From contig JAMPHU010000003.1 of assembly GCA_023663225.1 (NCBI GenBank), forward strand, positions 1-43,885: DNA of 43,885 nucleotides, read 5' to 3'. The stretch is from Candidatus Gastranaerophilales bacterium. GTDB lineage: Bacteria > Bacillota > Clostridia > Lachnospirales > Lachnospiraceae. Below are positions 1-43,885 of this stretch, in pieces; position 1 is the stretch's first letter; every line of letters begins with the position of its first letter. The position numbers were made by a program, and so were the translations under genes. A model generated the notes under the pieces. That model worked only from the letters and a program-made list of their open reading frames with translations. It was not told the DNA's origin and did no database searches.

Positions 1-2
1 GG

Positions 3-266
3 GAAGATTATCTTTATTGGCAGACTGAAGACCGAAAGACACTTAAAAAAATCAATCAGTTAATTAATGATATTGATAGAAATGGTAATGAAGGACTAGG
101 TAAGCCAGAACCTTTAAGTGGAAATTTATCAGGTTATTGGAGTAGAAGAGTTAATGATAAAGACCGCCTGATTTACAGAATAGATGAAGACAATATATAC
201 ATTCTGGCTTGTCGATATCATTATGGAGATAATAGTGTCTGCTTACAGCAACTAAAAAACGGCTAA
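3..266 (+). CDS. yoeB: YoeB-family mRNA interferase toxin, 5' end cut by window edge
   Basis: An open frame enters from the left edge and ends at TAA 264-266, giving 87 visible residues. The run EDYLYWQ near the start, GKPEPL, LSGYWSRR and RLIYR followed by CRYHY match the YoeB/Txe family, a ribosome-dependent RNase toxin of about 85-90 residues. The family's catalytic glutamate (in KPEPL), arginine (in DRLIYR) and terminal His-Tyr (in RYHY) are all present. About ten N-terminal residues lie outside the window. The tail GDNSVCLQQLKNG after RYHY extends past the usual end of the E. coli protein. The partner antitoxin (YefM type) normally lies immediately upstream and would be outside this window. 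The stretch is AT-rich relative to the next genes. Confidence 0.88.
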   Translation, partial: EDYLYWQTEDRKTLKKINQLINDIDRNGNEGLGKPEPLSGNLSGYWSRRVNDKDRLIYRIDEDNIYILACRYHYGDNSVCLQQLKNG

Positions 267-332
267 AAAGCATGACGCCTCATAGGTTTAAAAGTTATAG
301 CTTTTCAGAGCCTTTTGTCCAGTAATGTCGTC

Positions 333-355
333 CCTGTCTATATCAATTAGACAGG
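333..355. terminator. Hairpin between convergent genes, possible weak terminator
   Basis: CCTGTCTA at 333-340 and TAGACAGG at 348-355 form a perfect 8-bp stem with a 7-nt loop, between the convergent toxin and exosortase genes. The exosortase stop codon (343-345 on the minus strand) lies in the loop. Neither strand has a strong T tract, so termination is only a guess. Confidence 0.35.
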
Positions 356-1185
356 TTTCTCCCGTCTCCCTTTTTCCGCAACAAAGCACCTGCCAAATGC
401 GCCAAAATCAATACAGCGGTGCACACCAAAAAGATGAGCAGCGCGTAGGATTGAAAGCCGTTGCCGTTTTTCTGTGAGGCGCCGTTTAAAAAGGGAATAC
501 CCAGCACGAGGAAAAAGTACCAAAATACGGGCGGCAGGAATTGCCGCCATAGCTCTCTGCGAAGAGTTTCGCCTTTGCGGTTGGGGAACGCTATTTTCAA
601 GGAAATCCGATCGGCGAGTCGATAGATTGTGAGCAGGGAGGTAAAGTATACTGCGGTTCCGATGGCAGTATGTAGTGTCTCGGGAGTCAGAAAGTCGTTA
701 AAGAGCTGGAGTTTGCGAAAAAGGTCAGGCAGATAGATGGCCAGAATGATCCGCAGGCTGTTCACTCCGATGGTGAGCAGATAGGAGCAAATTACACTTG
801 CAGCCGTCCATCCGGCGCATCTTTTTAAGGTTTGCGCAGGGAGTTTGTTTCGCTTGATAGATGCATTTTCGCGGTTCGCCGCTCCCATGCGATGGATAAA
901 GGAGAAGATCAGCGTGGCGATGCAGATTGCCATGAACTGCACACCGGAGCAGGAAGGGGCAATGATAAAGCGCAGTTCGCGATTTACATAACCCACGCCG
1001 GCTGTCCTGGTGAAGGGGATCCCGCTCAGGGCTCCCACCAGGCTGCTGGTAGGAGCCAGGATCCAGAGCAGTTCATCGCTGCCCGCCTTGCTGTAGAAAT
1101 ATTTGATGCCCAAAACGATCAGAAAACCGATCAGGTAAAAGACAAAATATTGCGTTAAAATTTTTTTTATATGGCGAAAATTCAT
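343..1185 (-). CDS. xrtK: Exosortase-like membrane transpeptidase (exosortase K type)
   Basis: 280 residues with several hydrophobic membrane segments. Residues C79 (in APSCSGVQF), R145 (in VNSLRI) and H172 (in TLHTAIG) fit the Cys-Arg-His catalytic triad of exosortases/archaeosortases. These integral membrane enzymes cut at a short C-terminal motif and process or anchor the substrate. Upstream, PTSSLVGALSG and GYVNRE resemble the conserved lead-in to the SCSG motif. The start has a good ribosome site (AGGAGATA) ahead of it. The gene lies 137 bp downstream of the VIT-VWA gene on the same strand, and that gene's product carries a matching C-terminal signal. Assignment to exosortase K specifically rests on this pairing and on memory of the family; the broader exosortase call is firmer. 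Confidence 0.8.
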   Translation of the reverse strand: MNFRHIKKILTQYFVFYLIGFLIVLGIKYFYSKAGSDELLWILAPTSSLVGALSGIPFTRTAGVGYVNRELRFIIAPSCSGVQFMAICIATLIFSFIHRMGAANRENASIKRNKLPAQTLKRCAGWTAASVICSYLLTIGVNSLRIILAIYLPDLFRKLQLFNDFLTPETLHTAIGTAVYFTSLLTIYRLADRISLKIAFPNRKGETLRRELWRQFLPPVFWYFFLVLGIPFLNGASQKNGNGFQSYALLIFLVCTAVLILAHLAGALLRKKGDGRNLSN

Positions 1186-1206
1186 AAGCGGTATCTCCTA
1201 TCGTTG

Positions 1207-1322
1207 GGCGGTTTTCGTTGGTGGTTTGTGCCAGGCGATTTTCGTTGGTAGCTTTCGTCGGGTGGTTTTCGTTGGTGGCTTGCGCTAGGTGGTTTTTGTC
1301 AGGCGGTTTTTGACCGGTCGCG
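1207..1322. repeat. Degenerate 27-bp tandem repeats between the exosortase gene and its substrate gene
   Basis: Three 27-bp units (1207-1233, 1234-1260, 1261-1287) share the frame GGYGRTTTTCGTTGGTRG followed by a T/C/G-rich tail. Two shortened units follow (1288-1301 and from 1302). They fill nearly the whole gap between the two minus-strand genes. No coding frame is evident. Confidence 0.75.
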
Positions 1323-3353
1323 TTACTGTATACGCATGCGCCGTCCTCTGCGGTACAGGACAGGGATCAGCATAACGCATGCGGCGGTCAGGATGAGAAG
1401 GATGTCGCTCGGCTCCGAGTATGCGAAGTATCCTCCGCCTACTGCCAGATTGGACACTCCCAAGGGCAGGGGGGATGCCTGATCCACGTCGGTACTTTCA
1501 CCCTCCGGATTTCTGACTGTGTCGATCACGGCCACAAAGGAGGTATAGGGCGTCATCATGCTGTAAGTGAGACCGATCTGGGTGACTTCTTCTTTTACGT
1601 CCTCGTCATATTTGTTGCAGCCATAGTCCGTGAGTCTCTCAAGCCTTGTGCGCGCCCATAGATAGCTGATTGCCTCGTTGTCCTCGGCGACTGCCACATC
1701 GGCGACAGACACCTCCTGAACATAATCTTCGTTTCCGTTTGTTCCCGTGATCTGTATGGTGCCGGACGCCTCTCCCCGCCACTTTCCGTACAGGACGATG
1801 GGTTTCTCAGCAAACAGTGTGGAGGGGATGGCCGGTTCCACGTCGTAGACTTCAAATCCATCGTAGCTGACTGCAATATCCGTCAAGAGAGGGGCCTGTA
1901 TGTAGGTGCGGAAGCGGTCTGCGCAGTCCGCGGCATCTTCAGAGTCCGTGACGATAAAGGATTCGCCGCTGCCTGCTTTTGCGATTCCGCCGATCAGGTA
2001 ATCGTTGACGGAGCTGCCGATGCCGAAGGAAAAGAAGCTGGTGGTGTCCATGTTTTGATGGATCAGATCAAAAATACTGTCCTCGTCAAAAATATAGCCG
2101 TCGGTGATGATCACAATGCTTCGGGCGGTATCCTCATCTAGGGGAATGTTGATCGCTGTCTCTACGGCGGGGGCCATCGCGGTTCCGCCGTTTCCTTCTT
2201 GTCGGTCTATCAGTTTGATGGCGCGCTCGATATTTTCCTCGGTGGCGGACAGGGATTGGGGCGACATCCGGCTGGATTCGTCGGCGAACAGAACCAGATT
2301 AAACTGATCGGTTTCCCGAAGGCTGGACACCAGATCCTCGATAAGAGATTTGGCGGTCTCCAAAGGATAGCCGTACATGGAGCCGGACACATCCAGAACA
2401 AAGATATATTCGCGGGGCGGGACTTCGTCCATGGTATATCTCTCAGGGGGCTGCAGCGACAGCATAAAATAGTTTTCCGACTCTGATTGTGTGAGCACGA
2501 TACCGCTCTGAATTTCTTCGCCGGTCAGCTTATATTTCAGGATGAAATCTCGGTTTCCGGCGTAATCCTCAGGGTTGGCCAAAGTGATCTGCGCCTTGTC
2601 CTCGCCGTCTTTTACCACATTGATCTCATGGCTCTTGCAGCTTAGCTCCGAGATGGGCACGCCCGCGGAGAGATTTACACTGATATGGTATTCGCCTGGA
2701 GGTGTCTGACCGTCCGGAAGATAGGGACTTACCACCCATTCCTCCGTCTCGGTCTCGCTGTTTTGCTGCAGCTTTGCATAGCGGGGGCCGACCACAGTGG
2801 GAAAGCGAAATTCGTAAATACCGTCGGCGGGGGTGATCAGCTCGGTATAGTGCAGTTCGATGCGCACTTCGTCGCCGGGCATGATATTGGCCACATCCAT
2901 GGTGAACACGTTGGGGCGCTGTTGTTCCATCAAAGACGCGCTCTTGCCTTCTTCTTTTGCCGTTTTATATTCCTGCACAGCCTCTTCTTTCTCTTTGATC
3001 TGTGCCGTCACAATATTGTCGCCGATCTGCATGGTCATGCCATGGATGGTGACATCGGAGGAGACGGGAAACACGTAGTTGGCGTTGATGGGACTGGGGC
3101 CTTCATTCGTATAGGTCTGTGTCACATAGGCATCCACGATGGTGCCGCTGATATTGGCAGTCACATCTGTGGCTTTTAAGGGAAAGCAGTCCACGGCAGG
3201 GTCCTCGCTGTAGACGATAAAATAAGGTCCCTGAGGTTCTGTGTTTTCACTTCCCTCTTTCGCGGCAGAAACCGTGAAGGAGGAGGAAGCGAGGAGCAAC
3301 AGAGATAAAAGCAGACAGAGTCCTTTTTTCTTTTTGTGTCGTATTTTGATCAT
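1323..3353 (-). CDS. Secreted VIT-VWA domain surface protein with C-terminal sorting signal
   Basis: 676 residues. Residues 1-31 are a signal peptide (KKKK, long hydrophobic core, VSAA). A vault/inter-alpha-trypsin (VIT) domain spans about 44-170. A von Willebrand A domain spans about 315-490 with a complete metal-binding MIDAS set: D321-x-S323-x-S325, T391 and D418. The C-terminus reads SEPSD at 646-650, a hydrophobic segment at about 650-667, then RRGRRMR. This is the motif-membrane-basic layout recognised by exosortases. I infer that it is the substrate of the adjacent exosortase. VIT-VWA proteins generally bind ligands or metal at the cell surface; the ligand here is unknown. The ribosome site GGAAGGAT precedes the ATG. 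Domain calls are strong; the sorting role is inference. Confidence 0.85.
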   Translation of the reverse strand: MIKIRHKKKKGLCLLLSLLLLASSSFTVSAAKEGSENTEPQGPYFIVYSEDPAVDCFPLKATDVTANISGTIVDAYVTQTYTNEGPSPINANYVFPVSSDVTIHGMTMQIGDNIVTAQIKEKEEAVQEYKTAKEEGKSASLMEQQRPNVFTMDVANIMPGDEVRIELHYTELITPADGIYEFRFPTVVGPRYAKLQQNSETETEEWVVSPYLPDGQTPPGEYHISVNLSAGVPISELSCKSHEINVVKDGEDKAQITLANPEDYAGNRDFILKYKLTGEEIQSGIVLTQSESENYFMLSLQPPERYTMDEVPPREYIFVLDVSGSMYGYPLETAKSLIEDLVSSLRETDQFNLVLFADESSRMSPQSLSATEENIERAIKLIDRQEGNGGTAMAPAVETAINIPLDEDTARSIVIITDGYIFDEDSIFDLIHQNMDTTSFFSFGIGSSVNDYLIGGIAKAGSGESFIVTDSEDAADCADRFRTYIQAPLLTDIAVSYDGFEVYDVEPAIPSTLFAEKPIVLYGKWRGEASGTIQITGTNGNEDYVQEVSVADVAVAEDNEAISYLWARTRLERLTDYGCNKYDEDVKEEVTQIGLTYSMMTPYTSFVAVIDTVRNPEGESTDVDQASPLPLGVSNLAVGGGYFAYSEPSDILLILTAACVMLIPVLYRRGRRMRIQ

Positions 3354-3417
3354 AGTATCCTTCCTTCCGCGCCGGAGTGGGGGCGCTCTTTTTTATAATT
3401 ACACCCTACGCCACAAA

Positions 3418-3433
3418 TGCATCATATGGTGCA
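3418..3433. promoter_or_regulatory. Near-palindrome in the divergent intergenic region
   Basis: TGCATCATATGGTGCA is a 16-bp palindrome with one mismatched pair, placed between the divergent VIT-VWA and putP genes. The half TGCATCA recurs at about 3428-3434 and again near 3453. It could be an operator for either gene. No regulator is identified. Confidence 0.4.
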
Positions 3434-3481
3434 TCAAAGTTCGATCATTTTTGCATCATTTTTTACGTCTGCAATTACAGC

Positions 3482-3510
3482 TTGACTTCCCCGCCCATTC
3501 TTAGTAAACT
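3482..3510 (+). promoter_or_regulatory. Sigma-A promoter of putP
   Basis: TTGACT (3482-3487), a 17-bp spacer, then TAAACT (3505-3510). This gives a start point about 50 bp before the putP ATG. Confidence 0.6.
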
Positions 3511-3566
3511 ATCTAAAGATGTCATTACATAAATTTACATAAGGAACCGGAAAGGAAAAAGAAGTT

Positions 3567-5093
3567 ATGAGTGCACAGTTAGGTATTATTTTGTCGATCG
3601 TTGGTTATCTGGCGATTATGATCTATGTGGGTTTCTATTTTAATAAGAAGAGCGACGGTTCCACCGCGGATTTCTATCTGGGAGGTCGTAAGCTGGGGCC
3701 GCTGGTGGCGGCGATGAGTGCGGAGGCGTCCGATATGAGCAGTTATCTTCTCATGGGACTGCCGGGCCTGGCTTATCTGTCGGGTGTCGCAGATGTGGGT
3801 TGGACTGTGATCGGTCTGGCGGTGGGTACTTATCTGAATTGGCTGATCGTGGCGCGGAGGCTGCGCAGATATTCTGCGGCGTGCGGCGCCATCACCATCC
3901 CTGATTTCTTTTCAAAGCGTTATCGGGACAGCAAAAATATCCTGATGTGCATTGCGGCAGTTGTCATATTGATCTTTTTTGTCCCCTACACCGCATCGGG
4001 TTTTAAGGCGGTGGGCACTTTGTTTTCCACGCTCTTTGGGGTGGATTATCACGCAGCCATGGTGGTGGGTGCATTGTTTATCGTGGGTTATACGATTCTG
4101 GGCGGTTTCCTGGCGGTCTCCACCACAGACCTGATACAGAGCATCGTTATGACGATCGCCCTGATCGTGGTCGTGTTTTTTGGCATCAATGTGGCCGGCG
4201 GCTGGTCGGCTGTTGTGGATAATGCCAGATCTCTTCCCGGGTATCTCAGCATGGTGCGGACGCACGACCCCGTGGGAGGCGGGGCATCTCCCTATGGTTT
4301 TATCACCATTTTGTCCACTGTGGCATGGGGACTTGGATACTTTGGTATGCCCCACATTTTGCTCCGCTTTATGGCGGTCCGCAATGAGGAGGAGATCAAA
4401 TATTCCCGCAGGATTGCGTCTGTGTGGGTGGTGATCTCCATGGCGGTAGCGATCTTGATCGGCCTGATCGGCTGTGCGGCTTCGGCGGCGGGAGTGATTC
4501 CTTCTTTCAACAACAGCGCTGAGTCGGAGACGGTGGTGATTCAGTTTTCAAGCCTTTTAGCGCAGCATGGTTTTTTGGCGGCGATCGTGGCCGGCGTGGT
4601 GCTGGCGGGTATCTTGGCGTGCACCATGTCCACGGCTGATTCTCAGCTTTTGACAGCGGCGTCAAGCGTCTCGCAGAATTTGGTACAGGATGTCTTCAAG
4701 GTGAAGATGAGTGAGAAGAAAGCGATGTTGGTTGCGCGTGCGACGGTGCTTTTGATCGCTGTGATCGGCATTGTTCTTGCATGGGATCCCAACAGCTCGG
4801 TGTTTACCATTGTGTCCTTTGCGTGGGCAGGCTTTGGCGGAACCTTTGGCCCTATTATGTTGTTCTCCCTGTTTTGGAAGAGGACGAATCTTCAGGGAGC
4901 TGTGGCCGGTATGGTGTCCGGCGGCGTGGTCGTGTTTGCCTGGAAGTACCTGGTGCGTCCCATGGGCGGTGCGTGGGATATCTATGAGCTGCTTCCCGCC
5001 TTTGTGGTGAGCTGTATTCTGATCGTGGTAGTGTCGCTTTTGACGGCGGCTCCCTCGGAAGAAATCACAAAAGAGTTTGAGGCCGTGAGATAA
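3567..5093 (+). CDS. putP: Sodium/proline symporter PutP
   Basis: 508 residues of alternating hydrophobic helices, typical of the sodium:solute symporter family (SSS), which has about 13 membrane segments. The N-terminal run YLGGRKLGPLVAAMSAEASD followed by MSSYLLMGLPG matches the PutP signature around its sodium and proline site. The later segments FMAVRNEEEIKYSRRIASVW and CTMSTADSQLLTAASSVSQN are equally typical. It takes up proline using the sodium gradient. A sigma-A promoter lies about 55 bp upstream and a purine-rich ribosome site (GGAAAGGAAAAAG) precedes the ATG. Two genes of unknown function follow on the same strand at 25 and 21 bp and may be co-transcribed. No proline catabolic genes are nearby. 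Confidence 0.9.
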   Translation: MSAQLGIILSIVGYLAIMIYVGFYFNKKSDGSTADFYLGGRKLGPLVAAMSAEASDMSSYLLMGLPGLAYLSGVADVGWTVIGLAVGTYLNWLIVARRLRRYSAACGAITIPDFFSKRYRDSKNILMCIAAVVILIFFVPYTASGFKAVGTLFSTLFGVDYHAAMVVGALFIVGYTILGGFLAVSTTDLIQSIVMTIALIVVVFFGINVAGGWSAVVDNARSLPGYLSMVRTHDPVGGGASPYGFITILSTVAWGLGYFGMPHILLRFMAVRNEEEIKYSRRIASVWVVISMAVAILIGLIGCAASAAGVIPSFNNSAESETVVIQFSSLLAQHGFLAAIVAGVVLAGILACTMSTADSQLLTAASSVSQNLVQDVFKVKMSEKKAMLVARATVLLIAVIGIVLAWDPNSSVFTIVSFAWAGFGGTFGPIMLFSLFWKRTNLQGAVAGMVSGGVVVFAWKYLVRPMGGAWDIYELLPAFVVSCILIVVVSLLTAAPSEEITKEFEAVR

Positions 5094-5118
5094 CAGGCGA
5101 CGAGAAGGGAGCGGTTCG

Positions 5119-5541
5119 ATGGAAATAAGAGTCAATGTAAAGGCTGTGGGGAAGCGGAAAAATTCTGTAAAACCCGTGATCTATGAGATCGGGAGTGCTC
5201 CCTCCACTGTCAGGGAGTTGATTCTTGCCGTCACCGAGACCGGCGTTTTGGAATATAACAGACGGCAGGAGTCTTCCGAGTTGTTACAGTGTCTTACCGG
5301 AGAGGAGATCGAGGATCGGGCAGCGGAAGGGAAGATTTCTTTTGGCGTCAATTATGGAGAAAAGAGAGCGGATATCAAACAGGCACAGGAAAATGCCGTC
5401 CAATGTTTTTTGGACGGCATTTATCGGATTTTTCTGGATGATGTGCCTCTCACTTCTCTGGACGAGGAGATCTGCGTTTCGGAGGAAAGTGTGTTCACGT
5501 TTGTCAGACTGACGATGTTGGCGGGCAGGATGTGGTTTTGA
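5119..5541 (+). CDS. Unknown 140-residue protein, partner of the DUF4132 giant protein
   Basis: 140 residues, no signal peptide and no membrane segment, preceded by a good ribosome site (GAAGGGAG). I do not recognise the family with certainty. The pattern at the C-terminus, strand-VPLTSLDEEI-strand-FTFVRLTMLAGRMW, resembles the last part of a ubiquitin/ThiS/MoaD beta-grasp domain, where a GDEV-type turn leads to a strand and a small-residue tail. The N-terminus (EIRVNVKAVGK) could be its first strand. This is a fold guess from pattern only. The gene sits 25 bp after putP and 21 bp before the giant gene, so it is probably translated together with the latter and may act with it. Confidence 0.6.
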   Translation: MEIRVNVKAVGKRKNSVKPVIYEIGSAPSTVRELILAVTETGVLEYNRRQESSELLQCLTGEEIEDRAAEGKISFGVNYGEKRADIKQAQENAVQCFLDGIYRIFLDDVPLTSLDEEICVSEESVFTFVRLTMLAGRMWF

Positions 5542-5562
5542 GTTTCTGCGCCGCGGAAAGGA

Positions 5563-8500
5563 ATGGGTGTTAAGATGGCGGGGTTTGATCAAAATACGAG
5601 AATGGAGATCACAAAGAAAAGGCAGCAGGAGTTGGAACAGCGCATGAAGAAGTTGGGCGGATCCAAGCTGCAGCTTGCGAAAGAAGTGAATGACTATTAC
5701 CATGCAGGCGGGTATGAGATCAGGCAGATCGCAAGGGAATTTTACAGGGAGAAGGAAAAGCGTCCGTCTCAGTGGTTTGAGCGGGAGGGGAACGGCTTGC
5801 TGGATGTCTTTGTCCCTGTAAACTATCAGGCGTCTTATCTGTACATAATTGACAAGTTCAATCAATTTCCGTTTTCCAGAGGATGGCAGAGGCGGACCGT
5901 GCGCACAGCCGGATACGGTCCCCAGATCGAACATGCCTTTTTATTGATGAGCGCCTATGAGAAATTGTATTTTATAGGGGACAAATTGGAAGATTATATC
6001 TATCGCCGTCTGCCTGCGGAAAAGTTGGATTACATCAAAAATACATGGAACTTTAATGCGGATTTTAGTCTGATCTATGCCGCGGAGATCGACAGGGGAA
6101 ACAGAGCGGTCATAGACGCATTGCGTGACTTGATACTCAGTGAGAACAATACCGCCTATCTGGACAGAGAGATGATCTTGGGGATCTTTCGGTCGGACAA
6201 TCGGGAATTACATAAGTTGACGGGGGATCTGCTGGTGGCCGCAAGGCTTCAGGAGGGACTGCGCCAGGCGATCTGTGAGTCTATGGATGAGGGGACGAAA
6301 GAGGCGTTTATGACGCTTTTGCGGGTGATCGAGGAGCAGGATCTGATTCGATATTCTTCGGTAAAGCGCGCGATATCCACCTGGATCGGGATCTTTGACG
6401 AGCACAGTGTGGACAGGGTGTCGGCCAAGCTTTTGACCTTGATGGAACAATGCTTAAGTGATCGGGCGTTTTGCAGACAACAGTGTCAGAGCAATGATTC
6501 TATCGCCATCAGCACAGCGCTGTGGGCGTTGGGGTTTGAGGAAGTGGAGGAAGCCATACGGGCCATGGCGGAACTGATCGATCATGGAAGTAAAAATCAA
6601 AAGCTGACCGCATCCTTGTACAATCAGAGTCTATATGACGACAGTCTGAAGATTCGGATGGCGCGGAAAGTAATTGTGGAGCATACGGACGATATGGAGC
6701 TGGTGGCGGCCTTTTTGCCGGCGTACACCGTGAGGCTGCAAAATCAGATCAGTTTGCTCCTTGTGGGGGAGAATAAATGGGGATTGGGTTATTCCGAGGT
6801 GGGAAAGCCGAAAAAGCCTGTTCTGACGGAATATTTTAAGAGCAGAGAGGATGCGGAGCTTCTGTATCAGCGTTTTGAGGAAATTTATGAGAGACTTCCC
6901 AAAAAGGGGGTCGTCTATGACCCTTGCATTTTCCCCTGGTATCGGGTGGAGCTTAAACCCTCCGTCCTGGTCAGGCAGATGGCGTTTACCGCCTATGTGC
7001 TTCAGGATGAGGAGAAGATCACCGATATGGCGGCGCGCCTGGGGGAGGTCATGTCCGGCGACAGGCACCATCTGGTGAATCTGCTCTTGTATGCGCCGGC
7101 CAACAAGCGGCAGAGGGAGCTTTTGATCGATTATATGGGAAGCGCCGAGGAGATCACCTCTACGAAGGCTGTGGCGATGGTGAAAAGACTGTCTTTGCAG
7201 AAGGAGGACTACAGGCAGATGGAGGAGATGCTCCGGTTTAAGCGGAGCGGACTGCGCAGTCATCTTTTGGAATTTCTCGCGGGACAGGATGATGCCTGTA
7301 TGGAGGAGTGTCTGGGGAGACTTCTCGCGGACAAGAAAGAGGAAAAGCGTGGGGCCGGTCTGGATCTGCTTTTGCGTCTGTCCAAGAGAGAAGATAAGGC
7401 GGCGTTGTTTGGAAGGGTGAAGCCTTTGGCTGCGGCGATAGAAGCGCCCACGGACAAGGAAAAGGTGCTTCTGGAGGAAATTCTGGGTCAGGGAAGCGCG
7501 TCTGCGGCAAAGCAAAAAGGTTATGGCATCTATGATCCGGATGCGCCCGAAAAAATACCGCAGGAGACAGACTGGGGGCGAGAGCAGGTTCTAAAGTGTC
7601 TCCCGCTGTCCGAGCAGGAAATCATCCGCAAACTTAAAAAATTGGATGCTATTATAAAAGACAATAAAGATTATGAGTATAAGACTGTAAACGGGGACAG
7701 AGAGCTTCTGGGGAATCAGTATGTGCAGCGGCAAAAGCAGGCGGGAGAGAAGGGCACGGGATACGGCCTGGAAAACTTTCCACTTGCGGGAGAACTGCGG
7801 GCGGTCTTTGGCAAAGAGCCTTTTAGGCCGGAGCCGCTTTGTCTGGAATATACAGGACAAGTCAAGGCGGTGTGCCGGAATTATCGCTATGAGTTTTACG
7901 ACAGGAAATTATTGTTTGAGTCCGGTCTGCAGGCGGTCAAACGATTGACAGAGGCGGCCTTGAGAGAAAATAATTATATCCTTTATCACAGGGTGGGAGA
8001 GCTTTGCCTCTTGGACCGCCTGTTTGAGGGACTTGGCGCATGGGAGACGGACGAGGAGTTTGTCAGAGCCTTCTATACCGCGTGGCGATTTGAGTTAAAA
8101 TGCGGCAGTTTGGAGGAGCGGGGCAGATTTGTCACAGGCGCCCAGAATTATGCCTTGGCTGACAGCGCGATGACGCCGATCGTGCCCTACTGGTTTGTCA
8201 AGGCATACCATATGGGACTGATCTCCAGGGATAATCTGCTTGTGGCGATCATGCATTATTTTAATAGAAGAACCTGCCTGCAGACGATCACGCAGTTGGT
8301 GAAGGGGGATTATTCTGTCCGCAACCGTGGAGTCTGGAGAAAATTTTTTGGAGCCAACATAGTGATGCAGGTCTGGCAGCAGGGGGAAGCGCTGGCGGGC
8401 GGGGACACTTGGTGCGGCCAGATCCTGCGCGAAATCTATGATGCGGTCGTACCCGTGATTGTGGACACAGAGCTTCGCAGAGGAGAGGGGGAGACGGCAT

Positions 8501-10596
8501 TTTCGGAGGATGTCAGAGGGATCACCTACCTTACCGGCGTGGACTCTCTGGTCAGGATCCTCAAGGCTCTGGGGAAGGACACGCTGGGGCGGGAAAGCTA
8601 TTATTCCTGGTATTATGCTGCCCAAAATACGAAGCGGGAGGTTTTAAGCAGGCTGCTAAAGGCGTGTTATCCGCTCCCTGGGGAGAGCGGCGAAACCTTG
8701 GGTAAGGCGTTAAAGGGAACGGCGATCAAGACAGAGCGGTTGGTGGAAGTGGCTATGTACGCGCCCCAGTGGATCGATATCATTCAGGAATACCTGGGAT
8801 GGAAAGGGATGCAAAGCGGCTGTTACTATTTTATGGCGCATATGAACGAGCGTTTTGACGATCAGAAAATGGCGTTGATCGCCAGATACACACCGCTTTC
8901 GGCGGAGGAGCTGCAAAGGGGAGCCTTTGACATCGCGTGGTTTGAGGAAGCATATGGTATGCTGGGGGAGAAACATTTCGAGCAGCTCTACAAGGCCGCA
9001 AAATATATCGCCGATGGACAGAAACATTCCCGCGCGAGGAAATATGCGGATGCGGCCACGGGAAAGGTGACTTTGGAGGAGCTGCGGACGCAGATCCGTG
9101 AGAAGAGGAACAAGGATCTGTTGATGAGCTACGGTTTGGTGCCCTTTGAGGCGGACAGGGAGAAAGACCTGCTGGAACGCTATCAGTTTATCCAGCAATA
9201 CGCCGAGGAGGCGAAACAGTTTGGTTCCCAGAGACGTGTCAGCGAGGCCAGGGCGGCGGAGATTGCGTTGGTGAATTTGAGCGTTCACGCGGGTTTTTCC
9301 GATGTGGACAGACTGACGTTAAAGATGGAGAGCAGACTGGCGGAGGAGTTTGCGGATTATAGGAAATGGACCACAGTGGGAGATGTGGAGGTCTGCCTGC
9401 ATGTGGATGAATCGGGAAAGAGCGAGATTCTGTGCAGAAAGGACGGGAAGGAGATGAAGAGTCTGCCCTCCCGTCTGGGAAAGGACTTTTATGTGCTGGA
9501 GGTGAAGGATGCCCATAAGAAGTTGAAAGAACAGTATTCTCGGGCCAGGAAATTGATGGAGGAATCCATGGAGAGCGGCGCGGAATTTGCCGCGGGAGAA
9601 GTGGCGGAATTGATGACCAATCCGGTGATTCGGGCGATCTTGGCCCCTCTGGTGTTTGTCGCGGGAGGAGAGACGGACGGCGCAGAGGCGAACGGGTTTT
9701 TGGTGGATGCAGATGTGGCCCAAAAGGATGGCGTTATTCTTTTGAGATCCTGGGATGACCAAGTGACGCGCCTTCGCGCGGAGCAAAAGGTTCGTATTGC
9801 GCATCCGCTTGATCTGTACAGGGCCAAAATATGGAATTCGTATCAGAGCTATCTGTTTGCGCATCAGATCCGTCAGCCGTTTAAGCAGGTGTTTCGCGAG
9901 CTGTATGTGAAGCTGCCGGAGGAACTGGGATTAAAGGCGTCGAGAATGTTTGCCGGCAACCAGATTCAACCCAGGAAAACGGTGGGGTGTCTAAAGGGAC
10001 GCAGGTGGATCGCAGATTATGAGGAAGGATTGCAGAAGATTTATTATAAGGAAAATATGATTGCCAGAATCTATGCCATGGCGGACTGGTTCTCCCCCGC
10101 TGACACGGAGGAATCGACTCTGGAGTGGGTGGAATTTTTTGACCGTAAGACTTTCCAGGCGTTGACGATCGCAGACGTGCCGGATCTGATCTACAGCGAG
10201 GTCATGCGGGATGTGGATCTGGCGGTGAGCGTGGCCCATGCGGGCGGAGTGGATCCGGAGACCAGTCATTCCACCATCGAGATGCGGCGTGCTATCGTGG
10301 AGTTCAATCTGCCGCTGTTTCAGTTAAAGAACGTGGTCTTGAAGGACAGCCATGCGCTGATCCATGGCACGAGAGGAAATTACAATGTCCACTTGGGAAG
10401 CGGTGTGGTCCATCAGGAGGGCGGAGCCATGTTGAATATCCTGCCGGTGCACAGCCAAAAGAGAGGGAAATTGTTCTTACCTTTTGTGGACGAGGATCCC
10501 AAGACGGCGGAGATCCTGTCCAAGATTGTGCTGCTTGCGGAGGATCAGAAGATTAAGGACCCGTTTATTTTGGATCAGATCAAGACCTTGTATTGA
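5563..10596 (+). CDS. DUF4132-family giant cytoplasmic protein
   Basis: 1677 residues, without signal peptide or membrane segments, and largely helical by composition. The last ~200 residues hold the best conserved block I recognise from DUF4132-type proteins (relatives of E. coli YehI/MolR): KTVGCLKGRRWIADYEEGLQK, ADWFSPADTEES, DVPDLIYSEVMRDVDLAVSV, and the closing LGSGVVHQEGGAMLNILPV followed by FLPFVDEDPKTAEILSKIVL. The middle looks like repeated helical hairpins. The biochemical function of the family is unknown; in E. coli the relative lies near MoxR/VWA genes, which are not in this operon. Start choice is uncertain: AAAGGA (5557-5562) abuts the ATG at 5563, whereas the ATG at 5575 lies 12 nt after it and is the likelier start (MAGFDQNTRM). 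A 12-bp AT-rich inverted repeat begins at the stop codon. Confidence 0.7.
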   Translation: MGVKMAGFDQNTRMEITKKRQQELEQRMKKLGGSKLQLAKEVNDYYHAGGYEIRQIAREFYREKEKRPSQWFEREGNGLLDVFVPVNYQASYLYIIDKFNQFPFSRGWQRRTVRTAGYGPQIEHAFLLMSAYEKLYFIGDKLEDYIYRRLPAEKLDYIKNTWNFNADFSLIYAAEIDRGNRAVIDALRDLILSENNTAYLDREMILGIFRSDNRELHKLTGDLLVAARLQEGLRQAICESMDEGTKEAFMTLLRVIEEQDLIRYSSVKRAISTWIGIFDEHSVDRVSAKLLTLMEQCLSDRAFCRQQCQSNDSIAISTALWALGFEEVEEAIRAMAELIDHGSKNQKLTASLYNQSLYDDSLKIRMARKVIVEHTDDMELVAAFLPAYTVRLQNQISLLLVGENKWGLGYSEVGKPKKPVLTEYFKSREDAELLYQRFEEIYERLPKKGVVYDPCIFPWYRVELKPSVLVRQMAFTAYVLQDEEKITDMAARLGEVMSGDRHHLVNLLLYAPANKRQRELLIDYMGSAEEITSTKAVAMVKRLSLQKEDYRQMEEMLRFKRSGLRSHLLEFLAGQDDACMEECLGRLLADKKEEKRGAGLDLLLRLSKREDKAALFGRVKPLAAAIEAPTDKEKVLLEEILGQGSASAAKQKGYGIYDPDAPEKIPQETDWGREQVLKCLPLSEQEIIRKLKKLDAIIKDNKDYEYKTVNGDRELLGNQYVQRQKQAGEKGTGYGLENFPLAGELRAVFGKEPFRPEPLCLEYTGQVKAVCRNYRYEFYDRKLLFESGLQAVKRLTEAALRENNYILYHRVGELCLLDRLFEGLGAWETDEEFVRAFYTAWRFELKCGSLEERGRFVTGAQNYALADSAMTPIVPYWFVKAYHMGLISRDNLLVAIMHYFNRRTCLQTITQLVKGDYSVRNRGVWRKFFGANIVMQVWQQGEALAGGDTWCGQILREIYDAVVPVIVDTELRRGEGETAFSEDVRGITYLTGVDSLVRILKALGKDTLGRESYYSWYYAAQNTKREVLSRLLKACYPLPGESGETLGKALKGTAIKTERLVEVAMYAPQWIDIIQEYLGWKGMQSGCYYFMAHMNERFDDQKMALIARYTPLSAEELQRGAFDIAWFEEAYGMLGEKHFEQLYKAAKYIADGQKHSRARKYADAATGKVTLEELRTQIREKRNKDLLMSYGLVPFEADREKDLLERYQFIQQYAEEAKQFGSQRRVSEARAAEIALVNLSVHAGFSDVDRLTLKMESRLAEEFADYRKWTTVGDVEVCLHVDESGKSEILCRKDGKEMKSLPSRLGKDFYVLEVKDAHKKLKEQYSRARKLMEESMESGAEFAAGEVAELMTNPVIRAILAPLVFVAGGETDGAEANGFLVDADVAQKDGVILLRSWDDQVTRLRAEQKVRIAHPLDLYRAKIWNSYQSYLFAHQIRQPFKQVFRELYVKLPEELGLKASRMFAGNQIQPRKTVGCLKGRRWIADYEEGLQKIYYKENMIARIYAMADWFSPADTEESTLEWVEFFDRKTFQALTIADVPDLIYSEVMRDVDLAVSVAHAGGVDPETSHSTIEMRRAIVEFNLPLFQLKNVVLKDSHALIHGTRGNYNVHLGSGVVHQEGGAMLNILPVHSQKRGKLFLPFVDEDPKTAEILSKIVLLAEDQKIKDPFILDQIKTLY

Positions 10597-10629
10597 AAAA
10601 AATACAAAAATATTTGCTATTTTTTTCAA
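10593..10629 (+). terminator. AT-rich inverted repeat at the end of the DUF4132 gene
   Basis: TTGAAAAAAATA (10593-10604) and TATTTTTTTCAA (10618-10629) form a perfect 12-bp stem overlapping the stop codon. The 3' arm supplies a T tract. It is weak because the stem is nearly all A-T, but it sits where a terminator between the DUF4132 operon and the S10 promoter is expected. Confidence 0.5.
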
Positions 10630-10636
10630 ATTTCTC

Positions 10637-10665
10637 TTGCATATTTCCAAACAATAGGATATACT
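10637..10665 (+). promoter_or_regulatory. Sigma-A promoter of the S10 ribosomal operon
   Basis: TTGCAT (10637-10642), a 17-bp spacer, TATACT (10660-10665). Transcription would start near 10672, leaving a leader of about 264 nt before rpsJ. Confidence 0.8.
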
Positions 10666-10671
10666 GATTCT

Positions 10672-10935
10672 TGCTGTGGCATGATAGCTGTGAAGCGTGA
10701 GGTTGCTGTTGTCGGGTGACCGGCAACAGGTTTTCCGCGGAGCGAATGTCAAGTTAGAAAACTGACGACAAGTCACTGTACCAAAATTCAGTCTGCTCCA
10801 GGGCAGAAACGACGTGTAGGTCCGGCCTTTAGAAGACGAGGCTCTTGTATCGAAAAAGGACACACACGGGAGAGTGTACAGTCACCGCTTGTCGTACTTA
10901 AGTAGTAAAAGTGCGAAAAGGAGGCGACTTTTTTT
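10672..10935 (+). promoter_or_regulatory. Structured leader RNA of the S10 operon, candidate autoregulatory element
   Basis: The 264-nt leader contains a 10-bp hairpin, CTGTTGTCGG/CCGGCAACAG (10706-10715 with 10720-10729), capped by the GNRA-type loop GTGA. A long-range helix pairs ACGACAAG (10765-10772) with CTTGTCGT (10888-10895) and ACTGTAC (10775-10781) with GTACAGT (10876-10882), enclosing about 95 nt of smaller stems. S10 operons are known to be controlled by L4 (rplD) binding the leader in E. coli, and L4-type leaders are also described in Firmicutes. That this is one is inference. AAGGAGG at about 10919 is the rpsJ ribosome site. Confidence 0.6.
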
Positions 10936-11253
10936 ATGGCAAGTCAAGTAATGAGAATCACCCTGAAGGCTTATGAGCATCAACTGGTGGATGCATCCGC
11001 CCACAAGATCATCGAGACGGTCAAGAAGAACGGTTCACAGGTGAGCGGTCCAGTGCCCCTTCCCACCAAGAAGGAGGTCATCACCATCCTGAGAGCGACA
11101 CATAAGTATAAGGATTCCAGAGAGCAGTTCGAGCAGCGGACACACAAGAGGCTGATCGACATCATCGCACCGACGCAGAAGACGGTGGATGCGCTGCAGA
11201 GATTGGAAATGCCTGCGGGTGTTTACATTGACATCAAAATGAAAACCAAATAA
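10936..11253 (+). CDS. rpsJ: 30S ribosomal protein S10
   Basis: 105 residues, close to the family's ~102. It matches S10 along its length: [35 protein letters not shown], then the loop with [16 protein letters not shown]10 sits in the head of the small subunit and also acts as NusE in transcription antitermination. It is first in the operon, behind a long structured leader and a strong AAGGAGG site. Confidence 0.97.
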
Positions 11254-11333
11254 TCAAGAAGCAAAGAACCTCTACCTAGACAAGAACACTGGCGCAGGCC
11301 GGTGGTCCACTATGTAGATGGCAGGAGGTAAAA

Positions 11334-12005
11334 ATGAAAAAAGCAATTTTGGCGACGAAAGTCGGAATGACACAGGTCTTTAATGAAGACGGCGCGCTGA
11401 TCCCCGTGACGGTGCTCCAGGCAGGCCCCTGCGTGGTGACGCAGATCAAGACGGTGGAGAATGACGGTTACAGCGCTGTACAGATCGGTTTTGTGGACAA
11501 GAAGGACAGATATGTGGACGGTAGCAGCGAAGTGATCCACAGACATGGCGTAAACAAGGCGGAGCAGGGACACTTCAAGAAAGCGGGCGTCAGCTCCAAG
11601 AGATATGTAAGAGAGTTTAAATTGGAGAATGTTGATGAGTATGCGCTCGGCGCAGAGATCAAGGCTGATATTTTTGCCGCGGGTGACAAGATCGATGCGA
11701 CGGCTATTTCCAAGGGTAAAGGTTTCCAGGGCGCGATCAAGAGACTGGGCCAGCACAGAGGCCCTATGAAGCACGGTTCCAAGTTCCACCGCCATCAGGG
11801 TTCCAACGGTGCATGTTCATCCCCCAGCCGCGTGTTCAAGGGCAAGGGAATGCCCGGTCACATGGGCAGTGTCAAGGTGACGGTACAGAATCTTGAGATC
11901 GTGAGAGCGGACGCTGAGAAGAATCTGCTTTTGGTGAAGGGATCCGTACCCGGGCCCAAGAAGGCTCTGGTGACCATCAAAGAAACCATTAAGGTTGAGG
12001 CATAA
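11334..12005 (+). CDS. rplC: 50S ribosomal protein L3
   Basis: 223 residues, slightly longer than the usual ~210. The N-terminal [17 protein letters not shown] and the central loop [20 protein letters not shown], which reaches toward the peptidyl transferase centre, are diagnostic. It is an early-assembly protein binding 23S rRNA. An 80-bp gap separates it from rpsJ; its ribosome site is GGCAGGAGGT. Confidence 0.97.
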
Positions 12006-12029
12006 TAAGCGAAAGGAGGATCAATTCAG

Positions 12030-12650
12030 ATGGCAAACGTAGCTGTTTATAATATGGAAGGCAAAGAAGTTGGCACGATTGAGTTGAGCGATGCCGTGTT
12101 TGGCGCAAAGATCAACGAGCATCTGGTGCATATGTCGGTCGTACAGCATCTTGCAAATAAGCGTCAGGGAACGCAGAAGGCAAAGACCCGCTCCGAGGTA
12201 TCCGGCGGCGGAAGAAAGCCTTGGAGGCAGAAAGGAACCGGTCATGCAAGACAGGGTTCTACCAGATCTCCTCAGTGGAAAGGAGGCGGAGTGGTATTTG
12301 CTCCCACTCCCAGAGATTATTCCTTCAAGTTGAACAGAAAGGAAAAGAGGGCGGCTTTAAAGTCTGCTCTGACCAATAAAGTTCAGGAGAACAACCTTCT
12401 GGTGCTCGACGAGTTGAAATTCGACGAGATCAAGACCAAGAACTTCGTCAATGTGATGAAGAATCTGAATGTGGAGAAGGGTTTGGTGGTCATCGCCGAC
12501 AACGATCAGAATGTGGTGATGTCCGCGAGAAACATGGCTGATGTGAATACCATTCCGGTAAACACGATCAACGTATATGACATTATGAAGGCTAAGAAGC
12601 TTGTCCTGACCAAGGACGCTGTCGCAAAGATCGAGGAGGTGTACGCATAA
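12030..12650 (+). CDS. rplD: 50S ribosomal protein L4
   Basis: 206 residues, normal length. The basic extended loop at about residues 55-90 ([20 protein letters not shown]) lines the exit tunnel and is a known site of macrolide-resistance changes; it appears wild type here. L4 is also the repressor of its own operon in E. coli and may bind the leader upstream of rpsJ. The stop and the rplW start share one base, which suggests translational coupling. Confidence 0.97.
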
Positions 12651-12949
12651 TGGCAAGTATTCAGTACTATGACGTAATCCTCAAGCCTGTCATCACTGAG
12701 AAGAGTATGGCTGGCCTGGGCGAGAAAAAATATACTTTCCTGGTTCACACAGAGGCCAATAAGTCTCAGATCAAGGAAGCTGTCGAGAAAATGTTTGAGG
12801 GGACCAAGGTCAAGAAGGTCAACACCATGAACCTGGACGGCAAGAAAAAGAGACGCGGCACTGTGGTGGGAAGGACTGCCAAGACCAAGAAGGCGATCGT
12901 ATGGCTGACCGAGGACAGCAAGGAGATCGAGATTTACGCGGGTCTGTAA
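12650..12949 (+). CDS. rplW: 50S ribosomal protein L23
   Basis: 99 residues, standard bacterial size. [14 protein letters not shown] at the N-terminus and [14 protein letters not shown] in the central arm are typical. L23 lies at the tunnel exit and docks trigger factor and SRP. The start ATG overlaps the rplD stop by one base (TAATG). Confidence 0.97.
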
Positions 12950-13024
12950 GCGCGGCGGAAGATTTAAGTATGTGGCGGCAAAGGCGGCTACGCAAAAAAT
13001 CAGAATGGAAAAGGAGATAAAGAA

Positions 13025-13867
13025 ATGGGAATTAAGACATACAATCCCTATACACCATCCAGAAGAAATATGACTGGTTCAGATTTCTCTGAAATTACAA
13101 AGACAACTCCCGAGAAGAGTCTCTGCACATCGTTAAAGAAACATGCCGGACGCAATAATCAGGGTAAGATCACTGTCAGGCATCACGGCGGCGGCTCCAG
13201 AAGGAAATATAGAAATATTGACTTCAAGAGGCGCAAGGATGGCGTACCCGCGACGGTTATCGGCATCGAGTACGATCCCAACAGGACGGCCAACATCGCC
13301 CTGATCTGCTATGCGGACGGTGAGAAGGCGTATATCCTGGCTCCCGAGGGACTGACCGACGGCATGAAGGTCATGAACGGCCCCCAGGCGGAGGTCAGAA
13401 CAGGCAACTGCCTGCCTCTTTCGGAGATTCCTGTAGGTACGATGGTACACAATGTAGAGTTATATCCGGGCAAGGGAGGACAGTTGGTCCGTTCCGCCGG
13501 CAATTCCGCACAGTTGATGGCAAAGGAAGGCAAGTATGCAACCCTGCGTCTTCCTTCCGGCGAGATGAGAATGGTGCCTCTCGTATGCCGCGCTACGGTG
13601 GGAGTAGTGGGAAATATTGATCACAACCTTGTCAAGATCGGTAAGGCCGGACGTAAGCGTCACATGGGTATCCGCCCTACGGTGAGAGGTTCCGTAATGA
13701 ACCCCAATGATCACCCGCACGGCGGCGGCGAAGGCAAGACCGGTATCGGACGTCCCGGTCCCAGCACTCCTTGGGGCAAGCCTGCTCTTGGTCTCAAGAC
13801 CCGCAAGAAAAAGAAGGCTTCCAACAAGCTGATTGTAAGAAGACGCGACGGCAGAGCGATCAAATAA
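13025..13867 (+). CDS. rplB: 50S ribosomal protein L2
   Basis: 280 residues, expected length. It shows [17 protein letters not shown] near residue 55 and the C-terminal [20 protein letters not shown], whose histidine approaches the peptidyl transferase centre. L2 is needed for subunit association and peptide bond formation. AAAGGAG precedes the start after a 75-bp gap. Confidence 0.98.
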
Positions 13868-13883
13868 TGGAGGAGGAAAGACA

Positions 13884-14165
13884 ATGGCTAGATCACTGAA
13901 AAAAGGACCGTTTGCAGACGCGAGTCTGTTGAAGAAAGTGGATGCGTTAAACGCATCGGGGCAGAAGCAGGTTATCAAGACCTGGTCCCGCCGTTCTACG
14001 ATTTTCCCTTCCTTTGTGGGACACACATTTGCGGTTCATGACGGAAGAAAGCATGTGCCTGTATATGTGACTGAGGATATGGTAGGACATAAGCTGGGAG
14101 AGTTTGTGGCGACCAGAACTTACAGAGGACACGGCAAGGACGAGAAGAAGTCCAAGGTGAGATAA
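13884..14165 (+). CDS. rpsS: 30S ribosomal protein S19
   Basis: 93 residues, standard. [19 protein letters not shown] and [20 protein letters not shown] are near-universal S19 segments. It pairs with S13 in the head of the small subunit. It lies 16 bp after rplB with GGAGGA as ribosome site. Confidence 0.98.
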
Positions 14166-14294
14166 TAGAGGACATCCACTGGATGCCTAAAAAGGCGCAC
14201 GATGCCCCGAGAGGGGATCGCAGGGGGGTAGCCCCGCGTCTGCAGGTAGGATAAAGCTATGGCAGATGCGTTAATTTGAAAGGAGGATATATCT
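14166..14294 (+). promoter_or_regulatory. Structured gap between rpsS and rplV
   Basis: This 129-bp gap is unusually long for this operon position and has consecutive hairpins: GCC-TAAAAA-GGC, then CCCC-GAGA-GGGG flanked by GAT/ATC, then GGGG-TAG-CCCC enclosed by GCAG/CTGC. No promoter or ORF is apparent. AAAGGAGG at its end serves rplV. It could be a regulatory or processing element within the transcript. Confidence 0.45.
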
Positions 14295-14684
14295 ATGGCT
14301 AAAGGACATAGATCCCAAATTAAGAGAGAGAGAAATGCACAAAAAGATACCAGGCCTTCAGCAAAGCTGTCTTATGCCAGAATACCGGTCCAGAAGGCAT
14401 GTTTTGTGTTGGATGCGGTCAGAGGCAAGGATGTACAGACAGCGTTAGCTGTCCTGGAGTACAATCCCAGATATGCGTCCGGCGTCATCAAGAAGCTGCT
14501 CCAGTCGGCGATTGCTAACGCGGAAAACAACAATGGTATGAATCCCGACAATCTGTACATTGCAGAGTGTTACGCAAATGTAGGCCCTACTATGAAGCGG
14601 GTGAGACCCAGAGCCCAGGGCAGAGCTTACAGGATCTTGAAGAGAACAAGTCATATTACCATTGTGCTTGATGAGAAGCAGTAG
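14295..14684 (+). CDS. rplV: 50S ribosomal protein L22
   Basis: 129 residues, about 15 longer than the common bacterial form because of a basic N-terminal extension (AKGHRSQIKRERNAQKDTRP). The C-terminal beta-hairpin GPTMKRVRPRAQGRAYRILK extends into the exit tunnel and contacts macrolides; it looks normal. Ribosome site AAAGGAGG. Confidence 0.97.
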   Translation: MAKGHRSQIKRERNAQKDTRPSAKLSYARIPVQKACFVLDAVRGKDVQTALAVLEYNPRYASGVIKKLLQSAIANAENNNGMNPDNLYIAECYANVGPTMKRVRPRAQGRAYRILKRTSHITIVLDEKQ

Positions 14685-14703
14685 GAAAGGAGCATAGAAA
14701 TAA

Positions 14704-15366
14704 ATGGGACAGAAAGTTAATCCTCACGGACTGAGAGTCGGTGTGATCAAAGAATGGGATTCCAAATGGTACGCTGGTACAGGTGATTTTGCCGATTATC
14801 TGGTGGAAGACTACAATATCAGAAAGTATCTGAAGAAAAAGTTATACAGTGCAGGTGTTTCCAAGATTGAGATCGAGAGGGCATCTGACAGAGTAAAGGT
14901 TGTCATTTACACTGCAAAGCCCGGCGTTGTCATCGGCAAGGGCGGCGCAGAGATCGAGATCACCAAGCAGGAGCTTTCCAAGATGACGGATAAGAAGGTG
15001 CTGGTGGACATCAAAGAGATCAAGAGACCCGACAAGGATGCGCAGCTTGTCGCTGAGAATATCGCACAGCAGTTGGAGAACCGTGTATCCTTCAGACGTG
15101 CTATGAAATCATGCATGAACAGAAGCATGAAGGCAGGCGCCCTCGGCATCAAGGCTGCATGTGCCGGCCGTCTTGGCGGTGCAGATATCGCGCGTACCGA
15201 GTTCTACAGTGAGGGAACCATCCCCCTTCAGACTTTGAGAGCGGATATCGATTATGGTTTTGCGGAAGCAGATACCACATATGGCAAGGTTGGAGTGAAA
15301 GTTTGGATCTATAAAGGCGAGATACTTCCTACAAAAGGAAAACAGGTGGAAGGGAGCGATAAATAA
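14704..15366 (+). CDS. rpsC: 30S ribosomal protein S3
   Basis: 220 residues, expected size. The N-terminal [20 protein letters not shown] and the KH-domain GxxG motif in [11 protein letters not shown] (about residue 80) are diagnostic. S3 lies at the mRNA entry channel and contributes to helicase activity. Its stop codon shares one base with the rplP start. Confidence 0.98.
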
Positions 15367-15794
15367 TGTTAATGCCTAAGAGAGTAAAGCGTCGTAAACA
15401 GTTCCGCGGCAGCATGGCAGGAAAAGCCACCAGAGGGAACACAATCACCTACGGTGACTATGGCTTAGTTGCTCTGGAGCCCTGCTGGATCAAGTCGAAT
15501 CAGATTGAGGCAGCGCGTGTAGCGCTTACCCGTTATACGAAACGTACCGGTCAGGTTTGGATCAAGATTTTTCCGGATAAGCCTGTCACCACAAAGCCCG
15601 CCGAGACCCGTATGGGATCTGGAAAAGGTTCCTTGGAGTACTGGGTGGCGGTTGTCAAGCCCGGTCGCGTAATGTTCGAGATCAATGGTGTTTCTGAGGA
15701 ACAGGCACGTGAGGCATTGCGCCTTGCTATGCATAAGCTTCCCTGCAAGTGCAAGATCGTGTCTAAGGCAGATTTGGAAGGCGGTGTATCATAA
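15366..15794 (+). CDS. rplP: 50S ribosomal protein L16
   Basis: 142 residues. [19 protein letters not shown] and [20 protein letters not shown] are canonical; L16 helps position tRNA in the A and P sites. The start overlaps rpsC by one base (TAATG); an internal ATG two codons later (MPKRV) is an alternative. It overlaps rpmC by one base as well, so rpsC-rplP-rpmC form a coupled block. Confidence 0.97.
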
Positions 15795-15997
15795 TGAAGT
15801 CAGGTAAATTTGTAGAAGAATTAAAGACCAAGTCCGAGGCAGAATTGGCGCAAGAGCTGGTAGCTGCCAAGAAAGAGCTTTTCAACTTGAGATTCCAGAA
15901 CGCGACCAACCAGTTGGAGAATACCGCGAGGATCAAGGAAGTCAGAAAGAATATTGCGCGTATTCAGACTGTTATCACTGAGAAGGCTAGAGCGTAA
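15794..15997 (+). CDS. rpmC: 50S ribosomal protein L29
   Basis: 67 residues, normal. It has two helices with the pattern [20 protein letters not shown] and [17 protein letters not shown], typical of L29, which sits near L23 at the tunnel exit. The start overlaps the rplP stop by one base. Confidence 0.96.
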
Positions 15998-16025
15998 CGC
16001 ATGAGCGTGGGAAAGGAGATCAATC

Positions 16026-16280
16026 GTGGAAAGAAATTTGAGAAAAACACGTACTGGCAAGGTCACCAGTAATAAAATGGATAAGACTATTGTTGTTGCA
16101 ATCGAAGAACATGTGAAGCATCCCCTGTATGGCAAGGTCGTCAAGAAGACCTACAAGCTGAAAGCGCATGACGAGAACAATGAGTGCAACATCGGCGACA
16201 CCGTGAGAGTCATGGAGACAAGACCCCTCTCCAAGGACAAGAGATGGAGACTCGTTGAGGTCGTGGAGAAAGTGAAGTAA
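16026..16280 (+). CDS. rpsQ: 30S ribosomal protein S17
   Basis: 84 residues starting at GTG (16026) behind GGAAAGGAG. The OB-fold signature includes [20 protein letters not shown] and [20 protein letters not shown]17 is an early 16S rRNA binder. A 9-bp stem (16280-16288 with 16298-16306) begins at its stop codon. Confidence 0.97.
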
Positions 16281-16306
16281 TTTTACTTCGGTTGAATAAG
16301 TAAAAT
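16280..16306 (+). other. Hairpin at the rpsQ stop codon
   Basis: ATTTTACTT and AAGTAAAAT form a 9-bp A-T-rich stem with a 9-nt loop in the rpsQ-rplN gap. There is no T tract, so it is more likely an RNA processing or stability element than a terminator. Confidence 0.4.
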
Positions 16307-16333
16307 GTCGCAAGGCGGCAAAGGAGGAAAATC

Positions 16334-16702
16334 ATGGTTCAGCAAGAAAGCAGACTGAAAGTTGCTGATAACACCGGTGCAAAGGAATTGCTCTGTATCC
16401 GTGTTATGGGCGGCTCCACTAGAAGATATGCACAGATCGGCGATGTGATTGTTGCTTCCGTCAAAGATGCAACACCAGGCGGCGTTGTAAAGAAAGGTGA
16501 TGTCGTCAAAGCGGTTGTAGTCCGCACTGTGAAGGGCGCACGCCGTAAGGACGGTTCTTACATCAAGTTTGATGAGAATGCGGCTGTCATTATCAAAGAA
16601 GACAAAACCCCCCGAGGAACCCGTATCTTTGGGCCGGTAGCAAGAGAGCTTCGTGAGAAACAGTTTATGAAGATTGTTTCCTTGGCTCCTGAAGTGTTAT
16701 AA
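16334..16702 (+). CDS. rplN: 50S ribosomal protein L14
   Basis: 122 residues, exactly the usual length. [19 protein letters not shown] and the C-terminal [20 protein letters not shown] are diagnostic. L14 forms an intersubunit bridge and is the docking site of the silencing factor RsfS. Confidence 0.98.
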
Positions 16703-16713
16703 GGAGGTGCCAT

Positions 16714-17025
16714 ATGTCAACATTGAAAATTAAGAAGGGTGACACCGTAAAGGTGATCGCCGGCAAGGATAAGGATACGGAGGGCAAAGTACTCTCTGTT
16801 GACGCAAAGCATGGAAAGGTCCTGGTGGAGGGCGTAAACATCATCACCAAACATGCAAAGGCTTCCCAGTCCAACCCCAACGGCGGCATTATTCAGAAGG
16901 AAGCTCCTATTGATATCTCAAATGTAATGCTGGTTGTAAAGGGCAAGGCTACCAGAGTCGGTTTCAAGATCGAGGACGGCAAGAAGGTCCGCTTCGCCAA
17001 GGCAACCGGCGAAGTGATCGACTAA
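16714..17025 (+). CDS. rplX: 50S ribosomal protein L24
   Basis: 103 residues. A KOW motif begins at once ([20 protein letters not shown]), followed by [14 protein letters not shown]24 is an assembly initiator near the tunnel exit. It is 11 bp after rplN with site AAGGAGG. Confidence 0.97.
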
Positions 17026-17047
17026 TCGGCAGGAAGGAGGAAGTAAA

Positions 17048-17590
17048 GTGAGCAGACTGAAAGAGTTGTACAATGATGAAATTGTAGAAGCGATGAAAAA
17101 AAAGTTTGGATATAAAAACGTTATGGAAGTTCCCAAGCTTGAGAAGATCGTTGTCAATATGGGCGTCGGCGAGGCGAAGGAAAACGCAAAGATTTTGGAG
17201 AACGCCGTGAGCGATATGGAGAAGATCACTGGTCAGAAGGCTGTGCTTACCAAGGCGAAGAAGTCCATAGCCAACTTCAAGATTCGTGAGGGGATGAACA
17301 TCGGATGTAAGACCACTCTGAGAGGCGAGAAGATGTATGACTTCATGGATCGTTTGGTGAATCTGGCGCTGCCCCGTGTGCGTGACTTTCGAGGCGTCAA
17401 TCCCAACGCGTTTGACGGCAGAGGAAACTATGCGCTCGGCATCAAAGAGCAGTTCATTTTCCCTGAGATCGAGTTCGACAAGATTGACAAGACCAGAGGC
17501 ATGGATGTGATCTTCGTGACCACCGCCAAGACGGATGAAGAGGCACGTGAGTTACTGAGACTGTTCAACATGCCGTTTGCCAGACAATAA
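17048..17590 (+). CDS. rplE: 50S ribosomal protein L5
   Basis: 180 residues starting at GTG (17048) after [28 protein letters not shown] and GLNPNAFDG-like [20 protein letters not shown] are typical. L5 binds 5S rRNA in the central protuberance and bridges to S13. Confidence 0.97.
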
Positions 17591-17604
17591 GGAGGTAAAT
17601 TCTG

Positions 17605-17790
17605 ATGGCTAAAACGTCAAAGAAAATCAAACAGCAGCGCAAACCTAAGTTTTCCACCCAGGCATATACTCGTTGCAGAATTTGTGGTCGTCCACATGCT
17701 TACTTAAGAAAATACGGAGTCTGCAGAGTATGCTTCCGTGAATTGGCATATAAGGGGCAGATCCCCGGCGTAAAGAAAGCAAGTTGGTAA
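17605..17790 (+). CDS. rpsZ: 30S ribosomal protein S14, zinc-binding type
   Basis: 61 residues, the short zinc-ribbon form. The four cysteines C24, C27, C40 and C43 (RCRICG and VCRVC) form an intact metal site, so this is the zinc-dependent C+ version. It lies 14 bp after rplE behind AAGGAGG. Confidence 0.97.
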
Positions 17791-17818
17791 ATTTTAAGGA
17801 CAAGGAGGAAGTCACAAC

Positions 17819-18220
17819 ATGACAATGAGCGATCCTATTGCAGATATGCTTACAAGAATCCGTAACGCGAATACTGCAAAACATGATACAGTGGATGTTC
17901 CCGCTTCAAAGATGAAGTTAGCGATTGCGCAGATTCTCTTGGAGGAAGGTTACATTAGAAAGTATGAGATTATTGATGAGGGCAGCTACAAGACGATTCA
18001 CATCACCTTGAAGTATGGCGCGAACAAGACGGAGAAGATCATCTCTGGAATCAAGAGAATTTCCAAGCCCGGCCTTCGTGTGTATGCGGGCAAGGAAGAA
18101 CTGCCCAAGGTGTTGGGCGGCATGGGCGTCGCAATCATCTCCACCAACCAGGGCGTCATAACCGACAAGAAGGCAAGAGAGCTGCAGGTGGGCGGCGAAG
18201 TGCTGGCTTTCGTCTGGTAA
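17819..18220 (+). CDS. rpsH: 30S ribosomal protein S8
   Basis: 133 residues. [16 protein letters not shown] at the start and [20 protein letters not shown] near the end are diagnostic. S8 organises the 16S platform; in E. coli it is the repressor of the spc operon. Confidence 0.98.
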
Positions 18221-18276
18221 CAGGTAATGACTAGAGGTTGAACTATTAACAATTTATCGTAACAGGAGGTACGGGC

Positions 18277-18819
18277 ATGTCGAGAATAGGTAGAATGCCA
18301 ATCGCGGTTCCCGCAGGCGTCACTGTGGAAATTGCAGAAAATAACAAAGTGACCGTAAAAGGTCCCAAGGGTACACTGGAGAGAGTGCTGCCCTCTGAAA
18401 TGAAGATCGAGTTGGAAGGCGCTGAAGTAAAAGTCAGCAGGCCAAATGATCTGAAGAAGATGAAATCTCTTCATGGACTGACCAGAACATTGGTCAATAA
18501 CATGGTAGTGGGCGTTACCGAGGGTTATCAGAAGAAGCTCGAGGTAAACGGTGTTGGTTACAGGGCTGCAAAGGCCGGTAAGAAGCTTACTTTGAACCTG
18601 GGCTACTCCCATCCCGTAGAGATGGAGGATCCCGAGGGAATCGAGACTGTTGTAGAAGGCCAGAATGTGATTATCGTAAAGGGCATTGACAAGGAAAAAG
18701 TAGGCCAGTTTGCCGCTGAGATCAGAGACAAGAGGAGACCTGAGCCTTACAAGGGCAAGGGTATCAAGTATGCCGATGAGACGATCAGACGCAAGGTCGG
18801 CAAGACTGGTAAGAAGTAA
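18277..18819 (+). CDS. rplF: 50S ribosomal protein L6
   Basis: 180 residues. [19 protein letters not shown] and the C-terminal [20 protein letters not shown] are canonical. L6 lies near the GTPase-associated centre. Ribosome site ACAGGAGG. Confidence 0.98.
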
Positions 18820-18838
18820 TAGATAAGGAGAGTTGAAG

Positions 18839-19207
18839 ATGGTTAAAAAAGAATCCAGACAGAAAGTTCGTGTAAAAAAGCACATGAGAATTCGCAACCG
18901 CTTCAGCGGTACTGCCGAGAGACCTCGTCTTGCAGTATTCAGAAGCAATAATCATATGTATGCTCAAATTATCGACGATACCGTTGGAAATACACTGGTT
19001 GCTGCCTCCACTCTTGAGAAGGAGATCAAGGCAGAGCTGGAGAAAACCAACAATGTTGACGCAGCAGCATATGTGGGAACTGTAATTGCAAAGAGAGCGA
19101 TCGAAAAAGGGATCAAGGAAGTTGTGTTTGACAGAGGCGGCTTCATTTATCACGGCAAGGTCGCAGCGTTAGCTGATGCAGCCAGGGAAGCTGGCTTGGA
19201 ATTCTAG
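18839..19207 (+). CDS. rplR: 50S ribosomal protein L18
   Basis: 122 residues from ATG 18839. A TTG two codons upstream (18833) keeps the frame open, but AAGGAG ends about 9 nt before 18839, so the ATG is preferred. [20 protein letters not shown] and the terminal [20 protein letters not shown] match L18, the 5S rRNA binder. Confidence 0.96.
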
Positions 19208-19229
19208 GAAAGGGAGAGAGGAATACACC

Positions 19230-19739
19230 ATGAAGCATACGATCATAGATGCAAGCCAGTTTGAATTGGAAGACAAGGTTGTAAATATCAAGCGTGTTAC
19301 CAAGGTTGTAAAGGGCGGAAGCAATGTCCGCTTCACCGCTTTGGTGGTTGTCGGCGACGGCAACGGCCATGTAGGCGCAGGATTAGGTAAGGCGAGAGAA
19401 GTGCCCGAGGCGATCCGCAAGGGAAAGGAAGATGCGATGAAGCATCTCGTTGAGATTCCGTTGGATGACAACAAGTCCATCACACATGATTTCATCGGCA
19501 AGTACGGCTCTTCGCATATTCTCTTGAAGAAGGCTCCTGACGGTACCGGTATCATCGCAGGCGGCCCCGCCCGTGTGGTGTGCGAGCTTGCCGGCATCAA
19601 GAATATCCGTACCAAGTCTCTGGGCTCCAACAATAAGCAGAATGTCGTTCTTGCAACGATCACCGGTTTGTGCCAGTTGAAGACTCCTGAAGAGGTAGCA
19701 AAGAACCGCGACAAATCAGTTGAAGAGGTTTTGGCATAA
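19230..19739 (+). CDS. rpsE: 30S ribosomal protein S5
   Basis: 169 residues from ATG 19230, the usual size; the frame stays open upstream to 19176, but that would overlap rplR and lacks a ribosome site, whereas GGGAGAGAGG precedes 19230. [40 protein letters not shown] and the S5 C-terminal domain are present. S5 affects decoding accuracy (ram) and spectinomycin binding. Confidence 0.97.
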
Positions 19740-19769
19740 GGACGCTTTAGATAGGAAAGGAGAATGACA

Positions 19770-19955
19770 ATGGCAGATAAAAAGTTAAAGATAACTTTGG
19801 TGAGATCTCTGATCGGTTCCGTGCCTAAGAACAGAGCGACCGCTGTTTCCATGGGACTTCGCAAGATTGGCCAGTCTGTAGTGCTTCCTGACAACGACGC
19901 TACGAAGGGCCAGATCCGCAAGATCAGTCATTTGATAAAAGTAGAAGAAGCGTAA
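19770..19955 (+). CDS. rpmD: 50S ribosomal protein L30
   Basis: 61 residues from ATG 19770, which is correctly spaced from AAAGGAG; the ATG at 19764 is too close to it. LKITLVRSLIGSVPKNRATA and the matching second half (LRKIGQSVVLPDN) are typical of L30. Confidence 0.95.
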   Translation: MADKKLKITLVRSLIGSVPKNRATAVSMGLRKIGQSVVLPDNDATKGQIRKISHLIKVEEA

Positions 19956-19971
19956 CAAGGAGGTGTGATAA

Positions 19972-20409
19972 ATGGAATTATCCAATTTAAGACCTGCAGA
20001 AGGCTCCAAGCAAGATAAGTTCAGAAGAGGCCGCGGGCATGGTTCAGGAAACGGCAAGACCGCCGGCAAGGGACATAAAGGACAGAAAGCTCGTTCCGGC
20101 GCGCCCAGGATCGGTTTTGAAGGCGGACAGATGCCTTTGTACAGACGAATCCCCAAGAGAGGCTTCACGAACAGAAATTCCAAGGACATCGTTGCGATCA
20201 ACGTCAGTGCTCTGGAGAGATTTGAGGATGGTGCGACTGTGGATGTCGCAGCATTGATGGAAGCAGGCGTTATTAAGAATCCCAGAGACGGAGTAAAGAT
20301 ACTCGGAAATGGAGAACTTACCAAAAAGCTCAATGTCAAGGTGGATGCATACAGCGCATCCGCAAAGGAGAAAATTGAGTCACTTGGTGGAACTGCTGAG
20401 GTGATGTAA
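19972..20409 (+). CDS. rplO: 50S ribosomal protein L15
   Basis: 145 residues. The glycine/lysine-rich N-terminal part ([20 protein letters not shown]) and [18 protein letters not shown] are diagnostic. It is a late assembly protein. Its stop overlaps the secY start by one base (TAATG). Confidence 0.97.
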
Positions 20410-21722
20410 TGCTCACAACACTGAGAAATGCATTCAAAATCAAGGAGATCAGACAGAAGCTTTTATTCACTCTGGCAATGCTGGTTGCGATCCGTATCGG
20501 TTCGCAACTGCCCGTGCCGGGAGTTGACCGCAATTTTTTTGCGGAATGGTTTGCAGCCCAGACAGGCGGCGCATTTAGTTTCTTTGATGCCATTACGGGC
20601 GGCTCGTTTGTGAATATGTCCATTTTGGCGTTGAATATCAGTCCTTATATCACGTCCTCCATCATTATGCAGCTCCTCACGATCGCGATTCCCAAGCTTG
20701 AGGAAATGCAGAGGGATGGAGAGGACGGAAGAAAAAAGATTGTCGCCATCACAAGGTATGTTACGGTAGCGCTTGCGCTGATCCAGGCGTCGGCTATGAG
20801 TATCGCTTTTGGCAGACAGGGATATCTGATTCAATTTTCGGCGATACACGTGATCACATCCATTGCGGCGCTTACCGCAGGCAGCGCTTTTCTGATGTGG
20901 GTGGGCGAACAGATCACAGAGCACGGTGTGGGGAACGGTATCTCCATCGTGCTGGTCATCAACATTATCTCCAGATTGCCTGAGGATCTGAGCAGCCTGT
21001 TCCAGCAGTTTGTGTTAGGGAAGGCTCCCGCGACGGCTATTTTGGCGGCAGTCATCATTTTTGCGGTGATTATCGCAATGGTGGTGTTGGTCATTATTCT
21101 GAATGCAGGTACGCGTAAGATTCCCGTGCAGTATGCGAAGAAGGTTCAGGGCAGGAAGATGGTAGGCGGGCAGACCTCCAGTATTCCCCTGAAGGTCAAC
21201 ACGTCCGGTGTGATCCCCATTATTTTTGCCCAGTCCATCATGCAGATGCCGATTATGATATGCTCCTTTGTGGGGTATAACGGAACCGGCGTGTGGAATG
21301 AGATCCTGATGGGACTCAACTCCAATAACTGGTGTAATCCCGATCGGCCGATCTACTCCATCGGACTATTGGTATATATCGTGCTCATTATATTTTTTGC
21401 ATATTTTTATACTTCGATCACTTTTAATCCGCTGATGGTCGCTGACAACATGAAGAAGCAGGGTGGTTTTATCCCCGGCATCAGACCGGGCAAGCCGACC
21501 AGTGACTATCTGAATAAGGTTTTGAATTATATCGTGTTCATCGGCGCGATCGGATTGATCATCGTCGCCGTGATCCCTTATTTCTTCAACGGTGTGTTCG
21601 GCGCGAGGGTGTCCTTTGGCGGCACCAGCCTGATCATTATCGTGAGCGTTGTGCTTGAGACGGTAAAACAGATTGAATCACAGATGCTTGTTCGGAATTA
21701 CAAAGGTTTTTTGGACGATTAA
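20409..21722 (+). CDS. secY: Preprotein translocase channel subunit SecY
   Basis: 437 residues with ten membrane segments. The plug-region ITGGSFVNMSILALNISPYI, the loop RRIAVQY-like GTRKIPVQYAKKVQGRKMVG and the C-terminal loop MKKQGGFIPGIRPGKPTSDY are canonical. SecY forms the protein-conducting channel with SecE and SecG, and ribosomes dock on its cytoplasmic loops. One-base overlap with rplO couples their translation. Confidence 0.98.
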   Translation: MLTTLRNAFKIKEIRQKLLFTLAMLVAIRIGSQLPVPGVDRNFFAEWFAAQTGGAFSFFDAITGGSFVNMSILALNISPYITSSIIMQLLTIAIPKLEEMQRDGEDGRKKIVAITRYVTVALALIQASAMSIAFGRQGYLIQFSAIHVITSIAALTAGSAFLMWVGEQITEHGVGNGISIVLVINIISRLPEDLSSLFQQFVLGKAPATAILAAVIIFAVIIAMVVLVIILNAGTRKIPVQYAKKVQGRKMVGGQTSSIPLKVNTSGVIPIIFAQSIMQMPIMICSFVGYNGTGVWNEILMGLNSNNWCNPDRPIYSIGLLVYIVLIIFFAYFYTSITFNPLMVADNMKKQGGFIPGIRPGKPTSDYLNKVLNYIVFIGAIGLIIVAVIPYFFNGVFGARVSFGGTSLIIIVSVVLETVKQIESQMLVRNYKGFLDD

Positions 21723-21731
21723 GTAAAATCA

Positions 21732-21766
21732 GAGCGTATTCAAGTGAACAGCATTTGGATACGCTC
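21732..21766 (+). other. Hairpin between secY and adk
   Basis: GAGCGTATTCAA (21732-21743) pairs with TTGGATACGCTC (21755-21766) over 12 bp with one wobble. No T tract follows, so a full terminator is unlikely; it may tune read-through or mRNA stability at the secY-adk border. Confidence 0.5.
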
Positions 21767-21792
21767 AAATATTAGAAAGGCGGGATATTGAT

Positions 21793-22434
21793 ATGAAGAT
21801 CATAATGTTGGGCGCGCCTGGCGCAGGAAAAGGTACACAGGCAAAAATGATCGCTGAAAAATACGGGATTCCCCATGTATCCACAGGGGATATATTCCGC
21901 GCAAATATCAAGAATGGTACAGAGCTTGGCATGGAAGCCAAGAAATACATGGATCAGGGCCTTTTGGTTCCGGACGAATTGACGGTAAAGATCCTGCTGG
22001 ACAGAGTGGCGCAGGCCGATTGTGAAAAAGGATATGTGCTGGATGGTTTCCCGAGGACGATCCCCCAGGCCGAAGTGTTGGATAAGGCGCTCGCAGAGTT
22101 GGGAGACGCGATCGACTACGCGGTCGATGTGGATGTGCCCGATGAGAATATTGTAAAGAGAATGTCCGGCAGACGCGCATGTCTCTCCTGTGGAGCTACC
22201 TATCATATCGAACACATTCCTCCCAAGGAAGAGGGAATTTGTGACAAATGCGGTCAGTCTTTGGTGCTGCGGGATGACGATAAGGCGGAGACGGTGCTCA
22301 ACCGTTTGAAGGTGTATCACGATCAGACACAGCCTCTTATCGATTTTTATACCGATAAAGGTGTTTTAAAGACAGTGGACGGAACAATGGGAATGGAAGA
22401 TGTCTTTGCAGCCATCGTCGAGATTCTGAGTTAA
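21793..22434 (+). CDS. adk: Adenylate kinase, zinc-lid type
   Basis: 213 residues. The P-loop GAPGAGKGT (residues 7-15), the AMP-site STGDIFR and the DGFPRT motif are intact. The lid has four cysteines, C130, C133, C150 and C153, forming the zinc site typical of Gram-positive adenylate kinases. It interconverts ATP+AMP and 2 ADP. The ribosome site is AGAAAGGCGG. Confidence 0.98.
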   Translation: MKIIMLGAPGAGKGTQAKMIAEKYGIPHVSTGDIFRANIKNGTELGMEAKKYMDQGLLVPDELTVKILLDRVAQADCEKGYVLDGFPRTIPQAEVLDKALAELGDAIDYAVDVDVPDENIVKRMSGRRACLSCGATYHIEHIPPKEEGICDKCGQSLVLRDDDKAETVLNRLKVYHDQTQPLIDFYTDKGVLKTVDGTMGMEDVFAAIVEILS

Positions 22435-22448
22435 GAGGAAGCGGTAAC

Positions 22449-23201
22449 ATGTCAGTGACAATCAAATCGGAACGAGAGATAGAGTTGATGAGGGAGTCCT
22501 GCAGGCTGCTCGCGATCGTACATAAGGAACTGGAAGAATATATCAGACCGGGTATTTCGACGAAAGATATTGACTTAAAGGGAGATGCCCTGATACGAAA
22601 ATTGGGATGTGTTCCCAATTTCAAGGACTATAACGGCTATCCCGCAAGTATCTGCGTGTCCGTCAATGACGAGGTGGTGCACGGTATCCCCAATAAGAGA
22701 AGGATCCTGAAGGAAGGCGATATCGTCAGTCTCGATGCGGGACTGATCTACAAGGGATATCATTCCGATGCCGCCAGAACCCACGCGGTGGGGCGGATCA
22801 GCCCCCAGGCGCAGAAATTGATCGATGTGACCAGAGAGAGCTTTTTTGAGGGAATAAAACAGGCAAAAGCTGGCAATCATCTGTTTGATATCTCCAATGC
22901 CATCGATGCTTACATCAAACCTTATGGCTACGGTATCGTGAGGGCGCTTGTAGGGCATGGCATAGGCACGCGCCTGCATGAGGATCCACAGATCCCCAAT
23001 TATGCACAGCGCAGACGCGGGATGAAGCTTCAGGCGGGTATGACCCTTGCGATAGAGCCAATGGTCAACATGGGATATTGGGATGTGGAATGGCTGGATG
23101 ACGACTGGACGGTGGTGACAAAAGACGGTTCCATCTCGGCGCATTATGAGAACACCATTCTGATCACCGATCAGGAACCGGAAATTCTAACACTTTATTG
23201 A
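22449..23201 (+). CDS. map: Methionine aminopeptidase type I
   Basis: 250 residues, standard for type Ia. The five metal ligands are visible: D96, D107, H170, E203 and E234 (in SLDAG, YHSDAAR, VGHGIG, AIEPMV and YENTIL). It removes the initiator methionine from nascent proteins. It lies 14 bp after adk, the usual Firmicute order. Confidence 0.98.
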   Translation: MSVTIKSEREIELMRESCRLLAIVHKELEEYIRPGISTKDIDLKGDALIRKLGCVPNFKDYNGYPASICVSVNDEVVHGIPNKRRILKEGDIVSLDAGLIYKGYHSDAARTHAVGRISPQAQKLIDVTRESFFEGIKQAKAGNHLFDISNAIDAYIKPYGYGIVRALVGHGIGTRLHEDPQIPNYAQRRRGMKLQAGMTLAIEPMVNMGYWDVEWLDDDWTVVTKDGSISAHYENTILITDQEPEILTLY

Positions 23202-23216
23202 GCATGGAGGCTTTTT

Positions 23217-23480
23217 ATGATAGGAAGCTTTGCAACCTCCGGGGCGGGACATGACAAAGGGAAATGTTACGTGATCGTGGGAGAGGAAGATGACTTTGTC
23301 TATCTGTGCGACGGAAAAAGCAGAATGATGTCCAACCCTAAACGCAAGCGAAAGAAACATATTCAGGCCGCTAAACGGACCGTGGAGGCGGGGCTTCTGC
23401 ATCGGCTGAAAAGCGGCGAGAGCGTGCGGGATGCGGAGATCAAGTATGAGATCAGGCAATATCTGCAGAGAACGCTATAA
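23217..23480 (+). CDS. KOW-domain RNA-binding protein
   Basis: 87 residues. The start (IGSFATSGAGHDKGKCYVIV) fits a KOW/L14e-like fold and the middle is very basic (NPKRKRKKHIQAAKR). Firmicutes commonly carry this gene between map and infA; it is likely ribosome- or RNA-associated, but its exact role is not established. It lies 15 bp after map and 27 bp before the infA start. Confidence 0.85.
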   Translation: MIGSFATSGAGHDKGKCYVIVGEEDDFVYLCDGKSRMMSNPKRKRKKHIQAAKRTVEAGLLHRLKSGESVRDAEIKYEIRQYLQRTL

Positions 23481-23507
23481 ATTCATTCTATTATGTGGAG
23501 GAGAGAG

Positions 23508-23726
23508 ATGTCTAAGAGTGATGTAATTGAAATCGAAGGAACCGTTGTGGAGAAGCTGCCGAATACCATGTTTCGCGTGGAATTGGAAAATGGGCACCGT
23601 GTGCTTGCTACGATCAGCGGCAAGCTGCGCCAGAATTTTATCCGCATCCTGCCCGGCGACAAGGTGACGTTGGAGTTGTCACCCTATGATCTGACAAAAG
23701 GGCGTATTATTTGGAGAGACAAGTAA
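23508..23726 (+). CDS. infA: Translation initiation factor IF-1
   Basis: 72 residues from ATG 23508, the standard length. GGAGGAGAG is placed correctly for this ATG, not for the in-frame ATG at 23493. The S1/OB fold is clear: [40 protein letters not shown] and [10 protein letters not shown]. Confidence 0.97.
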
Positions 23727-23736
23727 AAAAAGATTG

Positions 23737-23773
23737 ACAGCCTCTTGCAAATCGTGAGAGGCTGTGTTACAAT
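23737..23773 (+). promoter_or_regulatory. Internal sigma-A promoter before rpmJ, overlapped by a hairpin
   Basis: TTGCAA (23745-23750), a 17-bp spacer and TACAAT (23768-23773) make a good promoter for rpmJ and the alpha-operon genes. A 9-bp perfect stem, ACAGCCTCT/AGAGGCTGT (23737-23745 with 23757-23765), overlaps it. In read-through RNA this could act as a partial terminator or processing site. Confidence 0.6.
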
Positions 23774-23806
23774 AGAAAATGGTCTTTTTTGAAAGGAGGG
23801 TTTAAG

Positions 23807-23920
23807 ATGAAGGTTAGATCATCCGTAAAACCAATTTGCGAAAAGTGCAAGATCATTAAAAGAAAAGGACGTATCAGAGTAATCTGCGAGAATCCGAAAC
23901 ACAAACAGAGACAGGGATAA
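23807..23920 (+). CDS. rpmJ: 50S ribosomal protein L36
   Basis: A 37-residue gene, [20 protein letters not shown] and so on to QRQG. The zinc ligands C11, C14, C27 and H32 are all present, so it is the zinc-binding form. A strong AAAGGAGGG precedes the ATG, and a promoter lies 34 bp upstream of it. Confidence 0.97.
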
Positions 23921-24242
23921 TCACCGCCTGACCAGGTCAGGTCAGTGAGTTCTTGTCCGGTTATTTATGTGCGGCTGAACCGACGTGTCAGTGTTCCTAC
24001 CTTAATGTAAGTAGGTTCAAGACGCGCCGATTAACATAGATCAGGATAGAGCTTACGGGAGATTACTTGTTGATACCATGGCACAGGCTTTTGATAAGGC
24101 AGGCGGCCGTGGAAAGATCGGATGACGTCCGGTTGGGTGAAAGCCCCAATCAATTAGTAATGGAAGCGCGCATACAACAGACCAAACAGCGCGCAATGCA
24201 TTCCGAGAGACGGAAAGCAAAAGGAAATGGAGGAAAACGTAA
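23921..24242 (+). ncRNA. 322-nt structured region between rpmJ and rpsM, class unknown
   Basis: No credible gene lies here, but the transcript folds into consecutive stems. These are CCTGACC/GGTCAGG (23927-23941) inside TCAC/GTGA; CGTGTC/GACGCG (23984-23989 with 24021-24026) enclosing CCTAC/GTAGG (23996-24000 with 24011-24015); CAC-GGC/GCC-GTG (24082-24088 with 24106-24111); CGGA/TCCG (24119-24122 with 24128-24131); TTGGG/CCCAA around GAAA (24133-24149); and GGAA-GCGCGC/GCGCGC-TTCC (24162-24171 with 24189-24204). It ends at AATGGAGG, the rpsM ribosome site. It could be an autoregulatory leader of the alpha operon or a mobile RNA remnant. I recognise no named class. Confidence 0.5.
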
Positions 24243-24614
24243 ATGGCTCGTATCGAAGGTGTTGATTTACCCAGAGAAAAACGAATTGAAATCGGTTTGA
24301 CTTATATTTATGGTATCGGCAGACCGACTTCTAACAAGATCCTGGCAGAGGCAGGAGTCAATCCTGATACCAGAGTGAGAGATATCACCGATGATGAGGT
24401 GAAGAAGATCACCGAGGCGATTGACAAGCTCGGCGTTATGGTGGAGGGTGAACTGAGAAGAGAAGTGGCCCTGAACATCAAGAGACTTCAGGAGATCGGC
24501 TGCTATCGAGGGATACGTCATCGTAAGGGACTGCCTGTTCGCGGTCAGAATACCAAGAACAACGCAAGAACACGAAAAGGTCCTAAGCGTACCGTTGCAA
24601 ACAAGAAGAAGTAA
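24243..24614 (+). CDS. rpsM: 30S ribosomal protein S13
   Basis: 123 residues. [20 protein letters not shown] and the basic C-terminal [20 protein letters not shown] are diagnostic. S13 forms head bridges to L5 and touches P-site tRNA. It follows the long structured gap. Confidence 0.98.
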
Positions 24615-24663
24615 TGTTGATCAAAAGTAACTGTAAAATAATGAGAAAGTAGGTTAGTTTAAA

Positions 24664-25059
24664 ATGGCAAAGAGCGTGGCAAAGAAAGTAACAAAGAAGC
24701 GCGTCAAGAAAAACGTTGAACGCGGACAGGCACATATCCAGTCCTCTTTTAATAACACGATCGTTACACTGACGGATATGGAAGGAAATGCTCTCAGTTG
24801 GGCAAGTGCCGGTGGTCTCGGTTTTAAAGGTTCAAGGAAATCTACTCCGTATGCTGCACAGGTAGCGGCAGAGACAGCTACAAAGGCGGCTTTGGTGCAT
24901 GGACTCAAGACCGTTGACGTATTTGTAAAAGGCCCCGGTTCAGGGCGTGAGGCGGCGATCAGAGCGCTTTCCGCTGCAGGACTGGAGGTAGTGAGTATCC
25001 GTGACGTGACTCCCGTCCCTCACAATGGATGCCGTCCACCCAAGAGGCGTAGAGTATAA
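24664..25059 (+). CDS. rpsK: 30S ribosomal protein S11
   Basis: 131 residues. [20 protein letters not shown] and the terminal [16 protein letters not shown] are canonical. S11 lies on the platform near the Shine-Dalgarno helix. The ribosome site before it is weak (AGTAGGTTAG). Confidence 0.98.
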
Positions 25060-25190
25060 GCGCCGGTGGCGTATGAGTTCAAGAGTGTATGTAGACAGGT
25101 TCTATATGCGAGAGTTGGAAGAAAGTGTAAGATGTGCGGATGCATAGAAGCATGGCACTGTAAACAACCGTAAAGAAAGGAAACAAAAAA

Positions 25191-25784
25191 ATGGCAGTAA
25201 ATCGCGTACCCGTATTAAAAAGATGCAGATCGCTCGGTCTGGAGCCTTCCTATCTGGGATATGACAAGAAGTCCAACAGGAATTTTGCCAGAGCAGGCAA
25301 GAAGGTCAGCGAGTATGGTCTTCAGTTGAGAGAAAAGCAGAAAGCAAAGTTCATCTATGGCGTGCTGGAGAAACCCTTCAGAAATTATTATGAGAAGGCC
25401 GATAGAATGAAGGGCATGACCGGTGAGAATTTGATGGTGATGTTGGAGAGACGGCTTGACAATGTGGTATTCCGCATGGGATTTGCGAGAACCCGCAGGG
25501 AGGCAAGACAGGTAGTCGGACACAAGCATGTGTTGGTGAACGGCAAGCAGGTGAATATTCCTTCTTATTTGATAAAGGCTGGCGATGTGATCGAGATCAA
25601 AGAGAGCAAGAAATCCATGCAGAGATACAAGGATATCCTTGAAGTGACTGCCGGCAGATTAGTACCCGAATGGATGGAGGCTGACATTGAGAACTTCAAG
25701 GGCAGCATCAAAAATCTTCCCACCAGGGAGATGATCGATGTTCCTGTTGACGAGATGCTTATTGTCGAGTTGTACTCCAAGTAA
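25191..25784 (+). CDS. rpsD: 30S ribosomal protein S4
   Basis: 197 residues, the cysteine-poor form without an N-terminal zinc site. The S4 RNA-binding domain is at about residues 85-150 ([20 protein letters not shown], then [19 protein letters not shown]). S4 nucleates 16S assembly. The 131-bp gap before it shows no clear promoter; S4 leaders occur there in some Firmicutes, but I cannot identify one. Confidence 0.97.
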
Positions 25785-25826
25785 GCCCTATGCCACTAAA
25801 ATTGTTCGTAAAGGAGGGTATTTGAG

Positions 25827-26783
25827 GTGTTTGATTTTGAGAGACCTAACATTGAGGTTACGGATATTTCAGAAGACAAGAAATATGGCAGGTTTGTTGT
25901 AAAACCCCTTGAGAGAGGCTATGGAATCACTCTGGGCAACTCTCTGAGAAGAATCATGCTTTCCTCTCTTCCCGGCGCAGCAGTAAGCCAGGTGAAGATT
26001 GAAGGTGTTTTGCATGAATTTAGCTCTATTCCTGGTGTAAAAGAAGATGTGACCGAGATCATTATGAACATAAAAAGTCTGGCGATCAAGAACAACAGTG
26101 AGACCAATGAAGCCAAGACCGCATACATCGAGTATGAGGGCGAGGGCATTGTGAGAGCTTCCGATATTCAGGTAGATCAGGATATCGAGATCTTGAATCC
26201 GGATCAGGTGATCGCCACACTCAATGGCAAGGGTACTAAGATTTATATGGAGCTGACCATCACCAATGGCCGCGGCTATGTGAGCGCTGATAAAAATAAG
26301 CACGAGGATCTGCCGATCGGTGTGATCGCAGTGGACTCCATTTACACTCCCGTGGAGAGAGTGAATGTCACGGTCGAGGATACTCGTGTGGGGCAGAGCA
26401 CAGATTATGACAAGCTGACGTTGGATGTATATACCAACGGCACTTTGGTTCCCAATGAGGCGGTCAGCCTGGCGGCGAAGGTGCTCAGCGAGCATTTGAA
26501 TCTCTTCATTGACTTGTCCGAGAATGCCAAGACCGCTGAGGTCATGGTGGAGAAGGAGGACGACGAGAAGGAGAAAGTGCTTGAGATGAGCATTGATGAG
26601 TTGGAGTTGTCCGTTCGTTCTTACAACTGTTTGAAGAGAGCCGGCATCAACACCGTGGAGGAGCTGACCAATAAGACCTCCGAGGATATGATGAAAGTGC
26701 GGAATCTGGGGCGGAAATCTCTGGAGGAAGTGCTGGCAAAGCTGAAAGAGTTAGGATTACAGCTCAACCCCAGCGAGGAGTGA
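25827..26783 (+). CDS. rpoA: RNA polymerase alpha subunit
   Basis: 318 residues starting at GTG (25827) behind AAGGAGGG. The N-terminal domain ([20 protein letters not shown], then [13 protein letters not shown]) dimerises and holds beta and beta'. An acidic linker near residue 240 leads to the C-terminal domain ([20 protein letters not shown], then [11 protein letters not shown]), which binds UP elements and activators. Confidence 0.98.
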
Positions 26784-26941
26784 GCGCAAGGATATCCACA
26801 TGCGGTAAGTCCAAGGAGCGCGTGTGTGGTTCCTCTCTAAATGGAACTGAAAACGGCGGCAAAAAGCTGCCTGCGACATTCGGTAAGTAAGTCCAAAGCG
26901 CGTGGCCGGATGTACCATGAATGGAGAAAGGATAGATAGAA
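26784..26941 (+). repeat. Imperfect direct repeat in the rpoA-rplQ gap
   Basis: The 158-bp gap carries two copies of a ~32-bp element, CATKCGGTAAGT(AAGT)CCAA followed by RGAGCGCGTG or AGCGCGTGG, at 26799-26831 and 26877-26908. Between them lie two small stems (GTTCC/GGAAC and GCGGC-AAAAA-GCTGC). There is no promoter or ORF. A role in rplQ expression is possible but unsupported. Confidence 0.5.
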
Positions 26942-27568
26942 ATGGCAAAGTATAGAAAGCTTGGCAAGACCTCTTCTCAGAGGAAAGCGTTACTGAGAAA
27001 TCAGGTGACTGCACTGTTGCAGTACGGCAGAATCACCACGACCGAGGCGAGAGCCAAGGAAGTTCGGAAGATTGCAGATGGCCTGATCGCACTTGCCGTT
27101 AAGGAGAGAGACAATTACGAGACCGTCAAGGTTACCACCAAAGTACCTGTGAAGGACAAGGATGGCAAGAGAGTAAAGCAGATCGTTGACAGAGATACCA
27201 AAAAGGTGCTCTCCGAGAAGCATCGCGATGAGAACGGCAAGATTCTCAGAATCGAGAACGGTGTGACCGTATGTGTGTACGAGGAAGTGGAGAAAGAGAT
27301 CAAGAAGGATATGCCTTCCAGACTGCATGCAAGACATCAGATGATGAAGGTTCTGTATCCTGTGATCGACTCTACCGTCACAGATGCCGAGGGCAACACC
27401 GTTACTTCCAACAAGAGGAAGGACAAGAAAAAGGTGGATCTGGTCGCAAAGCTGTTTGACGAGTATGGTCCCAAGTATGCCAACCGCAACGGCGGTTACA
27501 CCAGAATCGTCAAGATTGGCCAGCGCAAGGGTGACGCCGCAATGGAAGTGATTCTGGAGTTAGTATAA
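26942..27568 (+). CDS. rplQ: 50S ribosomal protein L17, enlarged form
   Basis: 208 residues, against about 115-130 in most bacteria. The ordinary L17 core is present at both ends: [20 protein letters not shown] and [20 protein letters not shown] followed by [19 protein letters not shown]. The extra residues are a lysine/aspartate-rich insert at about 62-120 ([20 protein letters not shown]) and a shorter one near 145-160. I recall a similar insert in other Lachnospiraceae L17 proteins. It is the last gene of the super-operon and is followed by a strong terminator. Confidence 0.95.
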
Positions 27569-27590
27569 AAGAGATGGAAACAGAGAGATA

Positions 27591-27642
27591 AAAAGAGGCT
27601 GTCGCATGTTAGTGAGTATAGCTATCATGCACAGCCTTTTTT
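27591..27642 (+). terminator. Rho-independent terminator of the ribosomal super-operon
   Basis: AGGCTGT-C-GCATG (27596-27608) pairs with CATGC-ACAGCCT (27626-27637), with one bulged base, followed directly by six Ts (27637-27642). Confidence 0.9.
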
Positions 27643-27686
27643 AACATAAAGGCAGTTCGCGGAGCGTGCTGCCCGTTGTTTATATG

Positions 27687-28643
27687 CTAATTGTCTGATT
27701 TTTGAAAGTGCTGATAATCTTTGACAGAATTCCAGTTGCCGCCCCAGATGAAGCCGTGTTCCGTAAAGAGGCGGTAACACAAGTCGCTTTCATCGATCTT
27801 GTACGGAAAGCTGCCCGCCCTGTCTGCATATGCGGAGGCGGATGCAGGAGAGATCTGCTCGTTACCGTCGCTGTCATAGGTGACGTAAGGGTTGTAGTAA
27901 GGGTTGATATCCAGCGCAAGCCCAAGCGCATGGCGGGAGAGGGAAGTGCTGCCCTCCACCAGGCGGTAGTTAAAGCAGGAGGTATTGTTGTCCTCCATAG
28001 AGGCCGTATCGTCTCCGTCATACTCGTCGATCAGCAGGACTTTTTCGATCTGATATTGATAGTAATAAAGCTCATAAAAAATTTCCACCAAATCCTGGGC
28101 GATCGCCTGATTGCAGATCAACTCTCCCTCCGCTGGTTCGCCGTCAAAATTATAGTGCCAGATATGCACATAGCGCAGATCGTCATACGTGACGGCCAGC
28201 GTCTCTTCCTGGTCGTCGGGGTAGGAGACACCGGTAATATAGCGTTTCAGATGATCTGAGAGTGGGGCATAATAGAAACCCTCTGTGTAGACGATGCCTT
28301 GGCTTTCAGACATCTCTTGATTCAGATTGGCGCCCACCAGGTTCGAGGCAAAGAGATTGGCGCTGGCCGCTGTCTCTGAATCTGTTTCCGGCGAAACGGT
28401 GTCCTCTTCAACAGAAGATTCAACGCTATCCTCAGGCGTCTGGGAATCGCTCTCTGAGCTGACGTCCGCGTCTGTCGGTGAGCCGTTCGCAGATTCCCGC
28501 AGGGCCGCCTGCTGCTCGGCATATTGGGTCAATGTCATGGAATTTGGGTCACTCTTACTCATCCTTGTGAGTCCTCCCACGATCAGAAGTATCAAGACCA
28601 ACATCACTATCATTCTTATGAACTTGCCCTGGTTACTATTCAT
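27687..28643 (-). CDS. Membrane-anchored M15-family D,D-peptidase
   Basis: 318 residues from the ATG at 28643; an in-frame GTG 30 nt upstream (28673) is possible, but AGAAAGG is placed for the ATG. Residues ~11-25 form a single membrane anchor, then a Ser/Asp/Glu-rich linker to about residue 95, then the catalytic domain. The zinc ligands of M15 enzymes (VanY/D-Ala-D-Ala carboxypeptidase type) appear as H238 and D245 in SRHALGLALDIN and H312 in DYQHFQ. The enzyme should trim peptidoglycan peptides outside the membrane. It is convergent with rplQ and sits behind the super-operon terminator. Confidence 0.85.
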   Translation of the reverse strand: MNSNQGKFIRMIVMLVLILLIVGGLTRMSKSDPNSMTLTQYAEQQAALRESANGSPTDADVSSESDSQTPEDSVESSVEEDTVSPETDSETAASANLFASNLVGANLNQEMSESQGIVYTEGFYYAPLSDHLKRYITGVSYPDDQEETLAVTYDDLRYVHIWHYNFDGEPAEGELICNQAIAQDLVEIFYELYYYQYQIEKVLLIDEYDGDDTASMEDNNTSCFNYRLVEGSTSLSRHALGLALDINPYYNPYVTYDSDGNEQISPASASAYADRAGSFPYKIDESDLCYRLFTEHGFIWGGNWNSVKDYQHFQKSDN

Positions 28644-28744
28644 AAATACCGGAACCTTTCTGTATATTATCACTCATCGGGGAGAACCCCCGACGGGGCC
28701 TGATGGATGGCCATTCGGCCGTTCTCTGCCAAGAGTATGGTCAT
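28644..28744 (-). promoter_or_regulatory. Leader of the M15 peptidase gene with mutually exclusive hairpins
   Basis: The ~95-nt 5' UTR contains GGCC-GAAT-GGCC and then two competing stems that share one G run: CCCC-GTCG-GGGG and TCGGGG-GTTCT-CCCCGA (28677-28693 on the plus strand). Competition of this sort is typical of attenuators, but no T tract follows the second stem. Confidence 0.35.
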
Positions 28745-28774
28745 ATTATACCACATAATACTGGTATGTGGTAA
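28745..28774 (-). promoter_or_regulatory. Promoter of the M15 peptidase gene with an inverted-repeat operator
   Basis: On the minus strand, TTACCA (28769-28774), an 18-bp spacer and a consensus TATAAT (28745-28750). The inverted repeat ACCACATA/TATGTGGT (28750-28757 with 28765-28772) fills the spacer, the usual place for a repressor site. Confidence 0.6.
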
Positions 28775-28831
28775 CGGAAGTTTTTCGGTTATTTTTGGAG
28801 ATATACGAAATAACGTTTTCTGAATAATCTC

Positions 28832-28860
28832 TTGACAACAGTTTTCCAGTGTTATATACT
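28832..28860 (+). promoter_or_regulatory. Sigma-A promoter of the Rpn-family gene
   Basis: TTGACA (28832-28837), a 17-bp spacer, TATACT (28855-28860). The stretch from here to the M15 promoter has no other recognisable signal; the ~115-nt leader ends at GAAGGAGG. Confidence 0.8.
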
Positions 28861-28980
28861 AAACATATCTTAAGTGTATTTTTCTTGATGGTGATTCTGC
28901 CGCGGCTGTTATGCCGGATTCCACTTGAGAACAATCAAACAGTGGCAGAGGCAGGATGACCCCTCTGCAGAAGGAGGAAA

Positions 28981-30024
28981 ATGGGAAAATACGATGATGC
29001 TTTGTACATGTATCTGTCAGATAACGACAGATTTGCGGATCTTTTTAATGCGGTACTGTTTCAGGGAGAACGGGTGCTCAGGGCGGATATGCTGGAGCCG
29101 GACTCGGAACGGTATGTGGATAACAGGGGGATTGCACCCAAAGGGAAGAAGGGGAAACGTCTTCCCGCTATGACAAACAGTTTCCGCGATATCAAAAAGC
29201 GTTTAAAGACCGGAGAAAGCTTTGTGGTGACTGCGATCGAGAACCAACAGGATGTGGATTACAGTATGCCCTGGCGGATTATGAACTATGACTGCCTGGA
29301 GTACGGAAGGCAGATCAAAGAGATTCAGAAGAGCAAACAAGCTGCGAGAAAGGCGGAGGGGATGTCCGCAAGTCATTGGGCGGAACGGCTGGAAAAAGGC
29401 GATCTGCTGCATCCTGTGTATACCATATGTTTTTACCACGGGACAGAAAGCTGGGACGGTCCGCGGAGCCTGAAGGATATGATGCGGTATGAGGACAGGA
29501 GGGGCGTATGGCAGGGATGTTTTCAGGACTATGGGATGCGTCTGTTTTGTGCCAACGAGGCCAAAGGTCTGGAAAATTTTCAGACGGAGCTCAAGCAGTT
29601 GTTGATGGTATTGCCGTTGCGGGAGGATAAGAACGCCTTGTCTGCGCTGTGGAACAGAGAGGAGTTTTCCCATCTGGAGAGAGATACGGTGGAAACAATG
29701 GCCGTTATGACGGACAATACGGAGATGTTGGATCGATTGGCAGAATATAAAGAGGAGGAAGGATACAGTATGTGCAAAGCGATGGAGGAACTAAAACGCG
29801 ACTGGAAAGAGGAAGGGATCGCGGAGGGAATTTCGGAAGGGATGAAACGGGGAATTGAACAAGGAATTGAACAAGGGATTACACAGGGAATCTTGCAAGG
29901 AATTGTTTTAACGATAGACAATTTCATGCAAAAACTGCCCTGTTCCTTGGAGAAAGCTTGTGAGATAGCAGGGAAGACTCCCGAGGAATATCACAGGATA
30001 AAGCAGATGTTGAATCATGCATAA
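28981..30024 (+). CDS. Rpn-family recombination-promoting nuclease (PD-(D/E)XK)
   Basis: 347 residues. The core matches the Rpn/putative-transposase nuclease family: D70 followed by the GESFVVTAIENQ strand (E87, Q89) and DYSMPWRIMNYDCLEYGRQI. E. coli Rpn proteins promote RecA-independent recombination and cut DNA. Residues ~275-310 form a run of GI(x)(E/Q)G repeats (GIAEGISEGMKRGIEQG), which is common at the end of these proteins and prone to length change. These genes multiply in Lachnospiraceae genomes. A two-component system begins 53 bp downstream with no terminator between, so read-through is possible. Confidence 0.85.
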   Translation: MGKYDDALYMYLSDNDRFADLFNAVLFQGERVLRADMLEPDSERYVDNRGIAPKGKKGKRLPAMTNSFRDIKKRLKTGESFVVTAIENQQDVDYSMPWRIMNYDCLEYGRQIKEIQKSKQAARKAEGMSASHWAERLEKGDLLHPVYTICFYHGTESWDGPRSLKDMMRYEDRRGVWQGCFQDYGMRLFCANEAKGLENFQTELKQLLMVLPLREDKNALSALWNREEFSHLERDTVETMAVMTDNTEMLDRLAEYKEEEGYSMCKAMEELKRDWKEEGIAEGISEGMKRGIEQGIEQGITQGILQGIVLTIDNFMQKLPCSLEKACEIAGKTPEEYHRIKQMLNHA

Positions 30025-30077
30025 AAGTGAAAGAGTTTTTGAAAGGATTGGATTGTGTGTTTGGAGGGAGTAACAAC

Positions 30078-30800
30078 ATGCTTAGAATTGCAGTATGTGA
30101 CGATGAAGAACTTTTTCTGAATAGAATCGTTCATTCCATCAAAAACGGAATAGATCAGCATGGACTCAGCGCTTATGAGATCACCCCTTTTTTGTCAGGG
30201 AAGGACTTGTTGGAAAGCAGCAGAACTGTGGAGTATGGAGCTATTTTTTTGGACATCAACATGCCGGAAGATAACGGTTTAGAGATTGCTCAAAAAATAA
30301 GAGAGAGCGGGAAGGATATTATTCTTGTATTTATCACCAGCTTTATGGATTATGCCATAGAGGGTTATAAGGTGGAGGCAATGCGCTTTGTGCTCAAGGA
30401 TGTGTTGGACGAGGTAATGCCGGAATGTATAGACGCTATTATCAGAAAATTGGATCTGCAGGCACACAAAGTAAAGTATGATTTTGTGGAAGGAAAAAGA
30501 GAAATCGCTGTTGATAGTATCTGGTTGATAGAAAGCGAACTGCACAAATTATATTTTTATATTTCAGGGCAGAAGTCGCCTCAATACAGCCTTTACGGGA
30601 AATTGGATCATATGGAGTCGGAATTGTGTTCTTATAGCTTTTTGCGGATACACAAAAGCTTTCTTGTAAATACCAAGTATATTGATAAAATTGCAAATTA
30701 TAAGGTTTATTTGAAAAATGAAAAGATATTGCCGGTTCCCAAAGAAAAGTTTAAAGAGGTTCGAGAAAGATATTATGAAATGATGGGTGAATTGCTATGA
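30078..30800 (+). CDS. LytTR response regulator 1 (AgrA/ComE-like)
   Basis: 240 residues from ATG 30078, behind GGAGGGAG; a GTG at 30027 keeps the frame open but lacks a ribosome site. The receiver domain (~1-125) has the acidic pair D8/D9 and phospho-acceptor D59 (FLDINMP). The LytTR DNA-binding domain (~140-238) shows FLRIHKSFLVNTKYIDKI, its usual core. LytTR regulators bind paired direct repeats about two helical turns apart. Such repeats occur at 32203-32239, 37169-37204, 40230-40265 and, weakly, near 40604. The gene overlaps the kinase gene by four bases. Confidence 0.93.
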   Translation: MLRIAVCDDEELFLNRIVHSIKNGIDQHGLSAYEITPFLSGKDLLESSRTVEYGAIFLDINMPEDNGLEIAQKIRESGKDIILVFITSFMDYAIEGYKVEAMRFVLKDVLDEVMPECIDAIIRKLDLQAHKVKYDFVEGKREIAVDSIWLIESELHKLYFYISGQKSPQYSLYGKLDHMESELCSYSFLRIHKSFLVNTKYIDKIANYKVYLKNEKILPVPKEKFKEVRERYYEMMGELL

Positions 30801-32050
30801 TCTATTTTGTACAGGCGTGTATGTTGACTTTGATCGAAGCATTAAGTTGTAAAATTTTTTGTGATGTTTTCTTGCAAAAGAAGGATGATAGCGGTAAATG
30901 GAAGTCGCTCCTGTATTTTGGTATGCTGTTGGCTGGTTTTATGGCGATTGCGCTTTTTTCCTTTCATAGCTATATATGGAAAGCGTTGGCCACTATTATC
31001 GTGATCAGTGTAGTGACATATTTGCAGTATAAGGGGAATTGGCTGCAGATCATTTTCCTTTCCATAGGATATTATGGCTTACTGGTTTGTATTGACAGAA
31101 TTATGATCCTTGTGTTTCCGGTTACGATAGTTGTTGCGCTATTGTCCAAGGCTGTCTTATTTTTGCTGATTATTCTTTTCAGTAAAACACTCAAACCCAA
31201 AGGCAGTCTTAATCTGATAACAAATAAAGAGTGGCTTCATTTTCTTTTCTTTCCGATGATTACCGTGATCTGCATGACGGCCTTTGCGGTTGAGGGAGGT
31301 TCAGGATATGCCTTGCTTATCGTTTCTTTTGCGCTGATATTTTCTAATTATCTCGTGTTTTATATGATTCGGGATGTGGTAGCGCAGGAAAAAGAGATTC
31401 AGGAAATGCTCGTTTCACAGGAAAGAATCCGGAACCAGTTAAATATGCACCGGCAGATCGAAAGTGTTTATGAGGAACAGCGAAAAAAGGCACATGAGTT
31501 TAAAAATTCCATGAATTGTCTGCATGGGTTGCTGAAAACGAAAAATTATCGGGAAGCGGAAGCCTACATAGAGAAAATCAACCATAATTGGATCGAGGAA
31601 ATAGATTATATCAATACGAACCATGCTGTGATAAACAGTGTTCTCAACCAAAAGATCAAATATGCCAAAAAGAAGGGGATCCCGATTTTGTTTGTTGTCA
31701 ACAATTTGGAGAATGTGCGAATGGCAGATACGGATTTGGTCACTTTGCTTTCTAATCTTTTAGACAATGCCATAGAAGCGTGTGAAAAAATAGCGACGGG
31801 TTCTAAGGTGATCAAAATGCGGTTCGTAGATGAAAATGGGAAAGTGGTGATTTCCGTCAGAAATCCGGTTGCGGAACCGTTGAAGTATCAGGGAGATACA
31901 TTAGTGACTTCTAAAAAAGAGGAAGCTGTTCATGGCATCGGTCTGGTAAATATACAAAATGTTGTGAGTAAATATGGTGGTGAAAATATCTGGAGCTGCC
32001 ATGACGGGTATTTTACGCATAGCGTTGTTTTGGATTTTCGCGGGCTATAA
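30797..32050 (+). CDS. GHKL sensor histidine kinase 1 (AgrC-like)
   Basis: 417 residues. About six membrane helices fill residues 1-190, followed by a coiled linker and the kinase. H233 in KKAHEFKNSMNCLHGLL is the likely phospho-accepting histidine. The ATP-binding GHKL part has its N box at LLSNLLDNAIEACE (N324) and a G box at GIGLVNIQNVV. This layout is that of AgrC-type peptide receptors; no AgrB/AgrD-like genes are visible, so the ligand is unknown. ATGA overlap with regulator 1 indicates a single operon. Confidence 0.92.
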   Translation: MIYFVQACMLTLIEALSCKIFCDVFLQKKDDSGKWKSLLYFGMLLAGFMAIALFSFHSYIWKALATIIVISVVTYLQYKGNWLQIIFLSIGYYGLLVCIDRIMILVFPVTIVVALLSKAVLFLLIILFSKTLKPKGSLNLITNKEWLHFLFFPMITVICMTAFAVEGGSGYALLIVSFALIFSNYLVFYMIRDVVAQEKEIQEMLVSQERIRNQLNMHRQIESVYEEQRKKAHEFKNSMNCLHGLLKTKNYREAEAYIEKINHNWIEEIDYINTNHAVINSVLNQKIKYAKKKGIPILFVVNNLENVRMADTDLVTLLSNLLDNAIEACEKIATGSKVIKMRFVDENGKVVISVRNPVAEPLKYQGDTLVTSKKEEAVHGIGLVNIQNVVSKYGGENIWSCHDGYFTHSVVLDFRGL

Positions 32051-32088
32051 ACCAAGGGCTATGCCCGCTCTCTGATATACGATATATT

Positions 32089-32120
32089 CGGCGGATGCTG
32101 CGATGATCAGCAGACCGCCG
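32089..32120 (+). other. Hairpin downstream of kinase 1
   Basis: CGGCGG-at-GCTG (32089-32100) pairs with CAGC-aga-CCGCCG (32108-32120). A smaller GGGC-TAT-GCCC lies just upstream. No T tract follows. The right arm is repeated at about 40138-40148, where the left arm is missing. Confidence 0.45.
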
Positions 32121-32122
32121 AT

Positions 32123-32185
32123 TTCTGCATTTTACCACCGTTTTCTGCAATGGCTATTTATGTTTGAAGATATGTATTGTATAAT
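32123..32185 (+). promoter_or_regulatory. Distal promoter with TTCTGCA direct repeats (copy A)
   Basis: TTCTGCA occurs at 32123-32129 and 32143-32149, exactly 20 bp apart. A TATAAT at 32180-32185 lies downstream with a weak TTTATG 17 bp before it. Geometry suits an activator binding two turns of DNA, and the sequence differs from the CTTGTG repeats downstream. Confidence 0.45.
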
Positions 32186-32202
32186 CCAATCAATACCATA
32201 GA

Positions 32203-32271
32203 ACCACTTGTGACAAAAAAAAGACCACTTGTGCCAAAATGATTGAAAAAAAGAAAAGATTAAGATATGCT
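32203..32271 (+). promoter_or_regulatory. Candidate LytTR-activated promoter, module 1
   Basis: Direct repeats ACCACTTGTGACAAAA (32203-32218) and ACCACTTGTGCCAAAA (32224-32239) are 21 bp apart. The second ends three bases before TTGAAA (32243-32248), followed by a 17-bp spacer and TATGCT (32266-32271). Adjacent direct repeats two helical turns apart next to a weak -35 is the known arrangement for AgrA/ComE-type regulators. It drives paralogue 1 and probably the lipoprotein, regulator 2 and kinase 2. Confidence 0.75.
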
Positions 32272-32398
32272 CCTGACAGAGGGAAAATGATGTAATGTAT
32301 ATTGTCAAGAGATGGTGTATGTTAGCCGATATAAGCAATATAGTAGACACGAGCAAATGGAATTGCGATACAGAATCAACGGATGGAGGTATTTTGAT

Positions 32399-33619
32399 AT
32401 GAAGATCAGAGCAATCACAATGGACGCCGCGAATATGACGGTGCAGCAAAACAATCAGAGAGGTCGGCAGCAGGGTCAGACAGGGAACAATATGTTCTCT
32501 CCTCGGTACAAGGTCACGATCTCGAAGGAAGGGAGAGAACTCAGCAGACAGTATTCATCACGCACAGTGGAAAATACCCCTAGCCTTAGAGAAGAAAAGA
32601 AACTGCTCCGCCAGCAGGATCAGGATGAATTGCAGAAAGATATCAGACAGGGGTATCGTGAGGAATTGAAAAGTATTGAAGATGAAATCAGCGCGTTGAA
32701 TCGTTCTGTTTTGGATCAAGATACCTTGAACAAAAGAACGCAAGATGTGATCGATGTTATGGACAGTCAGAGAGATATTCAGGCGGAAGAGAATGAGAGA
32801 CGTTTGAAGGAAGCGCAGGAGCTGGCCATGCAAGCTGCCGGCTATCAGGAAGAGGTAGATGAGAATAACAGAGATTTGGTGATGCTGCTCAAGACCATGG
32901 AAGAGGCGGAAAAAGCGGAGGAAGAGCGGGAAAGCGGTGAGATCAGTGTGGAGCATAAAGGCGGTGTCTTGCCAGACACAGACATTTCTGAGAGCAGTTT
33001 GATCAAAGATTCCGCAGTGCAGCTTGCGACGTCCTCTCTTGAGCGGGAATCCCGCGTGATGGATGGTTACGCTGATCGAATGAAGGAAGGACAGCAGCTT
33101 ATCAAAACGGCGGATCAGATCACGCAGAATGTCATTGCGGAAGGTAAAAACATCAATGCTTCTCTTGAGGAGGACAATTACGCAGACGCTGAGATAGTAG
33201 AGTCGATGAACGTTTATCGCAACAGTATGGAGATCAATTATAAAGATGTGGAAGATGCCAGAGAAGAGGGGCAACTGATCATGCATGATGCGACCATAGA
33301 AAAGAAGGTGCATCTAAAGAATAACCCTCTGGGAGGCTTGTCGGCAACGGAGCGAAGTATGATGTGGATTGCAGCGGATACCGCGGTCAATGAGGCGGCG
33401 GATAATCGCCTTAGCGAGGGGAGCAGAGATCTTGCGAAAGAAGCGCAGAAATTGATCGACGAGCGCAACAGTTTAGACAGGATCCAGCAAAACAGAGAAG
33501 AAGTGAAAGAAGAGCAGGAGGAAGAGGCAAAAGAGGAACAGGAGAAAGGATTGAGCGGGAGTATCCAGGCAGACGATACGCAAACAGAAACCATTCAGGC
33601 GGAGAGTATTTGGAAATAA
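32399..33619 (+). CDS. Charged coiled-coil protein of unknown family, paralogue 1
   Basis: 406 residues from ATG 32399, where GGAGGT is well spaced; a conserved in-frame ATG lies 45 nt upstream without a good ribosome site. There is no signal peptide or membrane segment, so it is probably cytoplasmic. Conserved in all three copies: MKIRAITM(N/D)AANM at the start, MFSPRYKV(T/S)ISKEGR at about 32-46, a long helical region with AMQAAGYQEEVDENNRDL (~144-160) and MEEAEKAEEERE, NPLGGL (~309-314), and KLIDERNSLDR (~351-361). The tail is Glu/Lys-rich. I recognise no known domain. Twelve bases separate it from the lipoprotein gene, so they share an operon. Confidence 0.75.
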   Translation: MKIRAITMDAANMTVQQNNQRGRQQGQTGNNMFSPRYKVTISKEGRELSRQYSSRTVENTPSLREEKKLLRQQDQDELQKDIRQGYREELKSIEDEISALNRSVLDQDTLNKRTQDVIDVMDSQRDIQAEENERRLKEAQELAMQAAGYQEEVDENNRDLVMLLKTMEEAEKAEEERESGEISVEHKGGVLPDTDISESSLIKDSAVQLATSSLERESRVMDGYADRMKEGQQLIKTADQITQNVIAEGKNINASLEEDNYADAEIVESMNVYRNSMEINYKDVEDAREEGQLIMHDATIEKKVHLKNNPLGGLSATERSMMWIAADTAVNEAADNRLSEGSRDLAKEAQKLIDERNSLDRIQQNREEVKEEQEEEAKEEQEKGLSGSIQADDTQTETIQAESIWK

Positions 33620-33631
33620 AAGGACATAGGT

Positions 33632-35104
33632 ATGAAAAAAGCTGCAAAAAGAAGTTTGCGTTATCTCATAGTCTTTCATTTGCTTTGTCTCCTCCTGGCA
33701 GGTTGTGGGACAAAGGATTCCAGCACTTCCATCAATAGTGGGGATGGACAGAACAGTGTTGCAGAAGAACCGGCGGTAGGCGTCATCGATGGTGAGGATG
33801 GGCAGCCTCGTATTACGGATAATCCTGCCTATTACCCCTTGGGGCGTCAAGTGTTGACGGTGGTAGTCACATATGCGAGCCGTGAAACGCTAGATCGGAT
33901 CAAAACCTTTAATGAAAATAGTACCTCTTACTTTGTTGAGATAAAGAGTTACGGGGAGCATTGGGCAGGTGCGGATGCGGCTGAGAATCTGGAGACACAG
34001 CTCACGCTTGAGATTTTATCCGGCAAAGGCCCCGATTTGGTGATATGGGACTATTACTTATATTCTCCGACTATGGCATCAGAAAAGTTGATGGAAAATC
34101 TATATGACTATATGAATGAGGATTCGGATTTCCACAGAGAAGATTACTATGAGAATATTTTGCAGGCATTTGAAATTAACGGCGGTTTGTATACGCTTCC
34201 CGTTTCCTTTACAATATCGACCGTGTGTGGAAAAGCGGAAGAGCTGGGAACCGGCCGAGGTGTCACGGAAAGCTGGGAGATCGGGGAAATGATAGAGGCC
34301 TTTGAAAATAGTCCTCATGCGGAGTGGCTCACTTCTAATCACACGAAGTCAACCACATTCCTTTATATGTGTGAAGGGTGTATTGGGAATTATATAGACT
34401 GGGGAAGCGGAGAATGTTATTTTGATACGCCGGAGTTCATAGAATTACTGGAATTTTGCAATACTTTTTCGGCCCAATCGATGTTTGGAGAAGATTATTC
34501 TTATTATGAAACCCTGCGCAGCGGAAAAGTTTTTTGGGAACCCACTAATTTAAGCACTCCCTGGTATGTGGCGAGTCATAGGATTAGCTTTGGAGAGGAT
34601 TTGCTTTGGCCGGGGTTTCCGGTGGCAGATGGAGAAAAAGCTATGGGCGGAGGTGTGGCAAGGCCTGAGGGAGAGTGCTTTTCCATATGTAAAAACAGCG
34701 ATAATCAGGAAGCCGCGTGGGAGTTCATCAAATATTATCTTACGGAGGACATGCAGAGGGAGGCGGCAGGCATCCCGCTTCTGCGATCTGCATCTGAGGA
34801 GAGAATACAAGAGCTGCTGACGATAGAGTATGAAACGATAGATGGCATAGAGCAGGAGAAAGTCCGATATGAGGTCATAGCAGAAGAAGAGGATACCGTA
34901 GGATTATCCTGTATCACGGAGCATGATGCGGAAATATACCGCAGTATTATTGAGAACACGCACCGCAGCACTGGCAATGACACCGGCATAATAAATATTA
35001 TCCTGGAGGAGGCAGAATCCTATTTTGAGAATGATAAGGATGCTGCCACGGCAGCGGATATTATCCAGAACCGTGTCAGTATATATGTCAGTGAACGGAT
35101 GTAA
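33632..35104 (+). CDS. Extracellular solute-binding lipoprotein (ABC type), orphan
   Basis: 490 residues. A lipoprotein signal ends at LLLAGC, with C25 as the lipidated cysteine. The mature part resembles family 1 extracellular solute-binding proteins (sugar or oligomer binders): YPLGRQVLTVVVTYASRETL, then LSGKGPDLVIWDYYLYSPTM near residue 130 and a C-terminal NQEAAWEFIKYYLTED. No permease or ATPase gene is nearby, and the gene lies between paralogue 1 and regulator 2. It may therefore deliver a signal to kinase 2 rather than support transport; that is inference. Confidence 0.82.
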   Translation: MKKAAKRSLRYLIVFHLLCLLLAGCGTKDSSTSINSGDGQNSVAEEPAVGVIDGEDGQPRITDNPAYYPLGRQVLTVVVTYASRETLDRIKTFNENSTSYFVEIKSYGEHWAGADAAENLETQLTLEILSGKGPDLVIWDYYLYSPTMASEKLMENLYDYMNEDSDFHREDYYENILQAFEINGGLYTLPVSFTISTVCGKAEELGTGRGVTESWEIGEMIEAFENSPHAEWLTSNHTKSTTFLYMCEGCIGNYIDWGSGECYFDTPEFIELLEFCNTFSAQSMFGEDYSYYETLRSGKVFWEPTNLSTPWYVASHRISFGEDLLWPGFPVADGEKAMGGGVARPEGECFSICKNSDNQEAAWEFIKYYLTEDMQREAAGIPLLRSASEERIQELLTIEYETIDGIEQEKVRYEVIAEEEDTVGLSCITEHDAEIYRSIIENTHRSTGNDTGIINIILEEAESYFENDKDAATAADIIQNRVSIYVSERM

Positions 35105-35162
35105 TAAGGACGGATAAGATCAATCTGTTTGAGAAGGGCGAGATCACAGGAGGATGGCAGGC

Positions 35163-35867
35163 GTGATCAATATAGCAATCATAGATGACGATCAGGAATT
35201 TTTGGATCGATTAGAAGGGATTGTTCAAAAATATATGGAAGGGAAGGAAGTAAACGCAAAAGCGGATTTCTTCTCCAGTGCAGCGCAGCTTTTGGCATGT
35301 GAGATGCAATACGATCTCTATTTGCTGGATGTGGAAATGCCGGAGATGGACGGGATGACTCTGGCAGGACGGCTTCGTGAAAAATTTGGCGGCGGGGCGG
35401 ATATTGTATTTATAACAATCCATGACCAGGCCGTATACACCGCGTTTCAATACGACATCTATGGTTTTATCAGAAAAACATATCTGGAAAAAGACTTTGA
35501 AGAAACCATGGAACGTTTTATAAAGAAGTGGATTAACAAAAATAAGGTATTCCCGTTAAAGACCAAGATCGGCGTGATCTATAAAGCGGAGAGCGATATC
35601 ATCTATGCTGAGAAATTTGGACATGAAATGATCCTCTATTGCGTTGACGGAAAGTATATTTTGCGGAGCAGTATAGAGGAGTTGGCGGAGAAGGTACAAA
35701 AGGCGCATTTTGTCAAACCGTATAAGGGATATCTGGTAAACTGTCTTTATATCAAGAAGATAGAAACCGATCAGATTATTTTGGATGACGGCAGAAAGAT
35801 ACCCGTGAGCAGACGCAGTAAAAATGAAGCGCAAGAGGTGTTTTTTGCATATTTGAACAAGGGGTGA
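35163..35867 (+). CDS. LytTR response regulator 2
   Basis: 234 residues from GTG 35163, nine bases after AGGAGG (35148-35153). The ATG at 35154 touches that site and is less likely. Receiver: acidic residues D8-D10 and phospho-acceptor D56 (LLDVEMPEMDGM). The LytTR domain (~135-232) has FVKPYKGYLVNCLYIKKIE. It is diverged from regulator 1, so the two may read different operators; the locus holds two distinct repeat types (CTTGTG and TTCTGCA). Four bases separate it from kinase 2. Confidence 0.92.
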   Translation: MINIAIIDDDQEFLDRLEGIVQKYMEGKEVNAKADFFSSAAQLLACEMQYDLYLLDVEMPEMDGMTLAGRLREKFGGGADIVFITIHDQAVYTAFQYDIYGFIRKTYLEKDFEETMERFIKKWINKNKVFPLKTKIGVIYKAESDIIYAEKFGHEMILYCVDGKYILRSSIEELAEKVQKAHFVKPYKGYLVNCLYIKKIETDQIILDDGRKIPVSRRSKNEAQEVFFAYLNKG

Positions 35868-35871
35868 GAAG

Positions 35872-37167
35872 ATGGGGGCTGCATTTGAAGTATTTGCAAA
35901 TTTACTGGAGTCGGTGATCATAGCGCAATTCTACATGCGGTATTTGGGGTGTAAAGAAAAATATAACAAATGGCTTGTCGCTGCTGTGTTGGTCATTTCA
36001 CATTTTGTGGCAGTCAGCATTGTAAATCAAATCTCCTTTTTCAGCGTCTATGGAGATTATTTTCTTGATTTTGTGTGTATTGCAGCAATTATATGTCTGC
36101 TCAAGGGAAGCGTGGGAGAAAAGCTTTTTTTGCATGGATTGCGAAATATATTCGTAAAAACGACGATACTTCTGTTATATAATTTCTTCCATGAGTGGAT
36201 GGTCTATGATGCAGATGGATATATGGTCTTTGGTGCGGCCCGTGTGGTTATGGTTCTGTTTGTCAAGACTTCTGAATGGATATTCTATGAGCTGTTGATA
36301 CGGAGCAAAAAGCGTGAGAAGGTTTCCGTTGATAACAAATTGTTTTTGGGTTTGGATGCCATGGTGTGGACTACAGAAATAGCGGGGGAGTTTCTGCTGG
36401 ACATATATTATGCCGCAGCATACGGCGACTACATACAGAGCGAAGTGCTTGTAGTCACGGTTGCGTCGCTGATCTCGAATATCGTTGTCTATGTCATGTG
36501 CGTGAAGTTGGTCAACAACAATGCGGATTTGGTAAAGGAAAAACTGAAAAACGCTGCATATGAGAGCCGCATGAAAGATGTCAATGCGGCGATAGATTTA
36601 CATAGACAGACCATGAAGATTCGCCATGATATGAAGAATGAGCTGTTAAAAGTCAGAATCAGGCTTGAGGAACAGAAAGTGGACGAAGCGGGCGCCTATC
36701 TGGAAGAAATCTTAAATGTCAAGCTGGCGGAGACGCAGATCGTTTTTACGGAAAATATGTTGGTAGACACGGTTATCAACACATGTATGGAAACGGCTAA
36801 GAATAAGGGGATTGCTGTAGATGCAAAGGTGCAAGGCAGAATCGGCAAAATTGAAGAAATGGATATGGCGATCCTGTTGTCCAATTTGTTGGATAATGCC
36901 ATAGAGGCCGCCGAAAAAACGCAGGAGAAACGAATTGAAATTCGGATGGAAAACCGGAAGGAGTATCTGTGCATTATGATCAGTAATTCTTACAATGGAG
37001 AAATTAGAAAAGATGAGTCGAAATTGGCCACGACGAAGCGGGATAAAGAATTTCATGGTTATGGACTGTCCAACGTGAAAGATATCGTCCAAAAGTACAA
37101 TGGCAACTATCAGTGTGAGATGCAGGAGAAAGAGTTTGTGACAAGCGTCAATCTATATATATCATAG
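35872..37167 (+). CDS. GHKL sensor histidine kinase 2
   Basis: 431 residues with about six membrane helices in residues 1-215. The histidine box is MKIRHDMKNELLKVRIRL with H252, the N box ILLSNLLDNAIEAAEK with N342, and the glycine box GYGLSNVKDIVQKYNG. It is the AgrC-like partner of regulator 2. Its last bases touch promoter module 2, whose first repeat begins two bases after the stop codon. Ligand unknown. Confidence 0.92.
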   Translation: MGAAFEVFANLLESVIIAQFYMRYLGCKEKYNKWLVAAVLVISHFVAVSIVNQISFFSVYGDYFLDFVCIAAIICLLKGSVGEKLFLHGLRNIFVKTTILLLYNFFHEWMVYDADGYMVFGAARVVMVLFVKTSEWIFYELLIRSKKREKVSVDNKLFLGLDAMVWTTEIAGEFLLDIYYAAAYGDYIQSEVLVVTVASLISNIVVYVMCVKLVNNNADLVKEKLKNAAYESRMKDVNAAIDLHRQTMKIRHDMKNELLKVRIRLEEQKVDEAGAYLEEILNVKLAETQIVFTENMLVDTVINTCMETAKNKGIAVDAKVQGRIGKIEEMDMAILLSNLLDNAIEAAEKTQEKRIEIRMENRKEYLCIMISNSYNGEIRKDESKLATTKRDKEFHGYGLSNVKDIVQKYNGNYQCEMQEKEFVTSVNLYIS

Positions 37168-37168
37168 A

Positions 37169-37236
37169 ACCGCTTGTGCCAAAATATGACCGCTTGTGCC
37201 AAAGTGATTGAAAAAAAGAAAAGATTTAGCTATGCT
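37169..37236 (+). promoter_or_regulatory. Candidate LytTR-activated promoter, module 2
   Basis: Repeats ACCGCTTGTGCCAAAA (37169-37184) and ACCGCTTGTGCCAAAG (37189-37204) are 20 bp apart, then TTGAAA (37208-37213), a 17-bp spacer and TATGCT (37231-37236). The following ~130-nt leader is nearly the same as that of paralogue 1. The TTCTGCA pair seen at modules 1 and 3 is absent here. Confidence 0.75.
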
Positions 37237-37367
37237 CCTGACAGAGGGAAACCAATGATGTAATGTATATTGTCAAGAAATGGTATATGTTAGCCGATAT
37301 AAACAATATAGTAGATACCGAGCAAATGGAATTGCGATATAAAATCAACGGATGGAGGTATTTTCAT

Positions 37368-38603
37368 ATGAAGATCAGAGCAATCACAATGAATGCCGCG
37401 AATATGGCGGTGCAACAAAACAATCAGAGAAGCCGACAGCAGGATCAAACAGTGAACAATATGTTCTCTCCCCGCTACAAGGTCTCGATCTCGAAGGAGG
37501 GGAGAGACCTCAGCAGGCAGCAGTCGTCTCACTCAGAGGAAGCTTCCCATAGTGTCAGGGCGGAAAAGAAGTTGATTCGTCAGCAGGAGGAGGACGAGCG
37601 GCAGAAAAGCATCCGGCAGGGATACCGTGCGGAATTAAAGAATATTGAAGGTGAGATCAGCTCTTTGAACCGTACCACTGACATGGAAGAGGAGAAAGAT
37701 ATCACCATCGAGAAAAAGCAGCAGGTGCTCAGAGCTATGAGAAACCAGAAGGAGCTCCAGGCGGCGGAAGAGGAAAGGCGGGCGAAAGAAGCACAGCAGT
37801 TGGCCATGCAGGCGGCCGGATATCAGGAAGAAGTAGATGAAAATAACAGAGATTTGGTGACGCTGCTCAAGACCATGGAAGAGGCAGAAAAATCGGAGGA
37901 AGAGCGGGAGAGCGGTGAGATTGACGTTGAGAATAACGGAGTCGCCGCGTCCGACGCAGACGGATCCGCGAGCGATATGATCCAAGGTTCGGCATCTCAG
38001 CTAATGATCTCTTCCGTCAATCGTGAATGGGATGTGCAGGAGAAGCTTGCCAGACACGGGAACGAAGGGCATCAACTTTTGGACATGGCGGATTCCATTA
38101 CCCGAGGCGTTATTGAAGAGGGTCAAAATATCATGGCGGCTCTTGACGATGAGACTTTCAGCGATGATGAGATAGACCGCTTGATGGAGATCTATCGGAA
38201 AAATATGGGCGTGAATTATGACGATGTGGAATACAATCGGAAGTATGGCTTACAGATTCTACGCGATGCGAGAGAAATGAAGATAGAGCATATAGCGGAT
38301 AATCCTTTGGGCGGTATGTTGCGAACGAAAAACAGCATCATCATGTCCGCAGCAGATGCCGCAGTCAGCGGGATGGCGGATGAACATATCGACAAAGCGT
38401 CTCAGGGTCTTGCTGAGGAAGCGCAGAAATTGATCGACGAGCGCAACAGTTTGGATAGGCTTCAGCAAAACAGAGATGAAATGAAAGAAGAGCAGGAGGA
38501 AGAGGCAAAAGAGGAAAAAGTAAAAGAAGAACAGGAGAAGGGATTGAGCGAGAATACCCAGGCAGAAGAGATTCCGACAGAAGGTATTCAAACAGAAAGA
38601 TGA
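37368..38603 (+). CDS. Charged coiled-coil protein of unknown family, paralogue 2
   Basis: 411 residues from ATG 37368 behind GGAGGT. It has the same architecture as paralogue 1: MKIRAITMNAANMAVQQN, MFSPRYKVSISKEGRDLSRQ, AGYQEEVDENNRDL, NPLGGM and KLIDERNSLDR. The middle (after ~residue 180) is more diverged than the ends. The tail repeats KEEQEEEAKEEKVKEEQEKG and ends with EEIPTEGIQTER. It is followed by a strong terminator, so it is transcribed alone from module 2. Probably cytoplasmic; function unknown. Confidence 0.75.
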   Translation: MKIRAITMNAANMAVQQNNQRSRQQDQTVNNMFSPRYKVSISKEGRDLSRQQSSHSEEASHSVRAEKKLIRQQEEDERQKSIRQGYRAELKNIEGEISSLNRTTDMEEEKDITIEKKQQVLRAMRNQKELQAAEEERRAKEAQQLAMQAAGYQEEVDENNRDLVTLLKTMEEAEKSEEERESGEIDVENNGVAASDADGSASDMIQGSASQLMISSVNREWDVQEKLARHGNEGHQLLDMADSITRGVIEEGQNIMAALDDETFSDDEIDRLMEIYRKNMGVNYDDVEYNRKYGLQILRDAREMKIEHIADNPLGGMLRTKNSIIMSAADAAVSGMADEHIDKASQGLAEEAQKLIDERNSLDRLQQNRDEMKEEQEEEAKEEKVKEEQEKGLSENTQAEEIPTEGIQTER

Positions 38604-38621
38604 AGAATTTCTACAATTTGC

Positions 38622-38672
38622 AAAAGGCTATGGCAGCATATGTCATGGCCTTTTATCTTGTTTTTTATGTCG
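38622..38672 (+). terminator. Rho-independent terminator after paralogue 2
   Basis: AAGGCTATG (38624-38632) pairs with CATGGCCTT (38644-38652) over 9 bp, followed by TTATCTTGTTTTTT. Confidence 0.85.
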
Positions 38673-38700
38673 AAGTACCGCAAATGAGAGATATCTTTAA

Positions 38701-38787
38701 ATTGCCGAAGTTCTAATATTGACTTATTTTTATTTGTTACATATACTTATATTACAACTTCGGCAATAAATATAAAAAGTGCCGAAA
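38701..38787 (+). promoter_or_regulatory. abiE promoter flanked by an inverted-repeat operator
   Basis: TTGACT (38719-38724), a 17-bp spacer and TATACT (38742-38747) lie between the 12-bp arms ATTGCCGAAGTT (38701-38712) and AACTTCGGCAAT (38756-38767), which are perfect inverted repeats. A further half-site GCCGAA is at 38781-38786. AbiEi antitoxins are known to repress their own promoters by binding inverted repeats, so this is the likely autoregulatory operator. Confidence 0.8.
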
Positions 38788-38805
38788 ATATAATGAGGTG
38801 ATACT

Positions 38806-39612
38806 ATGGATATGAAAGATGTTATTGAATACCTGCCTACAAATGAAAGTTTTACAAAGCAACAGTTCAGCAGTATGGTAAGGGAAGCAAATGCCGATTA
38901 TTCAGAAAGTTCTGTTTCTTGGCTGCTATCAGAACTAAAGAGGGAGCAGAAGATTGCTAGTATTGGGCGGGGAGTATATGTCCGTGTTACAGAGGAAGGT
39001 AAAAAAAAGAAATACCATTATGACCACCTCGAAGCATATCTGGAAATTGAGCAGGCAGTCAGCCAGGAATTTCCGCTTGCTCAGTTCCAGATGTGGGAAA
39101 TGTATCAGATGAATGAATTTGTGAACCATTTATTTGGAAAAAACACGATATTTGTGGAAGTGGAAAATATGTGTGAGGCTCCGGTATTTGAAATGCTGCA
39201 TGAAAGATTTCCGGATGTGTTATTTTGTCCGGATAAGGATATGTATTACAGGCAGCGGAGAAATGATGATACGGTAGTGGTCCAGAAGCTGGTTTCAGAA
39301 GCACCCAAACCTGTTACAGGACATTCCGCTCCTTTGGAGAAGCTGCTTGTGGACCTGTTTTCAAAAAAGCTGACGGGTAGGCTGGTCAGTAGAAGCGAGT
39401 ACAAGGGAATTTATGAGGATACGTTTTCAAGGTACAGCATTGATGAGACGAAAATGTTTCGGTATGCAAGGCGGAGGCATCTGGAAACAGAGATAAAGAC
39501 ATTCTTGAGGGAAAAAACAAACGTGGAATTAAAATACAATCAGGAGGGAAGACATGCTTTCAAAGGAGATATTTACACTGGAGTACATCAGGGGGTTACA
39601 GAAATGGTATAA
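38806..39612 (+). CDS. AbiEi-type (type IV) antitoxin with winged-helix domain
   Basis: 268 residues. The N-terminal ~70 residues read as a winged helix (FTKQQFSSMVREANADYSES, then SWLLSELKREQKIASIGRGV and YVRV). The remainder resembles AbiEi-like/DUF6577 antitoxin proteins. Such antitoxins neutralise the AbiEii nucleotidyltransferase without direct binding and repress the operon. The reading frame is intact. Its 3' end overlaps the toxin start by 59 bases. Base composition is AT-richer than the neighbours, which suits horizontal arrival. Confidence 0.8.
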   Translation: MDMKDVIEYLPTNESFTKQQFSSMVREANADYSESSVSWLLSELKREQKIASIGRGVYVRVTEEGKKKKYHYDHLEAYLEIEQAVSQEFPLAQFQMWEMYQMNEFVNHLFGKNTIFVEVENMCEAPVFEMLHERFPDVLFCPDKDMYYRQRRNDDTVVVQKLVSEAPKPVTGHSAPLEKLLVDLFSKKLTGRLVSRSEYKGIYEDTFSRYSIDETKMFRYARRRHLETEIKTFLREKTNVELKYNQEGRHAFKGDIYTGVHQGVTEMV

Positions 39613-40133
39613 GAAAGATCCAGGGCTGCTAGAAAGGGTCATGTATGCTTTTGGACTGTTGGAGGCACTGGTGCAGGTGGGGATGAAGTTTGTTTTTAAG
39701 GGTGGAACCAGCCTTCTCCTGCTCACCGAGCATCCGCTGAGATTGTCCACGGATATTGACATTACGGAAAGGGGTTTTTTATATTTTGCTGGACATAGTA
39801 TTTATGGAAAACCCATATACTACCCTGGTGGAGCGGAAGATACAGAATGACATCCTGCTCACTATAGGGGAGCCGTCAAAGATAATAATGCCAAGCGCAG
39901 ACTGTATCTTAGGAGATAAAATGACGGCATTTGCACCCCACACAATAGGAATCCCGATAGGGATAGGGAAAGAGCTGGAAATCATGAAACAACTGTATGA
40001 TGTAACAACCCTGTCAGAGATATCTACAAACCAGCAGGAATTGTGGGAGACGTATGACAAGGTGGCAGCGGAAGAAATTGCTTTTCGAGATATCGCAGAA
40101 GACAGAGACAGTGTGTTGCGGCTGCTAGAATGA
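39554..40133 (+). pseudogene. Broken AbiEii-type nucleotidyltransferase toxin gene
   Basis: The start has a good site (AGGAGGG) and the frame encodes the nucleotidyltransferase signature FVFKGGTSLLLL then RLSTDIDI, ending at TGA 39848-39850. The rest of the family sequence continues in another frame from about 39770: FYILLDIVFMENPYTTLVER, PSADCILGDKMTAFAPHTIG and EIMKQLYDVTTL, ending at 40133. AbiEii proteins are usually about 250-300 residues. Roughly 80 residues expected between the DxD strand and FYILLDI are absent, so this is an internal deletion with a frameshift. The C-terminus is also short and stops where the duplicated promoter segment begins. The toxin is very probably inactive. Confidence 0.8.
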
Positions 40134-40297
40134 TTGGCAGACCGCCGATTTCTGCATTTTACCACCATTTTCTGCAATGGCTGTTTTTGTTTGATGATTT
40201 GTATTGTATAATCTAATCGACACCATAGAATCACTTGTGCCAAAAAAAGACCGCTTGTGCCAAATCTGTTGAAAAAATGAAAAGATTAGGCTATGCT
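40132..40297 (+). repeat. Duplicated regulatory segment, copy B, with promoter module 3
   Basis: This copy matches 32106-32271. It has the TTCTGCA pair (40150-40156 and 40170-40176, 20 bp apart) with TATAAT at 40207-40212. It also has the CTTGTG pair ATCACTTGTGCCAAAA (40230-40245) and ACCGCTTGTGCCAAAT (40250-40265), then TTGAAA (40269-40274), a 17-bp spacer and TATGCT (40292-40297). Its left border coincides with the truncated end of the abiEii pseudogene. Confidence 0.8.
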
Positions 40298-40315
40298 CTT
40301 GAAAAGGAGGGGTTT

Positions 40316-40480
40316 ATGAATGTAAATCTCTATACAACAAATATAGCGGGTAATATTCGGTATATGTCAGAACTTTGTATGCAGATATTGCGCAGCGTAG
40401 CGGAGGGCAAAGGCGGAAATGTATTGGGAGATACAAAGGAGAGCGCGGTCGAATTGCCCGAAACGCGATGGAGAATTTGA
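40316..40480 (+). CDS. Small protein (54 residues) under promoter module 3, possibly frameshifted
   Basis: ATG 40316 follows AAGGAGGGG and a full LytTR-type promoter module. The product begins MNVNLYTTNIAGNIRYMSEL and has no signal peptide; it belongs to no family I know and is unlike the three paralogues. After about residue 38 another frame stays open to TGA at about 40542 and encodes a plausible helical tail (RIARNAMENLSNIDGFNERM). A one- or two-base indel may therefore have cut a ~75-residue protein short. Confidence 0.55.
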   Translation: MNVNLYTTNIAGNIRYMSELCMQILRSVAEGKGGNVLGDTKESAVELPETRWRI

Positions 40481-40584
40481 GTAATATAGATGGCTTTAAC
40501 GAAAGGATGCGCCGACAGCGCGAGAAGGAGTATCGTTTTTGAAAAGTTTATATCCTATGTGGGGGTACAAGGAGAATGATTGGA

Positions 40585-40618
40585 ATTACTTATGTTCAAA
40601 AAGACCGCTTGTGCAAAT
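40585..40618 (+). promoter_or_regulatory. Decayed LytTR promoter module 4
   Basis: One good repeat, ACCGCTTGTGCAAAT (40604-40618), is preceded 19 bp earlier by a poor one, ATTACTTATGTTCAAA (40585-40600). A TTGAAT follows, but no TATGCT-like -10 lies 17 bp downstream. It precedes paralogue 3, which may instead depend on read-through from module 3. Confidence 0.55.
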
Positions 40619-40735
40619 CGATTGAATAAAGAAAAAGGGATTCAAAAATCGAGCTGACTGACCGATATCAATAATATATTAGATACTAAGCAAATGGAAT
40701 TGCGATACAAACTCAACGGATGGAGGTATTTTGAT

Positions 40736-42091
40736 ATGAAGATCAGAGCAATCACAATGAACGCCGCGAATATGGCGGTACAGCAGAACACGCAGAGAAA
40801 CCAGTATCAGGCGCAATCTGCGGGCAGTATGTTCTCTCCCCGCTACAAGGTTTCGATCTCGAAGGAGGGGAGAGACCTCATCAGGCAGCAGTCGTCTCAC
40901 GCAGGGGAGAACGCGCAGAGCGCTCAGAGCATCAGCACACAGAGGAAACTCTTCCGCCAGCAGGATCAGGATGAATTGCAGGAAGATATCAGACAGGGGT
41001 ATCATGCGGAACTGAGGGACATTGAGGAGGAAATCAAGGAAGCGAACCGTGCCGCTTTAAATAGCGACAACCTGGATCAGAGAACGCAGGATTTGATCAA
41101 TGTCATGAACAGCCAGAGGGATCGCCAGGCGGAAGAGACGGAGAGACGTCTGAAGGAAGCGCGGGAGTGGGCCATGCAGGCTGCCGGATACCAGGAAGGG
41201 ATAGAGGAAAACAACAGAGACCTGGTGATGCTGCTCAGGACTATGGAAGAGGCGGAAAAAGCGGAAGAAGAGCGGGAAAACGGTAAGGCTCGTGTTGAGA
41301 ATGACGACAGTGCGCCTGATTTTGGTATGCCCATAAACAAGTTTATCAAAGGTTCTGCGACTCAGTTTGTGACGTCTTCGCTGAAACGGGAATCGCTCGT
41401 GATGGATGGCTATGCCAATGAAAAGCAGGCAGGACATCGGTTCATCAGGATGGCGGATCAGATCACGCAGAATGTCATCGCGGGAGCTGAGCGCGTTAAG
41501 GACTCTTTTGATGAGGAAAATTACACAGACGAAGAAATAGCGAAAGAGATGAGCGCTTATCGCAGAGGGATAGGAAAAAGCGATAAGGATGTGGAAGATA
41601 TCCGGAAAGAGGGACAACTGATCCTGCATGATGCGACTATAGAAAAGTTGGTGCATATAAAGAATAATCCGTTGGGAGGCCTGTTGGCAGCCAAGCAGAG
41701 CATGATGTTGACAGCAGCGGATTCCACTGTCAATCAGACAGTAAACAATCATCTCGTGGAGGGATCCGGAGAGATCGCAGAGGAAGCGCAGAAATTGCTC
41801 CATGAACGCCATAGTTTGGATAGGATCCGTCAAAGCAGAGAAGAACAGAAGGAAGATCAGGAAGAAGTAAAGGAGGAAAAGGCAAAAGAAGAACAGGTAA
41901 AAGAGGAAGAAGCAAAAGAGAAAGAGGTAAGCGAAGAAGTAAAAGAGGAAAAAGCAGAAGAGAAAGAGGTAAAACAAGAACGGGAGAAGCGATTAAGCGA
42001 GAATATCCAGACAGAAGGTATTCAAACGGAAGGGATTCAGGCGGCAACAATTCAGGCAGAGGGTATTTTGGCAGCCTCAGATGCTATGTGA
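40736..42091 (+). CDS. Charged coiled-coil protein of unknown family, paralogue 3
   Basis: 451 residues from ATG 40736 behind GGAGGT. It shares MKIRAITMNAANMAVQQN, MFSPRYKVSISKEGRDLIRQ, AMQAAGYQEGIEENNRDL, NPLGGL and an altered KLLHERHSLDR with paralogues 1 and 2. The C-terminal tail is the longest of the three: about 50 residues of KEE/KEK/EVKEE repeats and then a five-residue repeat, IQTEG-IQTEG-IQAAT-IQAEG-ILAAS. This is the sign of repeat-driven length change. No membrane segment. A terminator follows directly. Function unknown. Confidence 0.75.
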   Translation: MKIRAITMNAANMAVQQNTQRNQYQAQSAGSMFSPRYKVSISKEGRDLIRQQSSHAGENAQSAQSISTQRKLFRQQDQDELQEDIRQGYHAELRDIEEEIKEANRAALNSDNLDQRTQDLINVMNSQRDRQAEETERRLKEAREWAMQAAGYQEGIEENNRDLVMLLRTMEEAEKAEEERENGKARVENDDSAPDFGMPINKFIKGSATQFVTSSLKRESLVMDGYANEKQAGHRFIRMADQITQNVIAGAERVKDSFDEENYTDEEIAKEMSAYRRGIGKSDKDVEDIRKEGQLILHDATIEKLVHIKNNPLGGLLAAKQSMMLTAADSTVNQTVNNHLVEGSGEIAEEAQKLLHERHSLDRIRQSREEQKEDQEEVKEEKAKEEQVKEEEAKEKEVSEEVKEEKAEEKEVKQEREKRLSENIQTEGIQTEGIQAATIQAEGILAASDAM

Positions 42092-42098
42092 GCGTAGT

Positions 42099-42138
42099 AA
42101 AACCGGAGTGGAGCGATCATGTTTTCACTCCGGTTTTT
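42099..42138 (+). terminator. Rho-independent terminator after paralogue 3
   Basis: AAACCGGAGTG (42100-42110) and CACTCCGGTTT (42126-42136) form an 11-bp perfect stem followed by TTTTT. Confidence 0.9.
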
Positions 42139-42622
42139 GGATTTCACTCTCTTTTCCGAGAATCCAGAGTTCTATGCGATTTATCAACTTCGTAGCGAAA
42201 AAAACACGATATATAGTGACAAACTGCGTTTACATGTGGTAAACTTAAAGCAGATAGAATTGGCGACGGAAGAGGACAAGAGATACCATATTGATCAATG
42301 GGCCGCCCTCTTCAAAGCGACCACATGGGAGGAGATCAAAATGTTGGCACGACAAAATGAGTATATCAGGGATGCGTCCGAGACCATATATCGCCTCAGT
42401 CAGGAAGAGCAGATTCGGATGCAATGTGAGGCGCGGGAAGAGTATTACCGCAGACAGAACAAGATACAGAAACTATTGGCGGAGCAAGAGGAGACAATCG
42501 GGCAGCAAAAAGAGCAATTATCAGAGCAAGAGGCCTTCATAAAACAACAGGCAGCTCTTCTCGAGGAGCAAGAGCGAGAACTGGAAAAGTTGCGCTTGGA
42601 AATGTCCCAATACAAAAAGTAG
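42119..42622 (+). pseudogene. N-terminally truncated Rpn/PD-(D/E)XK nuclease remnant
   Basis: 167 codons. From about codon 7 it reads like the C-terminal half of an Rpn/PD-(D/E)XK family transposase-nuclease: FLDFTLFSENPEFYAIYQLR, YSDKLRLHVVNLKQIEL, WAALFKATTWEEIKMLAR and REEYYRRQNKIQKLL, then a Gln/Glu-rich coiled coil. The catalytic N-terminal half is missing. The only ATG lies inside the loop of the paralogue 3 terminator and has no ribosome site, so it is probably not expressed. It belongs to a different subgroup from the intact gene at 28981. Confidence 0.7.
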
Positions 42623-42637
42623 GGAGGTATGCTGCGG

Positions 42638-43147
42638 ATGAGACTGAGACCTTATATCAGTGCAAAGGATTACAGATATGTAGAGCGATGGCTGCAGGAT
42701 AGACGAATCCATTCACTGTGGTGCGCCGCTTTGGTTGTTTATCCTCTGACGGAGGAGGCTTTGTGCGCCTTTTTGGAGAAGGATGCAGAGGAATGGGGCG
42801 GCTGCGCTTTTGTAGCCACAGAGGATAATGGGACACCGATCGGCTTTTTTATATATTCCGTCAATACAGAGGATAACTCCGGATTTTTGAAATTTGTGGT
42901 GTTGGATGATCAGATCAGGGGGCGGGGATATGGGGCGCAGATGCTAAAGTTGGCGCTGACATATGCCTTTGAAGTCACAGGTGTAACATCGGTGCGGATC
43001 AATGTGTTTGATGTGAACAGCGGCGCCAGGAAGTGCTATGAAAAAGTCGGTTTTGTAGAGAAGGAATATGAGAAGGACGTTTTCTCCTATGCCGGAGAGA
43101 ACTGGGGGAGATACCGCATGGAAATCTCATCTGATAATCTCGTGTGA
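42638..43147 (+). CDS. GNAT-family N-acetyltransferase
   Basis: 169 residues from ATG 42638, ten bases after AGGGAGG (42621-42627); the ATG at 42629 is only one base after it and less likely. The acetyl-CoA site is evident at about residues 85-105 (FVVLDDQIRGRGYGAQMLKL), with the R-x-x-G-x-G type loop, and the C-terminal pattern VNSGARKCYEKVGFVEKEYE is typical of the fold. The substrate cannot be told from sequence. It may be transcribed with whatever remains of the upstream remnant; no promoter is clear. Confidence 0.85.
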   Translation: MRLRPYISAKDYRYVERWLQDRRIHSLWCAALVVYPLTEEALCAFLEKDAEEWGGCAFVATEDNGTPIGFFIYSVNTEDNSGFLKFVVLDDQIRGRGYGAQMLKLALTYAFEVTGVTSVRINVFDVNSGARKCYEKVGFVEKEYEKDVFSYAGENWGRYRMEISSDNLV

Positions 43148-43155
43148 AAAATTAG

Positions 43156-43184
43156 TTGCTTTCTGCTAAGTTTATGACTATAAT
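43156..43184 (+). promoter_or_regulatory. Sigma-A promoter of the last gene
   Basis: TTGCTT (43156-43161), a 17-bp spacer and a consensus TATAAT (43179-43184), 53 bp before the ATG. Confidence 0.75.
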
Positions 43185-43236
43185 ATTTGTGTATAGGAAA
43201 CATCTTTTAGAGTATCTGTAGGAAAGGCGGAATATA

Positions 43237-43836
43237 ATGGATAAAGTTCTTAATTTTCAAATGAGTCTTTTTGGATCATTTATTAATGTTAGACTTGAGA
43301 CAGAAATAGTTATTAAGCTATTAACAGTGTTAAAAGATGATGGTTTTATCCCTGGGTCGGCAGACATTGCTTCGGTTGACTTAAAAACAGGTAAAATGAT
43401 AGTGGATAGTAGAATGCAAGTTCTCTCACCAGATAAAACATGGACGATTGTTTTCTTACCAGACCGTATTGACTTTAATTATAATTATCAAGAAGGTACA
43501 ACTATATACAAAAATATTATTAATTTGCAGGTATATGCAAACGAACTTGTTAAAAAGGTGTTTTCAGTTTTTGGCTCAACAATGGGGAATAGATTGGCTC
43601 TGAATTGTAAGTTAATGTTTGAAAGTATGACTATAGATGACTTAAAACAGTTTTGTGCAAGATTTACGAAGCCTTTGTCTGCTTATGGAGATGATCCATA
43701 TGTTGAGTGGGGGGTAAGGTTCAATGCTCGTGGAAATTTCAAAGTAACTGATAGTGAAAAGGAAGAATGTAATCGTATTACAGAAATGGCACAAATTGAA
43801 AATATTGGTAACTTAGAGGACAAGTACATTAATTAA
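43237..43836 (+). CDS. AT-rich gene of unknown function, 199 residues
   Basis: 199 residues, no signal peptide, no membrane segment, ribosome site GGAAAGGCGG. It begins MDKVLNFQMSLFGSFINVRL and has alternating short strands (KMIVDSRMQVLSPDKTWTIV, FLPDRIDFNYNY) suggestive of a beta-rich N-terminal half. A distant likeness to the sporadic TIGR04255 group came to mind but I cannot support it. The gene is markedly AT-richer than the core genes and has its own promoter, so it was probably acquired separately. Confidence 0.65.
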   Translation: MDKVLNFQMSLFGSFINVRLETEIVIKLLTVLKDDGFIPGSADIASVDLKTGKMIVDSRMQVLSPDKTWTIVFLPDRIDFNYNYQEGTTIYKNIINLQVYANELVKKVFSVFGSTMGNRLALNCKLMFESMTIDDLKQFCARFTKPLSAYGDDPYVEWGVRFNARGNFKVTDSEKEECNRITEMAQIENIGNLEDKYIN

Positions 43837-43842
43837 AAGTTT

Positions 43843-43878
43843 CCCAATCTGCCGGACTATAGATTACCGGCAGACGGG
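43843..43878 (+). terminator. Hairpin after the last gene
   Basis: TCTGCCGG (43848-43855) pairs with CCGGCAGA (43867-43874), extended by CCC/GGG. Only TTAATAT follows before the window ends, so terminator strength cannot be judged. Confidence 0.5.
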
Positions 43879-43885
43879 TTAATAT

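Follow-up and report, generated by a model that had tools for sequence, protein, structure and literature searches.

The three paralogous genes PAR1, PAR2 and PAR3 in the window (the whole analysed stretch of 43,885 nucleotides) are quite probably late flagellar-regulon genes under CsrA-type translational control, to which two-component control has been added in this genome. The start of the PAR mRNA resembles the flagellin switch of the same gut bacteria, so production of PAR protein probably coincides with that of flagella. Given that the element common to the homologues is a flagellin-like leader, the PAR output looks like a part of the flagellar regulon.

Domain matches and coordinates (Table 1) confirmed the two LytTR/GHKL pairs, the binding lipoprotein and the three paralogues described in the initial annotation; the domain scan of RR1 began at 30081, leaving out the first Met. 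The SBP lipoprotein gene starts 12 nt downstream of the PAR1 end, and judging from gene spacing, PAR1, the SBP lipoprotein gene, RR2 and HK2 probably form a single operon. The small ORF gave no Pfam match and has no second copy in its own genome. An AbiE pair with a broken second gene, absent from the initial annotation, sits between PAR2 and PAR3, and transposase-family genes flank the locus on both sides.

Table 1 Features of the PAR locus, with positions in the window
Feature	Position	Strand	Domain matches or sequence elements
RR1, LytTR response regulator	30078..30800	+	Response_reg 2.4e-14, LytTR 1.5e-16
HK1, GHKL sensor kinase	30797..32050	+	HATPase_c_5 9.6e-23
LytTR-like tandem repeat type A	32114..32149	+	ACCRCCGWTTTCTGCA x2, period 20
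LytTR-type promoter B of PAR1	32203..32271	+	ACCACTTGTG x2 (period 21), 9 bp, TTGAAA-17-TATGCT
Sigma-28-like promoter of PAR1	32305..32332	+	TCAA-N16-GCCGATAT
PAR1 leader	32353..32389	+	Hairpin GCAA-AUGGAA-UUGC, second GGA 22 nt downstream, Shine-Dalgarno GGAGG
PAR1, 406 aa	32399..33619	+	
SBP lipoprotein	33632..35104	+	SBP_bac_1 4e-10; SBP_bac_8 also matched
RR2, LytTR response regulator	35154..35867	+	Response_reg 1.1e-15, LytTR 1.2e-15
HK2, GHKL sensor kinase	35872..37167	+	HATPase_c_5 6.9e-27
LytTR-type promoter B of PAR2	37169..37236	+	ACCGCTTGTG x2 (period 20), 9 bp, TTGAAA-17-TATGCT
Sigma-28-like promoter of PAR2	37273..37300	+	TCAA-N16-GCCGATAT
PAR2 leader	37322..37358	+	Hairpin, second GGA, Shine-Dalgarno
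PAR2, 411 aa	37368..38603	+	
LytTR-like repeat type A, copy 2	40141..40176	+	
Promoter B before small ORF	40230..40297	+	ATCACTTGTG, ACCGCTTGTG, period 20, 9 bp, TTGAAA-17-TATGCT
Small ORF, 54 aa	40316..40480	+	
Sigma-28-like promoter of PAR3	40642..40668	+	TCAA-N15-ACCGATAT
PAR3 leader	40690..40726	+	Hairpin, second GGA, Shine-Dalgarno
PAR3, 451 aa	40736..42091	+	

The promoter architecture noted initially ahead of PAR1, PAR2 and the small ORF was found as three 79-nt repeat copies at 32198, 37163 and 40224. The tandem repeats of this promoter B (period 20–21) were unmatched by 100 shuffles each, and its exact pattern occurs at two places in the own genome, upstream of PAR1 and PAR2, with the third copy one base off. 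The type A repeat at 32114 has 14/16 positions repeated (0/1000 shuffles equally good) and occurs at two places in the genome when ≤3 mismatches are allowed, and upstream of PAR3 a single LytTR-type half-site is kept. In operons of the LytTR Regulatory System, the repeats are described as spaced by 11–13 bp and lying preferentially 10 bp upstream of the -35 (excerpt of PMC6193735), and the repeat spacing and the distance to the -35 at PAR1, PAR2 and the small ORF agree with this. Given this published geometry, the sequence makes LytTR control of the paralogues likely in this genome. The locus resembles AgrCA/LytSR-type systems in that a GHKL kinase stands beside a LytTR regulator and tandem repeats lie just 5′ of the -35. 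It differs in its two repeat types, in the SBP lipoprotein accompanying the second pair, in its -35/-10 spacing of 17, where agr P2 and P3 have suboptimal spacings of 18 and 20 (excerpt of PMC4227749), and in the lack of an AgrB match among the locus genes scanned.

These promoters, which the patterns tried found nowhere else in the genome, together with the presence of two LytTR pairs within the same 12 kb and the short gap between PAR1 and the SBP-RR2-HK2 genes, would fit a dedicated LytTR/GHKL signalling system with the PAR family as its defining output and flagella as incidental. However, this explanation was largely refuted by a neighbourhood survey, and we consider it decidedly unlikely. 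Beyond the window, 13 loci bear a PAR, and in none of them was a LytTR/GHKL pair seen adjoining it, although the view is limited in four, where the contig runs out close to PAR on one flank (L026, L031 and L035, and within ~1.3 kb in L030); the nearest pairs lay at a distance of two genes in L033, five in L006 and ~8 kb in L026. Repeats comparable to promoter B were found upstream of no other PAR, the best one having 11/14 bases matched, with shuffle fractions of 0.03 (L033) and 0.04 (L037 variant), and the element that the PARs have in common is the leader. Thus, of the LytTR circuit with PAR output proposed in the initial annotation, the LytTR-type promoters are supported for this genome, while the defined system, with its expected co-occurrence of PAR homologues and LytTR-GHKL pairs, is not.

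The leaders of the PAR homologues share an ANGGAN hexaloop hairpin, GCAA-AYGGAA-UUGC. An ANGGAN-loop hairpin was located at -41 to -43 in 13/17 PAR-type leaders (13/14 of the full-length ones, L026 retaining the stem with the loop ACGGGG), including the three of the window, and 16/18 leaders have a GGA pair spaced exactly 22 nt, with the second GGA at the Shine-Dalgarno. When 138 genomes of the genus were searched, 7 were found to contain the leader pattern, at 10 distinct places altogether and always upstream of PAR, and the reversed control gave 0. Among ten homologues, the mean pairwise identity reached 91% in the initial 10 nt of the hairpin, of which 8 had served as anchor, and 65–66% in the 30 nt that follow; upstream of the hairpin it was 40–49% in the last 20 nt and 24–34% in blocks from 160 to 21 nt. 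Coding conservation was ruled out as the cause, because the position of the loop start varies (-41, -42 or -43) and the reading frame is therefore not kept. Minimum-energy folds contained the first hairpin in 10/12 leaders folded (missing in L028a and L033), and the Shine-Dalgarno-proximal site folds as a hairpin in 11/17 leaders, the window's three not among them.

Instead of a CsrA site, the repeated AAYGGA could also be a DNA operator whose motifs are spaced by two helical turns, or an RNA element to which PAR itself binds. This would fit the restriction of the full pattern to PAR genes within the genus and the almost invariant 22-nt spacing. We regard it as unlikely, given that flagellin leaders carry this ANGGAN loop too, on stems that are unrelated, and that the L026 leader has a 3-nt insertion between both GGA motifs. 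The outer stem pair (U-A in 8, C-G in 2, U-G in 2, A-U in 1 and unpaired in 4) changes mostly within pairing combinations, which argues weakly in the same direction; covariation in the leader was weak, with single measures reached by 5 to 252 of 500 column shuffles.

The reading as a CsrA-type leader draws on the flagellins of the same genomes. The ANGGAN-loop hairpin was present at -33 to -41 in 11/12 MVVQHN-type flagellin leaders and in 1/9 other flagellin-like leaders (24 of 30 flagellin loci were used, 3 of these without a start found), and in one flagellin leader of the own genome the minimum-energy fold closes the loop to four bases. Of 235 other leaders listed, 18 showed a hairpin of this kind, 7 of these being PAR and 4 flagellin rows that had stayed in. 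A covariance model built from PAR leaders only was run over 469 kb and, at E ≤ 1, matched 5 distinct places other than PAR, three of which are flagellin leaders at the start codon, matched weakly (E 0.04–0.8); the best non-PAR match, in L099 (E 0.036), does not coincide with a flagellin start. In C. jejuni, flaA carries a pair of ANGGA hexaloops with a 21-nt spacing, of which the second lies on the ribosome site (excerpt of PMC4894983). The PAR leader is similar to this CsrA-FliW-flagellin switch, known from B. subtilis hag and C. jejuni flaA, in its ANGGAN hexaloop hairpin, in the second GGA over the Shine-Dalgarno at a distance of ~21–22 nt, in its candidate sigma-28-like promoter box and in the presence of FliW and CsrA in the genome, but the gene controlled is PAR, neither a flagellin nor a recognised flagellar gene, and the CsrA site is a predicted one. 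For B. subtilis, an excerpt of a 2020 review gives flagellin control as the sole CsrA function described in detail (PMC7430163). Flagellin was found in 10/10 PAR genomes tested and CsrA in 9/10 (not in G401), and FliW was confirmed in two, the own genome and G273. Co-occurrence with flagella was set aside as proof of a tie, because flagella are so common in the family (FlhA in 110/138 genus and 209/397 family genomes) that it is weak evidence.

Further upstream, the box [AC]CGATA was found at -72 to -87 in 11/18 PAR leaders (7/18 were without a CGATA box), with a weak -35, compared with 1/213 control genes at -95 to -65, for which mechanical ORF starts were used. Within 300 nt, it was present in 9/12 flagellins versus 27/213 controls. 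The PAR -35 boxes are weaker than the flagellin ones and one base more distant, and 10/128 rows of a control list scored equally high for sigma-28, 5 of these being PAR rows.

Based on these features, the PARs would be transcribed alongside flagellins from a sigma-28-type promoter ~75–100 nt upstream of the start, and a CsrA dimer bridging the GGA of the leader hairpin and that of the Shine-Dalgarno would block the ribosome, as on flagellin mRNA. FliW, set free upon hook completion and flagellin export, would then remove CsrA and allow PAR translation. The LytTR/GHKL pairs of this genome, either one or both of them, may add signal-driven transcription by binding at the tandem-repeat promoters, the second pair probably sensing through the SBP lipoprotein of its probable operon. 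PAR protein would be made during filament building, in larger amounts under an outside signal. If so, flagellin would be joined by the PARs as an unrelated second family with a leader of the flagellin type, and PAR would be a new protein linked to the assembly of the filament, as well as a natural case of outside signals possibly feeding into the filament-assembly checkpoint, and the orphan family becomes testable by studying it together with flagella. A further idea, to which we give a small chance, is that PAR transcripts act as signal-driven decoys for CsrA, PAR itself being a new family of flagellum-associated proteins. On an outside signal, the LytTR systems would switch on several flagellin-like leaders, and these would titrate CsrA, so that flagellin or other targets of CsrA are released and the two-component system is linked by way of mRNA to the flagellar checkpoint.

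PAR2 and PAR3 are 60 and 62% identical to PAR1, and dN/dS between the three is ~0.3 (dN/dS value pairs 0.27/0.95, 0.22/0.77 and 0.33/1.02). The residues DEKRQN make up 49–50% of the proteins and prolines number 3–4, which is the sole basis for the label "coiled coil". No hydrophobic segment was found (top 19-residue Kyte-Doolittle mean 0.74). Scans of the PARs gave nothing at E ≤ 1 in NCBIfam and nothing at E ≤ 0.1 in PADLOC, a PDB profile search gave no match below E 0.7, and the sole matches in Pfam (sub-threshold, E 0.064, 14.1 bits versus 23.6 needed) and PHROGs (E 0.093) concerned PAR1 only. The earlier view that the PARs have no recognised domain or membrane segment thus holds. The PAR profile was also compared by hhalign with 11 protein groups from flagellar loci, of 2–5 sequences each, and the probability was ≤0.5% throughout; the groups include flagellin and FlgM and, presumably, FlgK, FlgL, FlgN, FlaG, FliD, FliS and FliT. 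By eye only, the PAR N-terminus M[KR]IxA and a VxISxxGxxx near residue 36–41 recall FlgM, the anti-sigma-28 factor, but PAR is about four times longer and its N-terminal profile gave no significant match to FlgM (E about 3). Homology of PAR to flagellar proteins was rejected on these comparisons, and for this new protein family our best guess is a flagellum-associated accessory role.

Non-PAR matches of the N-terminal profile (first 54 residues) were mostly 950–1180-aa proteins from many genus genomes (E 5e-4 to 0.05, positions 30–50). Two of the six such loci inspected lay on the strand read, both presumably encoding the C-terminus of IF-2, and a shared N-terminal domain was dropped as a chance resemblance.

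The ten genomes in which PAR homologues were found belong to three genera, and the distribution is patchy (7/137 other genus genomes). Together with the AbiE pair inside the locus and the transposase-family genes around it, this could suggest a structural or defence protein of a mobile element or phage, which we hold to be very improbable: tblastn with PAR2 gave 0 matches in 50,697 phage and 72,556 plasmid records, no relative was found in IMG/VR and no family in PHROGs or PADLOC, and the other PARs are located among ordinary chromosomal genes. A phage structural protein, considered in the initial annotation, is thus represented neither by a PHROGs family nor by a phage-record match.

Short proteins with the PAR N-terminus are encoded in L036 (7814–8341) and L035 (6185–6730), a truncated one is present in L037, and G500 additionally carries a broken PAR copy. 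Among the selected PAR neighbours scanned, M56 lay ≤3 genes from PAR, or from a short variant of it, in 5/13 other loci (L027, L028, L029, L037 and, as a fragment, L035), and BlaI was located near PAR or a short variant in L027, L028 and L037.

The genome to which the window belongs is 94.5% complete, with the window forming part of its contig C45. After the ribosomal-protein cluster, the genes are arranged as RR1-HK1, PAR1, an SBP lipoprotein, RR2-HK2, PAR2, an AbiE pair, a 54-aa ORF and PAR3, where RR and HK denote LytTR response regulators and GHKL sensor kinases, and PAR the three paralogues of an undescribed family. The initial annotation had placed two LytTR/GHKL pairs, the lipoprotein and three paralogues in one locus, and all of them are present. 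The PAR proteins (406, 411 and 451 aa, respectively) consist to one half of D, E, K, R, Q or N, and comparison of the paralogues indicated purifying selection. Their described lack of a recognised domain or membrane segment was borne out: no family library scanned gave a significant match, a profile search found no PDB relative below E 0.7, and sequence computation found no hydrophobic stretch in any of the three. The transposase-family genes on both flanks may be traces of an insertion next to the ribosomal operon.

Coordinates of features in the window and in loci from other genomes
Feature	Sequence	Position	Strand	Remark
Protein with exosortase-like match	window	343-1185	-	24.9 of 25.7 bits, just below cut-off; near VIT/VWA protein
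VIT/VWA-domain protein	window	1323-3353	-	
YhgA-like transposase-family gene	window	28981-30024		one flank of locus
PAR1	window	32399-33619	+	
PAR2	window	37368-38603	+	
AbiE pair	window	38806-40133		AbiEi-like gene (DUF6577; PADLOC AbiEi 9.9e-87), then AbiEii broken into two pieces; between PAR2 and PAR3
Small ORF	window	40316-40480		54 aa; LytTR-type promoter; Shine-Dalgarno
PAR3	window	40736-42091	+	
PD-(D/E)XK transposase-family gene, piece	window	42119-42622		other flank of locus
PAR, hybrid histidine kinase, SBP lipoprotein	L026 (G273)	319-5744		second PAR-kinase-SBP grouping
Short protein	L036	7814-8341		PAR N-terminus and leader
Short protein	L035	6185-6730		PAR N-terminus and leader

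The homologues have in common the 50 nt upstream of the start codon, in which GCAAAYGGAATTGC folds as a hairpin with the six-base loop A-Y-G-G-A-A, and a second GGA, within UCAAYGGA adjoining the Shine-Dalgarno UGGAGG, follows 22 nt after the loop GGA. Of 18 leaders, 16 have exactly 22 nt here; those of L026 and of the short variant in G500 deviate. Among ten homologues, identity is 91% at the hairpin start (partly the anchor) and 65-66% over the following 30 nt. Ahead of the hairpin it is 24-34% in blocks lying 160 to 21 nt away and 40-49% in the final 20 nt, and within the coding region it drops from 63 to 43% through the opening 60 nt. Coding conservation was ruled out as the source, because the leaders do not hold to one reading frame. 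For the outer stem pair, U-A was seen in eight cases, C-G in two, U-G in two and A-U in one, with four unpaired, a covariation that shuffles showed not to be strong. Across 138 genomes of the genus, the pattern CAAAYGGAATTGC-N4-20-AAYGGA was found at 10 separate sites spread over 7 genomes, all directly before PAR, and its reversed control did not occur.

NMR structures show RsmE, a CsrA homologue, bound to an ANGGAN-loop hairpin, and glgC is repressed by CsrA bridging such a hairpin and the Shine-Dalgarno (PMC7652899, in excerpt). In the flaA leader of C. jejuni, two ANGGA hexaloops lie at a distance of 21 nt (PMC4894983, in excerpt), close to the 22 nt between the PAR GGAs, and in both the second lies at the ribosome site. 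We therefore examined the flagellin leaders of PAR genomes, using 24 of the best 30 of 40 places, with a start found in 21. An ANGGAN hairpin was present at -33 to -41 in 11/12 leaders of MVVQHN-type flagellins, many with stems quite different from PAR's (GCCGC/GCGGC, CAGC/GCUG), and in 1/9 other flagellin-like leaders. A control list of 235 leaders at mechanical ORF starts gave 18, of which seven were PAR rows and four flagellin rows, leaving seven. The flagellin on contig C107 of the same genome carries GCAA-ACGGAU-UUGC, nearly the PAR hairpin, with a minimum-energy fold that closes the loop to four bases. A covariance model trained on PAR leaders alone and run on 46 sequence sources (469 kb) recovered all 17 training leaders and the unseen leader before a broken G500 copy (E 3.6e-12). 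Up to E 1 it matched five further distinct places, three of them (L105, L103 and L096; E 0.043, 0.29 and 0.79) being flagellin leaders at a start codon; the top one, L099 (E 0.036), and L029 12979 are not. Flagellin was found in 10/10 PAR genomes and CsrA in 9/10, with FliW directly upstream of CsrA in the window's own genome.

In Butyrivibrio fibrisolvens, the flagellar promoter boxes are reported to read TAAA and MCGATAa (PMC3720852, in excerpt). We found [AC]CGATA at -72 to -87 in 11/18 PAR leaders versus 1/213 control genes at -95 to -65, and within 300 nt in 9/12 MVVQHN-type flagellins versus 27/213 controls, most flagellin boxes having TAAA about 16 bp before. A promoter score of at least 10 of 12 was reached by 9/17 PAR upstream regions versus 0.9 expected from shuffles, and by 10/128 control-list rows, five being PAR rows. 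Since the PAR -35 boxes are weaker than those of flagellin and one base farther off, a sigma-28 promoter at the PAR genes is graded only as likely.

The same promoter architecture had been described before PAR1, PAR2 and the small ORF, and we could confirm it: two A[CT]CRCTTGTG copies, 20 or 21 bp start to start, are followed by 9 bp, TTGAAA, 17 bp and TATGCT. In LytTR Regulatory Systems, the operators are direct repeats with a spacing of 11-13 bp, which strongly favour a position 10 bp upstream of the -35 (PMC6193735, in excerpt). A second tandem repeat type, ACCRCCGWTTTCTGCA (period 20), lies farther upstream at PAR1 and the small ORF only, and PAR3 itself retains a single half-site. With two repeat types and two regulators that are 26% identical, we infer that each regulator binds one type. 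Pfam gave no hit for the small ORF, and no further copy turned up in its genome.

PAR is rare, being found in 3/396 further genomes from a family-wide sample (G022, G184 and G273) and in 7/137 other genomes of the genus, G022 counted again, with G500 giving only pieces. A scan of named genome contigs gave at least three PAR loci, two of them on the same contigs as in G401 and G453, and phage, plasmid and IMG/VR searches found no relatives. The expectation that homologues would consistently neighbour LytTR-GHKL pairs was not supported: none of 13 loci outside the window, four of them (L026, L031, L035 and L030) cut near PAR on one side, had an adjoining pair, L033, L006 and L026 having one farther off. 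As upstream regions outside the window also lacked LytTR-like repeats of comparable strength, the tie between PAR and LytTR seems specific to this genome. Other signalling genes lay close to PAR in 8/13 outside loci, as a raw count. M56 (BlaR1-type) was near PAR or its short variant in five (L027, L028, L029, L037 and, as a fragment, L035), three of these also with BlaI repressors; L033 had a histidine kinase and L036 a response regulator carrying a fused RelA/SpoT domain. The hybrid histidine kinase and SBP lipoprotein near PAR in L026 show no likeness to the window counterparts beyond the receiver domain. For the other five (L006, L030, L031, L032 and L034), scans covered neighbours in some of the loci and showed no signalling gene of these other kinds.

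On the simplest joint reading, PAR would be made at the time of filament production, and in this species LytTR regulation would raise its output further. Such timing would suggest that PAR acts at the flagellum or in motility. Profile comparison related PAR to none of the flagellin, cap, hook-associated, chaperone or FlgM groups, and a FlgM likeness of its N-terminus, noticed by eye, was not upheld. Searches of open-licence literature, with CsrA/FliW, flagellin and Lachnospiraceae among the subjects, gave no paper on PAR-type genes as judged by title or abstract opening.

The short proteins of L036 and L035 differ from PAR in their remainder and are a second architecture of the family.
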